From Phlegmacium glaucopus (lineage: Eukaryota; Basidiomycota; Agaricomycetes; Agaricales; Cortinariaceae): a DNA stretch of 64,000 nt. The stretch lies in assembly GCA_015039465.1 (NCBI GenBank), contig MU130443.1, forward strand, positions 102,640 to 166,639, read 5' to 3'. Each line of letters begins with the position of its first letter. The stretch's first letter is position 1. The notes beneath the pieces are model-generated. The model searched no databases, was not told the origin of the DNA, and saw nothing but the letters and a program-made list of their open reading frames with translations. A program made the position numbers and the translations under genes. Below, piece after piece: positions 1 through 64,000 of the stretch.

Positions 1-102
1 AGTCTGACCTCACTGCAGGTACATCACTGGAGTCAGGACTGGGGTAGGGTTCCGGCCCAATCAGGAGTCAGTGCTTTGGTCAAAAATTGGGTGTCCCCTA
101 AC
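1..102 (-). repeat. LTR-like fragment at window edge
   Basis: The stretch ends with ggtgtcccctaac. Read on the minus strand it therefore begins TGTTAGGGGACAC, a TG-start LTR-type terminus. The same terminus occurs at about 34102 in the same orientation, which supports a dispersed element. The rest lies outside the window, so the family is not determined. Confidence 0.35.
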
Positions 103-131
103 ATAGTGGGGAATTGAGTGAAAAGTGGCAA

Positions 132-287
132 CCTTTATATAAGTAAACTGCTTCAGGGTTGGGTTAGTCTGCTAGAAGTTCTTGAATATTCCATCAATTA
201 TGTAAATATTCCAGATGTGAGGGCCCATGTCTGGAACATTTTGGCATTCTATGGACTAACCCTGAGGCCATTTACTTATATAAAGAC
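132..287. repeat. Imperfect foldback (MITE-like) sequence
   Basis: The arms around 133-168 and 254-287 are inverted copies: ctttatataagtaa followed by a cagggtt core, against its reverse complement. A second inner hairpin with ttccaga/tctggaa arms is centred on gggccc near 221-226. No protein is evident. A non-autonomous transposon is the simplest reading. I see no clear target duplication. Confidence 0.5.
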
Positions 288-839
288 CAACACTTTTGCA
301 CTAATTCACCCACTAGTTGTACTATTATTAGAGTAATTGGTTTAAAGAGTTTTCAAGCCCCCAGGTCTTTGGGTTCTTGAAAACCCAATCACAACCCCAA
401 AAGTAAAATGACAATTTACTAATGTATTATGTGGCTTGGAACTTAGCAGGCTTATTTACAAGTAAGCAGACAAGGTTTTTGTTAATCGAGATGTGGACAT
501 TGTGGATTCCAGGTATAGATAGTACATACAGTAAGTAGTTCAGCATCAGACTTTCTCAGATGCCTACAGATTGACTGAGGTAAGATTTCAACAGATGACC
601 CAACAAACGACTTGATTATTATTATGAGCAGACAGGATGTCTATAAAGTACACATATTATTTTATGTAAGTGATTGTAGTATTGTACTATGCAGTGGAGA
701 GTCATAAATGAACGGCGTATGAAGGTCTCAACGACCTTGAATGGATAAGGGAGGGGGTGTCGTTAACGGGTCTAGACAGCGCGAGAGCAAAAATGTACAA
801 AAGTATTTCAAGTCGCACAAAGTAAAATGTAGATTTTTT
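288..839. other. Intergenic, nothing recognised
   Basis: No convincing reading frame, splice pattern or repeat was seen between the foldback and the kinase stop codon. Confidence 0.5.
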
Positions 840-2382
840 TTAAAGTCCTGAATGTTCGCATATAGATTCCAGTTGCGTCTGGATTTCTGTCATAGTGGGA
901 CGTTCTGAAGGTGTAAATGTCCAGCTTTTGTTTAGTAGGTCAGTGATTCTGGGGCCGAATGGTAGTAATGATAGTTCAGTGGAGGGGGGTCCGGATGGTT
1001 TCATTTCGTTTTGCATATCCTTTATCACTTGAGCATCTCTAGTGCGGTGAGAATAAGGTATGAGACTGGTAAGGAGCTTTACGAGAAGAAGAGCAAAGAA
1101 ATCAGAATTTTCGTTCCTAGGACTCCTTTGGAAAAAACTCACTTCGAAGGCAGTACATCCGTATGACCATACGTCTGATGTTAGTGTAGCTGGTTCATCG
1201 ATATCTTCTAAAAATTCTGGAGGTTGCCAACGTAGAGGGCCCACATCTGGATTGGAAAGCGTTAATCCAGCAGGCCTTCCGAGATCTTCAACTACTTGAG
1301 AGAGACCAAAATCACACAGAGCGCCTCGACCACCATCGGTAATGAGCACATTATTCTAAGGGCAATGAAGGGATGGCACCAAGTTAGCCGACACTTGAGT
1401 TGAAAGAAGTTGGAACGAAAGAAAAAAAGAAATTCGTTCGTACCCCTTTCAGGTCGGCGTGGATGATGGGTGGTTTGTGGGTGTGTAAATAGGCTAGTCC
1501 TCGAGCGACATCGAGAATCTGACCAGTCGAAAGCGACGGACATAGGAATAAGTATAGAATATGAAATGGAGAATCGGTTTACTTACTAGTTGTTTCCTAT
1601 CTGCACCAGGGTTTTTTCTGGCCAAGTATTCTGCGGCATTCCCGTTGTCGTACCACCGCATAACCATGGCCGGCCTGCCAGACATATGATAGGAAGTTCC
1701 GAAGAGTTTGACTACGTTTGGATGTTCAAGCCGATGCCATACATAAACTTCACGATTCAGACGCTAAACAAGTCCGCTCAGGTTACACTTTGGAGAATGC
1801 CAGCCGTTGGAGTATTACCCTACGTGCTCGAACCCCGTCTTGGTCCTTCCTCGTTAAAATTCGAAGCAATTTAATAGCCACCTGGTTTCACAGAGCTGGT
1901 CAAGGAGTCTGGTAAAAGAGAAAAGGAATAAGGTGGCATACCACAACGACTTCCTTGTTTTCACCGTCGCAGCCCATCTCTGATTGATGCCATTCTCCTT
2001 TATAGATATCCGAGAGACCACCTTGAGCAACGGCATACGTGGAGATTGTCTTGACATGCTTTGTCAAATCCACAACTCCAGCGATGGGTGAGCTTAATGA
2101 GGCCGGTGTTTCGGGTGATTCGGATTGTGGACTGATAGAGCTTGACGCTGTGGGCGGTGCCCCGGGAATGGAAAGCTGGAGACGGAGATGAGGGGCAGAA
2201 CGTCTTGGAATGACTACTTGCTGTGGGCATAGATAGAAAGGGTCCAGCTCTCTACCGAGACTGCGGGATTGGTTTAGGTCGGTCATGGTCCTAGCCCTGG
2301 GACGGAAGTTGAGGAGAGGGGAGAGGTAAGAGTCCTCTTCGGTAATCCCAACGAAATCATCGAAGTGAGAGTCGGAGGACAT
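840..2382 (-). CDS. TKL-type protein kinase, six exons
   Basis: This is a predicted Ser/Thr or dual-specificity kinase of the TKL type expanded in Agaricomycetes. Suggested exons on the minus strand are 2382-1942, 1881-1819, 1763-1587, 1518-1444, 1355-1143 and 1076-840. They join in frame to about 401 aa. Visible motifs in order: glycine loop GGLSDIYKG, VAIK lysine (about K151), catalytic loop HADLKG (D about 249), DFGLS (about 267-271), PPEF in the activation segment, SDVWSYGC, and SERPTM near the end. The first 100 residues are Ser/Pro-rich and low-complexity. Introns are 55-88 bp except the first, about 60 bp. A further frame starting with ATG at 2594 lies just upstream and could be a 5' exon, but the intron needed would be only about 35 bp, so I use the ATG at 2382. 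All key kinase residues are present. The substrate is unknown. Confidence 0.8.
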
Positions 2383-2594
2383 TTGAAAGACCAAAGAAAG
2401 GGTCAGTCTGAGGGAAAGATAAAAGTACTAAAAAGCTTACACAGCCTGTTTCCTTGCGCCCATGGGAATTCAGATCCTGCAGCCTTACTTGTAATAGTAT
2501 CCCATGCCCTGTATACGTTACCCGACGTCAGCGGGTTCAGATAGGCCATCAACAACTCAACTTTCAACCTTTCAAATAGCAGAACTGCGGCCAT

Positions 2595-4273
2595 TATCCG
2601 GGCCTTTGGGCGGCAAATAGTTGAAGCCGAACTTGTAGGAAAAAAGTGGTGAGGACAGACATCAGAATCGTGTTCTGTTTCTTCGAATGAGAATCAGGAG
2701 CATGTGGTTTCTGGCAGCGTGAGCAGATCTTTACCCCGGCGTTTTGATCCCGTCGAACATTCAATTTGAACTATTGCCTCCGTGCCACTTTAAAAATAAC
2801 TCAGCGGTGCTGCACCGACAACTTGATATCCCTGTACTGTACGAATGCAAGCTTGGCACAAGGCTCACGGCTCAGCGCCTAGGCCTCAGGCTTTGATTTT
2901 CGAAAGCCCAAAGCCGTGGCCTGAGCTGCGACCTCAGGAAGTGTAGCGCAGTTTCAATGTAACGAAGAGCTGTATAGCACTCAGGACTAATTCACGTAAC
3001 AAACTGCGGCACCGCCCTCTGTTGTCAATACCATCTCACCAGGTAACGCCAACAGAAAAGAGGACTAAAGTCGTGACGCTACTACCCAGAGTCCCAAGAT
3101 CTCACTGCTTGCTGCGGGTGCGTTAATATCCCCAAAGTAGATGTCCGTTGTTGTTGTTTGAACACACCGATGCAGATGTCCACTCAGTGTCTTCAAGCCT
3201 AGCGCTTAACCCCCACGACTCAACAAATTGCAAAAAGTACGAATAGGAGAAGATGATGCTGCCACTATTAGCCGGTCACGTTCATCCTTTTACTGGAACA
3301 ATAGCTTCAACTTGAACACCGACCACGCGGATTCTTCTTTATTCATTGCTTGCTGCTCTACCATCGGCGTAGGCCTAATAATATATGCAAAGGCAGTACG
3401 TCAAATTCGTCCCTCTCGGTATCCTTTTTCATCTTTCTTTTTCGATCTTCGATACCATATCCTGTGTTCATATATGGACTCCAAAAATCAGTTCTTGTAG
3501 CACCGGGTTGAAAAGAGGACAACAGCTGACTCCGCCCATTTGGGTGCTGTAGGCTTCTCCCTTCACACTTGTACTAGAGATCCCCATACTACGTCGTCAT
3601 CTCATTTAGAAAGAAAAGTATATAAATAGACTATTGAAGTGAAAAGTATCCAATCTTTGAGCTACGTCCGATAAATTTTACAGTCTCTGTCCGATTCTCT
3701 GGGTATAGTAGAAATCCTAAGTTGTGCAGTCTGTAGATTAACTGGTTGCTTTATGTATACTATGGTGATGCAGTGTTGGAAAAAGCTTTTCGTCCCAACA
3801 GCTGTTCCTATCCCCGGAACTGCGAGGGCGGCTGGTCTCAGGCTGAAGCCGCGCGGTCGCAAATCTGGCTTCTCACAGGATGGAACTCGAAATTGTTGGA
3901 TAGTGTTTGCCTATGTCTTGAGGATGATATATTTCGGTGCATGTCGAGAGATTTTGCCGAGTTTCCGATTTAAAGAGTGGTGCAAGAAAAGGAACTGAGG
4001 TCGTTGAGCGACTCAAGAGTGGCACTGGCAGTGACAGATAATAAATGCTTATCTCATCGCAACTTGGAACGTTCTAACCCTAATCTCATTCTTTGAGTGT
4101 CAACCATCGCCATGAAGACATAATAAAGGCCCTTTCGACTGCATGTCTCTAACTGGCATTTTTTGTTTATTTCAGACAAACTAAGCCAGTGATTCAATGT
4201 CGATACAGCTCGACACGCAAAGGTTATTGTTCTTTTGTGACTTCCTTTGTAACAAATGGACTTGAAAGAGCTT
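2595..4273. other. Long intergenic region
   Basis: This divergent spacer lies between the kinase (-) and the RING gene (+). I found short open frames only, none with splice support or a recognisable motif. An imperfect hairpin built on ggcctcagg/cctgagc occurs around 2890-2940. Promoters of both neighbours must lie here. Confidence 0.5.
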
Positions 4274-4280
4274 TATAAAA
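4274..4280 (+). promoter_or_regulatory. TATA-like box of RING gene
   Basis: TATAAAA lies about 80 bp upstream of the ATG at 4361 in a pyrimidine-rich leader. This is a positional inference only. Confidence 0.4.
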
Positions 4281-4360
4281 CGCAAGGAGAATATCCTTTC
4301 CCGCCCTTCTCCCCTTGGATGACTTGAACGATTTCCCCTTCTATCATCTTAGTTTTCGAG

Positions 4361-5945
4361 ATGGACTGTCAAATCTGTGTTGAGGACTTGGGAGACAAGG
4401 CATATTGCTTACCCTGTGGTGCGTATGATCCATCTTTTATTTGCGAATGTAATCGATCGGTGCTGATTGTCTTTCAGGCCACCTTTACTGTGTCACATGT
4501 ATCAATCGCCTGCAACAGCAAAACACACGAAATCGGTCCATTGAGTGTCCCTGCTGTCGTAAGGTTGCACCGTCAAGTAAGCTGTTCAATATCCTGTCCT
4601 AATCACTCAAGTGCGCGAGTTACATTTACCATGTGGCATTTCTATCAGGGATTGGCCCAGAGAATATTCGAAAAATCTTTCTAAATCCGTCTTCGCCAAA
4701 AGTCCAAGCTCTTCAAGTCCGTCTCCAAGAAGCTGAAAAGGAGCGTGACAATGCGCTTCGGGTCCTTGGGCGATTGTCCTCAACCAGAATCGACCCATTT
4801 ATCCAAGCATTGGATACAAAGGACGCTTTGCTAGCCATTAAGAATAAAGAGCTGGAACAGCTGAAAGCCGAGTTGGACAAAGCGAAGGCTATGATAAATA
4901 CAGTTCTGGAAGAGAAGGAAAGACAAATTCGTGAGGCCAGGGAGAACTTTTCGCAACTCACTAAGGAGTATCAGAAGGAAGCGTCTAAACACTGGAAGGC
5001 CAGAAGTGAACTTCAGGTGCGGGATGCTGAGATCACGAAATTGAACGAGGTTGTTGCTAGGTGAGTACCACAGCCTTCTGTCTTTGTTTGTGGTTGGCCA
5101 TTGGGATGGTTCTTATACTTTTTTTCGTTTCTATTGACAGCTCCTCTCCCCAAGTTGGGACTGACGTCTGGACAAGCACTTATAACTTTCTGTATGACAC
5201 GAAAGGGGTAAGGGCTGAATTTATTCATTTTGGAAAATTTCCTTCACTCATTGAACGCGACCAATAGGCGCTTTCTTTAGGGTTAACTTCGCCGCCGCCT
5301 ATCCAAACTGAGTCTGCAGGTGCCCTCGAATTGAAGAATACCCAGGGCACTTCAAGGGTCAGTGTTAGCCTCAATTATTTTTTGCAATCATATTCAACGA
5401 TAAGCATGATTTTGTAGCATTTTCCCTCTTCCCCCCTACGTTCGCCTCCAACCTCGACATTTGGCACTTCATCGTCGATAGTTAGCTCTGCTTCTATCCG
5501 CAAAGACGCCAGTCCTATAGATCCTGATAGGACTTTGGTTGATCATCCACAGGCCAAAATTTTTACATCTAGTTTCACTCCAGAAAGGGGATCCCGGCTT
5601 TCCTCTCATTCAAGTTCTTCAGCAAACATTGCTGGTCCAGCATCCGGTCGGGTGAAAGGTCAAACTACCACCCTTCCTCATTCTTCTCGGAAAGAAGTCA
5701 CCCAAGTCGCCAAAGTCAAACCGAAGCCACCTAAGGAGAGAGCCCTGAAACGCGGGAATGAGATCAACTGGAGTGGGTATAGCCGTCCTGAAAACACGAG
5801 CGTCCCAGAGTGTACTGCGACGGATGGATGCCACGTATTTTCCGGAAAGGGCACAAACCAGTATGCAACTAGGTATACGTGTACTATTTGTCATTTTTCG
5901 TGTTCGGAGAGTCGGAGACCATTAGGGAAATTCTGGGAACGATGA
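4361..5945 (+). CDS. RING-finger coiled-coil protein (putative E3 ligase)
   Basis: Predicted exons are 4361-4418, 4478-4576, 4649-5060, 5141-5207, 5268-5357 and 5418-5945. They sum to 1254 nt (417 aa) with phases matching at every junction. The protein opens with a C3HC4 RING: C3-x2-C6, C19-x-H21, C24-x2-C27, C43-x2-C46. Next comes a charged heptad-like region, about residues 60-190, rich in Glu, Lys, Leu and Ala, which is a likely coiled coil. A Ser/Pro/Thr-rich tail follows. Near the C-terminus a cluster of four cysteines (ECTATDGC and CTICHFSC) could be a second small metal site. RING domains usually recruit an E2 for ubiquitin transfer, and the coiled coil suggests oligomerisation. The partner is unknown. 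The gene looks intact. Confidence 0.75.
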
Positions 5946-6558
5946 AGGTCGGGAATGTTGTTAGTCTCCTGCTTTGGATCGGATTTGTGATATTTATATC
6001 CTCTGACCGACCATCATCAACTTTCAACACGAGTAAAGACGGGGTTTGCCCATTTTAAACGAAATGTATTCTATTTTTGAAAACGACTTCATTTGCTTCA
6101 TTTGTTCGAAACAGTGGCTTATAACTACGACAACAATACACTGACAGACGTCGGAAAATTCAGAAGTACCTCATTCTCGTCGTCCGCTCTTTCTAACGTC
6201 ACTGACTCAGAGAGCCGTCGAGCGGTATCCAACTGGATCCTCGTTGTTCCACTATCTAGAACTTGGACCGGCAGGCCCTGCCTAAGCGAGCCCATGAAAT
6301 TATAAACCTTCTTAATGAGAACGAGGTTTCTGCTTATTATCTGACTTTGACTTGTCTGATGACTCTTGCGACTGACGCACTGGCACTGCAATTACTTGAG
6401 GCTCTTTAATTCGACAAATTGTTTCAAGAATCAAAAGCGCCTATTAGGCTTCGACATTCTGTGACTACTTGATATTAAAACAGGGATTGAAATCTGTACT
6501 CAGGCTGCTGCGAAAAATACTACAAAAACAATTGTGGTCCAAAAAGTTTCACCCCAAG
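5946..6558. other. Intergenic between convergent genes
   Basis: This contains the 3' ends of the RING gene (+) and the DUF899 gene (-). No gene was recognised. Confidence 0.5.
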
Positions 6559-7307
6559 TCAATATTTGTCATGGTGCCTCACCCAAGCCATTGGATACTT
6601 CCAACCGTGTCCTACCTCGTCTCTGCCCTTTGCAACGCGATCAAGGATTGCATAGACGGGAATCATAACCTCAGCTCCACGACCACTTGTGAGATACGTG
6701 AGGCAGATAGTGTCCTTCTCCTTGTACCAGGTGCTGAAAGCAAACATTTCTCCCCCGGACTCCGTCTTGCAGCCACAGTCGACATTGAACTCAGGACAAG
6801 CCCCAGAAGAGACCCATTCAAATTTGTCAGTCCACCCCATGCGAGCCTTGAATGCGTTGATCTTCTCCAAGGGCGCTGACGAAACTAGAACAAATGCAGT
6901 GTCGCGTTGTGCAAGGTGGATGGAAACACCTTGGAATTGATCTGTGAGGAAAGAGCAGCCATTACAGCCTTCTTCGTCTTCGGGGCCAAACATAAAGTGA
7001 TAAACCGCAAGTTGGTTCTTGGTGCCGAAGAGCTCTTGGAGAGTCTTCTTTCCCTCGTTAGTTTCAAATGTATACGTCTTGTCAATTTTCAACCATGGTT
7101 GAGCGATAATCTCTTTGTAAAGCGCGTCGTTTTGTTTCATGAGGGCTTTCTCTTTAGCGAGCATAATGTTGTGATGAGTCTGCCATTCTTCTTTGGAAGT
7201 GACGACTTTATGTGATTTGAGGAGGTCTGGAGAAACGCTAGAAGTTTTATACTTGTTTGGGGATCAGAACGCGACGCACCAGCGGGAGAAATACCAGAGT
7301 CAGACAT
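6559..7307 (-). CDS. DUF899-family thioredoxin-like protein
   Basis: The continuous frame 7164-6559 encodes 201 aa with hallmarks of DUF899, a thioredoxin-fold family related to AhpC/TSA. Visible motifs are YHFMFGPEDEEGCNGCSF with a C-x2-C pair, HLAQRD, APLEKINAFKARMGW and FNVDCGCKT. The same frame is open upstream of the ATG at 7164 and encodes the conserved family start VVTSKEEWQTHH, so translation should begin further upstream. An in-frame stop just beyond means a short first exon is needed; the best candidate starts at ATG 7307 (MSDSGISPAG). A 39-42 bp intron ending ctag near 7235 would join it, but the donor is weak. If no intron exists there, the N-terminus is frameshifted. The protein is probably a soluble redox protein; its substrate is unknown. 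Confidence 0.65.
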
Positions 7308-8701
7308 GTTACTTTCAGTTGGGATTAGGACTAAGGGCTGTTGAGATACGTGTATATCAGATTATAGCAGGTAAAATATGGGCACGGAGAAAGTAAGACC
7401 TTTTCATTATTTCGTACATTTATTTATATGTCTTAGTCTGGTTAAAACCCAGAAACTCCGCTTACCCACACATAGGGCAAATTAAGCCCTACGTTTAATT
7501 GTCTGGCATGTCTTCTCGACTTCGTGTGGCTCGAGGAACTCCGGTTAACTTAATTTACTTATGTAAAGCCAGTTCCGAAGTCCCAACAAAATGTTAGGGT
7601 TTGTTTGGTTTACTGACTGGTGTTGTCCTTCTAGTCTCCTAAAACAGACCTAATGATAATGTGATGACAATCGATCACTATATATAAGTTGTCCTTCTAG
7701 TATCATTTCACTACAGCAAAAACGAGTTGGAAGGGGCCACAGCCCGGGATATGGAGGGACAGCAGGTCGTGGTGAAAATGGCCACAAAATCTCCCTCCGG
7801 ACCCGGAATCAAGCCCGGCTTTGAAGAAGGATAAACGCCAATGTTATTCCCTAAGCGAGGATTCGTTAACCAATACGCTGAGTCCCTGAACCTATCAATG
7901 GACCTTGTGCCTCATGGTTGCTATTTAGAAATGAGAAAGATTGGGTACCCGTTAACTTGATCGTCTGCAACATTGGATAGACCAAGGTCGAATGACTTCT
8001 TCGCCGGAAGGTCCAATTACAGTCCGTAAGATATCTTGTTTGGGGCATCCCTTCTAAAGTGACTGAAAGCTAACCATCTTCAAGAGATCAAGTATATGTT
8101 TGCCTTCGATCTGCTGGTGGGCCTTTTTTCCAACTGTCGCAAATTGTGTCGGGGAACAGGTCATGAATGGGCTCATACTCGTATTATAGGCATAAAGACC
8201 ATCATAAGGTAGTCTTTCCTTCCAATATGGCCGACAATTTATTTCAACTGTACATGAAAGATCACAAACACCTTATGTTTGCTCTAATTCGCTAAAGATG
8301 CCACACCCTGAAGCTGCGTGAATGCTATCAGTATCATTAAAGCCATGGTTGCCGATGATGACCTGGACAACCTCCGGCTCTCTGAACAACTCTTCAGGAC
8401 TGCTTACTGTCTTGGATGATTTTTCAACAAGTGCAGGTATGTCACAGGAGTAATAACAGCATCGAGGACGTCGTAATGAACCTTTATGCTCTTCAAAGTA
8501 CTTACTTTTGCTCGTGTTTTCTTTTTTTTTCCTTAGAACCCTCAGATCTCCTGGTGTCAAACAAGGAAAACCTGCCGTGGATCTCCTACCCGTGCTTCAC
8601 AGGCGACTTTTGAGTCGATCTCAAACCTCAAACCTCAAAAATACAAGAAAGTCAAGGTAACCTTACGACTGACCATCAACTTAAGTCTAACGGATGTTCA
8701 T
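7308..8701. other. Intergenic, no recognised gene
   Basis: A minus-strand open frame (8273-8560) is present, but it matches no family I know and lacks flanking exons. The region otherwise looks non-coding. Confidence 0.4.
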
Positions 8702-9360
8702 TTGGCATGGCAAAGTACGGTATTACCTATACTAGTGATACCTGCTCGAAACTCTGTCAATGCAGGTCGAGAAATTCGCCATAACGCTATTAGCCATCTG
8801 CAGCACATTCTCCTGGCGTATTCCCCAACAAGCGAAAGAGATCAAAAACAAGTTGAAGAAGTGTTCAACCGAGTGGTATTCCCACTGATGGACAAATTAC
8901 TCAATCCATAGGTTGCATCGCGCGATCCACAGGGCATGGGTGAAACTCGCTTGAGAGGATCTGCTCTATTGTGCAAGGTTTTCATGCATCTGTAATTGCG
9001 CAAAAGTAGAGCGAAGGCGGACTTCAGATTGCTCTGGATCGAAGGGTTAGACTTCCTTGACAGATTATTGCACGTAGACAGAGGTGATGCTAGTACGGCT
9101 CATTTTGTCATGTCCTCACAATAATCTCTGATAAGTATTCTAGTATGAAGCAGTTCCAGAATCGTCAAAGAATGGCCTTTTGGCAATGAAACCTATTGGG
9201 ATTATGGTACCCGAGTCGGACCAAGATGCTTCAAAAAAACTTTATGGTTGAATACACACGAGGGAATGGAGCGCTTTCTACCTGGTTTCTCACTGATATC
9301 ATCCCGATACCTCCGTCCGATATTGCCCCACCCTAAGTCTGGCATATCGTAATGAAGAAG
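8702..9360 (+). pseudogene. GBF1/GEA-type ARF-GEF C-terminal relic
   Basis: The translation resembles the C-terminal HDS region of large ARF guanine-nucleotide exchange factors (GBF1 in animals, Gea1/2 in yeast). Matching stretches are AGREIRHNAISHLQHILL, VEEVFNRVVFPLMDKLL, DPQGMGETRLRGSALLCKVF, LLWIEGLDFLDRLL and, in another frame, LSTWFLTDIIPIPPSDIAP. These are interrupted by a TAG at 8909, a TAA near 8995 and at least one frameshift after about 9240. No Sec7 catalytic domain was seen. It is a decayed fragment, presumably copied from a functional gene elsewhere. Confidence 0.65.
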
Positions 9361-10316
9361 TATACGTTGCAGGGAATCCATGAAATAATTTTTTCATTTT
9401 GTGAATTGCATTTTGGAGAGTCTATTGTGCTTCAATCAACAGAACATCAAAAATTTTATACACGAAAGCGGCACTAGCCTGACGCGCCTATCTGACCCCT
9501 CCGAGATGGACTTCAAAACTGAATGTTCTAGATCTTAGCCTGATGCCATGGCCTTCCTGAATTCCGTTTTGCATGGTGTAAGTATGTAAATGTTCCTAGA
9601 TAGAAAACGGATACTTTTGTGGTGAGGGTTAGTCGGAAAATTGATTTCCGAGGGTGCGAGCGCTTATGTCACGAGAAGTAATGTGTTCGATTTTTTTAGA
9701 GAAGTAAATGTAGTAAAGAGACTTGTCGAAAATCTCTTTTTTACCAGCGCTGTTGATCCTAAGAAAATTATCCTGTTTAATTATTTTTTTAGATCATTCT
9801 AACTTTCTTTAGATGTTTTCATTCTTCATTTTTCTTGCGCGAACCCGTTCCTGCCCGTACTCCTTTTCCTGTGTGACTTTTCCCAGAACGGGAAAGTCAC
9901 GCGTGACATGTTTCTAAAACGGCAAATCGTTTTTCGTGCGTGCGCTTGCTCGTGTGAACGAACTCCGTTCCTTACAATGGCTTCGAGCAGTGTTCAAGCT
10001 TTGGAACGAGATCACCAGAACCTCTGGTTCAAGCGTCCCGTTTAAACAGATGTTTGATCAGTTGATACCGTGTTGTCTATGTAGATGGCAAATTTTTGAA
10101 ACGCAACCCATTATATATTTATTACACAACCACAGTACTTCGAGTGTAACTGCGATAAACCAAACCGCTCCTAATCGCCGTGGCTCACCCACCGCACACG
10201 ATACGCATATATATACAAAGGAGTAGAATAAACCCAATATGAAATGATAGGATGCTAGGAGTGGGATGTCAGCCAATGAGCTTAAGGAAAGATAGCTTTG
10301 TATCGAACCTATACCC
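9361..10316. other. Intergenic with one strong hairpin
   Basis: There is no recognisable gene. At about 9874-9901 a stem pairs gtgactt...ccc with ggg...aagtcac around a 5-nt loop, with a one-base bulge. Its role is unknown. Confidence 0.4.
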
Positions 10317-10901
10317 TCAGACCTGTGCAGACATCTCCTTCACCTTATTGACAACATCCCTCAGGCGATTCGCCCCTTCCTGTTTGAGAACGTCACAGTC
10401 CCAGCGAGTGATGGGAGCCATGTCGGCAAGAATGGAAGGGTGGGACCGGAGAACTTGCTCTGGTTGGAGGACGTGGGTCGCCGAATCGTATTCATAGAAT
10501 GACAGTCGAGTGCCAAATGCACTGATGCCGTGGAGGATAGGAATGGCTAAGATCTGCCTTAGATCCCTGAACTTGCGTCTCATCTGCTCATCGGCTTCTT
10601 CGCGTTTAGAGTCATAGGGAAATGAGGCAGGAGGTTTAATCTGCATGAAAAAAACAGGTTGACGACTGACCTCCACCACAAGAACAGCGCCGATGTCAAT
10701 GTTCTCCAGAGGGCCATGTAGAGCTACACTCTTTAATTGTGGCACAATTTCATATGGGCCTTCGACAGAGAAAAGAGTGTAGAGAAGCCGTGTGAATGGA
10801 CCATAGAATAGAGATTCATCGCGACCAGAAGGATCGCTGACAACAGCAGATTTGAAGGATTGATGTATGTACTCAGGCCATGGGTGAGAAGCTTCAGCCA
10901 T
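10317..10901 (-). CDS. Single-exon hypothetical protein, possible nuclease-like fold
   Basis: A clean 194-aa frame starts at ATG 10901 and ends at a stop codon at 10317. The composition is balanced, with no signal peptide or membrane segment. A run of alternating hydrophobic residues, NIDIGAVLVVEV followed by FFMQIKPP, resembles the D...E-x-K strand pair of PD-(D/E)XK restriction-like folds, and the downstream RRKFRDLRQIL is helical. That assignment is weak inference; I do not firmly recognise the family. The C-terminus VVNKVKEM is a short amphipathic helix. The gene looks intact. Confidence 0.55.
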   Translation of the reverse strand: MAEASHPWPEYIHQSFKSAVVSDPSGRDESLFYGPFTRLLYTLFSVEGPYEIVPQLKSVALHGPLENIDIGAVLVVEVSRQPVFFMQIKPPASFPYDSKREEADEQMRRKFRDLRQILAIPILHGISAFGTRLSFYEYDSATHVLQPEQVLRSHPSILADMAPITRWDCDVLKQEGANRLRDVVNKVKEMSAQV

Positions 10902-11463
10902 TGTTGGGTTTATATCAAGGTGGATTCACTGCGATGGTTTAGCGACTTTAGCGATGAAGCTCATAAGTGTACATCATTGTCACAAGATCACAGGTTACGA
11001 GACACTTACAACTTACGTAAGTATCGTTTATATGTAACGGCATTACATGTCGGCAGGTACTCAACTGTCGACCTTTCGTAAGATGAGGATGGCGCTAAAT
11101 CGTCTCGAAGCACCCAAGGAAGGGTTGGATGGGAGTGAAGAAATGGAGGAGAAATTTCACGCCATCTCGGACCATGCTCGGCTCGTGCACTAGAGGACAT
11201 ACTAAGGGGCGCCAGGAAACTGGCAAGAAACCAGTGCGTCGCATATTTCTCACATTATGTACTGTTGTTACCAATGATGCACCAAAGGTGGCTTTCTCAA
11301 CCGTCGGGTCGGAAGACTTCAAGAAGGCAGGCGTCGCGAGCAAACATTGTAGTATGAACCAGGCTGCCACGCTGTCTAACGGAGCCTTCGAATTGGTGTT
11401 GATATTGGGATCAATCCCAAACAGTATTGGACTTGCTGTGGGTCGAACAGCAAGTCCTGTCTT
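10902..11463. other. Spacer with overlapping open frames
   Basis: Overlapping open frames on both strands (for example 11095-11589 minus and 11129-11494 plus) lack recognisable motifs. Their 3' part is shared with the second duplication copy near 50500, where the frame is broken. I treat the region as non-coding or relic. Confidence 0.4.
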
Positions 11464-12232
11464 CTGGAGTTTGTGGGGCCCGAAGCCATCGTAAGAAAGG
11501 GAATCAACGTTGGATGGCTTGTTGAAGGTGGCATGGCTTAGGGGGTGGCAGAGATAGACCACAAGGTGCAAAATTCGTCGCCCAGCCATCCTATCACGCT
11601 ATTTTGAGCCAGGCACTGCGTGGTATTATTATAATCTGACATTTCAACAATTTTTGACAGGCCCGAAAACCCTACCACCTGTTATAACGGTGTTTGCGGT
11701 TCGTGGTTATCAACGATACCCTAATGTCGCGAAGAGATTGAGATATGTTTCAGGATCCAAGACGGACCAGACCCGGATATTTAACGGTCAACGGAGCACG
11801 GCAGACAAACGGCAGATATATTGACCTTGTGGAAGTCTCAAAATATGGCAGCGTGAGTAGGCTTTAGTTCGTGTCTGTAAATCGTGGCAAAGTACTTACT
11901 GTATCGCTATTTCAAGATCCCTGAAGCGAAAAGTAATTCGTCACTCGAACTTGGACCTACTCGACCTCGTACTTAACGTTATCCATATAAAAAGAATGGT
12001 TGAAATCGTGCTTGCTTCTGTGTACGCTCGCAGACTCCTCGTGTTAATTATGTTCGAATTCTATATCAACCACTACGCACATCTAGGCACACATATGTCA
12101 TAAACTGAGATCTTAAGGCACGTTCTATCCGCTAATACCATCACCCGGAAAAAGTGGAATCTCTGCTGTCTTCAAATCACCAAATGATCCTGGGTGCTTG
12201 GGTTGCAGTATGATCATCAATATCATCGTATG

Positions 12233-12240
12233 TATATAAA
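12233..12240 (+). promoter_or_regulatory. TATA box of WSC gene A
   Basis: TATATAAA lies 40 bp before the ATG at 12280. Copy B has TATATAAGG at the same offset, so the element is conserved between the duplicates. Confidence 0.55.
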
Positions 12241-12279
12241 GAGATCCTGGTCGAACGAACTCAACACTTGTGATCCAAG

Positions 12280-14065
12280 ATGCCCAGTTGGCTTTCTACC
12301 TTCGTTATTACAACGATTCTCTATGCAGTTGTGGTACGGAACAGTGTCTATACGTTCCTTTACTCTAAGACTTACTGGTTTCATTTATTAGGTCAATGCA
12401 GACCCTATCCGAGTTCTGGAGGTTCGACAAAATTCTTCTGACCCCAATGCTATCCTCCCTGGTTGGGACCGAGTTGGTTGTTTTGTGTAAATTTCATTCC
12501 TATTCTGAGAATATGCATTCATAATATTAATGGGGTGAACATGTTCAGAGATGAGGGAGGAATACGTGTTTTGCAGGCAGCTTCCTTCAGCAGTGCGAAC
12601 ATGACACCCGCAGCTTGTATGACTTTGTGTACCCCTGGAAACTTCGCATTCGCTGGAGTGGAGTTCCACAAAGTATGTTTTTTTACTTATTCAGAAGAAT
12701 GAGGTTGATAATTTGTAATCATGGATAGCAATGCTGTACGTTAATAAACCATGATCCATGCCTTTAATTGTGTTGAGGGCTAACGGCTTATTTATTTTCA
12801 CTTGCAGTTTGTGATTATGCAATGCAGAAAACCATTAGCGCACCAGACAGTGATTGCGATGACGCCTGCACTGGAGATAGTTCTTTGACATGTGGTGGGA
12901 TGGGTACGATCACTGTATTCGCAAACGTGGCACCGGTTGCGATTCATCCGCGCAACAAGCCTTTCGTCAATACATGGCAATACAAAGGCTGCTTCTCGTA
13001 GGTTAATTCCATTTGCGCCTTTTATTTTTGTCAGATTGACAAATTTGGTTATAGGGATCTTGATGATGTAGAGCTAGCACCCGCCGCCCGCGATCTCGAG
13101 CGTATTATAGGGCTTTCCGGGCCTGCATCAGTGGAAACGTGCACTGCTGCCTGTAAAGAGCACAATTTTGTTCTTGCTGGGTTAGAAAATGGGGGAGAAT
13201 GTTGTACGTATTGTTATGGCCTCAAAGTCGCAAGTACTTAACGCTCCAATCCTATAGGGTGCGGTAACGCAATGCTCGGAGGTGTAAAGGTCGCCGACAG
13301 CAATTGCCTTGTTGCGTGCAGTGGAGACCCTACAGAGTTCTGTGGATCCTCTGGTTCTAACAATGGCGAGGGCCACACTCAAATAACAATCTATGAAGAT
13401 ACCTCAGCACCTCCAGTCAATTTACAGACCTGTTTACAATCACAGATTGTCGGTACTGTCCTTCTAAGGCCTTTCTTTCAAAATGGCTCAGCGATTGCAA
13501 ATGCATTGATCAGCGACATATCCGATTCGACTTTCCCTCCAGGTTTTACTATTTTATCTGTAAATTTATATTTCCACCCTGCCTCAAACACAAACTAAGA
13601 AATTGATTTTTGTCAAACATTTTAGGCCTGTACTGATTGCCATGACACTATGAACTTAGGGTCGATCACTCCTGGTGTTTTGAGTGGAGAGCGATCGGAT
13701 TCCTTCATAGTGAATGTGGGGGATTCTCCAACGTTGGTAGGTGGAATTCCCAATATAACACCTTTCAATGGATACTGTTGGATGGTATGTGAATAGACAC
13801 CTTCATTGCCCATTGGAAACTTCTAAATCAGATTCTATAGCCAAACCCCATCAATCCCATTGGCCCACTTTTTCAGCCTCTTTTATTAGGCGTTAATTCT
13901 CATGCAGATCTCTGGGCAGTTTGTCCAAATATTACTGCCAGTGGGCGTCTTGATCTTGTTTTTTCCCCTATTGATGGTCACCCACATTATCTGAAGAGTG
14001 ATTGTGAAGCAATTTTCATAGAGACAGATATAGAGACGGGAGTAGCTATAGTCTCCTCACCTTGA
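12280..14065 (+). CDS. Secreted double-WSC-domain protein, copy A
   Basis: Suggested exons are 12280-12333, 12392-12486, 12549-12672, 12729-12735, 12808-12997, 13055-13203, 13258-13559, 13626-13784 and 13841-14065. They total 1305 nt (434 aa). Residues 1 to about 22 form a signal peptide (MPSWLSTFVITTILYAVV). Two cysteine-rich WSC domains follow. The first runs from GCFVDEGGIRVLQAA through HKQCFCDYA to CGG; the second from YKGCFSDLD through GGECWCGNAML to FCGSS. WSC domains bind carbohydrate and occur in wall sensors and secreted enzymes. No C-terminal transmembrane helix or GPI signal is evident, so a secreted wall- or polysaccharide-binding role is likely. The C-terminal 200 residues match no family I know. 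The fourth exon is only 7 nt, yet it restores the conserved QCFC motif. Confidence 0.8.
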
Positions 14066-14646
14066 TAAAACAGATAAAATAATGGAAGGAAGGTTTCTAA
14101 AGTGGTATATTACAAGTTGTTTCAATCCTCTGGAAAGGTAGTCTGTAACAATATACTAGGGTTTCAGGCTGCTGCATTGCACAGTGATATGAGTCTTACT
14201 TTTTGTACTTATATTTTTATTATTTTTATTATTTTTCAATTATCAAGGGGGTCCCAGGATTTTAGTCTGTGACTCAAGGAGGGGGGGGGGGACCTGCTGA
14301 GGGCTTAATTTTCTTTCTAGTATCACTTTAAATACACATTTCCTGCTACTAGACATAGTGATTGTAACAGGTTATGTAACCCATCATGGGTGACAGGTAG
14401 GGTATGCTCAGGTATGGGTAAGGGTAGGACTTTGTCAACCCTCTGCATACCTGCACCCCTGGCACAGGTTGGCGGTTTACCTGCCAGGTTCACGGTGGGT
14501 AAGATCCTACCACTTTGGGGCTTGTATTCAACTGCATAGTACCAAAATTTCTTTTATTTTTTGTCTATCGACAAATATTGAGAAGACTACCTCCAGTGAG
14601 TGTCATCCAGATCCTCATAACACAATCCATCCTCAAACATATATCT

Positions 14647-15917
14647 ATGTCCTTTTCTTCAGATTCCTTGGCCCTTCGTTGCAAGTGCACTGTTACAGAA
14701 CGTGCTGCCAACAATGGAGACCCCCTTGTTGTCAGGAAAAAGGCTCGCGAAGCCATGAAATCCAACATTGCACCAACTGTGGCCAAACCACCTAACAATG
14801 GTTCTAACGTGAGTTCATATCTCACTTATTAATATTGAAAATTCTATTCTAATGGGCAACCAATCTTCATGGCTGTTCATCAACATGAGTGTGATGATGA
14901 TGACGACGGTGATGATGTAGTTCCTGTAGCTCCTCCCAAGAAGTATCAGCCAGCTGCAAGATCTACTTTCATCCACATGGAAGAAGTCAATGATGAAGAT
15001 ATCTATCTGCATACTAGTGTAGCTCCCTCAAATCTATCCCGTGTTCTTGAGCTTAGCGATGGCACTGATGATTCTGATGATGAGAAAGACTGTCCACCAT
15101 CCTTAGTCACTGCCGATGATGATGACAATGACAAAAATGAAGTCCCTGAGGAGCCTGAAGAGTCTGCTGAGGCAGAATTAGGTCTGTTATTAATAGATAT
15201 TGTACAATATTCATGCTATACTGATGAACATACAGAACGGCTCTCAAAAGAGTGGAACTTGAGCATTTATGTATTTTTCAAGCAAATACCATCCATCACA
15301 TACATCAAAGACCGTCGCATTCATGTTTTTGAGTGTGCTGCAGCACATTGCTTGGGTAAAGGGAATGGTCGCATGGTCCGTCGATACCTTGACACAGGCA
15401 ATGCCAAATCTACCAGTAATCTTTGCAAGCATGCAAAAATATGCTGGGGAGACGAGGCCGTGGCCGCTGCTGACAACACAAAGAGTATCCAGGCTGCTCG
15501 TGAGGCTTTAGAAAATATGGTATCAGTAACCTCGTCAATTACAGAGGCATTTAAATGTGGTTGCCAAAGGAAAAGTAACTTACAGTCACCATCAACATAC
15601 CACAACTGAAGCTCAGTGAGTTATCCTATCTCTACCCTAGTATCAGTGCCATCTAATTGTGTTATAAAGTGCAGAGATTGTGCGTTGGGTTGCTGAAAGC
15701 AAGCCGCCCTTCCAATTCGTCAATGATTGTGGGTTCCAGTCATTGATGAAGACTGGCCGCCCAAGTTATCACATACCTTCTGCAGAAACTGTCTCTCATG
15801 ACGTGAAAAAAATCTTTGTGCAGGCCCAAAAGTGTATTGCTAAGATGCTACAGGTAAATTTATATTTCATTTTAGCAACTTCCGTTACTCACCAAGCATC
15901 CTCAGGAGTATGATGGC
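14647..15917 (+). pseudogene. hAT transposase, N-terminal exons
   Basis: An exon from about 14647 (MSFSSDS) runs to a donor near 14812. A long acidic exon (14869-15609, Asp/Glu runs) follows, ending in a BED-like zinc-binding region with HVFECAAAHC, VRRYLDTGNAKSTSNL and CKHAKICWG. A further exon near 15677-15852 carries EIVRWVAESKPPFQFVND. After the next intron the sequence reads LLTKHPQEYDG and then stops at the LTR insertion at 15918. In hAT elements this part binds the transposon ends. Confidence 0.75.
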
Positions 15918-16208
15918 TGTTAAGTTCGAGAACTCTGTTCCGGAGTTTCAGACGGAGTAACGGACGGAGTAACGGAACGGAGTCACGGAAAGAATAGGAC
16001 TTAGCCTCAGCTTATGTGCTGTGCTACCCAGAACCTTTGTGTCCTAATTTCGGAGTAAGACGGAGCGGAGCGGAACCGGAAGTTGCAAAGAACTTAGAGG
16101 AAGACAAAGAGTGGGAAACTAAGTCGATATTCGAACTGAGGAAAACATACAAGTTTCGAGTACTTAAATATAAAAGGAATAGCATCCGAAATATAAAATA
16201 TAAATATG
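15918..16208 (-). repeat. Solo-LTR first half, split by inversion
   Basis: The sequence begins TGTTAAG and matches the first half of the intact LTR copy at 43763-44340. It is preceded by atggc (15913-15917), half of a 5-bp target duplication whose partner is the inverted gccat at 17602-17606. The inner end near 16208 is the inversion breakpoint, uncertain by about 15 bp. Confidence 0.8.
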
Positions 16209-17606
16209 TTCTGTCAAATTCCTCACAAACAATGTTGTGTGCCATTTTGATCCATTCATCCTCCCACCCAGCAGTCTTGAAGTAATGAAGCTTGTGACAA
16301 GGGTGAAGAACTATATGAAATTGTCAGCAAAAGTCATAAATAAGTAAGATAACATGTACCCATTGCAATTCAGTATACTTCAGAGTGATCTGTCTTGTTG
16401 TAATATCAGTTGAGGGTTTGCTTTCCGATTGTGAGTGCAGCACAAATTGAAATAGAGTAGCTGGCATCTTGAGTTGCCATTGCGAGGTGGGTGTTGATGT
16501 GGTCCATGGCAGGTATCACTGTGCTGATGCTTAGGGTGTGGTGCGAAAAAAGAGGGTTGCATGCTTAAAGATCTAGGACAATTATAATCAAACTAATTGA
16601 TGAGGGAGCTGAGCCTGCAAGAGGCTACATACCTTTAAGGTATCATATAGATTTTTAGTGACTACCCACTCATCATCTTCCAACTCGTACTTGCGGAGGT
16701 CAAGATCCCGGTTGGATGTAATTGCGTCAATCAGTACACAATAGTCAAGAGCAAAATCCAACATGTCAAAGGTTGAATTCCAGCGAGTTGAGACATCACG
16801 AGGCATCATACAAACCTTGAGGCCAAGGTCTTCAAGTTTTGCGAGCCATTGAGGGAGGATAATTGTGGATGAATTCTTGATAGTGTTCGCAAGAGCTCAA
16901 AGCTGTCCATGGGATTAGGCAGTTTCAAATAAGATAGCTTGGATTTTGACTTACCTTTGTGAGCATTAACCAAATTGGAACAAGAGACTGCTCCAGCTCA
17001 ACCACTTCCTCAGACATCCCGTCATGCTCATCACAAAGTCTGTCATTATCATCATCATCACCACCCACCTCATCATTATCACCTTCTTCATCACCATCAT
17101 CAGCCTGAGCTACAGCGTCTTTGAGTTCTTGCACAAGTGCAGCCAGTGCATCTGTGGCGTTGTCTGCCAATTCACCATCTGCTGCCTTTTTTGGTGCATC
17201 AAACTGGTGGAGAATGCTTTTAGCGGCAAGGTTAAGGATATGGGTGAAACAGTGGGTTTGATTAGCTGCGCCAGGGAAGTTTTCGACAAGTGTTGCCAGA
17301 TGTTTGATCGTGGCATCGTTGTTGGATGTGTTATCGCAGGTGATGGAGAGGATCTGAGACAGCAAGGTAAGTTTCAACTAAAGCTCAATAATATAACAAA
17401 AACTCACCTTGTCTTCAATTCTGAACTCCTCAAAGACTTTGCAAAAGCCTCTGCTAGATTAATGCCTGAATGGGACCTCACCACCTCAACGAGATCCAGG
17501 AGCATGGAAATTGGGACCCCTTCATGTTCGAAGTGGACAGTAATTGCAATGAATGCCTTGTGGTTTGGTGATGTCCAAGCATCAGTTGCGAAGTTCAAAG
17601 TGCCAT
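16209..17606 (-). pseudogene. hAT transposase, central catalytic part, inverted
   Basis: The minus strand reads, from 17606 down, GTLNFATDAWTSPNHKAF, then after an intron ILSITCDNTSNND (RNase-H-like core with the DNASNND-type motif), then HCFTHILNLAAKSIL. An Asp/Glu-rich insert, DVSTRWNSTFDML and FYKT-type LHYFKTAGWEDEWI follow. Two in-frame TGA codons interrupt the 16400-16480 part. This is the piece that should directly follow the plus-strand part ending at 15917. Confidence 0.75.
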
Positions 17607-17900
17607 TGTTACATTCCGTCATACGTTACTCCGGTCCGACTCCGTCGGAGTTGTCTCCGGTAGTCTGTACTCCGTTCCAGTACTTTCCCTTGCCTCCGGA
17701 TTTACTCCTTCTATGTCCAACTCCGAGACTTCTCTGTATCATTCCGGCTCTTCCGACGTTACTCCAAACTCATTTCCACATCTTCGTCACAACCACTATT
17801 TCTTCGTCATCACTTTCCCACCATCAGTCAGCACACTAGCTATGGATTATTCACCCCAAGAATGCAGGACCTTCCGGGAGCAGAACGCAGCATTTATATG
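17607..17900 (+). repeat. Solo-LTR second half, inverted
   Basis: The sequence begins TGTTACATTCCG, as do the intact copies at 37799 and 44530, and breaks off near 17900 at the LTR centre. It joins 15918-16208 to make one LTR if 16209-17900 is flipped back. Confidence 0.8.
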
Positions 17901-18420
17901 CATTTATGGATCTTGATGATGAAATAATTTCAATGAAAAGGTACAAAAACAATTCCAATTTTGTTGATCATCGTAGACTTACTGTTCCTCAATGTTACCA
18001 GCCCTCTCATTTTCTATGAATATATTTGATGATTTACCTGCACTTTCAGCCCCGGCACCTTCAGAGCTCCGCAATGAGCATGATTGATATCTCAGCACCG
18101 ATCCTGAGCAAGTAACAGATGTCTGCCAATGGTGGTATGAAAGGAGGTGGTGTATCCCCGTCTTCACCGTATGGCCCTCAATTACCTTATGATTCCAGGT
18201 ATGTACTTTAAACAAACTTCAATTCAATGATTATACTATGCTTACTGATCTTGATTCTTCCTTGTATCAAAACTAGCTACCTCAGTTGATGTTGAACGGG
18301 TTTTCAGTCAAGGCCATATTGTCCTCTCACATCTTCACAGCCAGCTCTCAGTTCAATCTACACGGGCCTTGATGTGCCTTGGTGTATGGAGCCGTCATCA
18401 GGAAAAATGATTTTGGCCCC
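17901..18420 (+). pseudogene. hAT transposase C-terminal dimerisation domain
   Basis: The plus strand reads NIFDDLPALSAPAPSELR, STDPEQVTDVCQWWYERR and, after an intron, ATSVDVERVFSQGHIVLSHL, then STRALMCLGVWS. This is the hATC dimerisation region near the C-terminus of these transposases. A TGA interrupts it near 18083 and the frame drifts before the intron. Confidence 0.75.
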
Positions 18421-18454
18421 AGGTAGCCTTGGGTAATTTGTTAGTATCACATCA

Positions 18455-19330
18455 CTACTCAGGACATCCCAGGACACCCCAGGACACCCCAGGACATCCT
18501 AGAGCAGCACAGGTAGAATTTGAGTGTTACACACTTATCCAAGGACACCTCAGGACAACCTAGGACAGCATAGATAAAGTTTTGACTGTCACCCATTTTC
18601 TCAGGACACCTTTAGTGTATCCTGGTGCATTGACCATCTGGATTAAATCACATCAGGAGGCCCTGGGAGTCCCTTAGAATTTATGAATTTTGCTAGAAAA
18701 TCTTTGACCGCTGCGTCCAGGAAAGTATTTTGCAATTTTCTCAATAAGGAGAGCTGCTATTAATATAATTTAAACATATTCAGGGTTCTGAAACAATTCT
18801 CTACCATCTTTAAAAAATTTCCTTTTTTGGAATTTATGTAATCTACCCTGACCCAGTACCATATGCTTGAAATCATGCTTATCTGTGATCATGTGACCAA
18901 TGGTCCGTGCACCACCCAAAAGATATATAAACCACCCACAATTTTGTTTTCTTATTTCCTACTTCCCCAGTATTATACTAGTATATTTATGTATCACTAT
19001 TTTATTATTATTTTATTACTAGTATATATGATGTTTAGAATAATTGAGTATGATTTTATTATTATTATTATTATTCTGTTGTGTGAGACCACTCAAATAT
19101 CTGGTTTATATATGTTTTCTAGCATCAGAGCCAAAAGGACTAAGGCTGCCTCAGGATGCTCTCAGGTTGCCTCAGGGCGCTCTCAGGTTGCCTCAGGGTG
19201 CTCTCAGGTTGCCTCAGGTTGCCCCAGGACAGCCTAAGATTTTTCATACATAGGTAACTTGCACCCCAGGGCAACCTCTTGACCTGAGTGCCCTGAGCTG
19301 CCTGGGGCACCCCAGGACATTTCAGGACAG
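18455..19330. repeat. Degenerate short tandem repeats inside hAT tail
   Basis: Repeated ccaggacaccccaggacatcct units lie at about 18460-18620. A roughly 21-bp unit built on ctctcaggttgcctcaggg recurs about four times at 19140-19225, and inverted variants appear near 19262-19335. The short reading frames there are repeat-driven and not genes. Confidence 0.6.
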
Positions 19331-19986
19331 CCTAGGGCAGAAGTCATTTTTCCTGATGGTATGGGATATGTAAAAGATAGTGATATTAGGGCCGTTGTTG
19401 TACTACTCAAGATCCCTGCTAACACAAAGGAAGAAGACCTAGCTGTTGGATGGGATGCTATCTTAGATTAGTTCTGCGGCATCCTATCATGTATTTGCTT
19501 ACTTTTCTCCAAATTGAGTGCGGGTTTTTGAAACCTGTAAAACCTGTAAAAACCCATAAACCCCCATAAAACCCTTACCCTGACCTGCTAAAACCCCTAC
19601 CCTTGGTAGTGGGTAAGGGTTTGCCAGGTAAGGGTATGGGTAGCCCTGGAAAACCCCAGGGTTACCTGTGACAATCACTAACTAGACGGTATTTCTGCCC
19701 CTGTATCATCATAACATAGCTAAATACAGTTTATATTTGCCTTCTGGGCAAGGTTATTTATGTTTTTAAGTGATAAAAGATTGTTAAAAAACATATGGAG
19801 AGTCAGAAAACATATGGAGACCACCTATAACTGGATGATCTGACCACATCCCATCACAACATACCTAATTTGGATGAAAACATACCCTTTTGGAAGGAAG
19901 GGGGGGGGGGGGTAGGTCAAAATTCCTTGAAAATTTTTACCGACCCCATGCTGTTTTTACAATTCTTGGACCCCCTTGTCAATTAT

Positions 19987-20632
19987 ACAATAATTGTTAA
20001 TTGTTATCATGTGTGAAATATAACTTATCAGTGATCAAAGCATTTATAATTCTTAAATAATGATTATTAACATTTAGATGGATTAGACCATGAGGTCATA
20101 GAAAGCTGACAAGTACACTTTTTGTCTTCTTCACATTATTCTTGGTTCTTGAGTTCTCATAATCTGATTAGGATGTTATTCAATGTTCAGTAGGAATAGA
20201 CAAACATACATAAGCATATGATTGCTAGTAATTGATTGTTGACAGTTATTTGTACATAAAGAGTCAAGGTGGTTTCCATATTACCAACATATATCTACAC
20301 AATTTCTAAGAAACTGATATTACCACAGTTGCCCTAACAAATAGTGGAAGTTCCATAGACATGATATGCACTGGTATGTTCAATAAGCTCTGAGAGTAGG
20401 TTGTATTGCTTATCCTCTTGCCACAGCTGTTCAATATTTGCCATATTGTCATCTGGTAGCATCTCTAGTCCATCCAAAAGGCCATATTCCTCCATAAATA
20501 ACCCACATTGCCTGTTCTTACTTGTAGTTTGGCCCTAAATCATGGATGTTGGCTGGTATACCTTTTGGAGGGCTGTCCATAACCACATCCTGAGGTGTTG
20601 CATAATTTCCAGGTATTTATTGAGCTCTTGCC
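19987..20632 (-). other. Left flank of plasmid, degenerate coding traces
   Basis: The minus strand between 20632 and 20340 shows runs such as EEYGLLDGLEMLPDDN and LLSELIEHT that look like an old transposase-like protein, with stops. I cannot name the family. It bears no resemblance to the R1 repeat that flanks the plasmid on the other side. Confidence 0.35.
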
Positions 20633-22456
20633 ATTAAAAAATCCTCATGATTCCTCACTGCCTCCATGTGAATTGCATTGGCAGTGTGATTTTATAAACT
20701 GCTTTTTAGGACCCACTTTCCTTTGTATTCTTGTTTATTGAATTCAAGACAAACCCAGAAATGAACTTTGTGGGGGGGTATGTAACAATGTTTCTTAATT
20801 AATTTTCCCACCTTTAAGAAGGAAAAGTGTGCCTAAAATGTTCGATATGACACTTTTTACAAGATAAGATAGGGGTAGGTGACAGAAAGGGAAGGATAAC
20901 AACTCTTTTTAATTAATTAGCACAGTCCCCTTAATGAAAAGTTAAAGTGGTCTATATTGGTCGATATTACACTTTTACCGAGATAGGTAGTGAAGAAACT
21001 ATTTACCCCACAACCATTGATTACCAATTGATTACCACAACACAACCAAGGCTACCAAAAATATGATTTGCCTAAACCTAAACTGTGCACACCATAGGGT
21101 ATAGGAACCAAGGTAGGTAAAAAGTTGAACAGAGGTAATTGCATAGGGATAAGTGGAGGGTGAAGTTTTCACGATCTTATCTGGACCTTCTTAATTCGAA
21201 AAGTAAGAATTAGATTTTGCCTGGTTACTCTTGACCCCCACACACAACCATAGTTCTTTGCTGCATTGTTTGATTTTGAATGCGCAGACATTGACACCTC
21301 ATTAGGGATGGACAAGGAAAGAGAACCAATCTTTAGAATTAATATTTTAAATCAAATTTATCTGCATGTCAATTTAAGTTTTTAGTAAACTAACCTTGAA
21401 CTTAAAAATTGTCTTTCACTTAGAATGTAAGGCATCATAGTCTAAAGATGATTTAAGTGTGCTAGCCCCTCACTAAATCTCTCCATTTAAGCTAGATAGT
21501 TTAGTTAAGGTTGAAGTTCACTGACTAGATTCTTCTTTCCTCATTATTTTAACACCTAAACCACACAACCTCTGCTCCCCCATGTTGCCTTTGTTCTTAT
21601 TTTAAGAGGGACTGCGGCTGGAGCCATGGCTAGAGATCCACAGAGCTAAATAATTTAAGGTGTTATAAGAGGATTTGAAGATTCCTATCTTAATATATGA
21701 AGTATGTATGTTTTTATTGATAGATCGGCCCCTGTAATTTTAGGAGCGGACTTTGCGGGGAGGAGGCTAGAATATTTATTTGGGATAATAATTAATTTAT
21801 AACTAACAAAACCTCTGAGGGAGAGCTAGAAGGAAATAAGTTAATAAGCTAAAATATAATGCTTGTTTATTCTAAATTTTTATTGACAGGAGAGCTAGGA
21901 AGAAAATCCCTAGTGTACTTACATCTAATTTTATAAAGAGAAAGTTATGACTGGTTCTTGAGGTTAAATTCTTCATAACCCATCAACCCCCTGTGGGCTT
22001 CAGGCCACTCTTGCCTTTCTTATTTTTATTCTTATATAAAAATAAGAATAAAAACTGCGAGGCTATGAGCAGAGGTAGGGAGGTAAGTGTCAATGCCTCT
22101 AGAGGTAAGAACTAACTTTGGCTCTAATACTATAAAAAATAAGTATCAGTTACATTAAGATATGGACTTTTCGGTTTACTTCTAAATTGAAGACTAATTT
22201 ATATATATAAAGCTACAATGATTAAATTGTTTAACATATGGCCTTACCCTTATCCCTTTGCCCTTTGGTCTCTGCCCCACAGGGTAGGGACTCGTAGCCT
22301 TACAAAGGCAAGAGGGGTGAAGGCTAATTGAAATCCTATTAATCTTATTTTAATAGGTACTAGATTTTATTCAACTCCTAATTCTAGTTCTTTACCGGTT
22401 GCTATTAGTAAGAAAAAAGAAAACCCCAAAAATAAATTGGATAATAGTAGTTATAC
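20633..22456 (+). repeat. Plasmid terminal inverted repeat, left
   Basis: This pairs with 28928-30751; mirrored coordinates sum to 51384. It starts attaaaaaatcctcatg. It contains the ATG of dpo (22218) and the first 79 codons, an internal palindrome (22023-22054) and the presumed promoter and replication origin region. Confidence 0.92.
22023..22054. repeat. AT hairpin within TIR
   Basis: A perfect 13-bp stem, tttttattcttat/ataagaataaaaa, surrounds a 6-nt loop, about 165 bp before the dpo start. The mirrored copy is at 29330-29361 before rpo. It could act in transcription or RNA processing; this is inference. Confidence 0.6.
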
Positions 22457-25400
22457 AGAAAATAAAATAAAATATGAATTTACAAAAATTATTATCCCAT
22501 TCGAAGAATTAACAGAAATAAAACTTATTAATGTATTACTACTAAATTTAAAACTTGGTTCCCAATACACTATATTATTCCAATATACTTTGTATGAAAA
22601 AGGTATACATTTAATGCTAGAGTCTCAAGTAGGTATTAATGTTAGAGAAAATCACGATTTGAATTATTATAAATTGTTGTATTTACACTTATTAGAAAAG
22701 TTATTTTTGATAATGGAGAGATATACAGTTGAAACACCTGATTTTATTACCTTTATTATAAAAGAAATATTTATAGAAGAAGATATTAAAACAGGTCAAA
22801 TATCTAAAATTGAGTTAAGTAAAGGTCTTGTTAAAGTAGGGGAAGTTAAGGGAAACTTTAATAGTAGTGTTTTACCTTTTACCTTCAAAGAAAAATACTA
22901 TGGTTATTTATTACAAGGTAATTTAAGACTTGATTATTTAAGAGAAATAATTGAAAAATTAAAAGATAATAAAATAACTTTATCAATGCCAAATTTAAAC
23001 CAGAGTAGTGATAATTTTAATGTTGTAGATTTTAATAACAATATTGTTAGATTAAAAACTGAAAAGGATCATATTGCGTTTCTAGAAGTAGTGCTTAAAT
23101 CTGAGCTATTTAAAGTGTTTTTATCCAGTAATAAAAAGTATTTAATTATTTCCAGTATGACAAAGGATTTTGTTTATAATAGAATAGTTTTTAATAATAA
23201 AACGGGTAAATTTATATTATGAAGTAGAGATATTACTATTACAGATAATAATTATAACTTTTGATTAAACCCTTCCAAATCTTGAGTGAGAAACATTGGT
23301 AATACTAATGTTGTTTTAAATAAAGATAATGATATTGTATCGTTTATTCAAAATATTAAATTAGAACCTATTAGATACATAGATCATAAAGATTTAATAA
23401 ACCTAGATGCTGAAAATAACAAACTATCTTCTACTAGTGATGTAATGACTAACCCTAATTATGGTGTGTTCGATCTAGAAAGTTTTATATATACGGACGC
23501 TAAAGGAGTAAGTTATTCCAGAGTTTTTGCATTAGGATTTGTTACAACAGCTGGTTATGATCTAACGACTTATTATTTAACAGATCACTTTTCTAATACA
23601 CCGGAAGATTCTGCTAATTTAGTATTGAAGTGTATAGATAATATGTTAGTACCTAAATACCATAATTTTATTTTTTATGTTCATAATCTTGGTCAATCCG
23701 ATGTAGTATTCTTACAGAAAATTCTATTAGATTATAACTTGAATGTAGAAGAAAAGTATATTTTAGAACCTTTATACAGAGACAACCAAATTATAAGATT
23801 AATTGTGAAACTTAAAAATAATAATAAGAAAAAACAAATGAAAATATCTTTTGTGGATTCCTTAAATTTATTAAATAGTAGTTTAGATAATCTATGTACG
23901 GATTATAAAGTTGAAAAAAGTAAAGGTATATTCCCTTATTATTTTGTAAATAAAGATAATTTAAATTATGTAGGTACAACTGCAGATATAAAATTTTATA
24001 ATAAAAATATTGATATTGACTTATATAATTCTAGTCTTTCAACAAATTGGAGTTTACGAGAAGAAGCTTTAATTTATTTAGCTAAGAATTTAAATTCTCT
24101 ATTAGAAATTTTAACCAAATTTCAATACCATTTATGGGAAGATCATAATATAGAAATGACGGAAGGTTTAACTATTTCTAGTTTAGCTAAAAATAAATTT
24201 TTCAAATACTATTTGAAAAATTCTAAAATACCATTGATTAATACTAATAATCTATTTAACTTTATATATTTAGCTTACTATGGAGGAATAACTGAAGTTT
24301 ATAAACCTTATGGACAGGACTTAACGTACCTAGATGTTAACTCATTATATCCTTTCTCAGCCAAAAACCCTATGCCTGGTTTAGAATGTAAATGAATAGA
24401 AAGTTATGGAGATCAAGGTTTAGACTTAGATAAATTATTTGGAGTCTTTCATGCTGAAGTTATAACTAATGATCTTTATATTGGTTTATTACCTGTTAAA
24501 ACTAAGACAGGTATAATATTCCCTAATGGTAAATTTGAGGGTACTTGAACATCAGTAGAATTACAATTTGCTAAGAAATGAGGATACCAAATTAAAGTTA
24601 CAAAAGGGTTCCAATTTAATAAAGAATTTTGTGTATTTGATAAATACGTAGATGAACTATCACAGTTAAAAGATGAGCTTAAAGGTAGTCAACGACAAAT
24701 TGTAAAAAGTTTATTAAATAATCTATTGGGTAGATTTGCACTTAATTTTGTTAAACCTATCACTAAGACTGTTCATCAGACTGAGTTAGATAAAATTCTA
24801 GCGACTAAGGAAGTTAAAACCTTAAAACAACTTAATGATAATAGTTTTATTGTGACATTTGTACCAGTAGTTAATAAAGACATTTGTGAAAGTCACGGTT
24901 TAGATTATCATAAAGTAATTCTAAATGAAAGAAAAACAAGTATTCTCGGTAAAATTGATGTATTCCATGATACTTCGGTGATTATTTCAGCTTTCACGAC
25001 AGCTTACACTCGGGTATATATGCATCAGATAAAATTAGATATTTTAGCTAATAATGGAAGTATATACTATTCAGATACTGACTCTCTAGCTACTGATTTA
25101 AGTTTGAATAAACTTGAAGAAATAATGCAAGAAAGAATTGGAAATAAACTAGGACAACTTAACTTTGAATATGCCGTAAAAGAAGCTTACTTTATATCTA
25201 ATAAAACTTATGCATTATTAGTAGAAGATGGAAAAGTAATAAAAAAAGCTAAAGGAGTATCTACAAATAGTTTGTCTTACTATGATTATCAATTATTGTA
25301 TCTACAATATGAATCTATTCGAGGTAATAAAATATCTAGTGTAATTAATTATTCTAAAGGTTCAGTTACAATTAAAGCTAATAAAATTAATGTTAATTGG

Positions 25401-25514
25401 AATAGTTATACAAAAAGAGAAAAAAATTATAATCTTAAAACAAATCTTTGGACAGATACTAGACCATTATATATAGATAATTTAACAAAAAAGTATTACA
25501 GTGTACATCCCTAA
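22218..25514 (+). CDS. dpo: Family-B DNA polymerase, mitochondrial code
   Basis: With UGA read as Trp (22329, 23220, 23262, 23283, 24393, 24546 and 24579) the frame is open from ATG 22218 to TAA 25512, 1,098 aa. The 3'-5' exonuclease shows VFDLES (D419, E421) and FYVHNLGQSDVVFL. The third exonuclease motif reads YLAKNLNSL, with Asn at about residue 624 where Asp is usual, so proofreading may be impaired. Polymerase motifs are YLDVNSLYPF (D706), KSLLNNLLGRF and YYSDTDSL (D953, D955). The N-terminal 300 residues should include the terminal-protein/priming region of protein-primed polymerases. Residues 1-79 are encoded in the TIR and are identical to those of rpo; they include RFYST, which resembles a presequence cleavage site. 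Nuclear translation would stop early. Confidence 0.92.
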
Positions 25515-25942
25515 AGATATTATTAAATAGGAACCTTTACCCCTAGGAGGGTAGTCCAGTGCTCCTTCAAGGAAAACAAAAAAAAAAAACAAAAAAAAAT
25601 TATTAAATTAGTTTTTAAAACCTTCTTTTAGATTGTTTCGCAAATAAAATAAACAATTTTAAATAAGGTTTTTTTTTGTTTTACTCCTCTGGCTTCTGGC
25701 CTCTAGCCTAGTCGGTTAATTATCCCTAGGGGACACAGGTACGAAGGGGAGGTAAGAGGAATAAAACTTACTAGGCCAGCGAGTGCATTAGCGCGAGGCA
25801 CTGTAAAAAAAAGGAAGTCAGCTATCGCGATGCATAGTAGTAAAGAAAGGACCCTCCCCCCCAAAAAAAAGGTCCCACTTAAAATATTAAGTGAGACCCC
25901 AAAAAAAATATTCTATTTTTATTTAGTTTGTAAGTTAAAACT
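25515..25942. other. Convergent intergenic region of plasmid
   Basis: The region holds long A and T tracts, a GC-richer block near 25680-25800 (cctctggcttctggcctct and related words) and the hairpin listed separately. No gene is seen. Confidence 0.6.
25871..25898. terminator. Hairpin between convergent dpo and rpo
   Basis: ggtcccacttaa pairs with ttaagtgagacc (one mismatch) around a 4-nt loop and is flanked by A runs. It sits between the two 3' ends, where a bidirectional 3'-end or processing signal would be expected. Function is inferred. Confidence 0.5.
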
Positions 25943-26731
25943 CTAATGAGCGATATAAGAACTTTGACTTACATCAATTTGAGAAATTTTTGAACCTATT
26001 ATTGATTTGATAGAAGGATATTTAACCGTAATACAATCTGTATTAGTAATTACTGTAATTTCCCCTTTTTTCTCATTAAATGAAACGGAGTTTTCACTGT
26101 AAATTTTTTTAATAGTATGTATAAAATTAGAATCAAATTCTAGTAAATATTTATTATTTGAATAAATAATAACATAAGCGTTTTTTAATAATTCAGTTAT
26201 TAAATTTACTTTATTACATGGAACAGCAAAACAATCGTGGATAGAAAAGAAGTTTTTATTATCTGTTTGTTTAAAATAGTTAACTATAACAAGGCATAAA
26301 CTAGCAGCATCCAGAGAATGTACTAGATTTGGCATAAGAGCTATTTTTTGTTTATCTGCATTAAATTTATCTTTTCTAGTTACAGTTAAATTTAGCAGAT
26401 TTTTAGTATAACTAAATGGTTTAACTTTAATTGTTTCTTTAGCATAAAATTGTTGTTGTACAACTAATCCACTAGGTAGAATTCAAGGAATAGGTATTTT
26501 TAATTTATTTGATAGGCTAGCAATACTTTTTAAATAGTCTAATAGAGCTGTTAATTTAGGATAATCAATGAATATAACAATATTTAAAGCTTTTCGTAAA
26601 TTTTGGAAATCTGATTCCATAAACACAATAGAAGGATCAGATTTCAATCTATAGATATAATAATTTTTTTCTTATTAACCTGCGGACCTACGCTCTCTGT
26701 AGAAGCCTCGCCAAGGTAAGAGCAATTGTTC

Positions 26732-26770
26732 TGTGTATCCAGCATATCCTTCGTATTCTGCATATCCTTA
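26732..26770 (-). repeat. 18-bp tandem duplication inside rpo
   Basis: The minus strand reads two near copies of aaggatatgcagaatacg back to back. They encode KDMQNTKDMLDT, within a GC-richer insert lying between motifs B and C. Confidence 0.6.
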
Positions 26771-28895
26771 TTTTTGTATTTAAATCTATTGTTATCAATT
26801 TCTAAAGTAACCATTACCTCCCCATTGTCTGTGGGACAGAATTTATAATCTGGGTTTTTCACCTTTTCGAAAGAATCTTTAATATAATTTACTATTGATA
26901 ATGATGAAGCATTATAGGGGATGGTCATAACAGCTTGTTTAATTAGATTTCTATGTATATTTAAAGTAGCTAATTTTTCATAACTTGCTTTTTCCTCTGT
27001 AGTCAATACAACTTTAGAATCATTTAATTGACTATTGAAGAAGTTTTTTAATTTTAATCCAACAAAAGAATAAACATCTTTAGGTACATCATTTCAAGTA
27101 GATTCACTTAAATTTAATTCTTTAGATAACGCTACTTCATCAATCAATAGAGTTAAATGTTGGAAACCGTTACAACTAGCATCTAATTGAATAGGTAAAT
27201 TACTAATAAAGAAGGTTTCTTTGCTATTTAAAGCTTGAATATACTTAATAAATTCGAAACAGAAACTAACAAAAAGTAATTTATTTTCAGCTTTACTTAA
27301 TAAAACACCATTCTCAAAGTTAATAATATCCTCTGAATTATCATTAACTCATGCTATTCTATCATAAAAAGATTTTTTATCTAATTTGTTACCATAACAA
27401 TTAGCTCCAAATATTTTTAAGTAATTAATAGAATCCACATCATTTAAAAATATTTTTTCTCCTATACTAAATTCTAGTAAAGATTTTGCTAACTCAATAC
27501 CTTGATAATTTAAATATTCACTCATACAATAAAGTCTACCTCTATAATCCAATCGCACTGGTATGTAAAAATGAGAAACTACTCTAAAAATAGTAGCTAA
27601 ACCTAAAATGTTTTGTTCCAAATATTTTTTACTATAAAAAGCTTCCAACTCCTTCGATTGAGGCAGAGTTAACTTACTTTTAAAAATTAAAGGATGACTA
27701 TAATTAGGGTTAGTGAAAAAATTATATTTATTGTTGTTTTCTACAATAAAATCTAATACCTTTTCATTTATTTTAAATGGCACTGAATTAATATAATTTA
27801 CCATATCACAGATATCATTATTAGCTAATAAATTACTTTCAGAACTTAATTCCCAATTAGATAAAATAATTTTATCAGTATATTCTATACCATTTAATAA
27901 ATAACCACCAAGTTGAACATATTCTTCAGTATCCCACTGATATAATTTAGGTTTCACAATCATAGGTATTCTATGGGGTAAAGTCATAATGGGTGCAGGC
28001 ACCGCATCTTCCCCTGAAGAACTAGGAATTAACCTTTCTAAATTAGGACCAGGAACTAAAATATTAATTTTATCATCTCTACTAAAAACTTTAAGAGAAA
28101 TTTTTACTAATTTTAATTGTACCATTCAGTTAATTAAAATATTACCTAAATCAAATACTAATTGAGTATCCTCAGTTGATTTAATTAAGTCTTCATTATT
28201 CTTTTTCCACATTAAAAATGAAATTTTAGCCTTCGCACTATTGGCCTCATCTGCACGTGTATTACTATTTTTGTTATTTCTATTATAAGAATCAAGTAAA
28301 TATTGTTTCACTATTTCTGTACCTAAATCCATTGTAACATCTAACATTTTAGTCTGTTTACTTACCTGTTGATTATTAGATATAATACCAAGTATTCTTC
28401 CATATGTAATATTTATTATAAAATTAACATCCAAATTATACATAATTTGTGAAAATAAACTAGACAACTCTTCATCAGCTAGTTTTAAATTAGTTTTATA
28501 ATTTATAACTAACTTTACTAGAGATTTATGTGACTCTACAAATAGTTTTATAATTGCATTACCTATTTTACTATGCACACTATCTCCCTTAGAAACTAAT
28601 TTAGTCTCATTAAATTCTAAAGCCTGATTCTTCATGAATTGTTCTATTTTAAGTTGAGTAATCTCATTAAGAGGTTCATTAATTAAAGTAATTAATAACT
28701 CTCTAAAAATAGGACTAGAGGAATTATAAATAGAATTTAAATTTAATACTCTCGCAGCTACTTTCAATTTATACGTTCTATAACAAACCATCCCTCTATT
28801 CATAGACTTCCATTGCTGTTGAAAAGGCATGCCTCTGGCTAAAAGGTAGAGACAAGAAGACATAGAGAAACTTCTAAAACAGCGACCTCTTTGCA

Positions 28896-28921
28896 GTTGC
28901 CTTTGCAAATGCAAAGGCAAC
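28896..28921. repeat. Perfect GC-richer palindrome next to TIR boundary
   Basis: A 12-bp stem, gttgcctttgca/tgcaaaggcaac, with a 2-nt loop lies 7 bp inside the right TIR edge and within the rpo coding frame. It resembles the mobile palindromes common in fungal mitochondrial DNA. Confidence 0.7.
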
Positions 28922-28927
28922 AGGGAA

Positions 28928-30751
28928 GTATAACTACTATTATCCAATTTATTTTTGGGGTTTTCTTTTTTCTTACTAATAGCAACCGGTAAAGAACTAG
29001 AATTAGGAGTTGAATAAAATCTAGTACCTATTAAAATAAGATTAATAGGATTTCAATTAGCCTTCACCCCTCTTGCCTTTGTAAGGCTACGAGTCCCTAC
29101 CCTGTGGGGCAGAGACCAAAGGGCAAAGGGATAAGGGTAAGGCCATATGTTAAACAATTTAATCATTGTAGCTTTATATATATAAATTAGTCTTCAATTT
29201 AGAAGTAAACCGAAAAGTCCATATCTTAATGTAACTGATACTTATTTTTTATAGTATTAGAGCCAAAGTTAGTTCTTACCTCTAGAGGCATTGACACTTA
29301 CCTCCCTACCTCTGCTCATAGCCTCGCAGTTTTTATTCTTATTTTTATATAAGAATAAAAATAAGAAAGGCAAGAGTGGCCTGAAGCCCACAGGGGGTTG
29401 ATGGGTTATGAAGAATTTAACCTCAAGAACCAGTCATAACTTTCTCTTTATAAAATTAGATGTAAGTACACTAGGGATTTTCTTCCTAGCTCTCCTGTCA
29501 ATAAAAATTTAGAATAAACAAGCATTATATTTTAGCTTATTAACTTATTTCCTTCTAGCTCTCCCTCAGAGGTTTTGTTAGTTATAAATTAATTATTATC
29601 CCAAATAAATATTCTAGCCTCCTCCCCGCAAAGTCCGCTCCTAAAATTACAGGGGCCGATCTATCAATAAAAACATACATACTTCATATATTAAGATAGG
29701 AATCTTCAAATCCTCTTATAACACCTTAAATTATTTAGCTCTGTGGATCTCTAGCCATGGCTCCAGCCGCAGTCCCTCTTAAAATAAGAACAAAGGCAAC
29801 ATGGGGGAGCAGAGGTTGTGTGGTTTAGGTGTTAAAATAATGAGGAAAGAAGAATCTAGTCAGTGAACTTCAACCTTAACTAAACTATCTAGCTTAAATG
29901 GAGAGATTTAGTGAGGGGCTAGCACACTTAAATCATCTTTAGACTATGATGCCTTACATTCTAAGTGAAAGACAATTTTTAAGTTCAAGGTTAGTTTACT
30001 AAAAACTTAAATTGACATGCAGATAAATTTGATTTAAAATATTAATTCTAAAGATTGGTTCTCTTTCCTTGTCCATCCCTAATGAGGTGTCAATGTCTGC
30101 GCATTCAAAATCAAACAATGCAGCAAAGAACTATGGTTGTGTGTGGGGGTCAAGAGTAACCAGGCAAAATCTAATTCTTACTTTTCGAATTAAGAAGGTC
30201 CAGATAAGATCGTGAAAACTTCACCCTCCACTTATCCCTATGCAATTACCTCTGTTCAACTTTTTACCTACCTTGGTTCCTATACCCTATGGTGTGCACA
30301 GTTTAGGTTTAGGCAAATCATATTTTTGGTAGCCTTGGTTGTGTTGTGGTAATCAATTGGTAATCAATGGTTGTGGGGTAAATAGTTTCTTCACTACCTA
30401 TCTCGGTAAAAGTGTAATATCGACCAATATAGACCACTTTAACTTTTCATTAAGGGGACTGTGCTAATTAATTAAAAAGAGTTGTTATCCTTCCCTTTCT
30501 GTCACCTACCCCTATCTTATCTTGTAAAAAGTGTCATATCGAACATTTTAGGCACACTTTTCCTTCTTAAAGGTGGGAAAATTAATTAAGAAACATTGTT
30601 ACATACCCCCCCACAAAGTTCATTTCTGGGTTTGTCTTGAATTCAATAAACAAGAATACAAAGGAAAGTGGGTCCTAAAAAGCAGTTTATAAAATCACAC
30701 TGCCAATGCAATTCACATGGAGGCAGTGAGGAATCATGAGGATTTTTTAAT
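28928..30751 (-). repeat. Plasmid terminal inverted repeat, right
   Basis: Reverse complement of 20633-22456. It includes the rpo start codon at 29166 and ends ggattttttaat before R1 repeat sequence. Confidence 0.92.
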
Positions 30752-30949
30752 TCATCCTCATCCTTGTCCTCTACCCTCAGTCACCTGTTAAGACATTCAT
30801 CCTCCTCACCTCTACTCTTTCCCCCTACCTCTGTGTTACAAGTCAAGGTTATACCTTCCCTAAATGAACAACAGGGAGGCTTTCAACTTAAAGACTAGTC
30901 CTTTGCTCTCTGGTTGGTGTTATATCACAACACAAACAATGATTTATAC
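30752..30949 (+). repeat. R1 repeat 3' end, truncated by the plasmid
   Basis: The stretch from tcatcctcatcc to aatgatttatac aligns with the last 200 bp of the R1 copies ending at 39847 and 46943. The 5' portion of R1 is absent on the other side of the plasmid. Confidence 0.75.
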
Positions 30950-32519
30950 TGGTGATATGATTTAAATCTGCATAAGCATGGTTTTTGCAATTTTTATCTA
31001 TTATTTCAGCATAAATATTATTTAATGCACCAATAACTGGCTAATACAGCTGATAATAAACAAGGGAATCAGAGTTGTCTACCCTACAACTGCTGATTAG
31101 ATCTACTACTGTGTGACCTAAATGCATATAGTTAATAAGTGTGGTCAATAGACTATCATTTGTTACACTACAACTTGCATGTCTGGATTAAAACCAATAA
31201 ATCCATGAACACCCTTATAGACTTGGCACAGGAAAAGTTAAATAAACATTATTGGGTTAGCAAATGTCATGGGGTGTGATTGTAGAGCAACAGAATATTA
31301 TTAATAAATATTCAGGGGAAGGTTGGTGCCCTAGCAACAGTGGAAGCAGAATAACCAAGATAGTGGAACCATGTGATTGTGTGGGAATCATGATGATTAA
31401 GGATAGGGGGAGTGCTGAACAATCATAAAGATTGTTTCCAGGCACAATAGGCACAGTTACCATCAAGAGGGGTGGAAACTACCTAAAATTAGTAACATGG
31501 GGGCTAAAAATAGACAACCCCTATATTTTCAGGAACAATGAGTGCACATGGTGCCAGAACCAAAGTAAAGGTACCAGGAACCAAGTATATCTATTTTTGG
31601 ACATTATCTTGTATTTTTAAATATCTCAAATGTATAAAATACCTCCCAGGGTTTGTAAATAGTCAGAAATTGGATTCTTTCTTTCCCCCCTCATTTGCAA
31701 CCTAGTACAGCTCACTGTCTTAGATATTGAGCAAGAACACTTGTCTTTGAGATTTGGGTATTGAATACAGATCAAATTGCAAAACTACTTAAAAGTTTGA
31801 TCATCCTTGAATTGATCCAAATTATTGTTGTTATTGTGTGTACTAGTTGAAGTCAAAGTCAAAGTCTTGGAAAGGTTATACTTTCTAGAAAACCCAACTT
31901 CCATTATAAGATTGTATAAAGTATTGATTGAGTTATTGTTTTGAGTAGAGATTTTATAATCTTGAAAATACACTTTTTCTCAACAACCTCTGTGCAGTTA
32001 CATCGCTGGTCCAGTCTGGTCTTTGATGTCAGAGCATCAGACCCAGACTGCAACTGGTTGCTTGAAAAGACAAGACCACAAAAGACTGGACTGCAACCAG
32101 CATGGACTAGTCTAGAGCAGTCTTCAATGGTCTTTGGTGGTTGCCAACTGGTCCACGACTGGTTTTTCAACATCAAGACACTTATTAGAATACTATTTAC
32201 TGTGATAATAAAGACATGGAGCCCTTAAACAACTAACTCAGGCTCCCCCAATGTCATTTCTTTCTCCCATTCCAATGAATCAGCATCATCAGGAAGCATT
32301 AGCCACCATGTTGTAGAGGTTGGGCCCCTATGCTGACTTCATCATCATGAGCTGTTCAAAAACTTCTGGTCCCAAGCATGAACAGTGGTCTGTTGCAATT
32401 TGCTTGCTGCCTGAAAATATCTGTGTTAGGGCAACTGTGACACTGACTTAGTCAAGCTAGCAGGTGTTAGGGGACATCTCTGTGTTGGTGCACTAAGACT
32501 TAGGGAGAAGGAGTATCGC
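30950..32519. other. Repeat-derived, no gene recognised
   Basis: AT-rich spacer. At about 31990-32170 there is a dense cluster of short direct and inverted ccagtc/gactgg/tggtc words, like the subterminal region of a hAT-type element. No coding capacity was recognised. Confidence 0.4.
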
Positions 32520-33507
32520 CGGTATCGCGCACCAATACTGATTGGTAGCATGAGAAGAAAGCTTAAAAGTCGCCATCATGAAAATAAGCGGACTTCAAAT
32601 TCACTTACCTATTTTGGAAGCAGCCCTGAATCGTGTTCCTGGTCAACAAAATCATTTGTTCAACGATAACATCCCCATCGCTCATCATACTCTCAATGTC
32701 TCACACTATGCTCTCCATTGTTTTCACTATTGACATGCTCCTAAGCATATACCATCCGTTTGTCCCTTGGCTAGTGATACAACAAAGCAATCAATCTACT
32801 ATTCGCATCGGTCATCGGCTCGTGTTTGATCATATCTTTGGTCCATCATTTCAAGAACGGCCTGTTTATGGACGCATCAGCCACATCTCCCATTATGTCA
32901 AAGGCTTTGTCATTGTTGTTGTGGCTATGGACCCACAAGTCTTCCCCTCAGCCATCTATCTTGCCATCCCTCGCTCCTGGATCTCACTCAGTCCCCTATC
33001 CTCACTCATCTACCTCTTATCTTATCATTCACTGCCAAAACCATCATTCACGCGGTACCTGACGCCTTCCCACCCTCTTTATGACAATTTAGGAAGTCCA
33101 GGAGGATCACGACTAAGCAGGAATTGCAGATGAATCAGCAGAGTGTCAAGTGTTATCAAGGCTGCACGACATGGGACCATGGGCAAGTAGTGTTTTCTCG
33201 GGAACAAGGCTGCGCCTTTCAAGTGTTGACTCAGAACCTTTCATATTTTGACATGACCACACGGCTATGGAGCTGATATATTTTTGCTATTAGGCTATGC
33301 GCACTGCCTTCTTTTCTTTTCTCTTGCACTTTGACACTTGTACAGAATTTTTTATTGTTCCTTCTTCTTTTTCTTGTTCTTTTCTTCTCACAGCTGTCCT
33401 TTCTTCATTCCTCTTCTGACAGCGCGTACTCCTTTCTTTTTTTATTTGTTTTACATAGCCTCATCCTTAGGGTATAAATACGTAACAACACAAACAACAA
33501 TTTATAC
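32520..33507 (+). repeat. R1 dispersed repeat, copy 1 (deleted form)
   Basis: It begins ggtatcgcgcaccaatactg and ends acaatttatac. It matches copies 2 and 3 but lacks about 350 bp near the 3' end. It carries a gggtataaatac TATA-like motif near 33472. The 166-aa open frame inside is not maintained in copy 3. Confidence 0.75.
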
Positions 33508-33533
33508 CGGGAACCAAGTTTAATATCAAGGTG

Positions 33534-34102
33534 TCATTCTAGGAACGACATCTGCTACCTTTATACTAAATACAAGATAGACCCAGGTGACTACCCTGGG
33601 CCTAGTTAATGACATGACAGTAGGTAACATAGAAATAGGACACATGTTCCATAAGGAACATGTGATAGGTATCTACTCGGGGATGCACATGTACAGTACT
33701 AAACAATGTTTGTCGGAACTACTTGTAATGGTTCGTGCACAATGCCAATAGGGGAGGGTATGATGGAGTATGTAAGTGTTTGTGTATGTACCTACGTAGT
33801 GTTCTCTAACAGCAGGGGATCCAAAGTTGATAATATTTCAGAAAAGATATCTACAAGTGACTTACCTAGCAGGGGATCCAAGGAGGAAAGGATGGGGATC
33901 CCTGCTAGGGTGGGGGTATTTAGGTACTAATATGGACATCACAAGATGGAGCAAACCGGAGGATCGGAGTTGGAACAGAGTTATGTGGTTCTGGAGTAAA
34001 CCAGTGATGGAAGCAGAGTTGGACGGAAGGTCGGAGGTTGTCACAAAGGTGGGATGTATGACTCTGAGGTTGAGGTTTGGGTTGAAATCAGGTGTCCCCT
34101 AA
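33534..34102 (-). repeat. Possible LTR sharing its end with window position 102
   Basis: The plus strand ends ggtgtcccctaaca at 34102, as at 102. The other boundary (tgtcattctagg near 33534) is a guess. A perfect 10-bp hairpin, cacatgttcc/ggaacatgtg, lies at 33641-33664. Confidence 0.35.
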
Positions 34103-35049
34103 CAATCTGCTCACATGAAACAGATGATGCTTGTGCTGGAAGAACATCAAGTGCAATACAACCAAGTGTTGGGTATGTGCATTGTTCTAAGAAAATTGTC
34201 ATAAGTTTTAACAATAACATGATCTCTGATATTATTACTTACCTGCCACCATTTGACAAGGTCCATGTCTTTCTCAACATTGCATTGCATTGTAGCAAGG
34301 TAATGGCAAATTTCAGCATCCTTCCTCAGCATCCATGTGAGAAAGGTTTTTTGGTGCTTGTCAAATTCAGTTAAGTTGGGGGGGGCATCAGTGGATATAG
34401 CAGTGGGGTTTTCTGCAGCAGGTATGCTGAGAGTGGAAGCAGAGGGCCAGTTGGCATAGTAATGCGGCATCTGATTTCAATTCTATCATTTCTATCTGGT
34501 GATGCACTTTAGGTACATTTTTAATGTACCACCAGAGTTGGAGATGTGTTGTTTGAAGTTTCTACACAAATTCACTGATGAATGCAGGATGGATAATAAA
34601 ACAATGTTTATGCAACTCTTAAATGTTTTGCTTTAATTATTAGGAGAGATGCAACAATAAGAAAAAGGCACAAGTTCAACTTTAGATTTGTGCAGATACA
34701 TGGAATTGAAGGGGGAAAGTATTCTATTCTGTTTGTTGGTTTACAGTAACTTATATACAATTAAAGAATCAATGTCACAGTGTTAAGGAGCAGAGTAAAG
34801 TATACTGCACCACAATTATAAAGCAGAACCAAGAGAATGGTATGAATATAATATAGAAATATCAAAAGAAACACATAAATATCCTGACTCTGCAATGATA
34901 CAATTATATCTGAGTGTATGAGCACCTTGTTATAGAGTCAGATAAGGACATGAAAGCATGCAGTCAATGCAACAAATGGTGCAATGTAGAGTGATGTTGT
35001 GACAAAGACTGTGAATTGGACCAAAATGAGATTTACTGCAGGTAGAGGC
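34103..35049. other. Repeat-derived spacer
   Basis: A minus-strand frame (34470-34147) has no recognised motif. The remainder is AT-rich with no gene seen. Confidence 0.35.
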
Positions 35050-35720
35050 ATAACAGTCACATCATCAGTATGTCACATATGTCACCTATGATTGACTGGC
35101 CTGATGCAATATTGATGCAATATTTCTTTAGAGTCCTGTCCAGAACTCAGACAACCTATTTGACAACCTTCTCTCATCAAGTTCTGCAAGGGTGCCTGGT
35201 AACGAAGAACTTCCCAGCAAGCTTGCACAATACCTGAGCACTGGACCTGAAAACATAAAAAATGCCCTTCTCTGGTGGGTAGAAATGTGTGTTATCTATC
35301 CTTGCTTATCTTAGATGGTGCATAACTACCTGTCTATTCCTGGTAAGTCAATTCACCCTGGACTTCAATCCCCAAATATGATGTGCAGTGCTTTCTTGCC
35401 AGCCACCTCCACTGATGTTGGACAAGTTTTCAGCAAAGGCTGCCTCACATGTCTGTAATCGACTCACTGTGGCATCAACTCATGCATTAATGTGTCTTGG
35501 TGCATGGAGCAAACTGGGACTGGTGCTTGTTGCTGATACTAAATTTGCTGCAACCCTTCCAGACATCATAGGAGACAAAAATTCAATAACCAAGTACTCA
35601 AATAATAAACCAATCAACAAATTTGGATCACTAAAGTTGACAGAGTCAACTCCCCCCATACTCGCACACCTGGAAACTTTTCCTCACAATGTATTCCTGG
35701 TAAGAGAAATTTAATTAATG
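35050..35720 (+). pseudogene. hAT transposase C-terminal fragment
   Basis: The reading, with stops and frame changes, is DNLFDNLLSSSSARVPG, LAQYLSTGPENIKNALLWW, then after an intron ATSTDVGQVFSKGCL and THALMCLGAWSKLG. This matches the hATC dimerisation region, also seen at 18280-18400, but is more decayed and probably belongs to a different copy. Confidence 0.65.
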
Positions 35721-37559
35721 GGCCCAGAATGGTGCAGGGGAGAACTATTACACTTACAATTTGCCAAAAATGTCTGGGGCTGTGCACCATAACTGTACAT
35801 GTACAGGTGTACAGGTGATTTTTATGGGTACCTGTACTGTACCATTATCTTTTGAAACCTCATAATTAATGGCTGTATAAGTTATGGCCATGGACTATAT
35901 TGACCTGTAAAATTTCAGCCATAATACAGGCTATATGGGTGCAAATGAAAAGATATTTTTGAAAATCCCTAAGCACACTAAACAAGATGCTGAATTAGCT
36001 TTTAACCTTAATGATCACACTCCTAATTGGCACTCACATGGCCTCAAGCTTCAGCTCCAATTCTAGATCCAATGCCCTAGAATTTTGAGCAGTTCCATGT
36101 TGCTTTGACAATTCTCTTGTCCTTCATTTGTCCCTGCTCACTCTGGGGACATTTAAGTTGTGCCATTTCATGATGAAGATAATTATCCTTGACAGTAAAC
36201 AGAGAAATTATGCATGACCATTGCACATTGAGTCGTTGACTTGCTCTTTTCATTTCTGGTGCTGCATCTTGTTTGCCTTAGTGCTGATCACAGAATTTTC
36301 CTTATGTGCATATATTAACCTAATATGTTCTACCTTCAGGGGTTGCTTCCATTTTTTTCCAACCAGAATCCCTGTTTTTTTTCTCCAGCCAATGGGATGG
36401 CAGCATATAAAGGTTTATAAAGGTTTGTTCTTGTACCACTAAATAAGACAACACCCCCATCACTTCAGTCATCTTCCACCAACTTAATGAATCTGTGGTT
36501 TTTGGTGTTTAAATGATGGGTCAGAGTTTCTAGCTCTATTATTTTATTTCAATGCTCATTTTACTTTTCATCTCCAGAGGCATTTCAGGTGGATATGCAC
36601 AAACCCAATGGATGTGTTCATCCACTATTAACTGCATCATCAATGAAGACTGTTGTGACTTAGGCTTCTATGCTCATTTTTGGTACACCAGTTATTCTGT
36701 TGGTGACTTTTCCCATGTTTGGCTCTATGCTTGCTCCAATTTTATTTCAATCTGTTTTCTTGACTTTGAAAGTATCACCACTAGGTGCAATGGCCTTGAT
36801 GGGGTATTTATTTTCTGTCATCATTGCATGGGGTATGTGATTACAATATTAACTAAAGGCTGATCAATGCTGTGGGTCTTCTATTCCTTCCTTGGCTTCA
36901 TCCTTTAATTCAAGTCATAAATACCCAATTTTTGTGCTATCAATACCATTGTTCTTATGTTTCACACATGCAACTTGACCATTTGTGTCGCCTTGTCAAC
37001 ACTTCTTGTTTTACCATCTTTATCACACTGTCATTTGGCAAAACCATCCCAATGTGTAAGCCTTTTTTAGGGGTTTTATTTTGGATCAATTCTAATTAAT
37101 ATGGCATAATAGTGGTTTCTGACTCAACAACTGTTGGTGACATAGAATATGAATGGCATGAAAAGGACTCTTTTCCTCACAGAAACAAAACCTTTCATAC
37201 ATCTCTAAGAATGGTCATCATTCTTCCTTTCTCAAAAGCTCTGATACAATGCACGAGCTTTCTGCTGGCCCACTTTCTCACTTTAATATTTGTTTTTTTT
37301 TGGGTGGATTTGGGGGTTCAGGTATGTTATATTCTTCATAGTTCATATGCATATTATAATTTGCTTCTTCATTAGACCAATGTGCCCTCTGACCTGATGG
37401 ACCATTGAAGGATGCCTCAGAGATTCCATGGGTAAATGATCCAGATGATGACCACCCAGTAGCATCGGGAAGCCAGCTTCCTGGTTCATATTTCTGAGTC
37501 TTTTCTTTGATATTGAACTAACAACATCTTGTCATGTAGTTCAACAAAGTCAGCAATTA
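35721..37559. other. Repeat-derived spacer
   Basis: Near 35770, ggggctgtgcac followed by tgtacaggtgtacaggtg resembles the reversed tail at 49360-49406 (acagtggacagccctaa). The two may be the outer ends of the hAT copy below, but I find no target duplication. Open frames at 36221-37375 are low-complexity and unrecognised. Confidence 0.35.
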
Positions 37560-37798
37560 ACAAATACTGCTTGAATGGCTGAAATCATTGATGCAGAACA
37601 AACTCTGGCAATGATGATGAACCGCAACCACCACCACACAAATGCAAACATAATACAAAGACCAAAAAAGTAGTGCAGACTCAGACAGATGAGGAAGACA
37701 ATGATTTTATTGGTTCTTCTTGCGAATTGGATGGTGAAGGAAGTGATTTGGACTGCGTTGAAATAAGCAATGAAGAAGTAAGCTTGATTGATATAACC

Positions 37799-38377
37799 TG
37801 TTACATTCCGTCACACGTTACTCCGGTCTGACTCCATTGGAGCTGTTTCCGGTAGTCCGTACTCCGTTCCAGTACTTTCCCTTGTTTCCGACTCTACTCC
37901 TCCTACGTCCGACTCCGAGACTTCTCCATATCATTCCGACTCTTCCGACGATATCCCAAACCCCTTACCACACCTTTGTCATAACAACTATTTCTGTGTC
38001 ATCACTTTCCCACTATCAGTCAGCACACCAGTCATGGATTATTCACCCAAGAATGCAGGACCTTTTCCGGGAGCAGAACGCAGCACTTATATTTATCTTT
38101 TATATTTCGGTTGCTATTCCTTTTATTATTTAAGTACTCGAAACTTGTATGTTTTCCCTCAGTTCGAATATCAACTTAGTTTCCCTCCTCTTGTTTTTCC
38201 TCTAAGTCACTGAGGTCTTCCGACCTGTTACTTTCTTCTTCCGTTCCGAAATCAGGACACCTTAGGAGCTGGGCGGCACAGCACACACGCTGAGGCCAAC
38301 GTCCTTTCCGGGTTACTGTTCCGGTTCCGTTCCGGAGTAACTCCGACGTGACTTCTCCTTTTGTCTTAAACTTAACA
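37799..38377 (+). repeat. Solo LTR with 5-bp target duplication
   Basis: The 579-bp sequence starts TGTTACATTCC and ends AAACTTAACA. The direct duplication taacc flanks it at 37794-37798 and 38378-38382. No internal retrotransposon sequence is adjacent, so this is a solo LTR left by recombination. The same family occurs at 43763, 44530 and, split, at 15918/17607. Confidence 0.88.
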
Positions 38378-38530
38378 TAACCAGACTAAACATTGAAAAT
38401 TTTAATAGCTTGTTGATAGCCTCCCTTCTAAAACAATTCAACTCAGTTGAAGCCATCTCCAAAAATCCAAATCCAAAAAGCCCAAACAACTGACAAAGAA
38501 ACATCATCTGTCAGAAGTTCCCACTGTGCC

Positions 38531-39847
38531 CGCTATCGTGCACCAATACTGATTGGTAGCATGAGAAGAAAGCTTAAAAGTTGCCATCATGAAAATAAGC
38601 AGACTTTGAATTCACTTACCTATTTTGAAAGCAGCCCTGAATCACATTCCTGGTCAACAAATCATTTGTTCAATGTTATCACCCTCATTGCTCATCATAC
38701 TCTCAATGTCTCACACTATGCTCTCCATCGTTTTCACTATCCACATGCTCCTAAGCATATACCATTCATTTGTTCCTTGGCTAGTGATCCAACAAAGCAA
38801 TCAATCTACTATTCGCATCAGTCATCGGCTTGCATTTGATTGTATCTTTGATCCATCATTTCAAGAACAGCCCCTTTATGGAAGCATCAACTACATCTCC
38901 CATTATGTAAAAGGCTTTGTCATCGTTGTTGTGGCTATGGACCCACAAGTCTTCCCCTCAGCCATCTATCTTGCCATCCCTCACTCCTGGATCTCACTCA
39001 GTCCCCTATCCTCAATTATCTACCTCTTATCTTATCATTCACTGCCAAAACCATCATTCACGTGGTACATGAAGCCTTCCCACCCTCTTTATGACAACTT
39101 AGGAAGTCCAGAAGGATCACAACTAAGCAGGAATTGCAGATGAATCAGCAGCAGAGGATTATTCTCGCAGTGTGTCAAGTGTTATCAAGGCTGCACGACA
39201 TGGGATCATGGGCAAGTAGTGTTTTCTCGGGAACAAGGCTGCGCCTTTCAAGTGTTGACTCAGGACCTTTCACATTTTTGACATGACCACATGCCTATGG
39301 AGTTGATATATTTTTGCTATTGGACTATGTACACTGCCTTCTTTTCTTTTCTCTCACACTTTGACACTTTACAGATTTTTTTATTGTTCCTTCCTCTTTT
39401 CCATTGTTCTTTTCTTCTCACAGCTGTCCTCTGTTTATCTTTCTTCCTTTGACAGCACATACTTCTTTCTTTTTATTGTTCTACATAGCCTCATCCTTAG
39501 GGTATAACTACTGCTCGTTTGTACCAGGATAGGTAGTTCACCTCAATTCATTCTTACTCCCAACAGTCATCTTCTCAGTGGAATTCCAGTGAATTCCTCC
39601 CTCTAAGTTCGCTTTTTCAGTCCCTTACTGTCACTGTCCTCTACTGTCAACTGCTATAGTCTCACCAAAGACTCTTTATTCCTCATCCTCATCCTCTTCC
39701 TTACTCTTGTGTCTCAACCACCTTTCAAGTGTGTTATAAGTCAAGGTTACACCTTTCCTAAACAAACAACAGGGAGTCTCTTGACCTAAAGACCGGTCCA
39801 CTGATCTCTGGTTAGTGTTTATATACAACACAAACAATGATTTATAC
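38531..39847 (+). repeat. R1 dispersed repeat, copy 2
   Basis: It runs from cgctatcgtgcaccaatac to aatgatttatac, 1.3 kb, and aligns with copy 3 along its whole length. It interrupts the second hAT: tgcc lies on both sides. It has a TATA-like motif near 39500 but no long terminal repeats and no recognised domain. Confidence 0.75.
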
Positions 39848-40021
39848 TGCCACCTCACTGCAGGCAAACTCGCCATTGGAAAGTGTCAATGTGGCACCCC
39901 CACAATGAAAGGTATATATATATATTTGATTTTCACTTTTGCTTGCAAAATTTATTCTATGCTAGTCAGGTAAACAAAACCCTACATATTTTTTTTACAA
40001 AGAACTTTCTACCAATAAGGA

Positions 40022-40121
40022 TGTAAAACCTGGTGAGGCTGGAGATAGGCACTACAAATGCTATCATGGCAACAGGAAGATCTTAACTATCTCAAAGGCG
40101 ATGAACTACAGCCTTAATGGT
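40022..40121 (+). pseudogene. BED-type zinc-finger exon of second hAT
   Basis: Reads GEAGDRHYKCYHGNRKILT followed by ISKAMNYSLN and then a donor (gtatgt). The match to a BED-like finger of hAT transposases rests on wording remembered from related elements. Confidence 0.6.
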
Positions 40122-40272
40122 ATGTAATTTTTTGTAGTGGTTCTTGGTTTGAACCAGTTCTGGAACTGGACCAAACTGCCAAGAACCGGTTCTGCCAGTT
40201 CTCATTGGTTCTGGTTCTCGGTTCTTAAAATTGAGGGTGAGAACTAGACTAAACCAAACTTCAGCAACACTA

Positions 40273-40445
40273 CTTTTTGGAAGAGAGAATGTCTTTGGAT
40301 CTTGACCATAGTCCATCATTGCAATGAACTCTGGTTTCTGATCACAGGTAACTATCCATTCAATCAAGAGTCGCTCAAACTTGGCTTGATCCCAAGGAAG
40401 CTGGAATAAATTGATTTAATATTAATTCATATATGGAAGAGCCTG
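40273..40445 (-). pseudogene. Inverted exon of second hAT
   Basis: The minus strand reads PWDQAKFERLLIEWIVTCD, then KPEFIAMMDYGQDPKTF and SLPKSS. In related hAT proteins this block lies between the zinc finger and MKLGEETIQ, which are found on the plus strand at 40121 and 43690. It has therefore been flipped. Confidence 0.65.
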
Positions 40446-41511
40446 AAACCTACTGCTGCAACAGCCTCTTGTTTTGAAAATTAGGGATGCTGAAGTTCAG
40501 TTTGGTTCAGTTCAGGACCTATTTTCTCAGAACCAGAACCAGAACCAGTTAAAAATAGACTTTTGTTAGGATATCACCAATTAGACAGGAAATTCTCATT
40601 TTAAATTTTATTTTCTAAAATTACATCTTATTTCTTAGAAATAAATATATCTTGAAATTTGAGGCCAGAAGTTTGTAGTATTGGTGTTATAATTATGACA
40701 TCACTAAAAGTAAACATGAAAATAAAAAATACTACTAAATCATTTTGCCAACTAGTGACAACTTTGAATTGGATTCTTGCAATAGGAGTATATTAATATT
40801 AATAAAACCTGAAGTTATAAAGTAAATGAGACATATTATTGATTATGTACTATGCCAGACCAAAAAATGATGTACTTCTGATTGGAAATATATTGTGTTG
40901 GTGACTTGAATAAATATTTTCATTACAGATACAGGTACATTGTGCCATTCAACCTGTAAAATAATGCAAATAAGTAAATATATTACTTAAATATATGCCT
41001 TGGGATATTGGCTGGCTGCAATTGCTGATTGGCATGATAATCAGTGAGATTAATGAGAATTTACCCATTGTCTACAATTAGCAAGCCAGCTTTGCATTAT
41101 TATTTTTTCATTTGAATTGTGGATCCAACATAACTCAAATTATAATTAATATTACATGAATTTGGTGCTGATACCCTCCATATTTACTGACAGTTCAGTT
41201 CTGGTTCAAACCAGTTCTCAAATGGTGATGTACCTGTGGTGGGATCAGACCGCAAGTAGTAAAGTAGTTCGTGGGGTTAATGTAGATTTCCTCAATAGAA
41301 TTTAGAAGAGTTCGCGGTATGGAAATATGCAGGGAGAGTAAACCATGAAGATAGCAAAGTTCACAAATAATTGTGAAGTACACAAAGTAGCTTAAAGAAT
41401 GAGACTATTGACTTAGAACATTGCTGCAAAGTTGATGGGATCAAAACTCTGGCTGTCTCTTGTTCCCGGTGATGAACATGGCTATGCTCTACCAACTGGA
41501 ATTGCCCTTTT

Positions 41512-41766
41512 GTTGCCATGTCGCCCCTCTAGTCGCTACGTCGCCCCTCTCATCGCTACGTCACCCCTCTCATCGCTACGTCGCCCCTCTAGTCGCCATG
41601 TCGCCCCTCTAGTCGCCATGTCGCCCCTCTAGTTGCCATGTCGCCCCTCTAGTCGCCATGTCGCCCCTCTAGTTGCCATGTCGCCCCTCTAGTTGCCATG
41701 TCGCCCCTCTAGTTGCCATGTCGCCCCTTTCAGTCCTACATCACCCCTCTTGTTGCTACATCGCCC
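41512..41766. repeat. Minisatellite, 20-bp unit
   Basis: About 12-13 head-to-tail copies of gtcgcccctctagtcgccat with few variants. The open frames across it come from a 20-bp stop-free unit and are not a gene. Confidence 0.9.
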
Positions 41767-42211
41767 TTTCCACCCTGTTCACCATCTCCATCATTACCTA
41801 TTTTCCTAAAAGTCGCCCATGCTGCGCATCACTTCGCTTCTTTTGATTTCCTATCATTCCTACTTTTATGCATCCCCTCACCGTGCCAAAATCATGTTTG
41901 CATCATTTTACTGTTACCTAGCTACCAGTTATTCTCCATGCTCCTTTTATCTTATGGTGCGACTTTTTGTATTTTCTCACTTAACTCCTTATGCTTTTTG
42001 ATGCTATTTACTCCACACACCTTGTGCTTCATTTCCCCATTTATTCTAATCACCTCTACTATAAAAAACCCATGTAACTTAGTTACAGGACAAATAAGAA
42101 AGTATTCGCCTCTCTCCCCAGAGTATAGAATTAAGTCTTGTCATCGTCTCTCTCGTCGTTCGCCTTCGTTTCATTGCATTTTACTGCGAGTCGCCCATAC
42201 AGCGACTATAC

Positions 42212-42372
42212 ATTGTCACTGCGTCGCCCCTTCGTCACTGCGTCTACCCTTCGTTACTGCGTCTCCCCTTCGTCACTGCGTCTCCCCTTCATCACTGCAT
42301 CTCCCCTTCATCACTGCGTCTCCCCTTCATCACTGCGTCTCCCCTTCATCACTGCGTCGCCACTTCATTACT
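42212..42372. repeat. Minisatellite, 19-bp unit
   Basis: About eight copies of gtctccccttcatcactgc. It shares the word gtcgcccc with the first array 450 bp away, so the two may share an ancestor. Confidence 0.85.
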
Positions 42373-43652
42373 TCATCGCCCTTTTGTCATTACATCGCTC
42401 CTCGTTTCGCTCGTCTCATATCTCGTCGCCCTACTTTAGTTGGAACCTTTCTGCATATACTTGACTCAGTGTTTAGGCCACCGAAGCCCCGAGCCGCATC
42501 ACACCTCAGTTAGTACAGCACCTAGCGTACTGACAGTGTATCACCGGTACCTCCTACTTGCTACAGATACTTAATACAAGAGTTGTAAACTAACCAGGTG
42601 CGGATATGCAAAACAGTAATGTAAAAATTGAGCTAATGCAAAATCACATTGACCCAGTAGTTTGGTAACGAAGGAATAGGAGACAAAGTAAAAATAAAGC
42701 TGATGAGTAAGGAGGTTAGTTGAATGACCTTTTGTTTTAAAGTATATGATAAAATATATATATGGAAAAATGAAAGAAAGCAAGTGCAAAATAACACAGA
42801 CCATAATAAAACCAGTGCAAGGGATAGACAGAGAGGTAAGGAATGTGTATTGTGAACTGTGAAAGACCATGAGATTAGATAGTGGCTGTGCAAAGGTGTG
42901 TCTGCAAAGGAGTGAATATGGCTAAGTCTACTGCGGCTAGTGAGAGCTGTAGATATGTTGAAGTATGAGGTGTGAAGAGGAATAAGGGTGCTTTGGATAA
43001 TTATGAAGGTTGTAGAAGTGATGTGTGTAGGGATTGTTGCAGGCAACCCATGGGTAAATCAACAGCAGCCCATACCCCACCCTCAGGGACCCGTACCCGC
43101 TAACCCCACAGGTTTACCCATAAAAACAAGGCCAAAAACACCCAAAACGGCCCATAAATACGGGAGATATGTGCTAAATGATAGTTACTATCATTTTGGT
43201 CATATCTCCTTCAATTATTATCCATTTTGAGTGATCTTAGGCTTGTTCTGTAGGTGGCAGGTACATAAATTTGTACCCATTCCCGTACCCGCCTGTACCC
43301 TACCCGCCAACCCACAGGGGCTGAAAAACCCATGACAATCCCTAGATGTGTGAGACATGTGCAAAGAGTATGTGATATTATAGGACAAGCGAATGATAGT
43401 GCAAGGGTTACTGATAACCACAGATGAGAGTGTGAGTAATAATGGTAACTGCGAGGTATTCACGAGTATCTGCGAAGTTGTTAAACCACAAAAATAACCT
43501 GTTTACAAACCTAGAGGTTATATGGATCCTATCAATGGTTCTCAAAATCTCAAAATTTTCAGAACTGAGAACTGAACTGTCAGTTTCACATGGTTCTGTT
43601 TAACCAGTTCCAGTTCTCTGAAGCAGTTCTGAAGCAAACTTCAGCAGCACTA
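42373..43652. other. Remainder of TIR element interior
   Basis: Around 43030-43340 there are paired cccatgggtaaa/tgtacccgcc-type words like hAT subterminal repeats, possibly a small nested element. Open frames on both strands are unrecognised. Confidence 0.35.
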
Positions 43653-43762
43653 CCAAACAGGCATGGTGTTTGTTGGTGAATTATGAAGCTTGGAGAAGAA
43701 ACTATTCAAGAAACCAAGGACATGTTTGCAGTTTGTATTTTGCCTTATCATTTCTCTGTTTC

Positions 43763-44340
43763 TGTTAAGTTTAGACAAAGGGATAATGTTGGAGTAACTC
43801 TGGATTGAACAGAACAGAACTGGAACAAGTAATGGAAAGAACTTTGGCCTCAGTGTATGTGCTTGTGCTGCCCAGCTCCTACAATGTCCTGATTTTGGAA
43901 CCAGAAGAGAATGGAAAGATGGAAGACCTCAGTGACTTAGAGGACAAACAAGAGGAGGAAACTAAGTTGATATTCAAACTGAGGAAAACATACAAGTTTC
44001 AAGTACTTAAATAATAAAAGGAATTGCAACCAAAATATAAAGGATAAATATAAAGTGCTGCATTCTGCTCCCGGAAGGTCCTGCATTCTTGGGTGAATAA
44101 TCCATAGCTGGTGTGCTGACTGATAGTGGGAAAGTGATGACAAAGAAATAGTGGTTGTGGCAAAGATGTGGTATTGGGTTTGGAGTATCGTCGGAGGAGC
44201 CGGAATGATATGGAGGAGTCTCAGAGTTGGACATAGGAGGAGTAGATCCAGAAACAAGAGAAGGTACTGGAACGGAGTATGGAGTACTGGATACAACTCC
44301 GACAGAGCTGGACCAGAGTCACATATAACAGAACGTAACC
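43763..44340 (-). repeat. Solo LTR, opposite orientation
   Basis: Reverse-orientation copy of the 37799 LTR: it starts TGTTAAG and ends gaacgtaac. No clear target duplication remains (gtttc and tcccc). Confidence 0.8.
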
Positions 44341-44529
44341 TCCCCAACCCCAATTTTCCATACAGAAATTGATTGTAAAATTAGCCTCACTTGATGCGCG
44401 GACTTCAAGTAATTATTATGCTTCTTTGGAAATTGTTGCTCACTATGTGACTAACAATGGGTATTATGGTAAAAAAATTACTTACCTAGCACTGCATCCC
44501 TTGTAAACTGACTCACTTTGTAGAAGCAC

Positions 44530-45102
44530 TGTTACATTCCATTATACGTTACTCCGGTCCAGCTCTGTCGGAGCTGTTTCCGGTAGTCCATACTCCGTAC
44601 AGTGCCTTCCCTTATACCCCGAACTACTCTTCCTATGTTCAACTCCGAGACTTCTCCGTGTCATTCCGGTTCCTCCGTCTATACTCCAAACTCATTATCA
44701 CTTCTTCGTCACTACCACTATTCTTTGTCATCATCTTTCCCATCATCAGTCAGCATACCTGCCATGGATTATTCACCCAAGAATGCAGAACCTTTCCAGG
44801 AGCAGAACGCAGCACTCATATTTATCTCTTATATTTTGGTTGCTATTCCTTTATTTATTTAAGTACTCGAAACTTGTATGTTTTTCCCTCAGTTCGAATA
44901 TCAACTTAGTTCCTCCTCTTGTTTTTCCTCTAAGTCACTGAGGTCTACTGACTTGTTACTTTCCTCTTCCATTCCGAAATCAGGACACCTTAGGAGCTGG
45001 GCGGCACAGCACACACGCTGAGGCCAATGTCCTTTCCGGGTTACTGTTCCGGTTCCGTTCTGGAGTAACTCCGACGTGACTTCCTTGTTTTAAAACTTAA
45101 CA
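44530..45102 (+). repeat. Solo LTR with 5-bp target duplication
   Basis: TGTTACATTCC through AAACTTAACA, 573 bp. The perfect duplication agcac flanks it at 44525-44529 and 45103-45107. Confidence 0.88.
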
Positions 45103-45180
45103 AGCACTTCTAATAGATTTCCAAGCATTGATTGGAGAACAGTCAGGAGATAACATGGCCACCATTGTATGGTCAACGCT

Positions 45181-45336
45181 CATCAGCAAACTCATTTTTT
45201 TGTCATAGTGAGTTATTACAAAATATAGTAAGATATAGCATGGGTCCCTATCTCTGTAGCACTACAGAGATAGGGATGCTATATCTTACTATATTTTGCT
45301 ATAACTCACTATGACAAAAATCAGAGTTTGCTGATG
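45181..45336. mobile_element. 156-bp near-perfect foldback element (MITE)
   Basis: Almost the whole sequence is one hairpin: catcagcaaactc at the left, gagtttgctgatg at the right, centred on tacagaga/tctctgta near 45258. It lies within a hAT exon and splits the codons for W-S-T-L-E. The flanks share only ct. Confidence 0.85.
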
Positions 45337-45574
45337 CTGGAACTATATAATATCCAGAATAAGGTAATGTGTGCTATTATTTTAAATTTTTAATCCCTGT
45401 GGCTCCTGAATTAAAGTGATGGAATTATGATCAGATTACAGCCATAATGATGGACAATGTGAGTAATAATGATACAATGATTAAATGCATCGAGACTCAC
45501 TGCCATGACACCAGGATTGAATTTTGTGCTGAACATCTGTGAATGCGGTGTATGCCCCACACAATTCACCTTGC

Positions 45575-46943
45575 CACTATCACACACCAATACTGATTGG
45601 TAGCATGAGAAGAAAGCTTAAAAGTCGCCATCATGAAAATAAGCAGACTTCAAATTCACTTACCTATTTTGGAAGCAGCCCTGAATCGTGTTCCTGGTCA
45701 ACAAAATCATTCATTCAACAATAACATCCTCATCACTCATCATATCCTCAATGTCTTCCACTATGTTGTCTATCATTTACACTATTGACATGCTCCTTAA
45801 CATCTACCATCTGTTTGTCCCCTGGCTAGTGATACAACAAAGCGATCAATTTACTATTCGCATCAGTCATCGGCTCGTGTTTGATCGTATCTTTGGTCCA
45901 TCATTTCAAGAATGGCCCGTTTATGGACGTATCAGCTACATCTCCCATTATGTCAAAGGCTTTGTCATTGTTGTTGTGGCTATGGACCCACAAGTCTTCG
46001 CTTCAGCTATCTATCTTGCCATACCTCGCTCCTAGATCTCACTCAGTCCCCTATCCTCACTCATCTACCTCTTATCTTATCATTCACTGCCAAAACCATC
46101 ATTCACACGGTACCTGAAGCCTTCCCACCCTCTTTATGACAATTTAGGAAGTCCAGGAGGATCACAACTAAGCAGGAATTGCAGATGAATCAGCAGCAGA
46201 GGATTATTCTCGCAGAGTGTCAAGTGTTATCAAGGCTGCGCGACATGGGACCATGGGCAAGTAGTGTTTTCTCGGGAACAAGGCTGCGCCTTTCAAGTGT
46301 TGACTCAGGACCTTTCACATTTTTGACATGACCACATGCCTATGGAGTTGATATATTTTTGCTATTGGACTATGTACACTGCCTTCTTTTCTTTTCTCTC
46401 GCACTTTGACACTTTACAGATTTTTTTATTGTTCCTTTTTCTTTTCCATTGTTCTTTTCTTCTCGCAGCTGTCCTCTCTTTATCTTTCTTCCTTTGACAG
46501 CGCATACTTTGTTTCTTTTTATTGTTTTACATAGCCTCATCCTTAGGGTATAAATACTGCTCTTTTGTACCAGGATAGGTAGTTCAGTGCAGTTCAATTC
46601 ATTCTTACCCCCCACTTTCATCATCTCAGTGGAATTCCAGTGAATTCCTTCCTTAAGTTCCCTTTTTCAGTCCCTTACTGTCACTGTCCTCTACTGTCAA
46701 CCACTATAGTCTCACTGAAGACTCTTTCTTACCCATCCTCATCCTCATCTTCTACCTCATTCATCTTCCAAGACCTTCATCCTCATCCTCCTCCTTCTCT
46801 TCTCTATTCTTTCCCCTTACCTCTGTGTGTTAAAAGTCAAGGTTATACCTTCCCTAAACAAACAACAGGGAGTCTCTTGACCTAAGGTCTGGTCCACTGC
46901 TCTCTGGTTGGTGTTTATATACAACAACAACAATGATTTATAC
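45575..46943 (+). repeat. R1 dispersed repeat, copy 3 (full length)
   Basis: 1,369 bp. It is inserted between CMPHTIHLA and TIK of the second hAT transposase, with actatc to the left and accatc to the right. It has a gggtataaatac promoter-like motif near 46547, followed by pyrimidine-rich sequence. I see neither LTR-type direct repeats nor TIRs. Confidence 0.75.
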
Positions 46944-49040
46944 CACCATCAAAGGTATGCTTGCTTCATTTTTAACAACTTGAGTCTAATCCTTTTATTT
47001 AGTTACTTGAAGGAATTGGTCTAATATCAAAAGGCAACTTGCAGGTGAGGGCCATTGCTACACATGGCATATATGAGTCCATATCACCCACTAAGATATA
47101 ATAATAATAATTTTAAGTTGTACATGCTAGCCAACTTTTTGTTATCTGTTTTTTTCTAGTATTAGATCTTATTTAAAATTCCACAAAATCAAACAGCTTG
47201 AACCATAACTATTAAGCACAAATGCAAAACACTGCAGATGCTGACCCAGGGCACAATGTGAGTTCTGGACAGCTCAGAAGTGAGCATGAGTAGAACAATT
47301 GGGAACCAATCAAGCCATCATAAAACCAAACCCGCTCACCAGCAATAATATTTGAGATAAAATGCTGGTCTGCATTTTTTGTAGTATACAACACTGGCTA
47401 GGTGGGTTTCATCAGTCCAATAAACAAGGTGTCAAGCATTTTTTGACCTTTAGAACCAGTCTTTGATTGCCACCTACTACATATCCCTCTTGACCCCTTA
47501 CCATCAACAGCATTGATGACAGCTCATCATCATATTGTTAATTAACTAAAATTCACTGTTGATCAGCATTGATAAAAAACTCAGTCCTAAAATGGTCACA
47601 TGTAAGAACATGTGACATCCATCATGGGAATTGCCAGCTACTCAACCATTACAAGTTGAAAAGTGAAGGCCTGCATAAAAGAACAATTCCCATAAATGGG
47701 ACTTGTAACAGCAATCTAGCTACAATGTCATGTTTCAATTTCCAAGATGACATCAATGCAGGACTTGAATGTGAAAATGATTTGCAAGTTGCGCCCAAAG
47801 ACAGTGAACCAGATGATGAACAGAATGGCACAGAACATTCAGAAAAAATCCACATGGCAATTCAAAAGGTTTTTTTTATTAATTATTAATTTTTTCATTG
47901 TATACTCATAAAATTGTCAGCTTTGCAAGATTGTAAGATCTGTGCGCTCAAGTCCTCAACACTGTCAGCATTGGAATGGAGAGGTTGAAAGGATGAATGC
48001 CCAACTCAATGTCACAGAATGCAGAGCTATTCTTATGCTCATCCTCAATGTGAAAACCCATTGGTCATTGTTGATTATCGTAAATCAGTTAATTCTTTGT
48101 TTGTCCACCTTCATACCAATTTATGGCTATACCTGCTCTCCAATGAAGAATGGGATGCTATTGTCAATTGAACCTGTTGCATTGTGGCTCAATACATTCC
48201 GCTCCACTACAACACAAATGTCAGCCACCAAAAAACCCATGCTCCCAACCACACATGCAATATTCTGTGGCCTTCAAGATGAAATTTGGAAGATCATCCA
48301 AACTCTCCCACCTTCAACATCACCACACCTCATAAAGGGACTCATGGATGCTCATCGCAAGCTCAGTGATTACTATTATACATTCAATCAATCACCATTT
48401 TATATTTGGTCTTTGTGTGAGTGCCTACTTAATGAGTGCTTGACTATGATACTAATTAAATTCTACATTTATTTAGTTTTGGACCCTCACATTTTATATG
48501 CAGCATTGAAAGATGAATTTACAGATGACCCAGATCCTGCTGACCACCTTGAGGAGGCCAAAGCCAAACTTCAAACATATTTTAATGAACATTATCCATC
48601 TCCAAGTCCTTGTGCTGGCTCTTCATTGCCCACCACTGCAGACCCTTCCCTTTCTTCAGTTACATCTTCTATGTCAAGTACCTCAAGTTCTTTAGGGTCA
48701 CCTCAGAAAATTTTCACAGCAAGGTTTCAATGCAAACATGCCTCTCCAGATGAATTACTTGAATTCTGGAGTTTACCTCAGGAAGATTTTAAAACAATTG
48801 ACCCGCTTCAGTGGTGGCTAGGGCAATGTGCGCAATTTCCTCAACTCTACTGTCTTGCTCGTGATATTTTCTCTATTCCAGGTATGTCATTATTATAATT
48901 CACTTTATCCAAGACTCATTTTTTGTACAGGATAAGCTGTTGCTGTTGAATGGATCTTTTCCGGTGGGGGGGATACTATTTCCCTTCACCATGCTAGTCT
49001 CAACCGAGGCACTACAGAATCAGAGACAAGGAGACAAATG
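46944..49040 (+). pseudogene. Second hAT transposase, C-terminal half
   Basis: An open frame at 47942-48898 includes TMSATKKPMLPTTHAIFCGL, MDAHRKLSDYYY, LDPHILYAALKDEF and DPLQWWLGQCAQFPQLYCLA. A decayed hATC follows near 48925-49020 (AVAVEWIFS, SGGGYYFPSP-type frame change). The region before 47940 is intron or decayed. Confidence 0.65.
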
Positions 49041-49719
49041 CTATTGCAGGGAACACATTCACAGCCATCACCACCCAAGTAAGGATTCTCAAACATACCA
49101 CAAGACATAATGCATCACCTGTTGAAATATTCAGTGTTGGGTGTGAAGAACTAAACTTGTGTGGAGACTATTAGAACTGTTATGCTGGTAAAGCATAGAT
49201 TAATTCTTGCTCACGGAAAGAAAGTAGATTAGTGATTAAAATTTAAAGTTGCTAGATTAGTACCTGTATACCTGTTTTTTTACCCGTACTGTACCATTGA
49301 AGAAATATGAACTCAAGTGTACAGTATGGGTTAAGGCTGAATTTACCCGTAATGTACCCATATTTTTTACAGCCATACCCGTAATACGGTACAGTGGACA
49401 GCCCTAATTTAAAGGTCCAGTCTTTTCCTCCCTTGATTCGTTGCCGATTGTATTGATTAAGTGACAAGCTTGAAGTTGTGCTGGTATTGAAACAGTGACA
49501 AAGGAGTGTTGGTCTGATGCAAGTAGTTGATAGCAGAGAGTATTTTGCCTGGTGGCAGACAAGGTAGTGCAAACCGACGATGGTGCAGCATGAACAATAT
49601 CATATGTAACAAGGGGATTCGCAGGCATTGTAGAGACTGTGGGGTAATTTGCATTGAGGATACATAGACTGTCAAACACATGAGAGGCTGTCACAATGTG
49701 ATGAAGCGATCAAGTTTCA
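49041..49719. other. Spacer after second hAT
   Basis: Near 49260-49406 there are repeated tacccgtaMtgtacc words in both orientations, ending acagccctaa, like a hAT subterminal region. No gene was recognised. Confidence 0.4.
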
Positions 49720-50160
49720 ATAGGGACGTTCAAAGTTGAACGCAACTCACATTCGCATCTCGCATCTCGCAGCAGCACATGCATCTGTGACCTTATGTAA
49801 TATTGTTAGTGCCGAAATAAACTTGTTGCCGACATCACGGAGATATTTCCGAGCTCCAAATATAGTCGATAAGATAACTGTTTGATAACTGCCAGCTATT
49901 CTAAAGCCATCGGGTGCCATTTCAGCCTTTTATCGTGATAGATAAGTTGTATTTTGGCAGAATTATGTAGAATCAGTACATTTTTGCCTCAACTACGGTC
50001 GAAGAGGCAATTTTTACAATCCAATCCCATTTGCTTGGCCCCACGTAAGCAAGTTCAAAAAATATTTTGATGGCGACGCGGCGTGTGATATTTTGTGACC
50101 AATGACAAATCCTCACGTGCTGCTGCGAATGCGAGCTGCGTTCAACTTTGAACATCCCTA
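49720..50160. mobile_element. 441-bp TIR element (MITE)
   Basis: Left end tagggacgttcaaagttg and right end caactttgaacatcccta are inverted copies. The inner continuation (gcagcagcacatg/cacgtgctgctgc) extends the similarity to about 50 bp. It has no coding capacity. The terminal ta on both sides may be a TA duplication. Confidence 0.75.
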
Positions 50161-51291
50161 AATGCTTCTCCTTTCAATGTTCAACATTCAATATTCAATA
50201 TTCAACCCCGTTACTCCTGTGTCGTAAGTCAATTTTGGTTTCGATGCTCAATATGCAACTTTCCCGCTCCTCAAACAAGATTATAACAGTTGTTTGGGGG
50301 TAACAGTTTGGTAATAACGAATTTTAACAATGTCATTGACATGTGGGCCTGTTAAAATGACAGCATTTTTCCTCCGCCTTGGCTGCCTTCGATGACCTAG
50401 GTGCCACGCCCTTCTCAGTTGCCACGGATATGTCTACCAGAGCCTTCAAATTGAATAGTACTCGACATGCCGTGAGAATCCGGGAACTCCTATCCTCTGG
50501 AGTTTGTGGAGAATTTGGCACCTGAAGCCACCGTGAGAAGGGGAATTAATCTTGGATGGTTCGTTGAAGTGGCAATGCCCAGGGGGTGGCGGAAAATAGA
50601 CCACAAGGTCAAAAATTCATCACCCAGCCGTCCTATCGCCATTTTGAAGCGCACCGATATGATTATAATCTGAATTTCTAACAGGCCCAAAAGCCAAGAC
50701 GACCTCTGTTATTATCTAGTTCCTTCAAGATTCAAGACAAACAGGTACCAGTGAGGTCCTGACTCGGACAGCGGTCAATGGAGCACGGCAGACAAACGGC
50801 AGATATATTAACTTTGTCGAGGTCTCAAAATATGACAGCGTGAGTTCGTCTACTGTAAATCGTGGCAAAGTATTTACTGTGTCGCTATTTCAAGATCCCT
50901 GAAGTAAAAAGTGAATCGTCATTGGAACTTTGGACCCACTCGACCTCGTGCTTAACGTTATCCGTATGAGAAGAACGGATGAAAGCGTGCCTCCTGTGTA
51001 CACTCGCATATTCCATATATGATATAAAAGATATGTTAATTATGTTTGAATTTTATCAACCACTAGGCACATCTAGGCACTTATGTCGTAAACCAAGGCC
51101 CTAAGGCTTAAGGCACATTCCATCCGCTAATAACCCGGAAAAAAAAATGGAGACTCTGCTTTCTTCATATTGTCGTTCGCGTACCTGTATTGACAGACAT
51201 CGCTATTTGGCAGATATTCCAAATGATGATCCTGGTGTGGTCGACATTCTTATGCTGAATGTACCTCTATTGATATCGATGTCATCGTATC

Positions 51292-51299
51292 TATATAAG
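51292..51299 (+). promoter_or_regulatory. TATA box of WSC gene B
   Basis: TATATAAG is about 40 bp before the ATG at 51339, at the same spacing as in copy A. Confidence 0.55.
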
Positions 51300-51338
51300 G
51301 AGATCCTAGTCGAACGAACTCAACACGTCTAATCCAAG

Positions 51339-53143
51339 ATGCCAAGTTGGCTTTCTACCTTCGTTATTACAACGATTCTCTATGCAGTGGTGGTACGGAA
51401 CAATGTCTATATGTTCCCTACACTCTAGGACTGACTGGTTTCGTTTCTTAGGTCAATGCAGACCCTATCCCAGTTCTGGAGGTTCGACAAACTCCCTCTA
51501 ACCCCAATGCTATCCTCCCAGGTTGGAGCCCAGTTGGTTGTTTTGTGTAAATTTCATTTCTATTCTGAAAATATCCATTCATAATATTAATGGGGTGAAT
51601 ATGTTCAGAGATCAGGGAGGAATACGTGTTTTGCACGCGGCTTCTTTCAGTAGTGCGAACATGACACCCGCGGCTTGTATGACTTTGTGTACCCCTGGAA
51701 ACTTCGCATTCGCTGGAGTGGAGTTCCACAAAGTATGTTTTTTTATTTATTCAGAAGTATGAGGCTGATAAATCATAATCATGGATAGCAATGCTGTATG
51801 TTCATAACCCACGACCTATGCCTTTAGTTGTGTTGAAGGCTAACGGCCTATTTATCTTGGCTTGCAGTTTGCGATTATGCAATGCAGAAAACCATTAGCG
51901 CACCAGACAGTGAATGCAATGACGCCTGCACTGGAGATAGTTCCTTGATATGTGGTGGGCCGAGTCGGATCACTATATTCGCGAACGAGTCGCCGCTTGC
52001 GATTCATCCGCGCAACAAGCCTTTCGTCAATACCTGGCAATACAAAGGCTGCTTCTCGTAAGTCAATTCCCTCTGCACCCTTTCTTTTTGTCAGATTGAC
52101 AAAATTTGGTTATAGGGACCTTGATCCTGTACAACAAGCACCCGCCGCCCGCGATCTCGAGCGTATTATAGGTCTATCCGGGCCTGCATCAGTGGAAACG
52201 TGCACTGCTGCCTGTAAAGCGCACAATTTTGTTCTTGCTGGGTTAGAAAATGGGGGAGAATGTTGTACGTATCGTTATGGCCTCAAATTTGCAAGTACCT
52301 AAAGCTCCAATCCTATAGGGTGCGGTAACGCAATGCTCGGAGGTGTAAAGGTTGCCGACAGCAATTGCCTTGTTGCGTGCAGTGGCGACCCTACAGAATT
52401 CTGTGGATCCTCTGGTTCTAACAATGGTGAGGGCCACACTCAAATAACAATCTACGAAGATACCTCGGCGCCCCCAGTCAATTTACAGACCTGTTTAAAA
52501 TCAAAGATCGTCGGTGATGTCATTCTGAGACCTGTTTTCCAACAAAATGGGTCGTCGGTTGCGCATGCACAGCAGCTGAAGGATACGTCTGATTCAACTT
52601 TCCCTCCAGGCTTCACTATTTTATCAGTGAATTTCTAATTCCGCCCTGCCTCAAACTTAAACTAACGAATTGATTTTGTTAAATATTTTAGGCCTGTAAT
52701 AGTGGTGACTTAGGCTGCGGCGACCATAGTAACTTAGGATTGGTCACTCCTGGGGTTTTGAATGGACAGTTTTCAGATTCCCTCTTAGTGAATGTGGGGG
52801 ATTCTCCAACGATGATTAGTGCAGGTTCTGGTGCGACATTTTTCAACGGATACTGTTGGATGGTGTGTGCATAGACACCTTTATCGCCCATTGAAAATAT
52901 CTAAATCAGATTTTATAGCCAAACCCCATCAATCCCATTGGCCCCCTTTTTCAGCCCCTTTTATTAGGCGTTAATTCTCGTGCGGATCTCTGGGCGCTTT
53001 GTCCGAATATTACCGCAAGCGGGCGTCTTGATCTTGTGTTTTCCCCCATCGACGGTCACCCGCATTATCTGAAGAGTGATTGCGAAGCAATTTTTATAGA
53101 GACGGATATAGAGACGCAAGTATTTATAGTCTCCTCACCTTAA
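51339..53143 (+). CDS. Secreted double-WSC-domain protein, copy B
   Basis: The nine exons parallel copy A: 51339-51392, 51452-51546, 51609-51732, 51789-51795, 51868-52057, 52116-52264, 52319-52626, 52692-52862 and 52919-53143. They total 1323 nt (440 aa). It has the same signal peptide and two WSC domains. Compared with copy A it gains codons in exons 7 and 8 (for example the extra NSGDLGCGDHS-like stretch), but all splice sites and the frame are intact. The 7-nt exon (caatgct) is identical. Differences concentrate after the second WSC domain. Both copies are probably functional. The role, cell-wall or polysaccharide binding outside the cell, is inferred from the domain. Confidence 0.8.
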
Positions 53144-53210
53144 CAAAGCGAATCACTGGAATCAAGGTTTCCAACGAATAAGTGGTATATGAGTAGTTTT
53201 AATCGTACAT

Positions 53211-54735
53211 ATCTTACTCATATCTTTGTAACCGAGAAAAACTCAGAATTCATGTTTCATACTTGTCTCCTATCTTTTCAAGTTTTCTCTGTTCAAAGCC
53301 TTCTTAGTATAGAAACAAATGAGCAGAATAGCTGTTCTGAGGGGATGGAAGGGTGACTGTATCACGTGTCCCTCGTGTCAGGCGTCTTTGTATCCGTCAT
53401 GTTCGTTGTCTCAATAAATCATCTAATTTAATGCTTCAAGCTTCAAGACTTATCGATCATCTTTCGTAGATCTTTGGTTTCGTCAATGGTTCTCGAAACG
53501 GCCACATACAATCAAGACATAAAAGGTTGTTCCAGTGGCGTATCGACTCCGCTGACCCTGGCGTGCCAAAGCCTCATGAGCTTCATAGGAATGAGACTCT
53601 GGCCTAGGGGTTGAAGAAAGGTATGGTTGCCCTCAAATTATTCTTGGATTTGAAGTCATTTTACAGTCATTAAACTGTACGATAGAATAACATTAATGTA
53701 GGATATTTGTATTTACGAGTTCCATTTATGGAAATCGTTCTTTTATCAAACGGCGTTTTTTCGGGGGCCGTCACGGTGCCTTAGCCGGCAAACGCCGACT
53801 TCTTGCATTCGGGGTCTTGTCACTGAATGGTCTTCCATCTTCACCTCAATATCCACTCCCAGACCGTTATGAACGTTATGAAGCCAATATATACACTCAG
53901 AAATTGCTCATCTTCATGAGTCACAGTTAATGAATCTAGAAACATGCCATTATAAGATGTGGACAGCAAATGCCAAAAAAGGAAATGAACTCGTACATGC
54001 CGCGTGCGTCTGCCACGACGGCCTTCACAGACAATACAGTCTATACTCTTATACATGTCTGAGCGCGGCCACAAACACGAACGCAGTCTACAAAGCTATC
54101 CATCGACCTTTCGAAGATGAATGTAACTCTGCATCGGATGAACGCACAAGGAAGAATTGGATGGAACCCAAGAAACGGAAGCCGAGTCGAATGTAATCAT
54201 GGAACATGTTGCTGCGCTGGAGTCAATCCTGGTTCCTGAATAGTACCAAAATCAGTGCGCCCATTTTCGTTACTTTTCTGTGTCATCACTAATTACTTTC
54301 CAAATTCCAGAGAATCAGTTTCTTACTGACCTTGGGAAGCTTGAAAGTTGATGTAGTCAGGAACTTCCCAAATCCGTCAAACCTAGCCCCCCGACCAAAA
54401 ACAACCCTCGTTCTAAGAAAAGAGTAACACCTTTAAATTGTGTATCGATGGAGGCAGCAGCGTGTAAAATCAACCGCGCTTGACGATATTACTCGGTAAC
54501 TTAACATATGTGAGAGGGATAAATAAAATCTCGGGACATACAGGCCACCGGCTATGAGTGGCTGAAGTGTTGAGACATACTGCATAAATGTTTTAATAAG
54601 GTTATATAACGCAGAAATGAATTTCGACGTACTAGTTTATCAACATCATGCTGTCTGTATGAAATCCCTATCATGGACTCAGGAAGTACATTGATTTCGC
54701 GATCCATCCTTTATCGATTCTAGATTGACATTAAC
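53211..54735. other. Intergenic, no recognised gene
   Basis: Short frames at 53841-54196 on both strands overlap each other and lack motifs. Nothing supportable was found. Confidence 0.45.
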
Positions 54736-55015
54736 ATGTCCCTGCAGGAGGCGCGACCACTGGAACAGCCCTGCTATAATTCCAGCATCATCCCCATCCG
54801 CGCTGCAGCCATCAACACCTGGACCCGCTACGTCGCACCGATAGCCTCTTCTGGGGTGTCCGACGAGCACCACAAACATAGATGTATAAGAAGGTACATA
54901 TCTTTCTTGATTTTGTGAAAAGCGTTTCTAACGTACTTTTGCAGCGTCGGTCGAAGACGACGATTTTGATACGATCTCGTTAGCGTCGGATGCTGATTAC
55001 CAACTTGAATATTGA
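54736..55015 (+). CDS. Small hypothetical protein, two exons
   Basis: ATG 54736 opens an exon to 54883. An intron gtataag...gcag (54884-54944) joins 54945-55015 in phase, giving 72 aa. The N-terminal half is neutral (NSSIIPIRAAAINTWTRYVA). The C-terminus is strongly acidic (SSVEDDDFDTISLASDADY). There is no signal peptide. It is unrecognised; the phase-perfect intron and acidic tail argue for a real gene, but this is not certain. Confidence 0.4.
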
Positions 55016-55734
55016 AGGATCCTTTCCCTATGAAATCCAATTTCTTCAATCCAATCAGCAGACATGATTTTTTGTTGTTACCTTTTTGCTATGCTTGCCT
55101 TGCTTTGTACGACGTTATATGCTGGAATGACGTCGTCGAGATAGAAGCGTTATCGATGGACGTGACGAACTCAAAAATGTCACCACTGTTTTCCGACTAT
55201 TTCTTGAGCGTTGTTATAAAGCAATTCGCATCTCTGCCCTCGATTCCGTTATTTATAAGTAATATGAAGTATTATGAACGTGATTTTGATGAGATTCTTC
55301 TGCTCCTTTTTCAAGAGGACAAACTGTACACAGATGAAATGATTTGGAACGCTATCACCCCTGCTATCACCCCTACTACCGGTAAACACACCCAATTCTT
55401 TTGGATCCATCATGTCAACCTCAGGAGATCCAGGTTAACTCCCACTAGCAGAATTAGCCATAGAGCTCCTCCATCTCCCATCCAACGGCTGATAAGAAGG
55501 CGGAGGACTGCAGTGAATGTGTATATATGAATGATCGTGGCCTCTCGATGACGAATTCATATCTGCAGACGACTAACCCGTCGTCATAGTCGTGCTTGAG
55601 AACTGGTGTTGTAAATGAGATGGAGAGACAGCATGATAAAATCAATTCGATGAACCGGTACGCGTGGAAGATGGTGAAGGAGGTACTCATTGAGGATTAG
55701 TAGGAAGTGAAAAACGTCGCTACAGCTGCCGTTT
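55016..55734. other. Intergenic, no recognised gene
   Basis: A plus-strand frame (55012-55530) and a minus-strand frame (55690-55454) overlap and have no family resemblance that I can support. Confidence 0.4.
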
Positions 55735-56390
55735 TCAATATTGTGGCTGGTCCGGTGGTCTAGCAGAATGTTGCTCCCGTTCCCAATCTAACACAGCTCC
55801 CAATTCTCGTTGTTCACGAGCAGTATCAGCCCCAACCACAATATTCGGAGGAGAGCTTAACGGAATCGCCGGTCTCGGATTATGAAGATCCAACTAAAAC
55901 AAGCTATCCGCTTGTAATCCGACGAAATGATAGGATGAACTAGGCACCCCACCAGCTATGCCAACCGATTGAGGGAACGTATACAAAATCTATTAAAATC
56001 AAGGTAATCAATGTATCCAGCTAGAAGTAAAAGATTTACCTTGATAGTTTAGGCTAAACACCCTCGATACCCAGTCGGATACCAAGGAGGAATAGAGCAG
56101 GTCTATATTGATCGAATGGCCAGCACGACGTCTGTGTGGTGAATGAACGTTCATATCACCATGGGAAGCAGAGAATACGTGCGTTTTATAAAGCGTGTTG
56201 TCGCTTGCTACAGACACAGCCAAACCACATTTCGGAAAATAACTGACAACTTGGGTCCTAAGCAGAAGGAAAAGGACATTAGAAGTAAGAAGAAAAAAGG
56301 AGAGAAAAAACACACTTGAGAGCAGCAGTAGCTACACTTATGGTCTAACCCATCGACCCCAGTAACCGTCAAATACAAACACATTCCCCA
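55735..56390 (-). pseudogene. ATG4-type autophagy cysteine protease relic
   Basis: On the minus strand, pieces resemble the C-terminal half of ATG4 (peptidase C54): CGLAVSVASDNTLYKT, then in another frame RPALFLLGIRLGIEGV, then after an intron [20 protein letters not shown] followed by [10 protein letters not shown], and LHNPRPAIPLSSPP. The stops (GV* where an Asn is expected, LF* before LDL) and the frame changes show it is dead. The segment near 56340-56390 (tagctactgctgctctcaag) resembles the exon before it. ATG4 normally processes ATG8 for autophagy; the functional gene must be elsewhere. Confidence 0.7.
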
Positions 56391-56469
56391 CGCCCACCAA
56401 AAAAAAGGGACTAAATATCGCCTGAATGGCGAAACCCTAGATAAGGACCTCGGAAAACTGCTATGGAGG

Positions 56470-56670
56470 GATCTTTGCCAATACGAGAACGATTGCGAAT
56501 ATGTATATGCATGCCGATTTCCCTGACCTTGTCGCCGAGATAGCAATAACATCTTGTCCGTGGAGAGCATAGGTAATTCCATCCAGCTGATAGTCATGCG
56601 GACCGAAGGGTTATCTATTAGTGAGAATTCTACGGCAAATCTGCCATCCGCTGGGGCTCGAGAATTCAAA
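56470..56670 (-). pseudogene. RecQ-like helicase ATP-binding fragment
   Basis: The minus strand reads QLDGITYALHGQDVIAIS followed by ATRSGKSACIYIFAIVL. This resembles the Q motif and Walker A (usually ATGSGK) of RecQ/DEAD-type helicases common in basidiomycete repeats, here with Arg in place of Gly. It ends at a TAG. It abuts the ATG4 relic on the same strand. Confidence 0.5.
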
Positions 56671-56944
56671 AGCTTCGCTTGAGTCGGCGGGAAGCATTGA
56701 ACACTTAAGACGTGGGCGTGGGAAATGACACGTGATTAGCTTACTACAGTTCGGTAGGCGCGAGTACACACAGACCTACCCATGTTATTAACATGTTATA
56801 TTTGCGTGTCTTATATTCGGAGTTGCTAACAACTTCATAACAAACCCAGCACTATGACAAGATCAGGAATTAGATGCTGTAGGTTTGTATGAAAGCAGAT
56901 GATTGCTTCTCGTCTGATTATCTCCTTCCTATACTACTTCATCT

Positions 56945-59277
56945 ATGCCTCGTCCTTATACCCATAAATTCGATACGCCTACTTATAAAGGCGCTGTCAC
57001 GATTAACACTGGGTGAGTATTTTTCTAGACTGGATGGTATTTTGAGCTTAACGAGCTTTCCCCATGGCCTTATAGAATGTTCATCGGAGGACAATGGGTT
57101 TATCCTGTCGAAGGAGGGAGTATTGAGTTAGTTTTGTTTTCATCATCTATTCATTTAATTATAATTTTGCTTTACCCCCCAAAAGTGTCATTGATCCTGG
57201 TGACCCCTTCTCTCTTTATTTCTTTGACATTACATGCTTATAACCCTATCCTCCCTTTGTAGCGACGGGAAAGGTTATCACCAGCGTTGCAATGGGAAGC
57301 AAAAAAAGATGTCGACCTGGCCGTAGAAGCAGCCAAGAAAGTGAGATGGATTACGACGACCGAACCATATCCACGCACTAATCGCCTTCTTTTTAGGCAT
57401 ACAAGACTACATAGGGATTACGCCGTCCAGGAGCCGTCCGAGGAATGTTGCTTCACAAGTTCGCTAACTTGATTGAAGAGCATATAGACGAGTTTGCAGC
57501 GCTGGAGGTTTTGGCCGTTGGTATGCTTGTTTTAATTTTTGTTGTGAAATATTTAAATATGTCGCGTTCCAATAGGCAAAATCTGGGCGAATGTGAAGCA
57601 TAGTGAAATTACTGCTGTTGTTGCATGTTTGCGATCCTACGCTGGGTGGGCGGATAAGGTTCAAGGGAAGACCATCGAGGTAAGTAACAGTATATGGCTA
57701 AGTTCAAGCATTTTCCCAACGTCCGTGTTAGACTAATGAGAATAAATTAGCTTACACGAGGCGTGAACCATACGGCGTTGTGGTATGTTCATTATTTATC
57801 CCATGACTGTGTAATTTAGTAGTTGTTCACACCGTGGAACGCCCCTTTGGTGTTTTTTCCTTTATCGATGTACTTGACATACAACTTATATGTTTTATGT
57901 AGGTAATGGTTGCGTTCAAGATTGGTCCCGCCCTCGCGACTGCAATCGTTCTAAAAGTCAAGGCTTGCCAAATTTTCCTTGAGAATTAACCTTGGATGGT
58001 TTATTAGCCTTCGAAGATCACTCCCCTGTCTACACTCAAAATTGTAGACCTTATCAACGAAGCCGGTTTCCCTCCTGGTGTCGTCAACATAGTAAACGGT
58101 TATGGTATAATCATCCCATCCACTATGACGCTGATCAGTTTTGCTGATGAGTTGTGTTTTCTTCTTCTGGGCGCCACCGCTGGACAGGCTATACGCGGGC
58201 ATCCGTTTATTGAGAAGATTGCGCCCACCGGAAAGCACACTCACTGGTCGGAAAATCTTGAAGGCTTTGTCAGAGTCCAATCTGAAGGTGGTAACATTGG
58301 AATTGGGCGAAAAGAGTCCTTCTGTGATATTTGATGATGCTGACCTTGATCAAGCTACCAAACGGGCTGCCTCCAGAATCTTGTATGTCTCTCAGTTGTC
58401 TATATATTTCAATGTTTCACAGCACGCTAAATTTTATTCTTCTCAATTAGCACCAACATGGGCCTGTACTTCTATCTATAGACGTTTCTACATCATACCT
58501 AGCGATTATAAAGGTCAATCTTGTGCGGCTGGTTCTCGCATCTTTGTGCAACAGGGGATTTACGATCAGTTCTTAACCAAATTCACTGCTATTGTCGCAG
58601 ACCTTACCTCGAAAACTGGTGATCCATCTGGTCAAGGAACTGAACGCGGCCCACAAGTATCAAAAATTCAATTCGACGTATGTCTTCCATCCCTTTCCCA
58701 TGGACTGTTCTCCGGTTTACCTCTTCTTTCATCAGCGCGTCCTGGGTTACACTGATTCCAGAAAAGCAGCAGGCGCCACCGTTGGTGAACCCTCTCGGGG
58801 ACGAAGGATACTTTATCAAACCCACCATCTTCACGGATGTTCATTCTGATATGAAGATTGTCAAGGAAGAAACCTTCGGTCCTGTAGCTGTTGTTATCAA
58901 GTTCAAAGATGAAGCTGAAGTTGTGGAGATGGCGAACAATAAGACTTATGGATCGGCTGCTCATATATTTACTGAAAACTTATTCTTGTCTGAACCGATC
59001 ATATGATTCTACTAGGTCAATTGCGCGAAGACTGCAGATTTAAATGTTCCGTTTGGGGGTATAAACAATCTGGGATAGGCCGCGAGTTGGGAGAATATGC
59101 ACTTGACACCTTCGTTTGTATTCCTTGTTTATTTTATCTGTTTCGATTGTGTGTGGGAATAATAATGGGTCTTTGTTTTTTTAGATATACTCAAGTTAAA
59201 GTTGTTCATGTCAATATTGGATCCAAGCTACGAGAAAAATTGCACCGGAAACGACCACCGAAGCCGCTCTACAACTG
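56945..59277 (+). pseudogene. Aldehyde dehydrogenase, frameshifted
   Basis: The start MPRPYTHKFDTPTYKGAV (ATG 56945), then [97 protein letters not shown] (catalytic Cys), [30 protein letters not shown]-like and TQVKVVHVNIG follow the order of NAD(P)-dependent aldehyde dehydrogenases. Damage includes an extra A in an A7 run near 57302, a missing stretch before TGKVI, an insertion near 57965-58010 with a stop, a frame change near 58790 and another near 59040. LELGGK has become LELGEK. It is a recent-looking but broken paralogue. Confidence 0.8.
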
Positions 59278-60812
59278 AAATTGGTGTGAAAGTCTGAATG
59301 TAGTTGATACCCTGTTGAAACCTCAAATGAAACATCTTGATCTAGACGAACGATAACGTAGCTCAGGGTCAAGAATTGACAAGAATTTATATTAACCTAG
59401 CTGAACGATAACGTAGTTAGGTTTAGACTCGTAGATTATTGGAAGAGGTGAAAACGTACATACCTCTAATGGCGACTGATGAAAGGAAGAATGAACGAAC
59501 AACGGTAATATAATTTTATCTGAGTAGGTCATGTGATTAAGAACAATAGTCGCGGACAAACAAAAGTCAACAAGTCTATCTGATATCTCGGCAACCAATC
59601 AATTTTTGGGCAATCGAAATATGTCAAAAAACACACTCCGACATTTTTCCCACCAGCCGTTGAGATCTGCATGATTTTGACCAAAAATCAAATGACATTT
59701 TACTTTATTGATTTTGATTTTGATCTGTTTTATCTATATCCCTTCAAGCTTCATGTTCGTGTCTCAGATATCGTCGATTTTAGATCCTGATTAACTACTC
59801 GAAGTCTATATTACTTCTGCTTGTGGGCACCTGATGCCCTCAACTGAACCGTTCACTGTGAATCCGCAACCTTTGACTCCTGTGAGGTCGAAGCCCATTA
59901 ACCATCCCTTCAACCTTCCATCCCCAATTCTCTCAATCTCTATCTTGGAAATCATCATCCGTCACTTATCCGACTCGCTTCTCCCCGCCTCTATCATTCG
60001 CATAAAACTTTACAAATTGAATACCTCAACTGGATGGGCCGAACAAGTTGGCTAATGTTGAGCATTGGATTCAGCAAGTATGGGCGGAAGATTCTGCTAA
60101 TACTGTGACCTTGTCCAAAATTCTCGTATTTTGCAAAAAAAAGAGCCAAGGTTTTAGAGATGAGCGAATACCTCAGCGAAAAAGGGATCAAGAATGTGAC
60201 GATGACGAGTAAGAGCGAACATCGCGGTAGAGGATCCCCAACTGGCTTCCTTCGCTAAGACAATGATCAAGTTACTCAGCCCTGTGAACGTGACGGATCT
60301 CATGTTATGATCACCACTTCTCTCCTCTCTAGTGGACTGGATTTCTCTCCGTCAATCAAACATATTTTCTATTTTCATTGTGGATGAGCCAAGAAACATG
60401 ATTGATTTCCTGCATCGAGCAGGTAGGTCTGGGATAGAGGGAAAGTAGTAGTGTTTTGGGGGAGTAGTGAGGCGAGGGATGTGAGGAAGCGTGTTGGTGC
60501 GCTCGTCCTTTTATTTAGAGTGGATGCGGAATATTTTATCGATAGTTTCTATTATATCTTTTGACACAGCCGTTAGTTCTACCGTAACGAACACACCTGC
60601 TCCTCACATGTTCAGGACCGGGAGTTTAATCCATTCGTGGGGGGTCCTGCAAGATGAGTGCACTGTCGGAGAGTTTCAACAGGCTGCAAGTGCTACTGAT
60701 GAAAGCCTATTAGAAGAGACACGTTTATGAGGGAAGGAATTGGCTCACCCTCGAAATTCATTGAAAACAGTTGCAAAAGAGGTTCATGATAATCTCACTC
60801 CATCAACGGATA
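59278..60812. other. Intergenic, no recognised gene
   Basis: Short frames only. Two copies of gctgaacgataacgtag-like sequence occur near 59345 and 59400. Nothing else was supportable. Confidence 0.4.
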
Positions 60813-61495
60813 TTTTCAGCTGGTGCCAGACCCATCTTATCAGCTACTTGGCTCTGCAGTAGCGCCTTCGCTCGTTTTCTTGCTCGTCCTTTGGCAGATT
60901 TGGAGAACTTCCGGCAAGTTGGAGGTTGATAGCTAGAAGCAGACCGGTGAAAAATGAGTAGGGTCCTCAATGTGAAATGTGAATAGGGTCTTACGTCGCG
61001 CCTTGCTCTATGAGTTCAGGTAGTTCACCAGTCGAAAGTGTAATTCGCATGAAGGGCGTTTGTTTTCGTAGTGTACTAAAAAGAAATATCAACAATATAA
61101 AGTTTAGAACGAGCAGGTAACACGGTGGAGAGAAGGAAAAAAACAACTAACAAATGCTTACCACTAATTGCTTGGATGATACCTTGCGATCGTTTGACAT
61201 CCCGCGCCGACTCCAGTTCATTTGCATCTGCTGTTCCGTTCCTAGGTACCACCACGATACCCAGATCCTCTAATGTTCCAATTTCATTATACTGATGCAG
61301 TCCGAGCAACCTTGGCGAGTGTGTCGTCTCCAGAACCTTTAGATATTCTCTCTTGATGATCTCGATAACAGATATAAGCCGAGATACCGTACTTGTCGAT
61401 GGATGAAAAGAAGCTGGAGTTTTTCTTGGGGTAGTATCGGTGGGAGGAATAGATGTGTGGGCTGAGGCTGGTAATGTATCCAATACTACTCGTTT
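60813..61495 (-). CDS. Alba-domain nucleic-acid-binding protein
   Basis: The reading on the minus strand includes SRLISVIEIIKREYLKVLE, LGLHQYNEIGTLEDLG, TPFMRITLSTGELPELIEQG and then, after an intron with perfect phase (about 60998-60935), TYQPPTCRKFSKSAKGRARK. It ends LQSQVADKMGLAPAENIR and TGA at 60813. The pattern (helix with K-R-E, then the K-TP-x-M-x-ITLS strand) is that of Alba-like proteins related to RNase P/MRP subunits, which bind RNA or DNA. The basic KGRARKRAK tail fits. The intron between the first two blocks (about 61163-61080) has an uncertain donor. The true start lies upstream: the frame is open to an acceptor-like cag near 61511 and the first exon was not identified. Confidence 0.65.
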
Positions 61496-62205
61496 ACAGT
61501 CGGACGCTTCCTGTTACTCAAGAGTTAGTGCATTGGCTGCTGGTGGTCATTTCAGTGGACTTACATCGAAGAAAAACTGAAGAGAAAAGGTCACCCAACC
61601 CTTTATTTTACCATGGGAAGTTATCCTTATTCGTTGGACATGATTGTCTTTTGCAGATATATCTTGGTCCATGTGTAAGTTGATGGTCGAGGTTCAGGTC
61701 AAGGATGCCGCGCTTACACATGTTGTATCTCCGATTGAATTTAGCATCCTGATACACGGCAGTGTCGGAATCTCTAGCCCGTCAGCGCAGCGATTAGTAA
61801 TGTCTTCACTCTTTCACCACCATGCCAATCGTTCGTATAATTTAACAAGAATTTAATTATCCCTGCTCACTCATTCCTCACCCACCAACGCACCGAGAAA
61901 TCACAATACTCATCGTTACTACCAGAGTTAATCTAAAGCAATTCGTTACATTAATTGTTTGCTAACACAACAAAACATAATCCATTAATTGAGTTGCAAC
62001 CGACGACGCAAAATGAACCCACATAGTGGCGGTCCTTACTGTTGGTCAAGGCTCTTGGTTGAAGAATGCTGTACGTGTAAGCGAATAGAACGTCTCAGAT
62101 AGAACGAGGCACTAGAATGACAGCGAGAAGGTAACGTCATAGCTTGTATGCCAGTTTAATTGATTCGTTCATAAGAGCCGTAAGCCTGATAAGGGCTAGA
62201 AGATA
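61496..62205. other. Intergenic, may hold the first exon of the Alba gene
   Basis: No recognisable coding block was found. Confidence 0.35.
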
Positions 62206-62369
62206 CAGTCGAACTTCCCTTACTTAACCCACACCTCTGAAAATCCATAATCTTTGTGCTACCAAATTGTCATTTACACCAAAAGTTGCCCTCATAACCC
62301 ATAACCTCCAATAATCCATAGCCTCAGGTGTCCACCAAGGGGTATGGGCCCTTAAGAGAAGTTCGATTG
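62206..62369. mobile_element. 164-bp Tc1/mariner-like MITE
   Basis: The left end cagtcgaacttccctta and right end taagagaagttcgattg are inverted copies. ta precedes the element and tg (a decayed TA) follows it. CAGTCGAAC-type ends are common in pogo/Tc1-like fungal elements. It has no coding capacity. Confidence 0.65.
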
Positions 62370-62518
62370 TGGAATCCATTCAGTCCGGTGGAATCTTCTA
62401 GCATACTTATGCCGAAGCGTCATTTTGACTGTCAGGAAGGACACTTGACGTATGTAGTATCCTTCCATTTAATATCCATTACCTAATTATTTCCCTCATA
62501 CACCTCCCAGTGTTCTTT

Positions 62519-62525
62519 TATAAAG
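62519..62525 (+). promoter_or_regulatory. TATA box of P450 gene
   Basis: TATAAAG is 37 bp before the ATG at 62562, a spacing like that of the WSC genes. Confidence 0.45.
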
Positions 62526-62561
62526 TGCGGTGAAAAAAAGACGTGGGTCAGTATTTTCATC

Positions 62562-63948
62562 ATGGATCCTGTCAAGTATCTCTCTTGCTTACCGCTTGCT
62601 GTTCTAGGGTACTGGCTGTGGGGGCTTGGGCGACGAGAGCGTCATTTGCCGCCTGGACCACCAACCAAACCTGTTATCGGAAATATTCATCTGCTTCCAA
62701 CGTCGCTCCTACAGCTACAGTGAGTAAAATCGACAATTTAAATCGTTAAGCGTCCTCATATACCTCCCTAGATTTACAATATGGGCGAGAGAATATGGAG
62801 CCATCTTTTCGGTGATTTTTCCCCTCAGGATGGCTACTTATACCTACAACTGCTGACTCTAATATGGTTTAGCTCAAGGTTTTCAACAGCACCATGATCA
62901 TACTCTCAAGTCCTTCTGCGATCAGAGACGTACTGGATAAAACTGGTTCGTTGACTGCAGGTCGCCCTCGTTCAATCATGCAACTCACTACCGACGGTCT
63001 TCACATGGCTATGGAAAGTGCGAGTGAGTTAGCCCCTCTGCTATTCCTTGATAGACGATGTAGGCTGAGTTTACTCGTAGACACGGGTGTCTGGCGCCGC
63101 GCCCGAAAGGCTTTTCAGATGTTCCTCACAGCAGAAGCAGTTGATAGGCATCTGCCTACTCAAGAGGCTGAATCTATTCAACTCCTATACGATCTCCTTT
63201 CTTCCCCCGAGGTGTGGTTTAATCATCTTGATTTTGTTCACGTTTTGACACTTGACCCCGGCAGGATTTATATACCCATATCATTCGCACCACAGCTTCC
63301 CTGATCGCATCACTTGCGTATGGAAAGCGCTTCCCAGTTTTTAAAGGTAGCCAAGCAGAGGTGTATGCCCTAGGAATCAAATTAGTGAATCAGGTCAACG
63401 ATACAACCAAGTTTCCTCCTGTTGAAATCTTGCCGTGGATCAAATACATTCCCCGCTGGTTGGCTCCGGTAAGACCTTTCATCCAAGGACCAACAGGGAA
63501 GCTCACGATATATACAATCATTTCAGTGGACGGCTCACTGTGACCTAATGAGGTCGGTGCGCGATACCCTCTACGACTCACTTGTGGATGAGTGCGATGA
63601 AGCAGTCAAAGCGGGACGCGGTACGGGATGTTATATTGAGAAAGTGCTGGAACGCCAGGAAGAGCTGGGTTTATCGCGAAAGGATATTTCGTCCGTCTAC
63701 TGGCTTCCTAGACCCTGCCTAAACTAATACCGGACTATTCAACCTCTAGGTACATTGGCGCAACACTTATGGATGCGGGGGCAGAGACCTCCGCTTCTTT
63801 CCTCCAGGCATTTGTGCTTGCTCTCTTGACATTCCCAGAATGCCAACGACGCCTCCAAACCGAGATCGATACAATCGTAGGTCCTGGTCGCATGCCGAAT
63901 TTGGCAGACTACGAAACTTTGCCATACATGCAAGCTTTCGTCAACGAG
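62562..63948 (+). CDS. Cytochrome P450, 5' part (runs off window)
   Basis: Suggested exons are 62562-62719, 62772-62811, 62873-63023, 63081-63211, 63265-63468, 63527-63690 and 63750-63948, 349 codons in one frame. Another intron starts at 63949. The N-terminus is a membrane anchor (YLSCLPLAVLGYWLWGLG) followed by the proline-rich hinge LPPGPPTKPVIGN. Then come WAREYGAIFS, RDVLDKTGSLTAGRPR, WRRARKAFQMF (helix C) and the oxygen-activation helix I, GATLMDAGAETSAS (A-G-x-E/D-T). The block ends PNLADYETLPYMQAFVNE, just before the ExxR helix. The heme-binding Cys lies beyond the window. It is of the multi-member basidiomycete O-methoxy/CYP2-like kind. The substrate is unknown, and no cluster partner is visible. 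Confidence 0.85.
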
Positions 63949-64000
63949 GTAATTGTTGCACAATATTCATTTATTTACCATTTTTGAAAATAATCTGTTG

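Follow-up and report, generated by a model that had tools for sequence, protein, structure and literature searches.

Introduction

Linear mitochondrial plasmids of the Agaricales carry a type B DNA polymerase and an opposed T7-like RNA polymerase, are closed by terminal inverted repeats and use the mould mitochondrial code. Where the ends are capped by protein, as in protein-primed replication, the 3′ strand stays available for copying. In the mitochondrial DNA (mtDNA) of Agrocybe aegerita, an inverted duplication of nad4 around a linear plasmid was reportedly described by Ferandon in 2008.

Integration of such elements (invertrons) is best known from mtDNA. According to the available sections of PMC1864894, the integrated copies are bordered by freshly generated target repeats, inverted as well as short direct ones, possibly formed through panhandle intermediates, and the event was judged to be a repair error without need of homology. 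The long flanking inverted repeats reported there were inferred from restriction patterns, their endpoints not being determined, and only short duplications, direct and inverted, were sequenced, in two Podospora strains. In the mtDNA of Termitomyces, the accessible part of PMC6609731 states that plasmid insertion involves an expansion of the plasmid repeats. As to nuclear assemblies, Wei et al. (2023) reported mitochondrial linear plasmids in plants and fungi, with 95 complete elements having two terminal repeats; the element ends came from an automatic repeat finder, and the available portion of the text makes no mention of a target duplication (PMC10583447).

The locus described here, from Phlegmacium (Cortinarius) glaucopus, has the gene pair, the terminal repeats and the code of the Agaricales plasmids, whereas it differs from them in lying within a nuclear contig and in having the RNA polymerase gene in two frames. 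The insertion is flanked by inverted copies of its target, as are the Podospora plasmid pAL2-1 and the Neurospora plasmid kalilo in PMC1864894; their target, however, is mtDNA, while here it is nuclear DNA, 138 bp long, with one side shown to be native. The likeness presumably extends to the A. aegerita case, where the target is likewise said to be inverted on both plasmid sides, albeit in mtDNA.

Results and discussion

Genomic setting

The analyzed window, a 64-kb stretch, comprises bases 102640-166639 of contig C158 in an assembly of 60.5 Mb and 259 contigs. Four of the eight scanned open reading frames (ORFs) have a Pfam family: a protein kinase and DUF899 to the left of the plasmid, and a hAT transposase family and an aldehyde dehydrogenase to the right. 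The flanks on both sides also contain repeats that are found again at dozens of sites in the assembly. Nuclear genes and repeats thus lie on each side of the plasmid within a single contig, as expected of organelle DNA inserted into a nuclear genome. The original prediction placed hAT relics on both sides; the right one is retained by a Pfam match at 47915-48895, and two ORFs on the left gave no family. The R1 relics also expected in the flanks found no confirmation, the paired region in question (12211-14127 and 51271-53204) being inspected by eye. This 1.9-kb region is repeated at 87% identity in the same orientation, 39 kb apart and with the plasmid between the copies; by eye, its ORFs resemble a duplicated gene more than a transposon. 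No tRNA was found within the window by a scan with bacterial settings. Across the whole assembly, cox1 gave no match above the family cut-off, the sole cox1-like match being a sub-cut-off scrap of 37 positions (C195:418580-418690, L052).

Polymerase genes

Three coding frames were assigned to the plasmid:

22218-25514, + strand: dpo, a DNA polymerase of type B with 1,098 aa under code 4, the first 80 aa inside the repeat
26584-29166, - strand: rpo first frame, T7-like RNA polymerase, holding DASCNGFQH and RNLIKQAVMTIPYN
25943-26671, - strand: rpo second frame, holding HDCF, with the frames changing at an A run or close to it

The dpo gene is a single open frame of 1,098 codons with no internal TAA or TAG. 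Its match to Pfam DNA_pol_B_2 (PF03175, E 8e-79) and 23 relatives at E <= 0.001 place it among the organellar and viral type B DNA polymerases. On the opposite strand, as usual for invertrons, lies the T7-like RNA polymerase, here in two adjoining frames, both of which match Pfam RNA_pol (PF00940; 5.4e-37 in the first and 6e-24 in the second). Pfam therefore bears out the predicted dpo and rpo, to which the splitting of rpo is an addition. The two sequences singled out in the first rpo frame are polymerase motifs. The frame change falls at or near the A run, in a stretch of variable length among ten relatives, and may be either a true mutation or a homopolymer consensus error. The two genes converge and both begin within the arms, so that the first 80 residues are common to both. 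This head is coded in the repeat (window 22218-22456 and 28928-29166) and contains GTRFYST, which we take to resemble a mitochondrial import signal.

The hypothetical protein BYT27DRAFT_7224747 of P. glaucopus (P0001, 758 residues) is 99% identical to dpo where aligned; a local alignment that spans 88% of the query gives 77%. Judged by this similarity, it is taken as a standard-code gene model of the same locus. A further protein, P0002, is 74% identical, and its contig is the first candidate for a related free plasmid. The closest species-named relatives of both dpo and rpo are Termitomyces DNA and RNA polymerases; two of the former are 54 and 62% identical to dpo in one comparison and 55 and 58% in another, and their plasmid origin is suggested by the available part of PMC9925561. 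Pattern scans for plasmid relatives in IMG/VR gave 19 and 32 hits, none of which was confirmed. The element does not look like a Polinton: the four plasmid ORFs scanned, a set without the shorter ones that run antisense to the two polymerase genes, contain no retroviral-type integrase or capsid gene, and only PF03175 and PF00940 scored above cut-off.

The 12 in-frame UGA codons counted previously were all found again, seven in dpo, four in rpo before the frame change and one in the second rpo frame; a further UGA, the fifth of the first rpo frame, sits past the frame change. The UGA at codon 38 is one codon of the repeat that was counted in both genes. The UGA positions were compared with 11 relatives of dpo and 10 of rpo, the second-frame UGA lying outside this comparison. 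UGA stands for tryptophan, as in invertrons, at dpo codons 777 (Trp in 11/11 relatives) and 726 (9/11) and at rpo codons 606 (10/10) and 691 (9/10). At dpo codon 356 the relatives are divided between Trp (4/11) and Phe (7/11), and at rpo codon 347 among Trp (4/10), Phe (5/10) and Leu (one relative). Tryptophan had no support in the relatives at dpo codons 38, 335, 349 and 788 and rpo codon 38, the dpo positions being variable or gapped among them.

Arms and extent of the plasmid

The two inverted arms (20633-22456 and 28928-30751) are 1,824 nt long and exactly identical, with 6,471 nt between them, reproducing the gap-free pairing of the original prediction. The identity ends sharply, with not one more matching base either outward or inward. 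The original prediction set the limits of the plasmid at the arm tips, and these proved wrong: the paralogues described below and the protein P0072 (see the next section) show that each arm has nuclear DNA in its outermost 138 bp, so that plasmid ends at 20633 and 30751 are rejected. The plasmid proper is then approximately as follows:

20771-30613, no strand: plasmid proper, 9,843 bp, with limits placed by the end of paralogue homology at 20770 and a G run
20771-22456, + strand: 1,686-bp plasmid portion of the left terminal inverted repeat, from the exact arm pairing
28928-30613, - strand: 1,686-bp plasmid portion of the right terminal inverted repeat, from the exact arm pairing

The exact 1,686-bp repeat agrees with the long terminal inverted repeats of invertrons. 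The predicted AT-richness holds as well, the GC content being 29% in 20771-30613 versus 34-50% per kb in the flanks.

The nuclear nature of the arm tips emerged when the arm was searched against the whole assembly and all six candidates (6/6) were scored. Besides the arms themselves and one 44-base match elsewhere, loci on three contigs (C208, C76 and C135) match within the first 138 bases. They cover parts of this segment at 79-84% identity and all end at base 20770. C208 and C76 are alike at 104/107 positions before this base and at 67/70 after it, and C135 still agrees with each of them at 48/70 positions past 20770, without gaps. In comparison, the agreement of the window with C208 and C76 falls from 84/107 to 14-15/70, and with C135, in an ungapped comparison, from 73/107 to 11/70. 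Since the repeat runs on in the paralogues while the window departs from them at 20770, the outer 138 bp is nuclear and the plasmid starts inside. The plasmid side of this boundary opens with TGGGGGGG, and a run of seven G occupies 20772-20778, just inside the left limit. The paralogue sequence past the junction has no match anywhere in the window. The segment belongs to a relic of a repeat gene that has no Pfam family, and the paralogues also part from this relic near the arm tip, which coincides with the parting point. Because the position 20770 rests on paralogues that themselves leave the relic near the arm tip, more than 138 bp may be nuclear, with the boundary deeper than 20770.

Native side and inverted copy

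The three paralogues (L005-L007) extend by zero bases into the left and right flanks alike and are therefore unusable for deciding which flank is native. An own-genome protein search at the three loci reached query residues 52, 58 and 65, too short for use. The native side was instead examined with a conceptual translation read away from the plasmid, across the arm tip and on into the left flank, stops being written as X, against candidate proteins limited to 0.55-1.75 times the query length. One protein was found at E 6.5e-22, namely P0072 from jgi, which has 188 residues. Its alignment has 52/111 identical residues and runs beyond the arm tip (residue 46) into the left flank. The left flank alone (600 bases, zero arm bases) scored 161 against P0072, the maximum of the shuffled sequences being 57 and 0/1000 as high, whereas the right flank alone scored 30, a value reached by 814/1000 shuffles, which rules it out as the native continuation of the relic. 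Since P0072 matches the left flank far above shuffles and does not so match the right, the left flank is the remainder of this relic. The left 138 bp is thus native and the right 138 bp its inverted copy, the case for the native side resting on one protein, P0072. The features at the two ends are accordingly listed as:

20364-20632, - strand: native continuation of the relic in the left flank, from the P0072 match through the arm tip
20633-20770, - strand: native nuclear DNA beside the plasmid, part of the repeat-gene relic, from the paralogues and P0072
30614-30751, + strand: the 138-bp nuclear segment as an inverted copy, equal to 20633-20770 reversed, the right flank being without the relic
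30752-30949, + strand: 3′ end of an LTR-like repeat, cut at the join, with full copies at 38530-39847 and 45574-46943

Target DNA thus occurs inverted on both plasmid sides, as in integrated invertrons. The left flank (20324-20632) had no other assembly match among the 40 of 198 candidates that were scored, and no empty allele was found in the assembly. The long repeat at the right join is present in four copies or pieces of the same orientation (38530-39847, 45574-46943, 32519-33481 and 30752-30949); the piece at 32519-33481 lacks the 3′ part and that at 30752-30949 the 5′ part. Judged from the spacing of its copies, it is probably an LTR.

The P0072 result bears directly on the idea that the 138 bp was already present at the two plasmid tips, having been captured from nuclear DNA and duplicated onto the second tip by copying, and that the insertion was then blunt. 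Such an origin would explain why the arms share their last base and why the sequence of the three paralogues goes on in neither flank. However, a blunt insertion would not be expected to find in the left flank the natural continuation of the 138 bp, and we regard this course of events as very improbable. A simple insertion followed by recombination or conversion between the repeats, which ran beyond one of the junctions and replaced the opposite side by the 138 bp, would yield the same final anatomy with exact arms. It is nevertheless quite unlikely, as it requires a second event that must also end in a join to an unrelated repeat, and the paralogue sequence beyond the junction is missing from the window.

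The same anatomy also has to be weighed against an assembly or library artefact, whereby chimeric reads or a false overlap placed a free mitochondrial plasmid within a nuclear contig. The joins were judged from the assembly, and long identical arms are a classic source of wrong joins. Moreover, the available sections of a paper that covers this species (PMC7550596) describe several sequencing methods and assemblers across its genomes, with no sequencing method given for this species and the mitochondrial genomes assembled apart. A wrong join via the repeat should, however, bring in the reversed left flank without limit, and not 138 bp of it followed by an unrelated repeat; furthermore, the flanks share zero bases beside the arm tips and the window contains zero N. 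An artefact is, on balance, an unlikely source of the structure, albeit one to be taken seriously.

Proposed mechanism of insertion

Exact arms, an outer 138 bp of nuclear origin, a native continuation on the left only, the dpo/rpo pair and the use of UGA are all seen in the assembly. These features are best explained, with a probability of roughly 60%, by one plasmid end joining a broken chromosome and the other end folding back, copying 138 bp and joining other DNA, the joins being presumably present in the organism as well. The left plasmid end would have been joined at approximately 20770/20771 to a nuclear end within the old repeat-gene relic. The right end, by analogy with protein-primed elements, would have had its 3′ strand free and its 5′ end occupied by a putative terminal protein. 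Fold-back onto the identical left repeat, or invasion of it, could then have allowed this end to be extended through the junction, so that 138 bp of the chromosome was copied before its release. The last step would have been the joining of the released end to the truncated LTR-like repeat at the right side.

Copying by fold-back would make the arms identical at birth and, together with a young age, can account for their exact pairing. Zero differences in 1,824 paired bases limit the arm divergence to approximately 0.16% or less (95% upper bound, 3/1824), in comparison with 87.5% identity for the neighbouring LTR-like pair. The insertion therefore looks much younger than its surroundings, unless conversion or the assembler keeps the arms alike. 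The inserted copy is probably inert, since UGA stops both genes in the nuclear code and the rpo frame is split.

No other long plasmid copy was found in the assembly besides that of the window. Short matches were seen at three sites. A dpo-like scrap on C166 has 80 bp at 97.5% identity (C166:205950-206029, L002 1469-1580; window 24372-24506) plus 23 bp exact, and a 40-base match at 90% lies on C223:217940-217979 (L011). By sequence likeness, these two indicate small plasmid-like pieces of DNA elsewhere in the assembly. In addition, a 44-base piece of the plasmid repeat (window 22037-22080) recurs at 91% on C8:118223-118265 (L008).

Significance

Overall, the arms, the dpo/rpo pair, the UGA usage and the nuclear flanks support the predicted mitochondrial-type linear plasmid, apparently of full length, inside a nuclear contig. 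The original prediction called such a full-length nuclear copy unusual; the location as such has precedent, as the available text of the 2023 survey reports these plasmids in nuclear assemblies (PMC10583447). A plasmid in a nuclear assembly is consequently not new, and what is unreported in the open-access literature searched is the inverted duplication of its nuclear target: among the matches listed there, supplements excluded, no nuclear copy of a mitochondrial plasmid with such a duplication was found. An anatomy known from insertions in mtDNA is here met in nuclear DNA, with the outer endpoint located to the base and the native side identified from P0072.

There is a practical warning in this locus, namely that automatic repeat finders will include the copied host DNA in the plasmid, a point that matters for the host-derived domains reported for such plasmids in the accessible part of PMC10583447. 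The locus also gives a testable model for the insertion of protein-primed linear DNA into genomes. Tentatively, and at somewhat less than even odds, we suggest that fold-back at insertion also runs in the nucleus, being caused by the protein-capped ends and the identical repeats and not by the mitochondrial repair machinery. If this is true, protein-capped plasmids could enter nuclei intact and insert there together with flipped host DNA.
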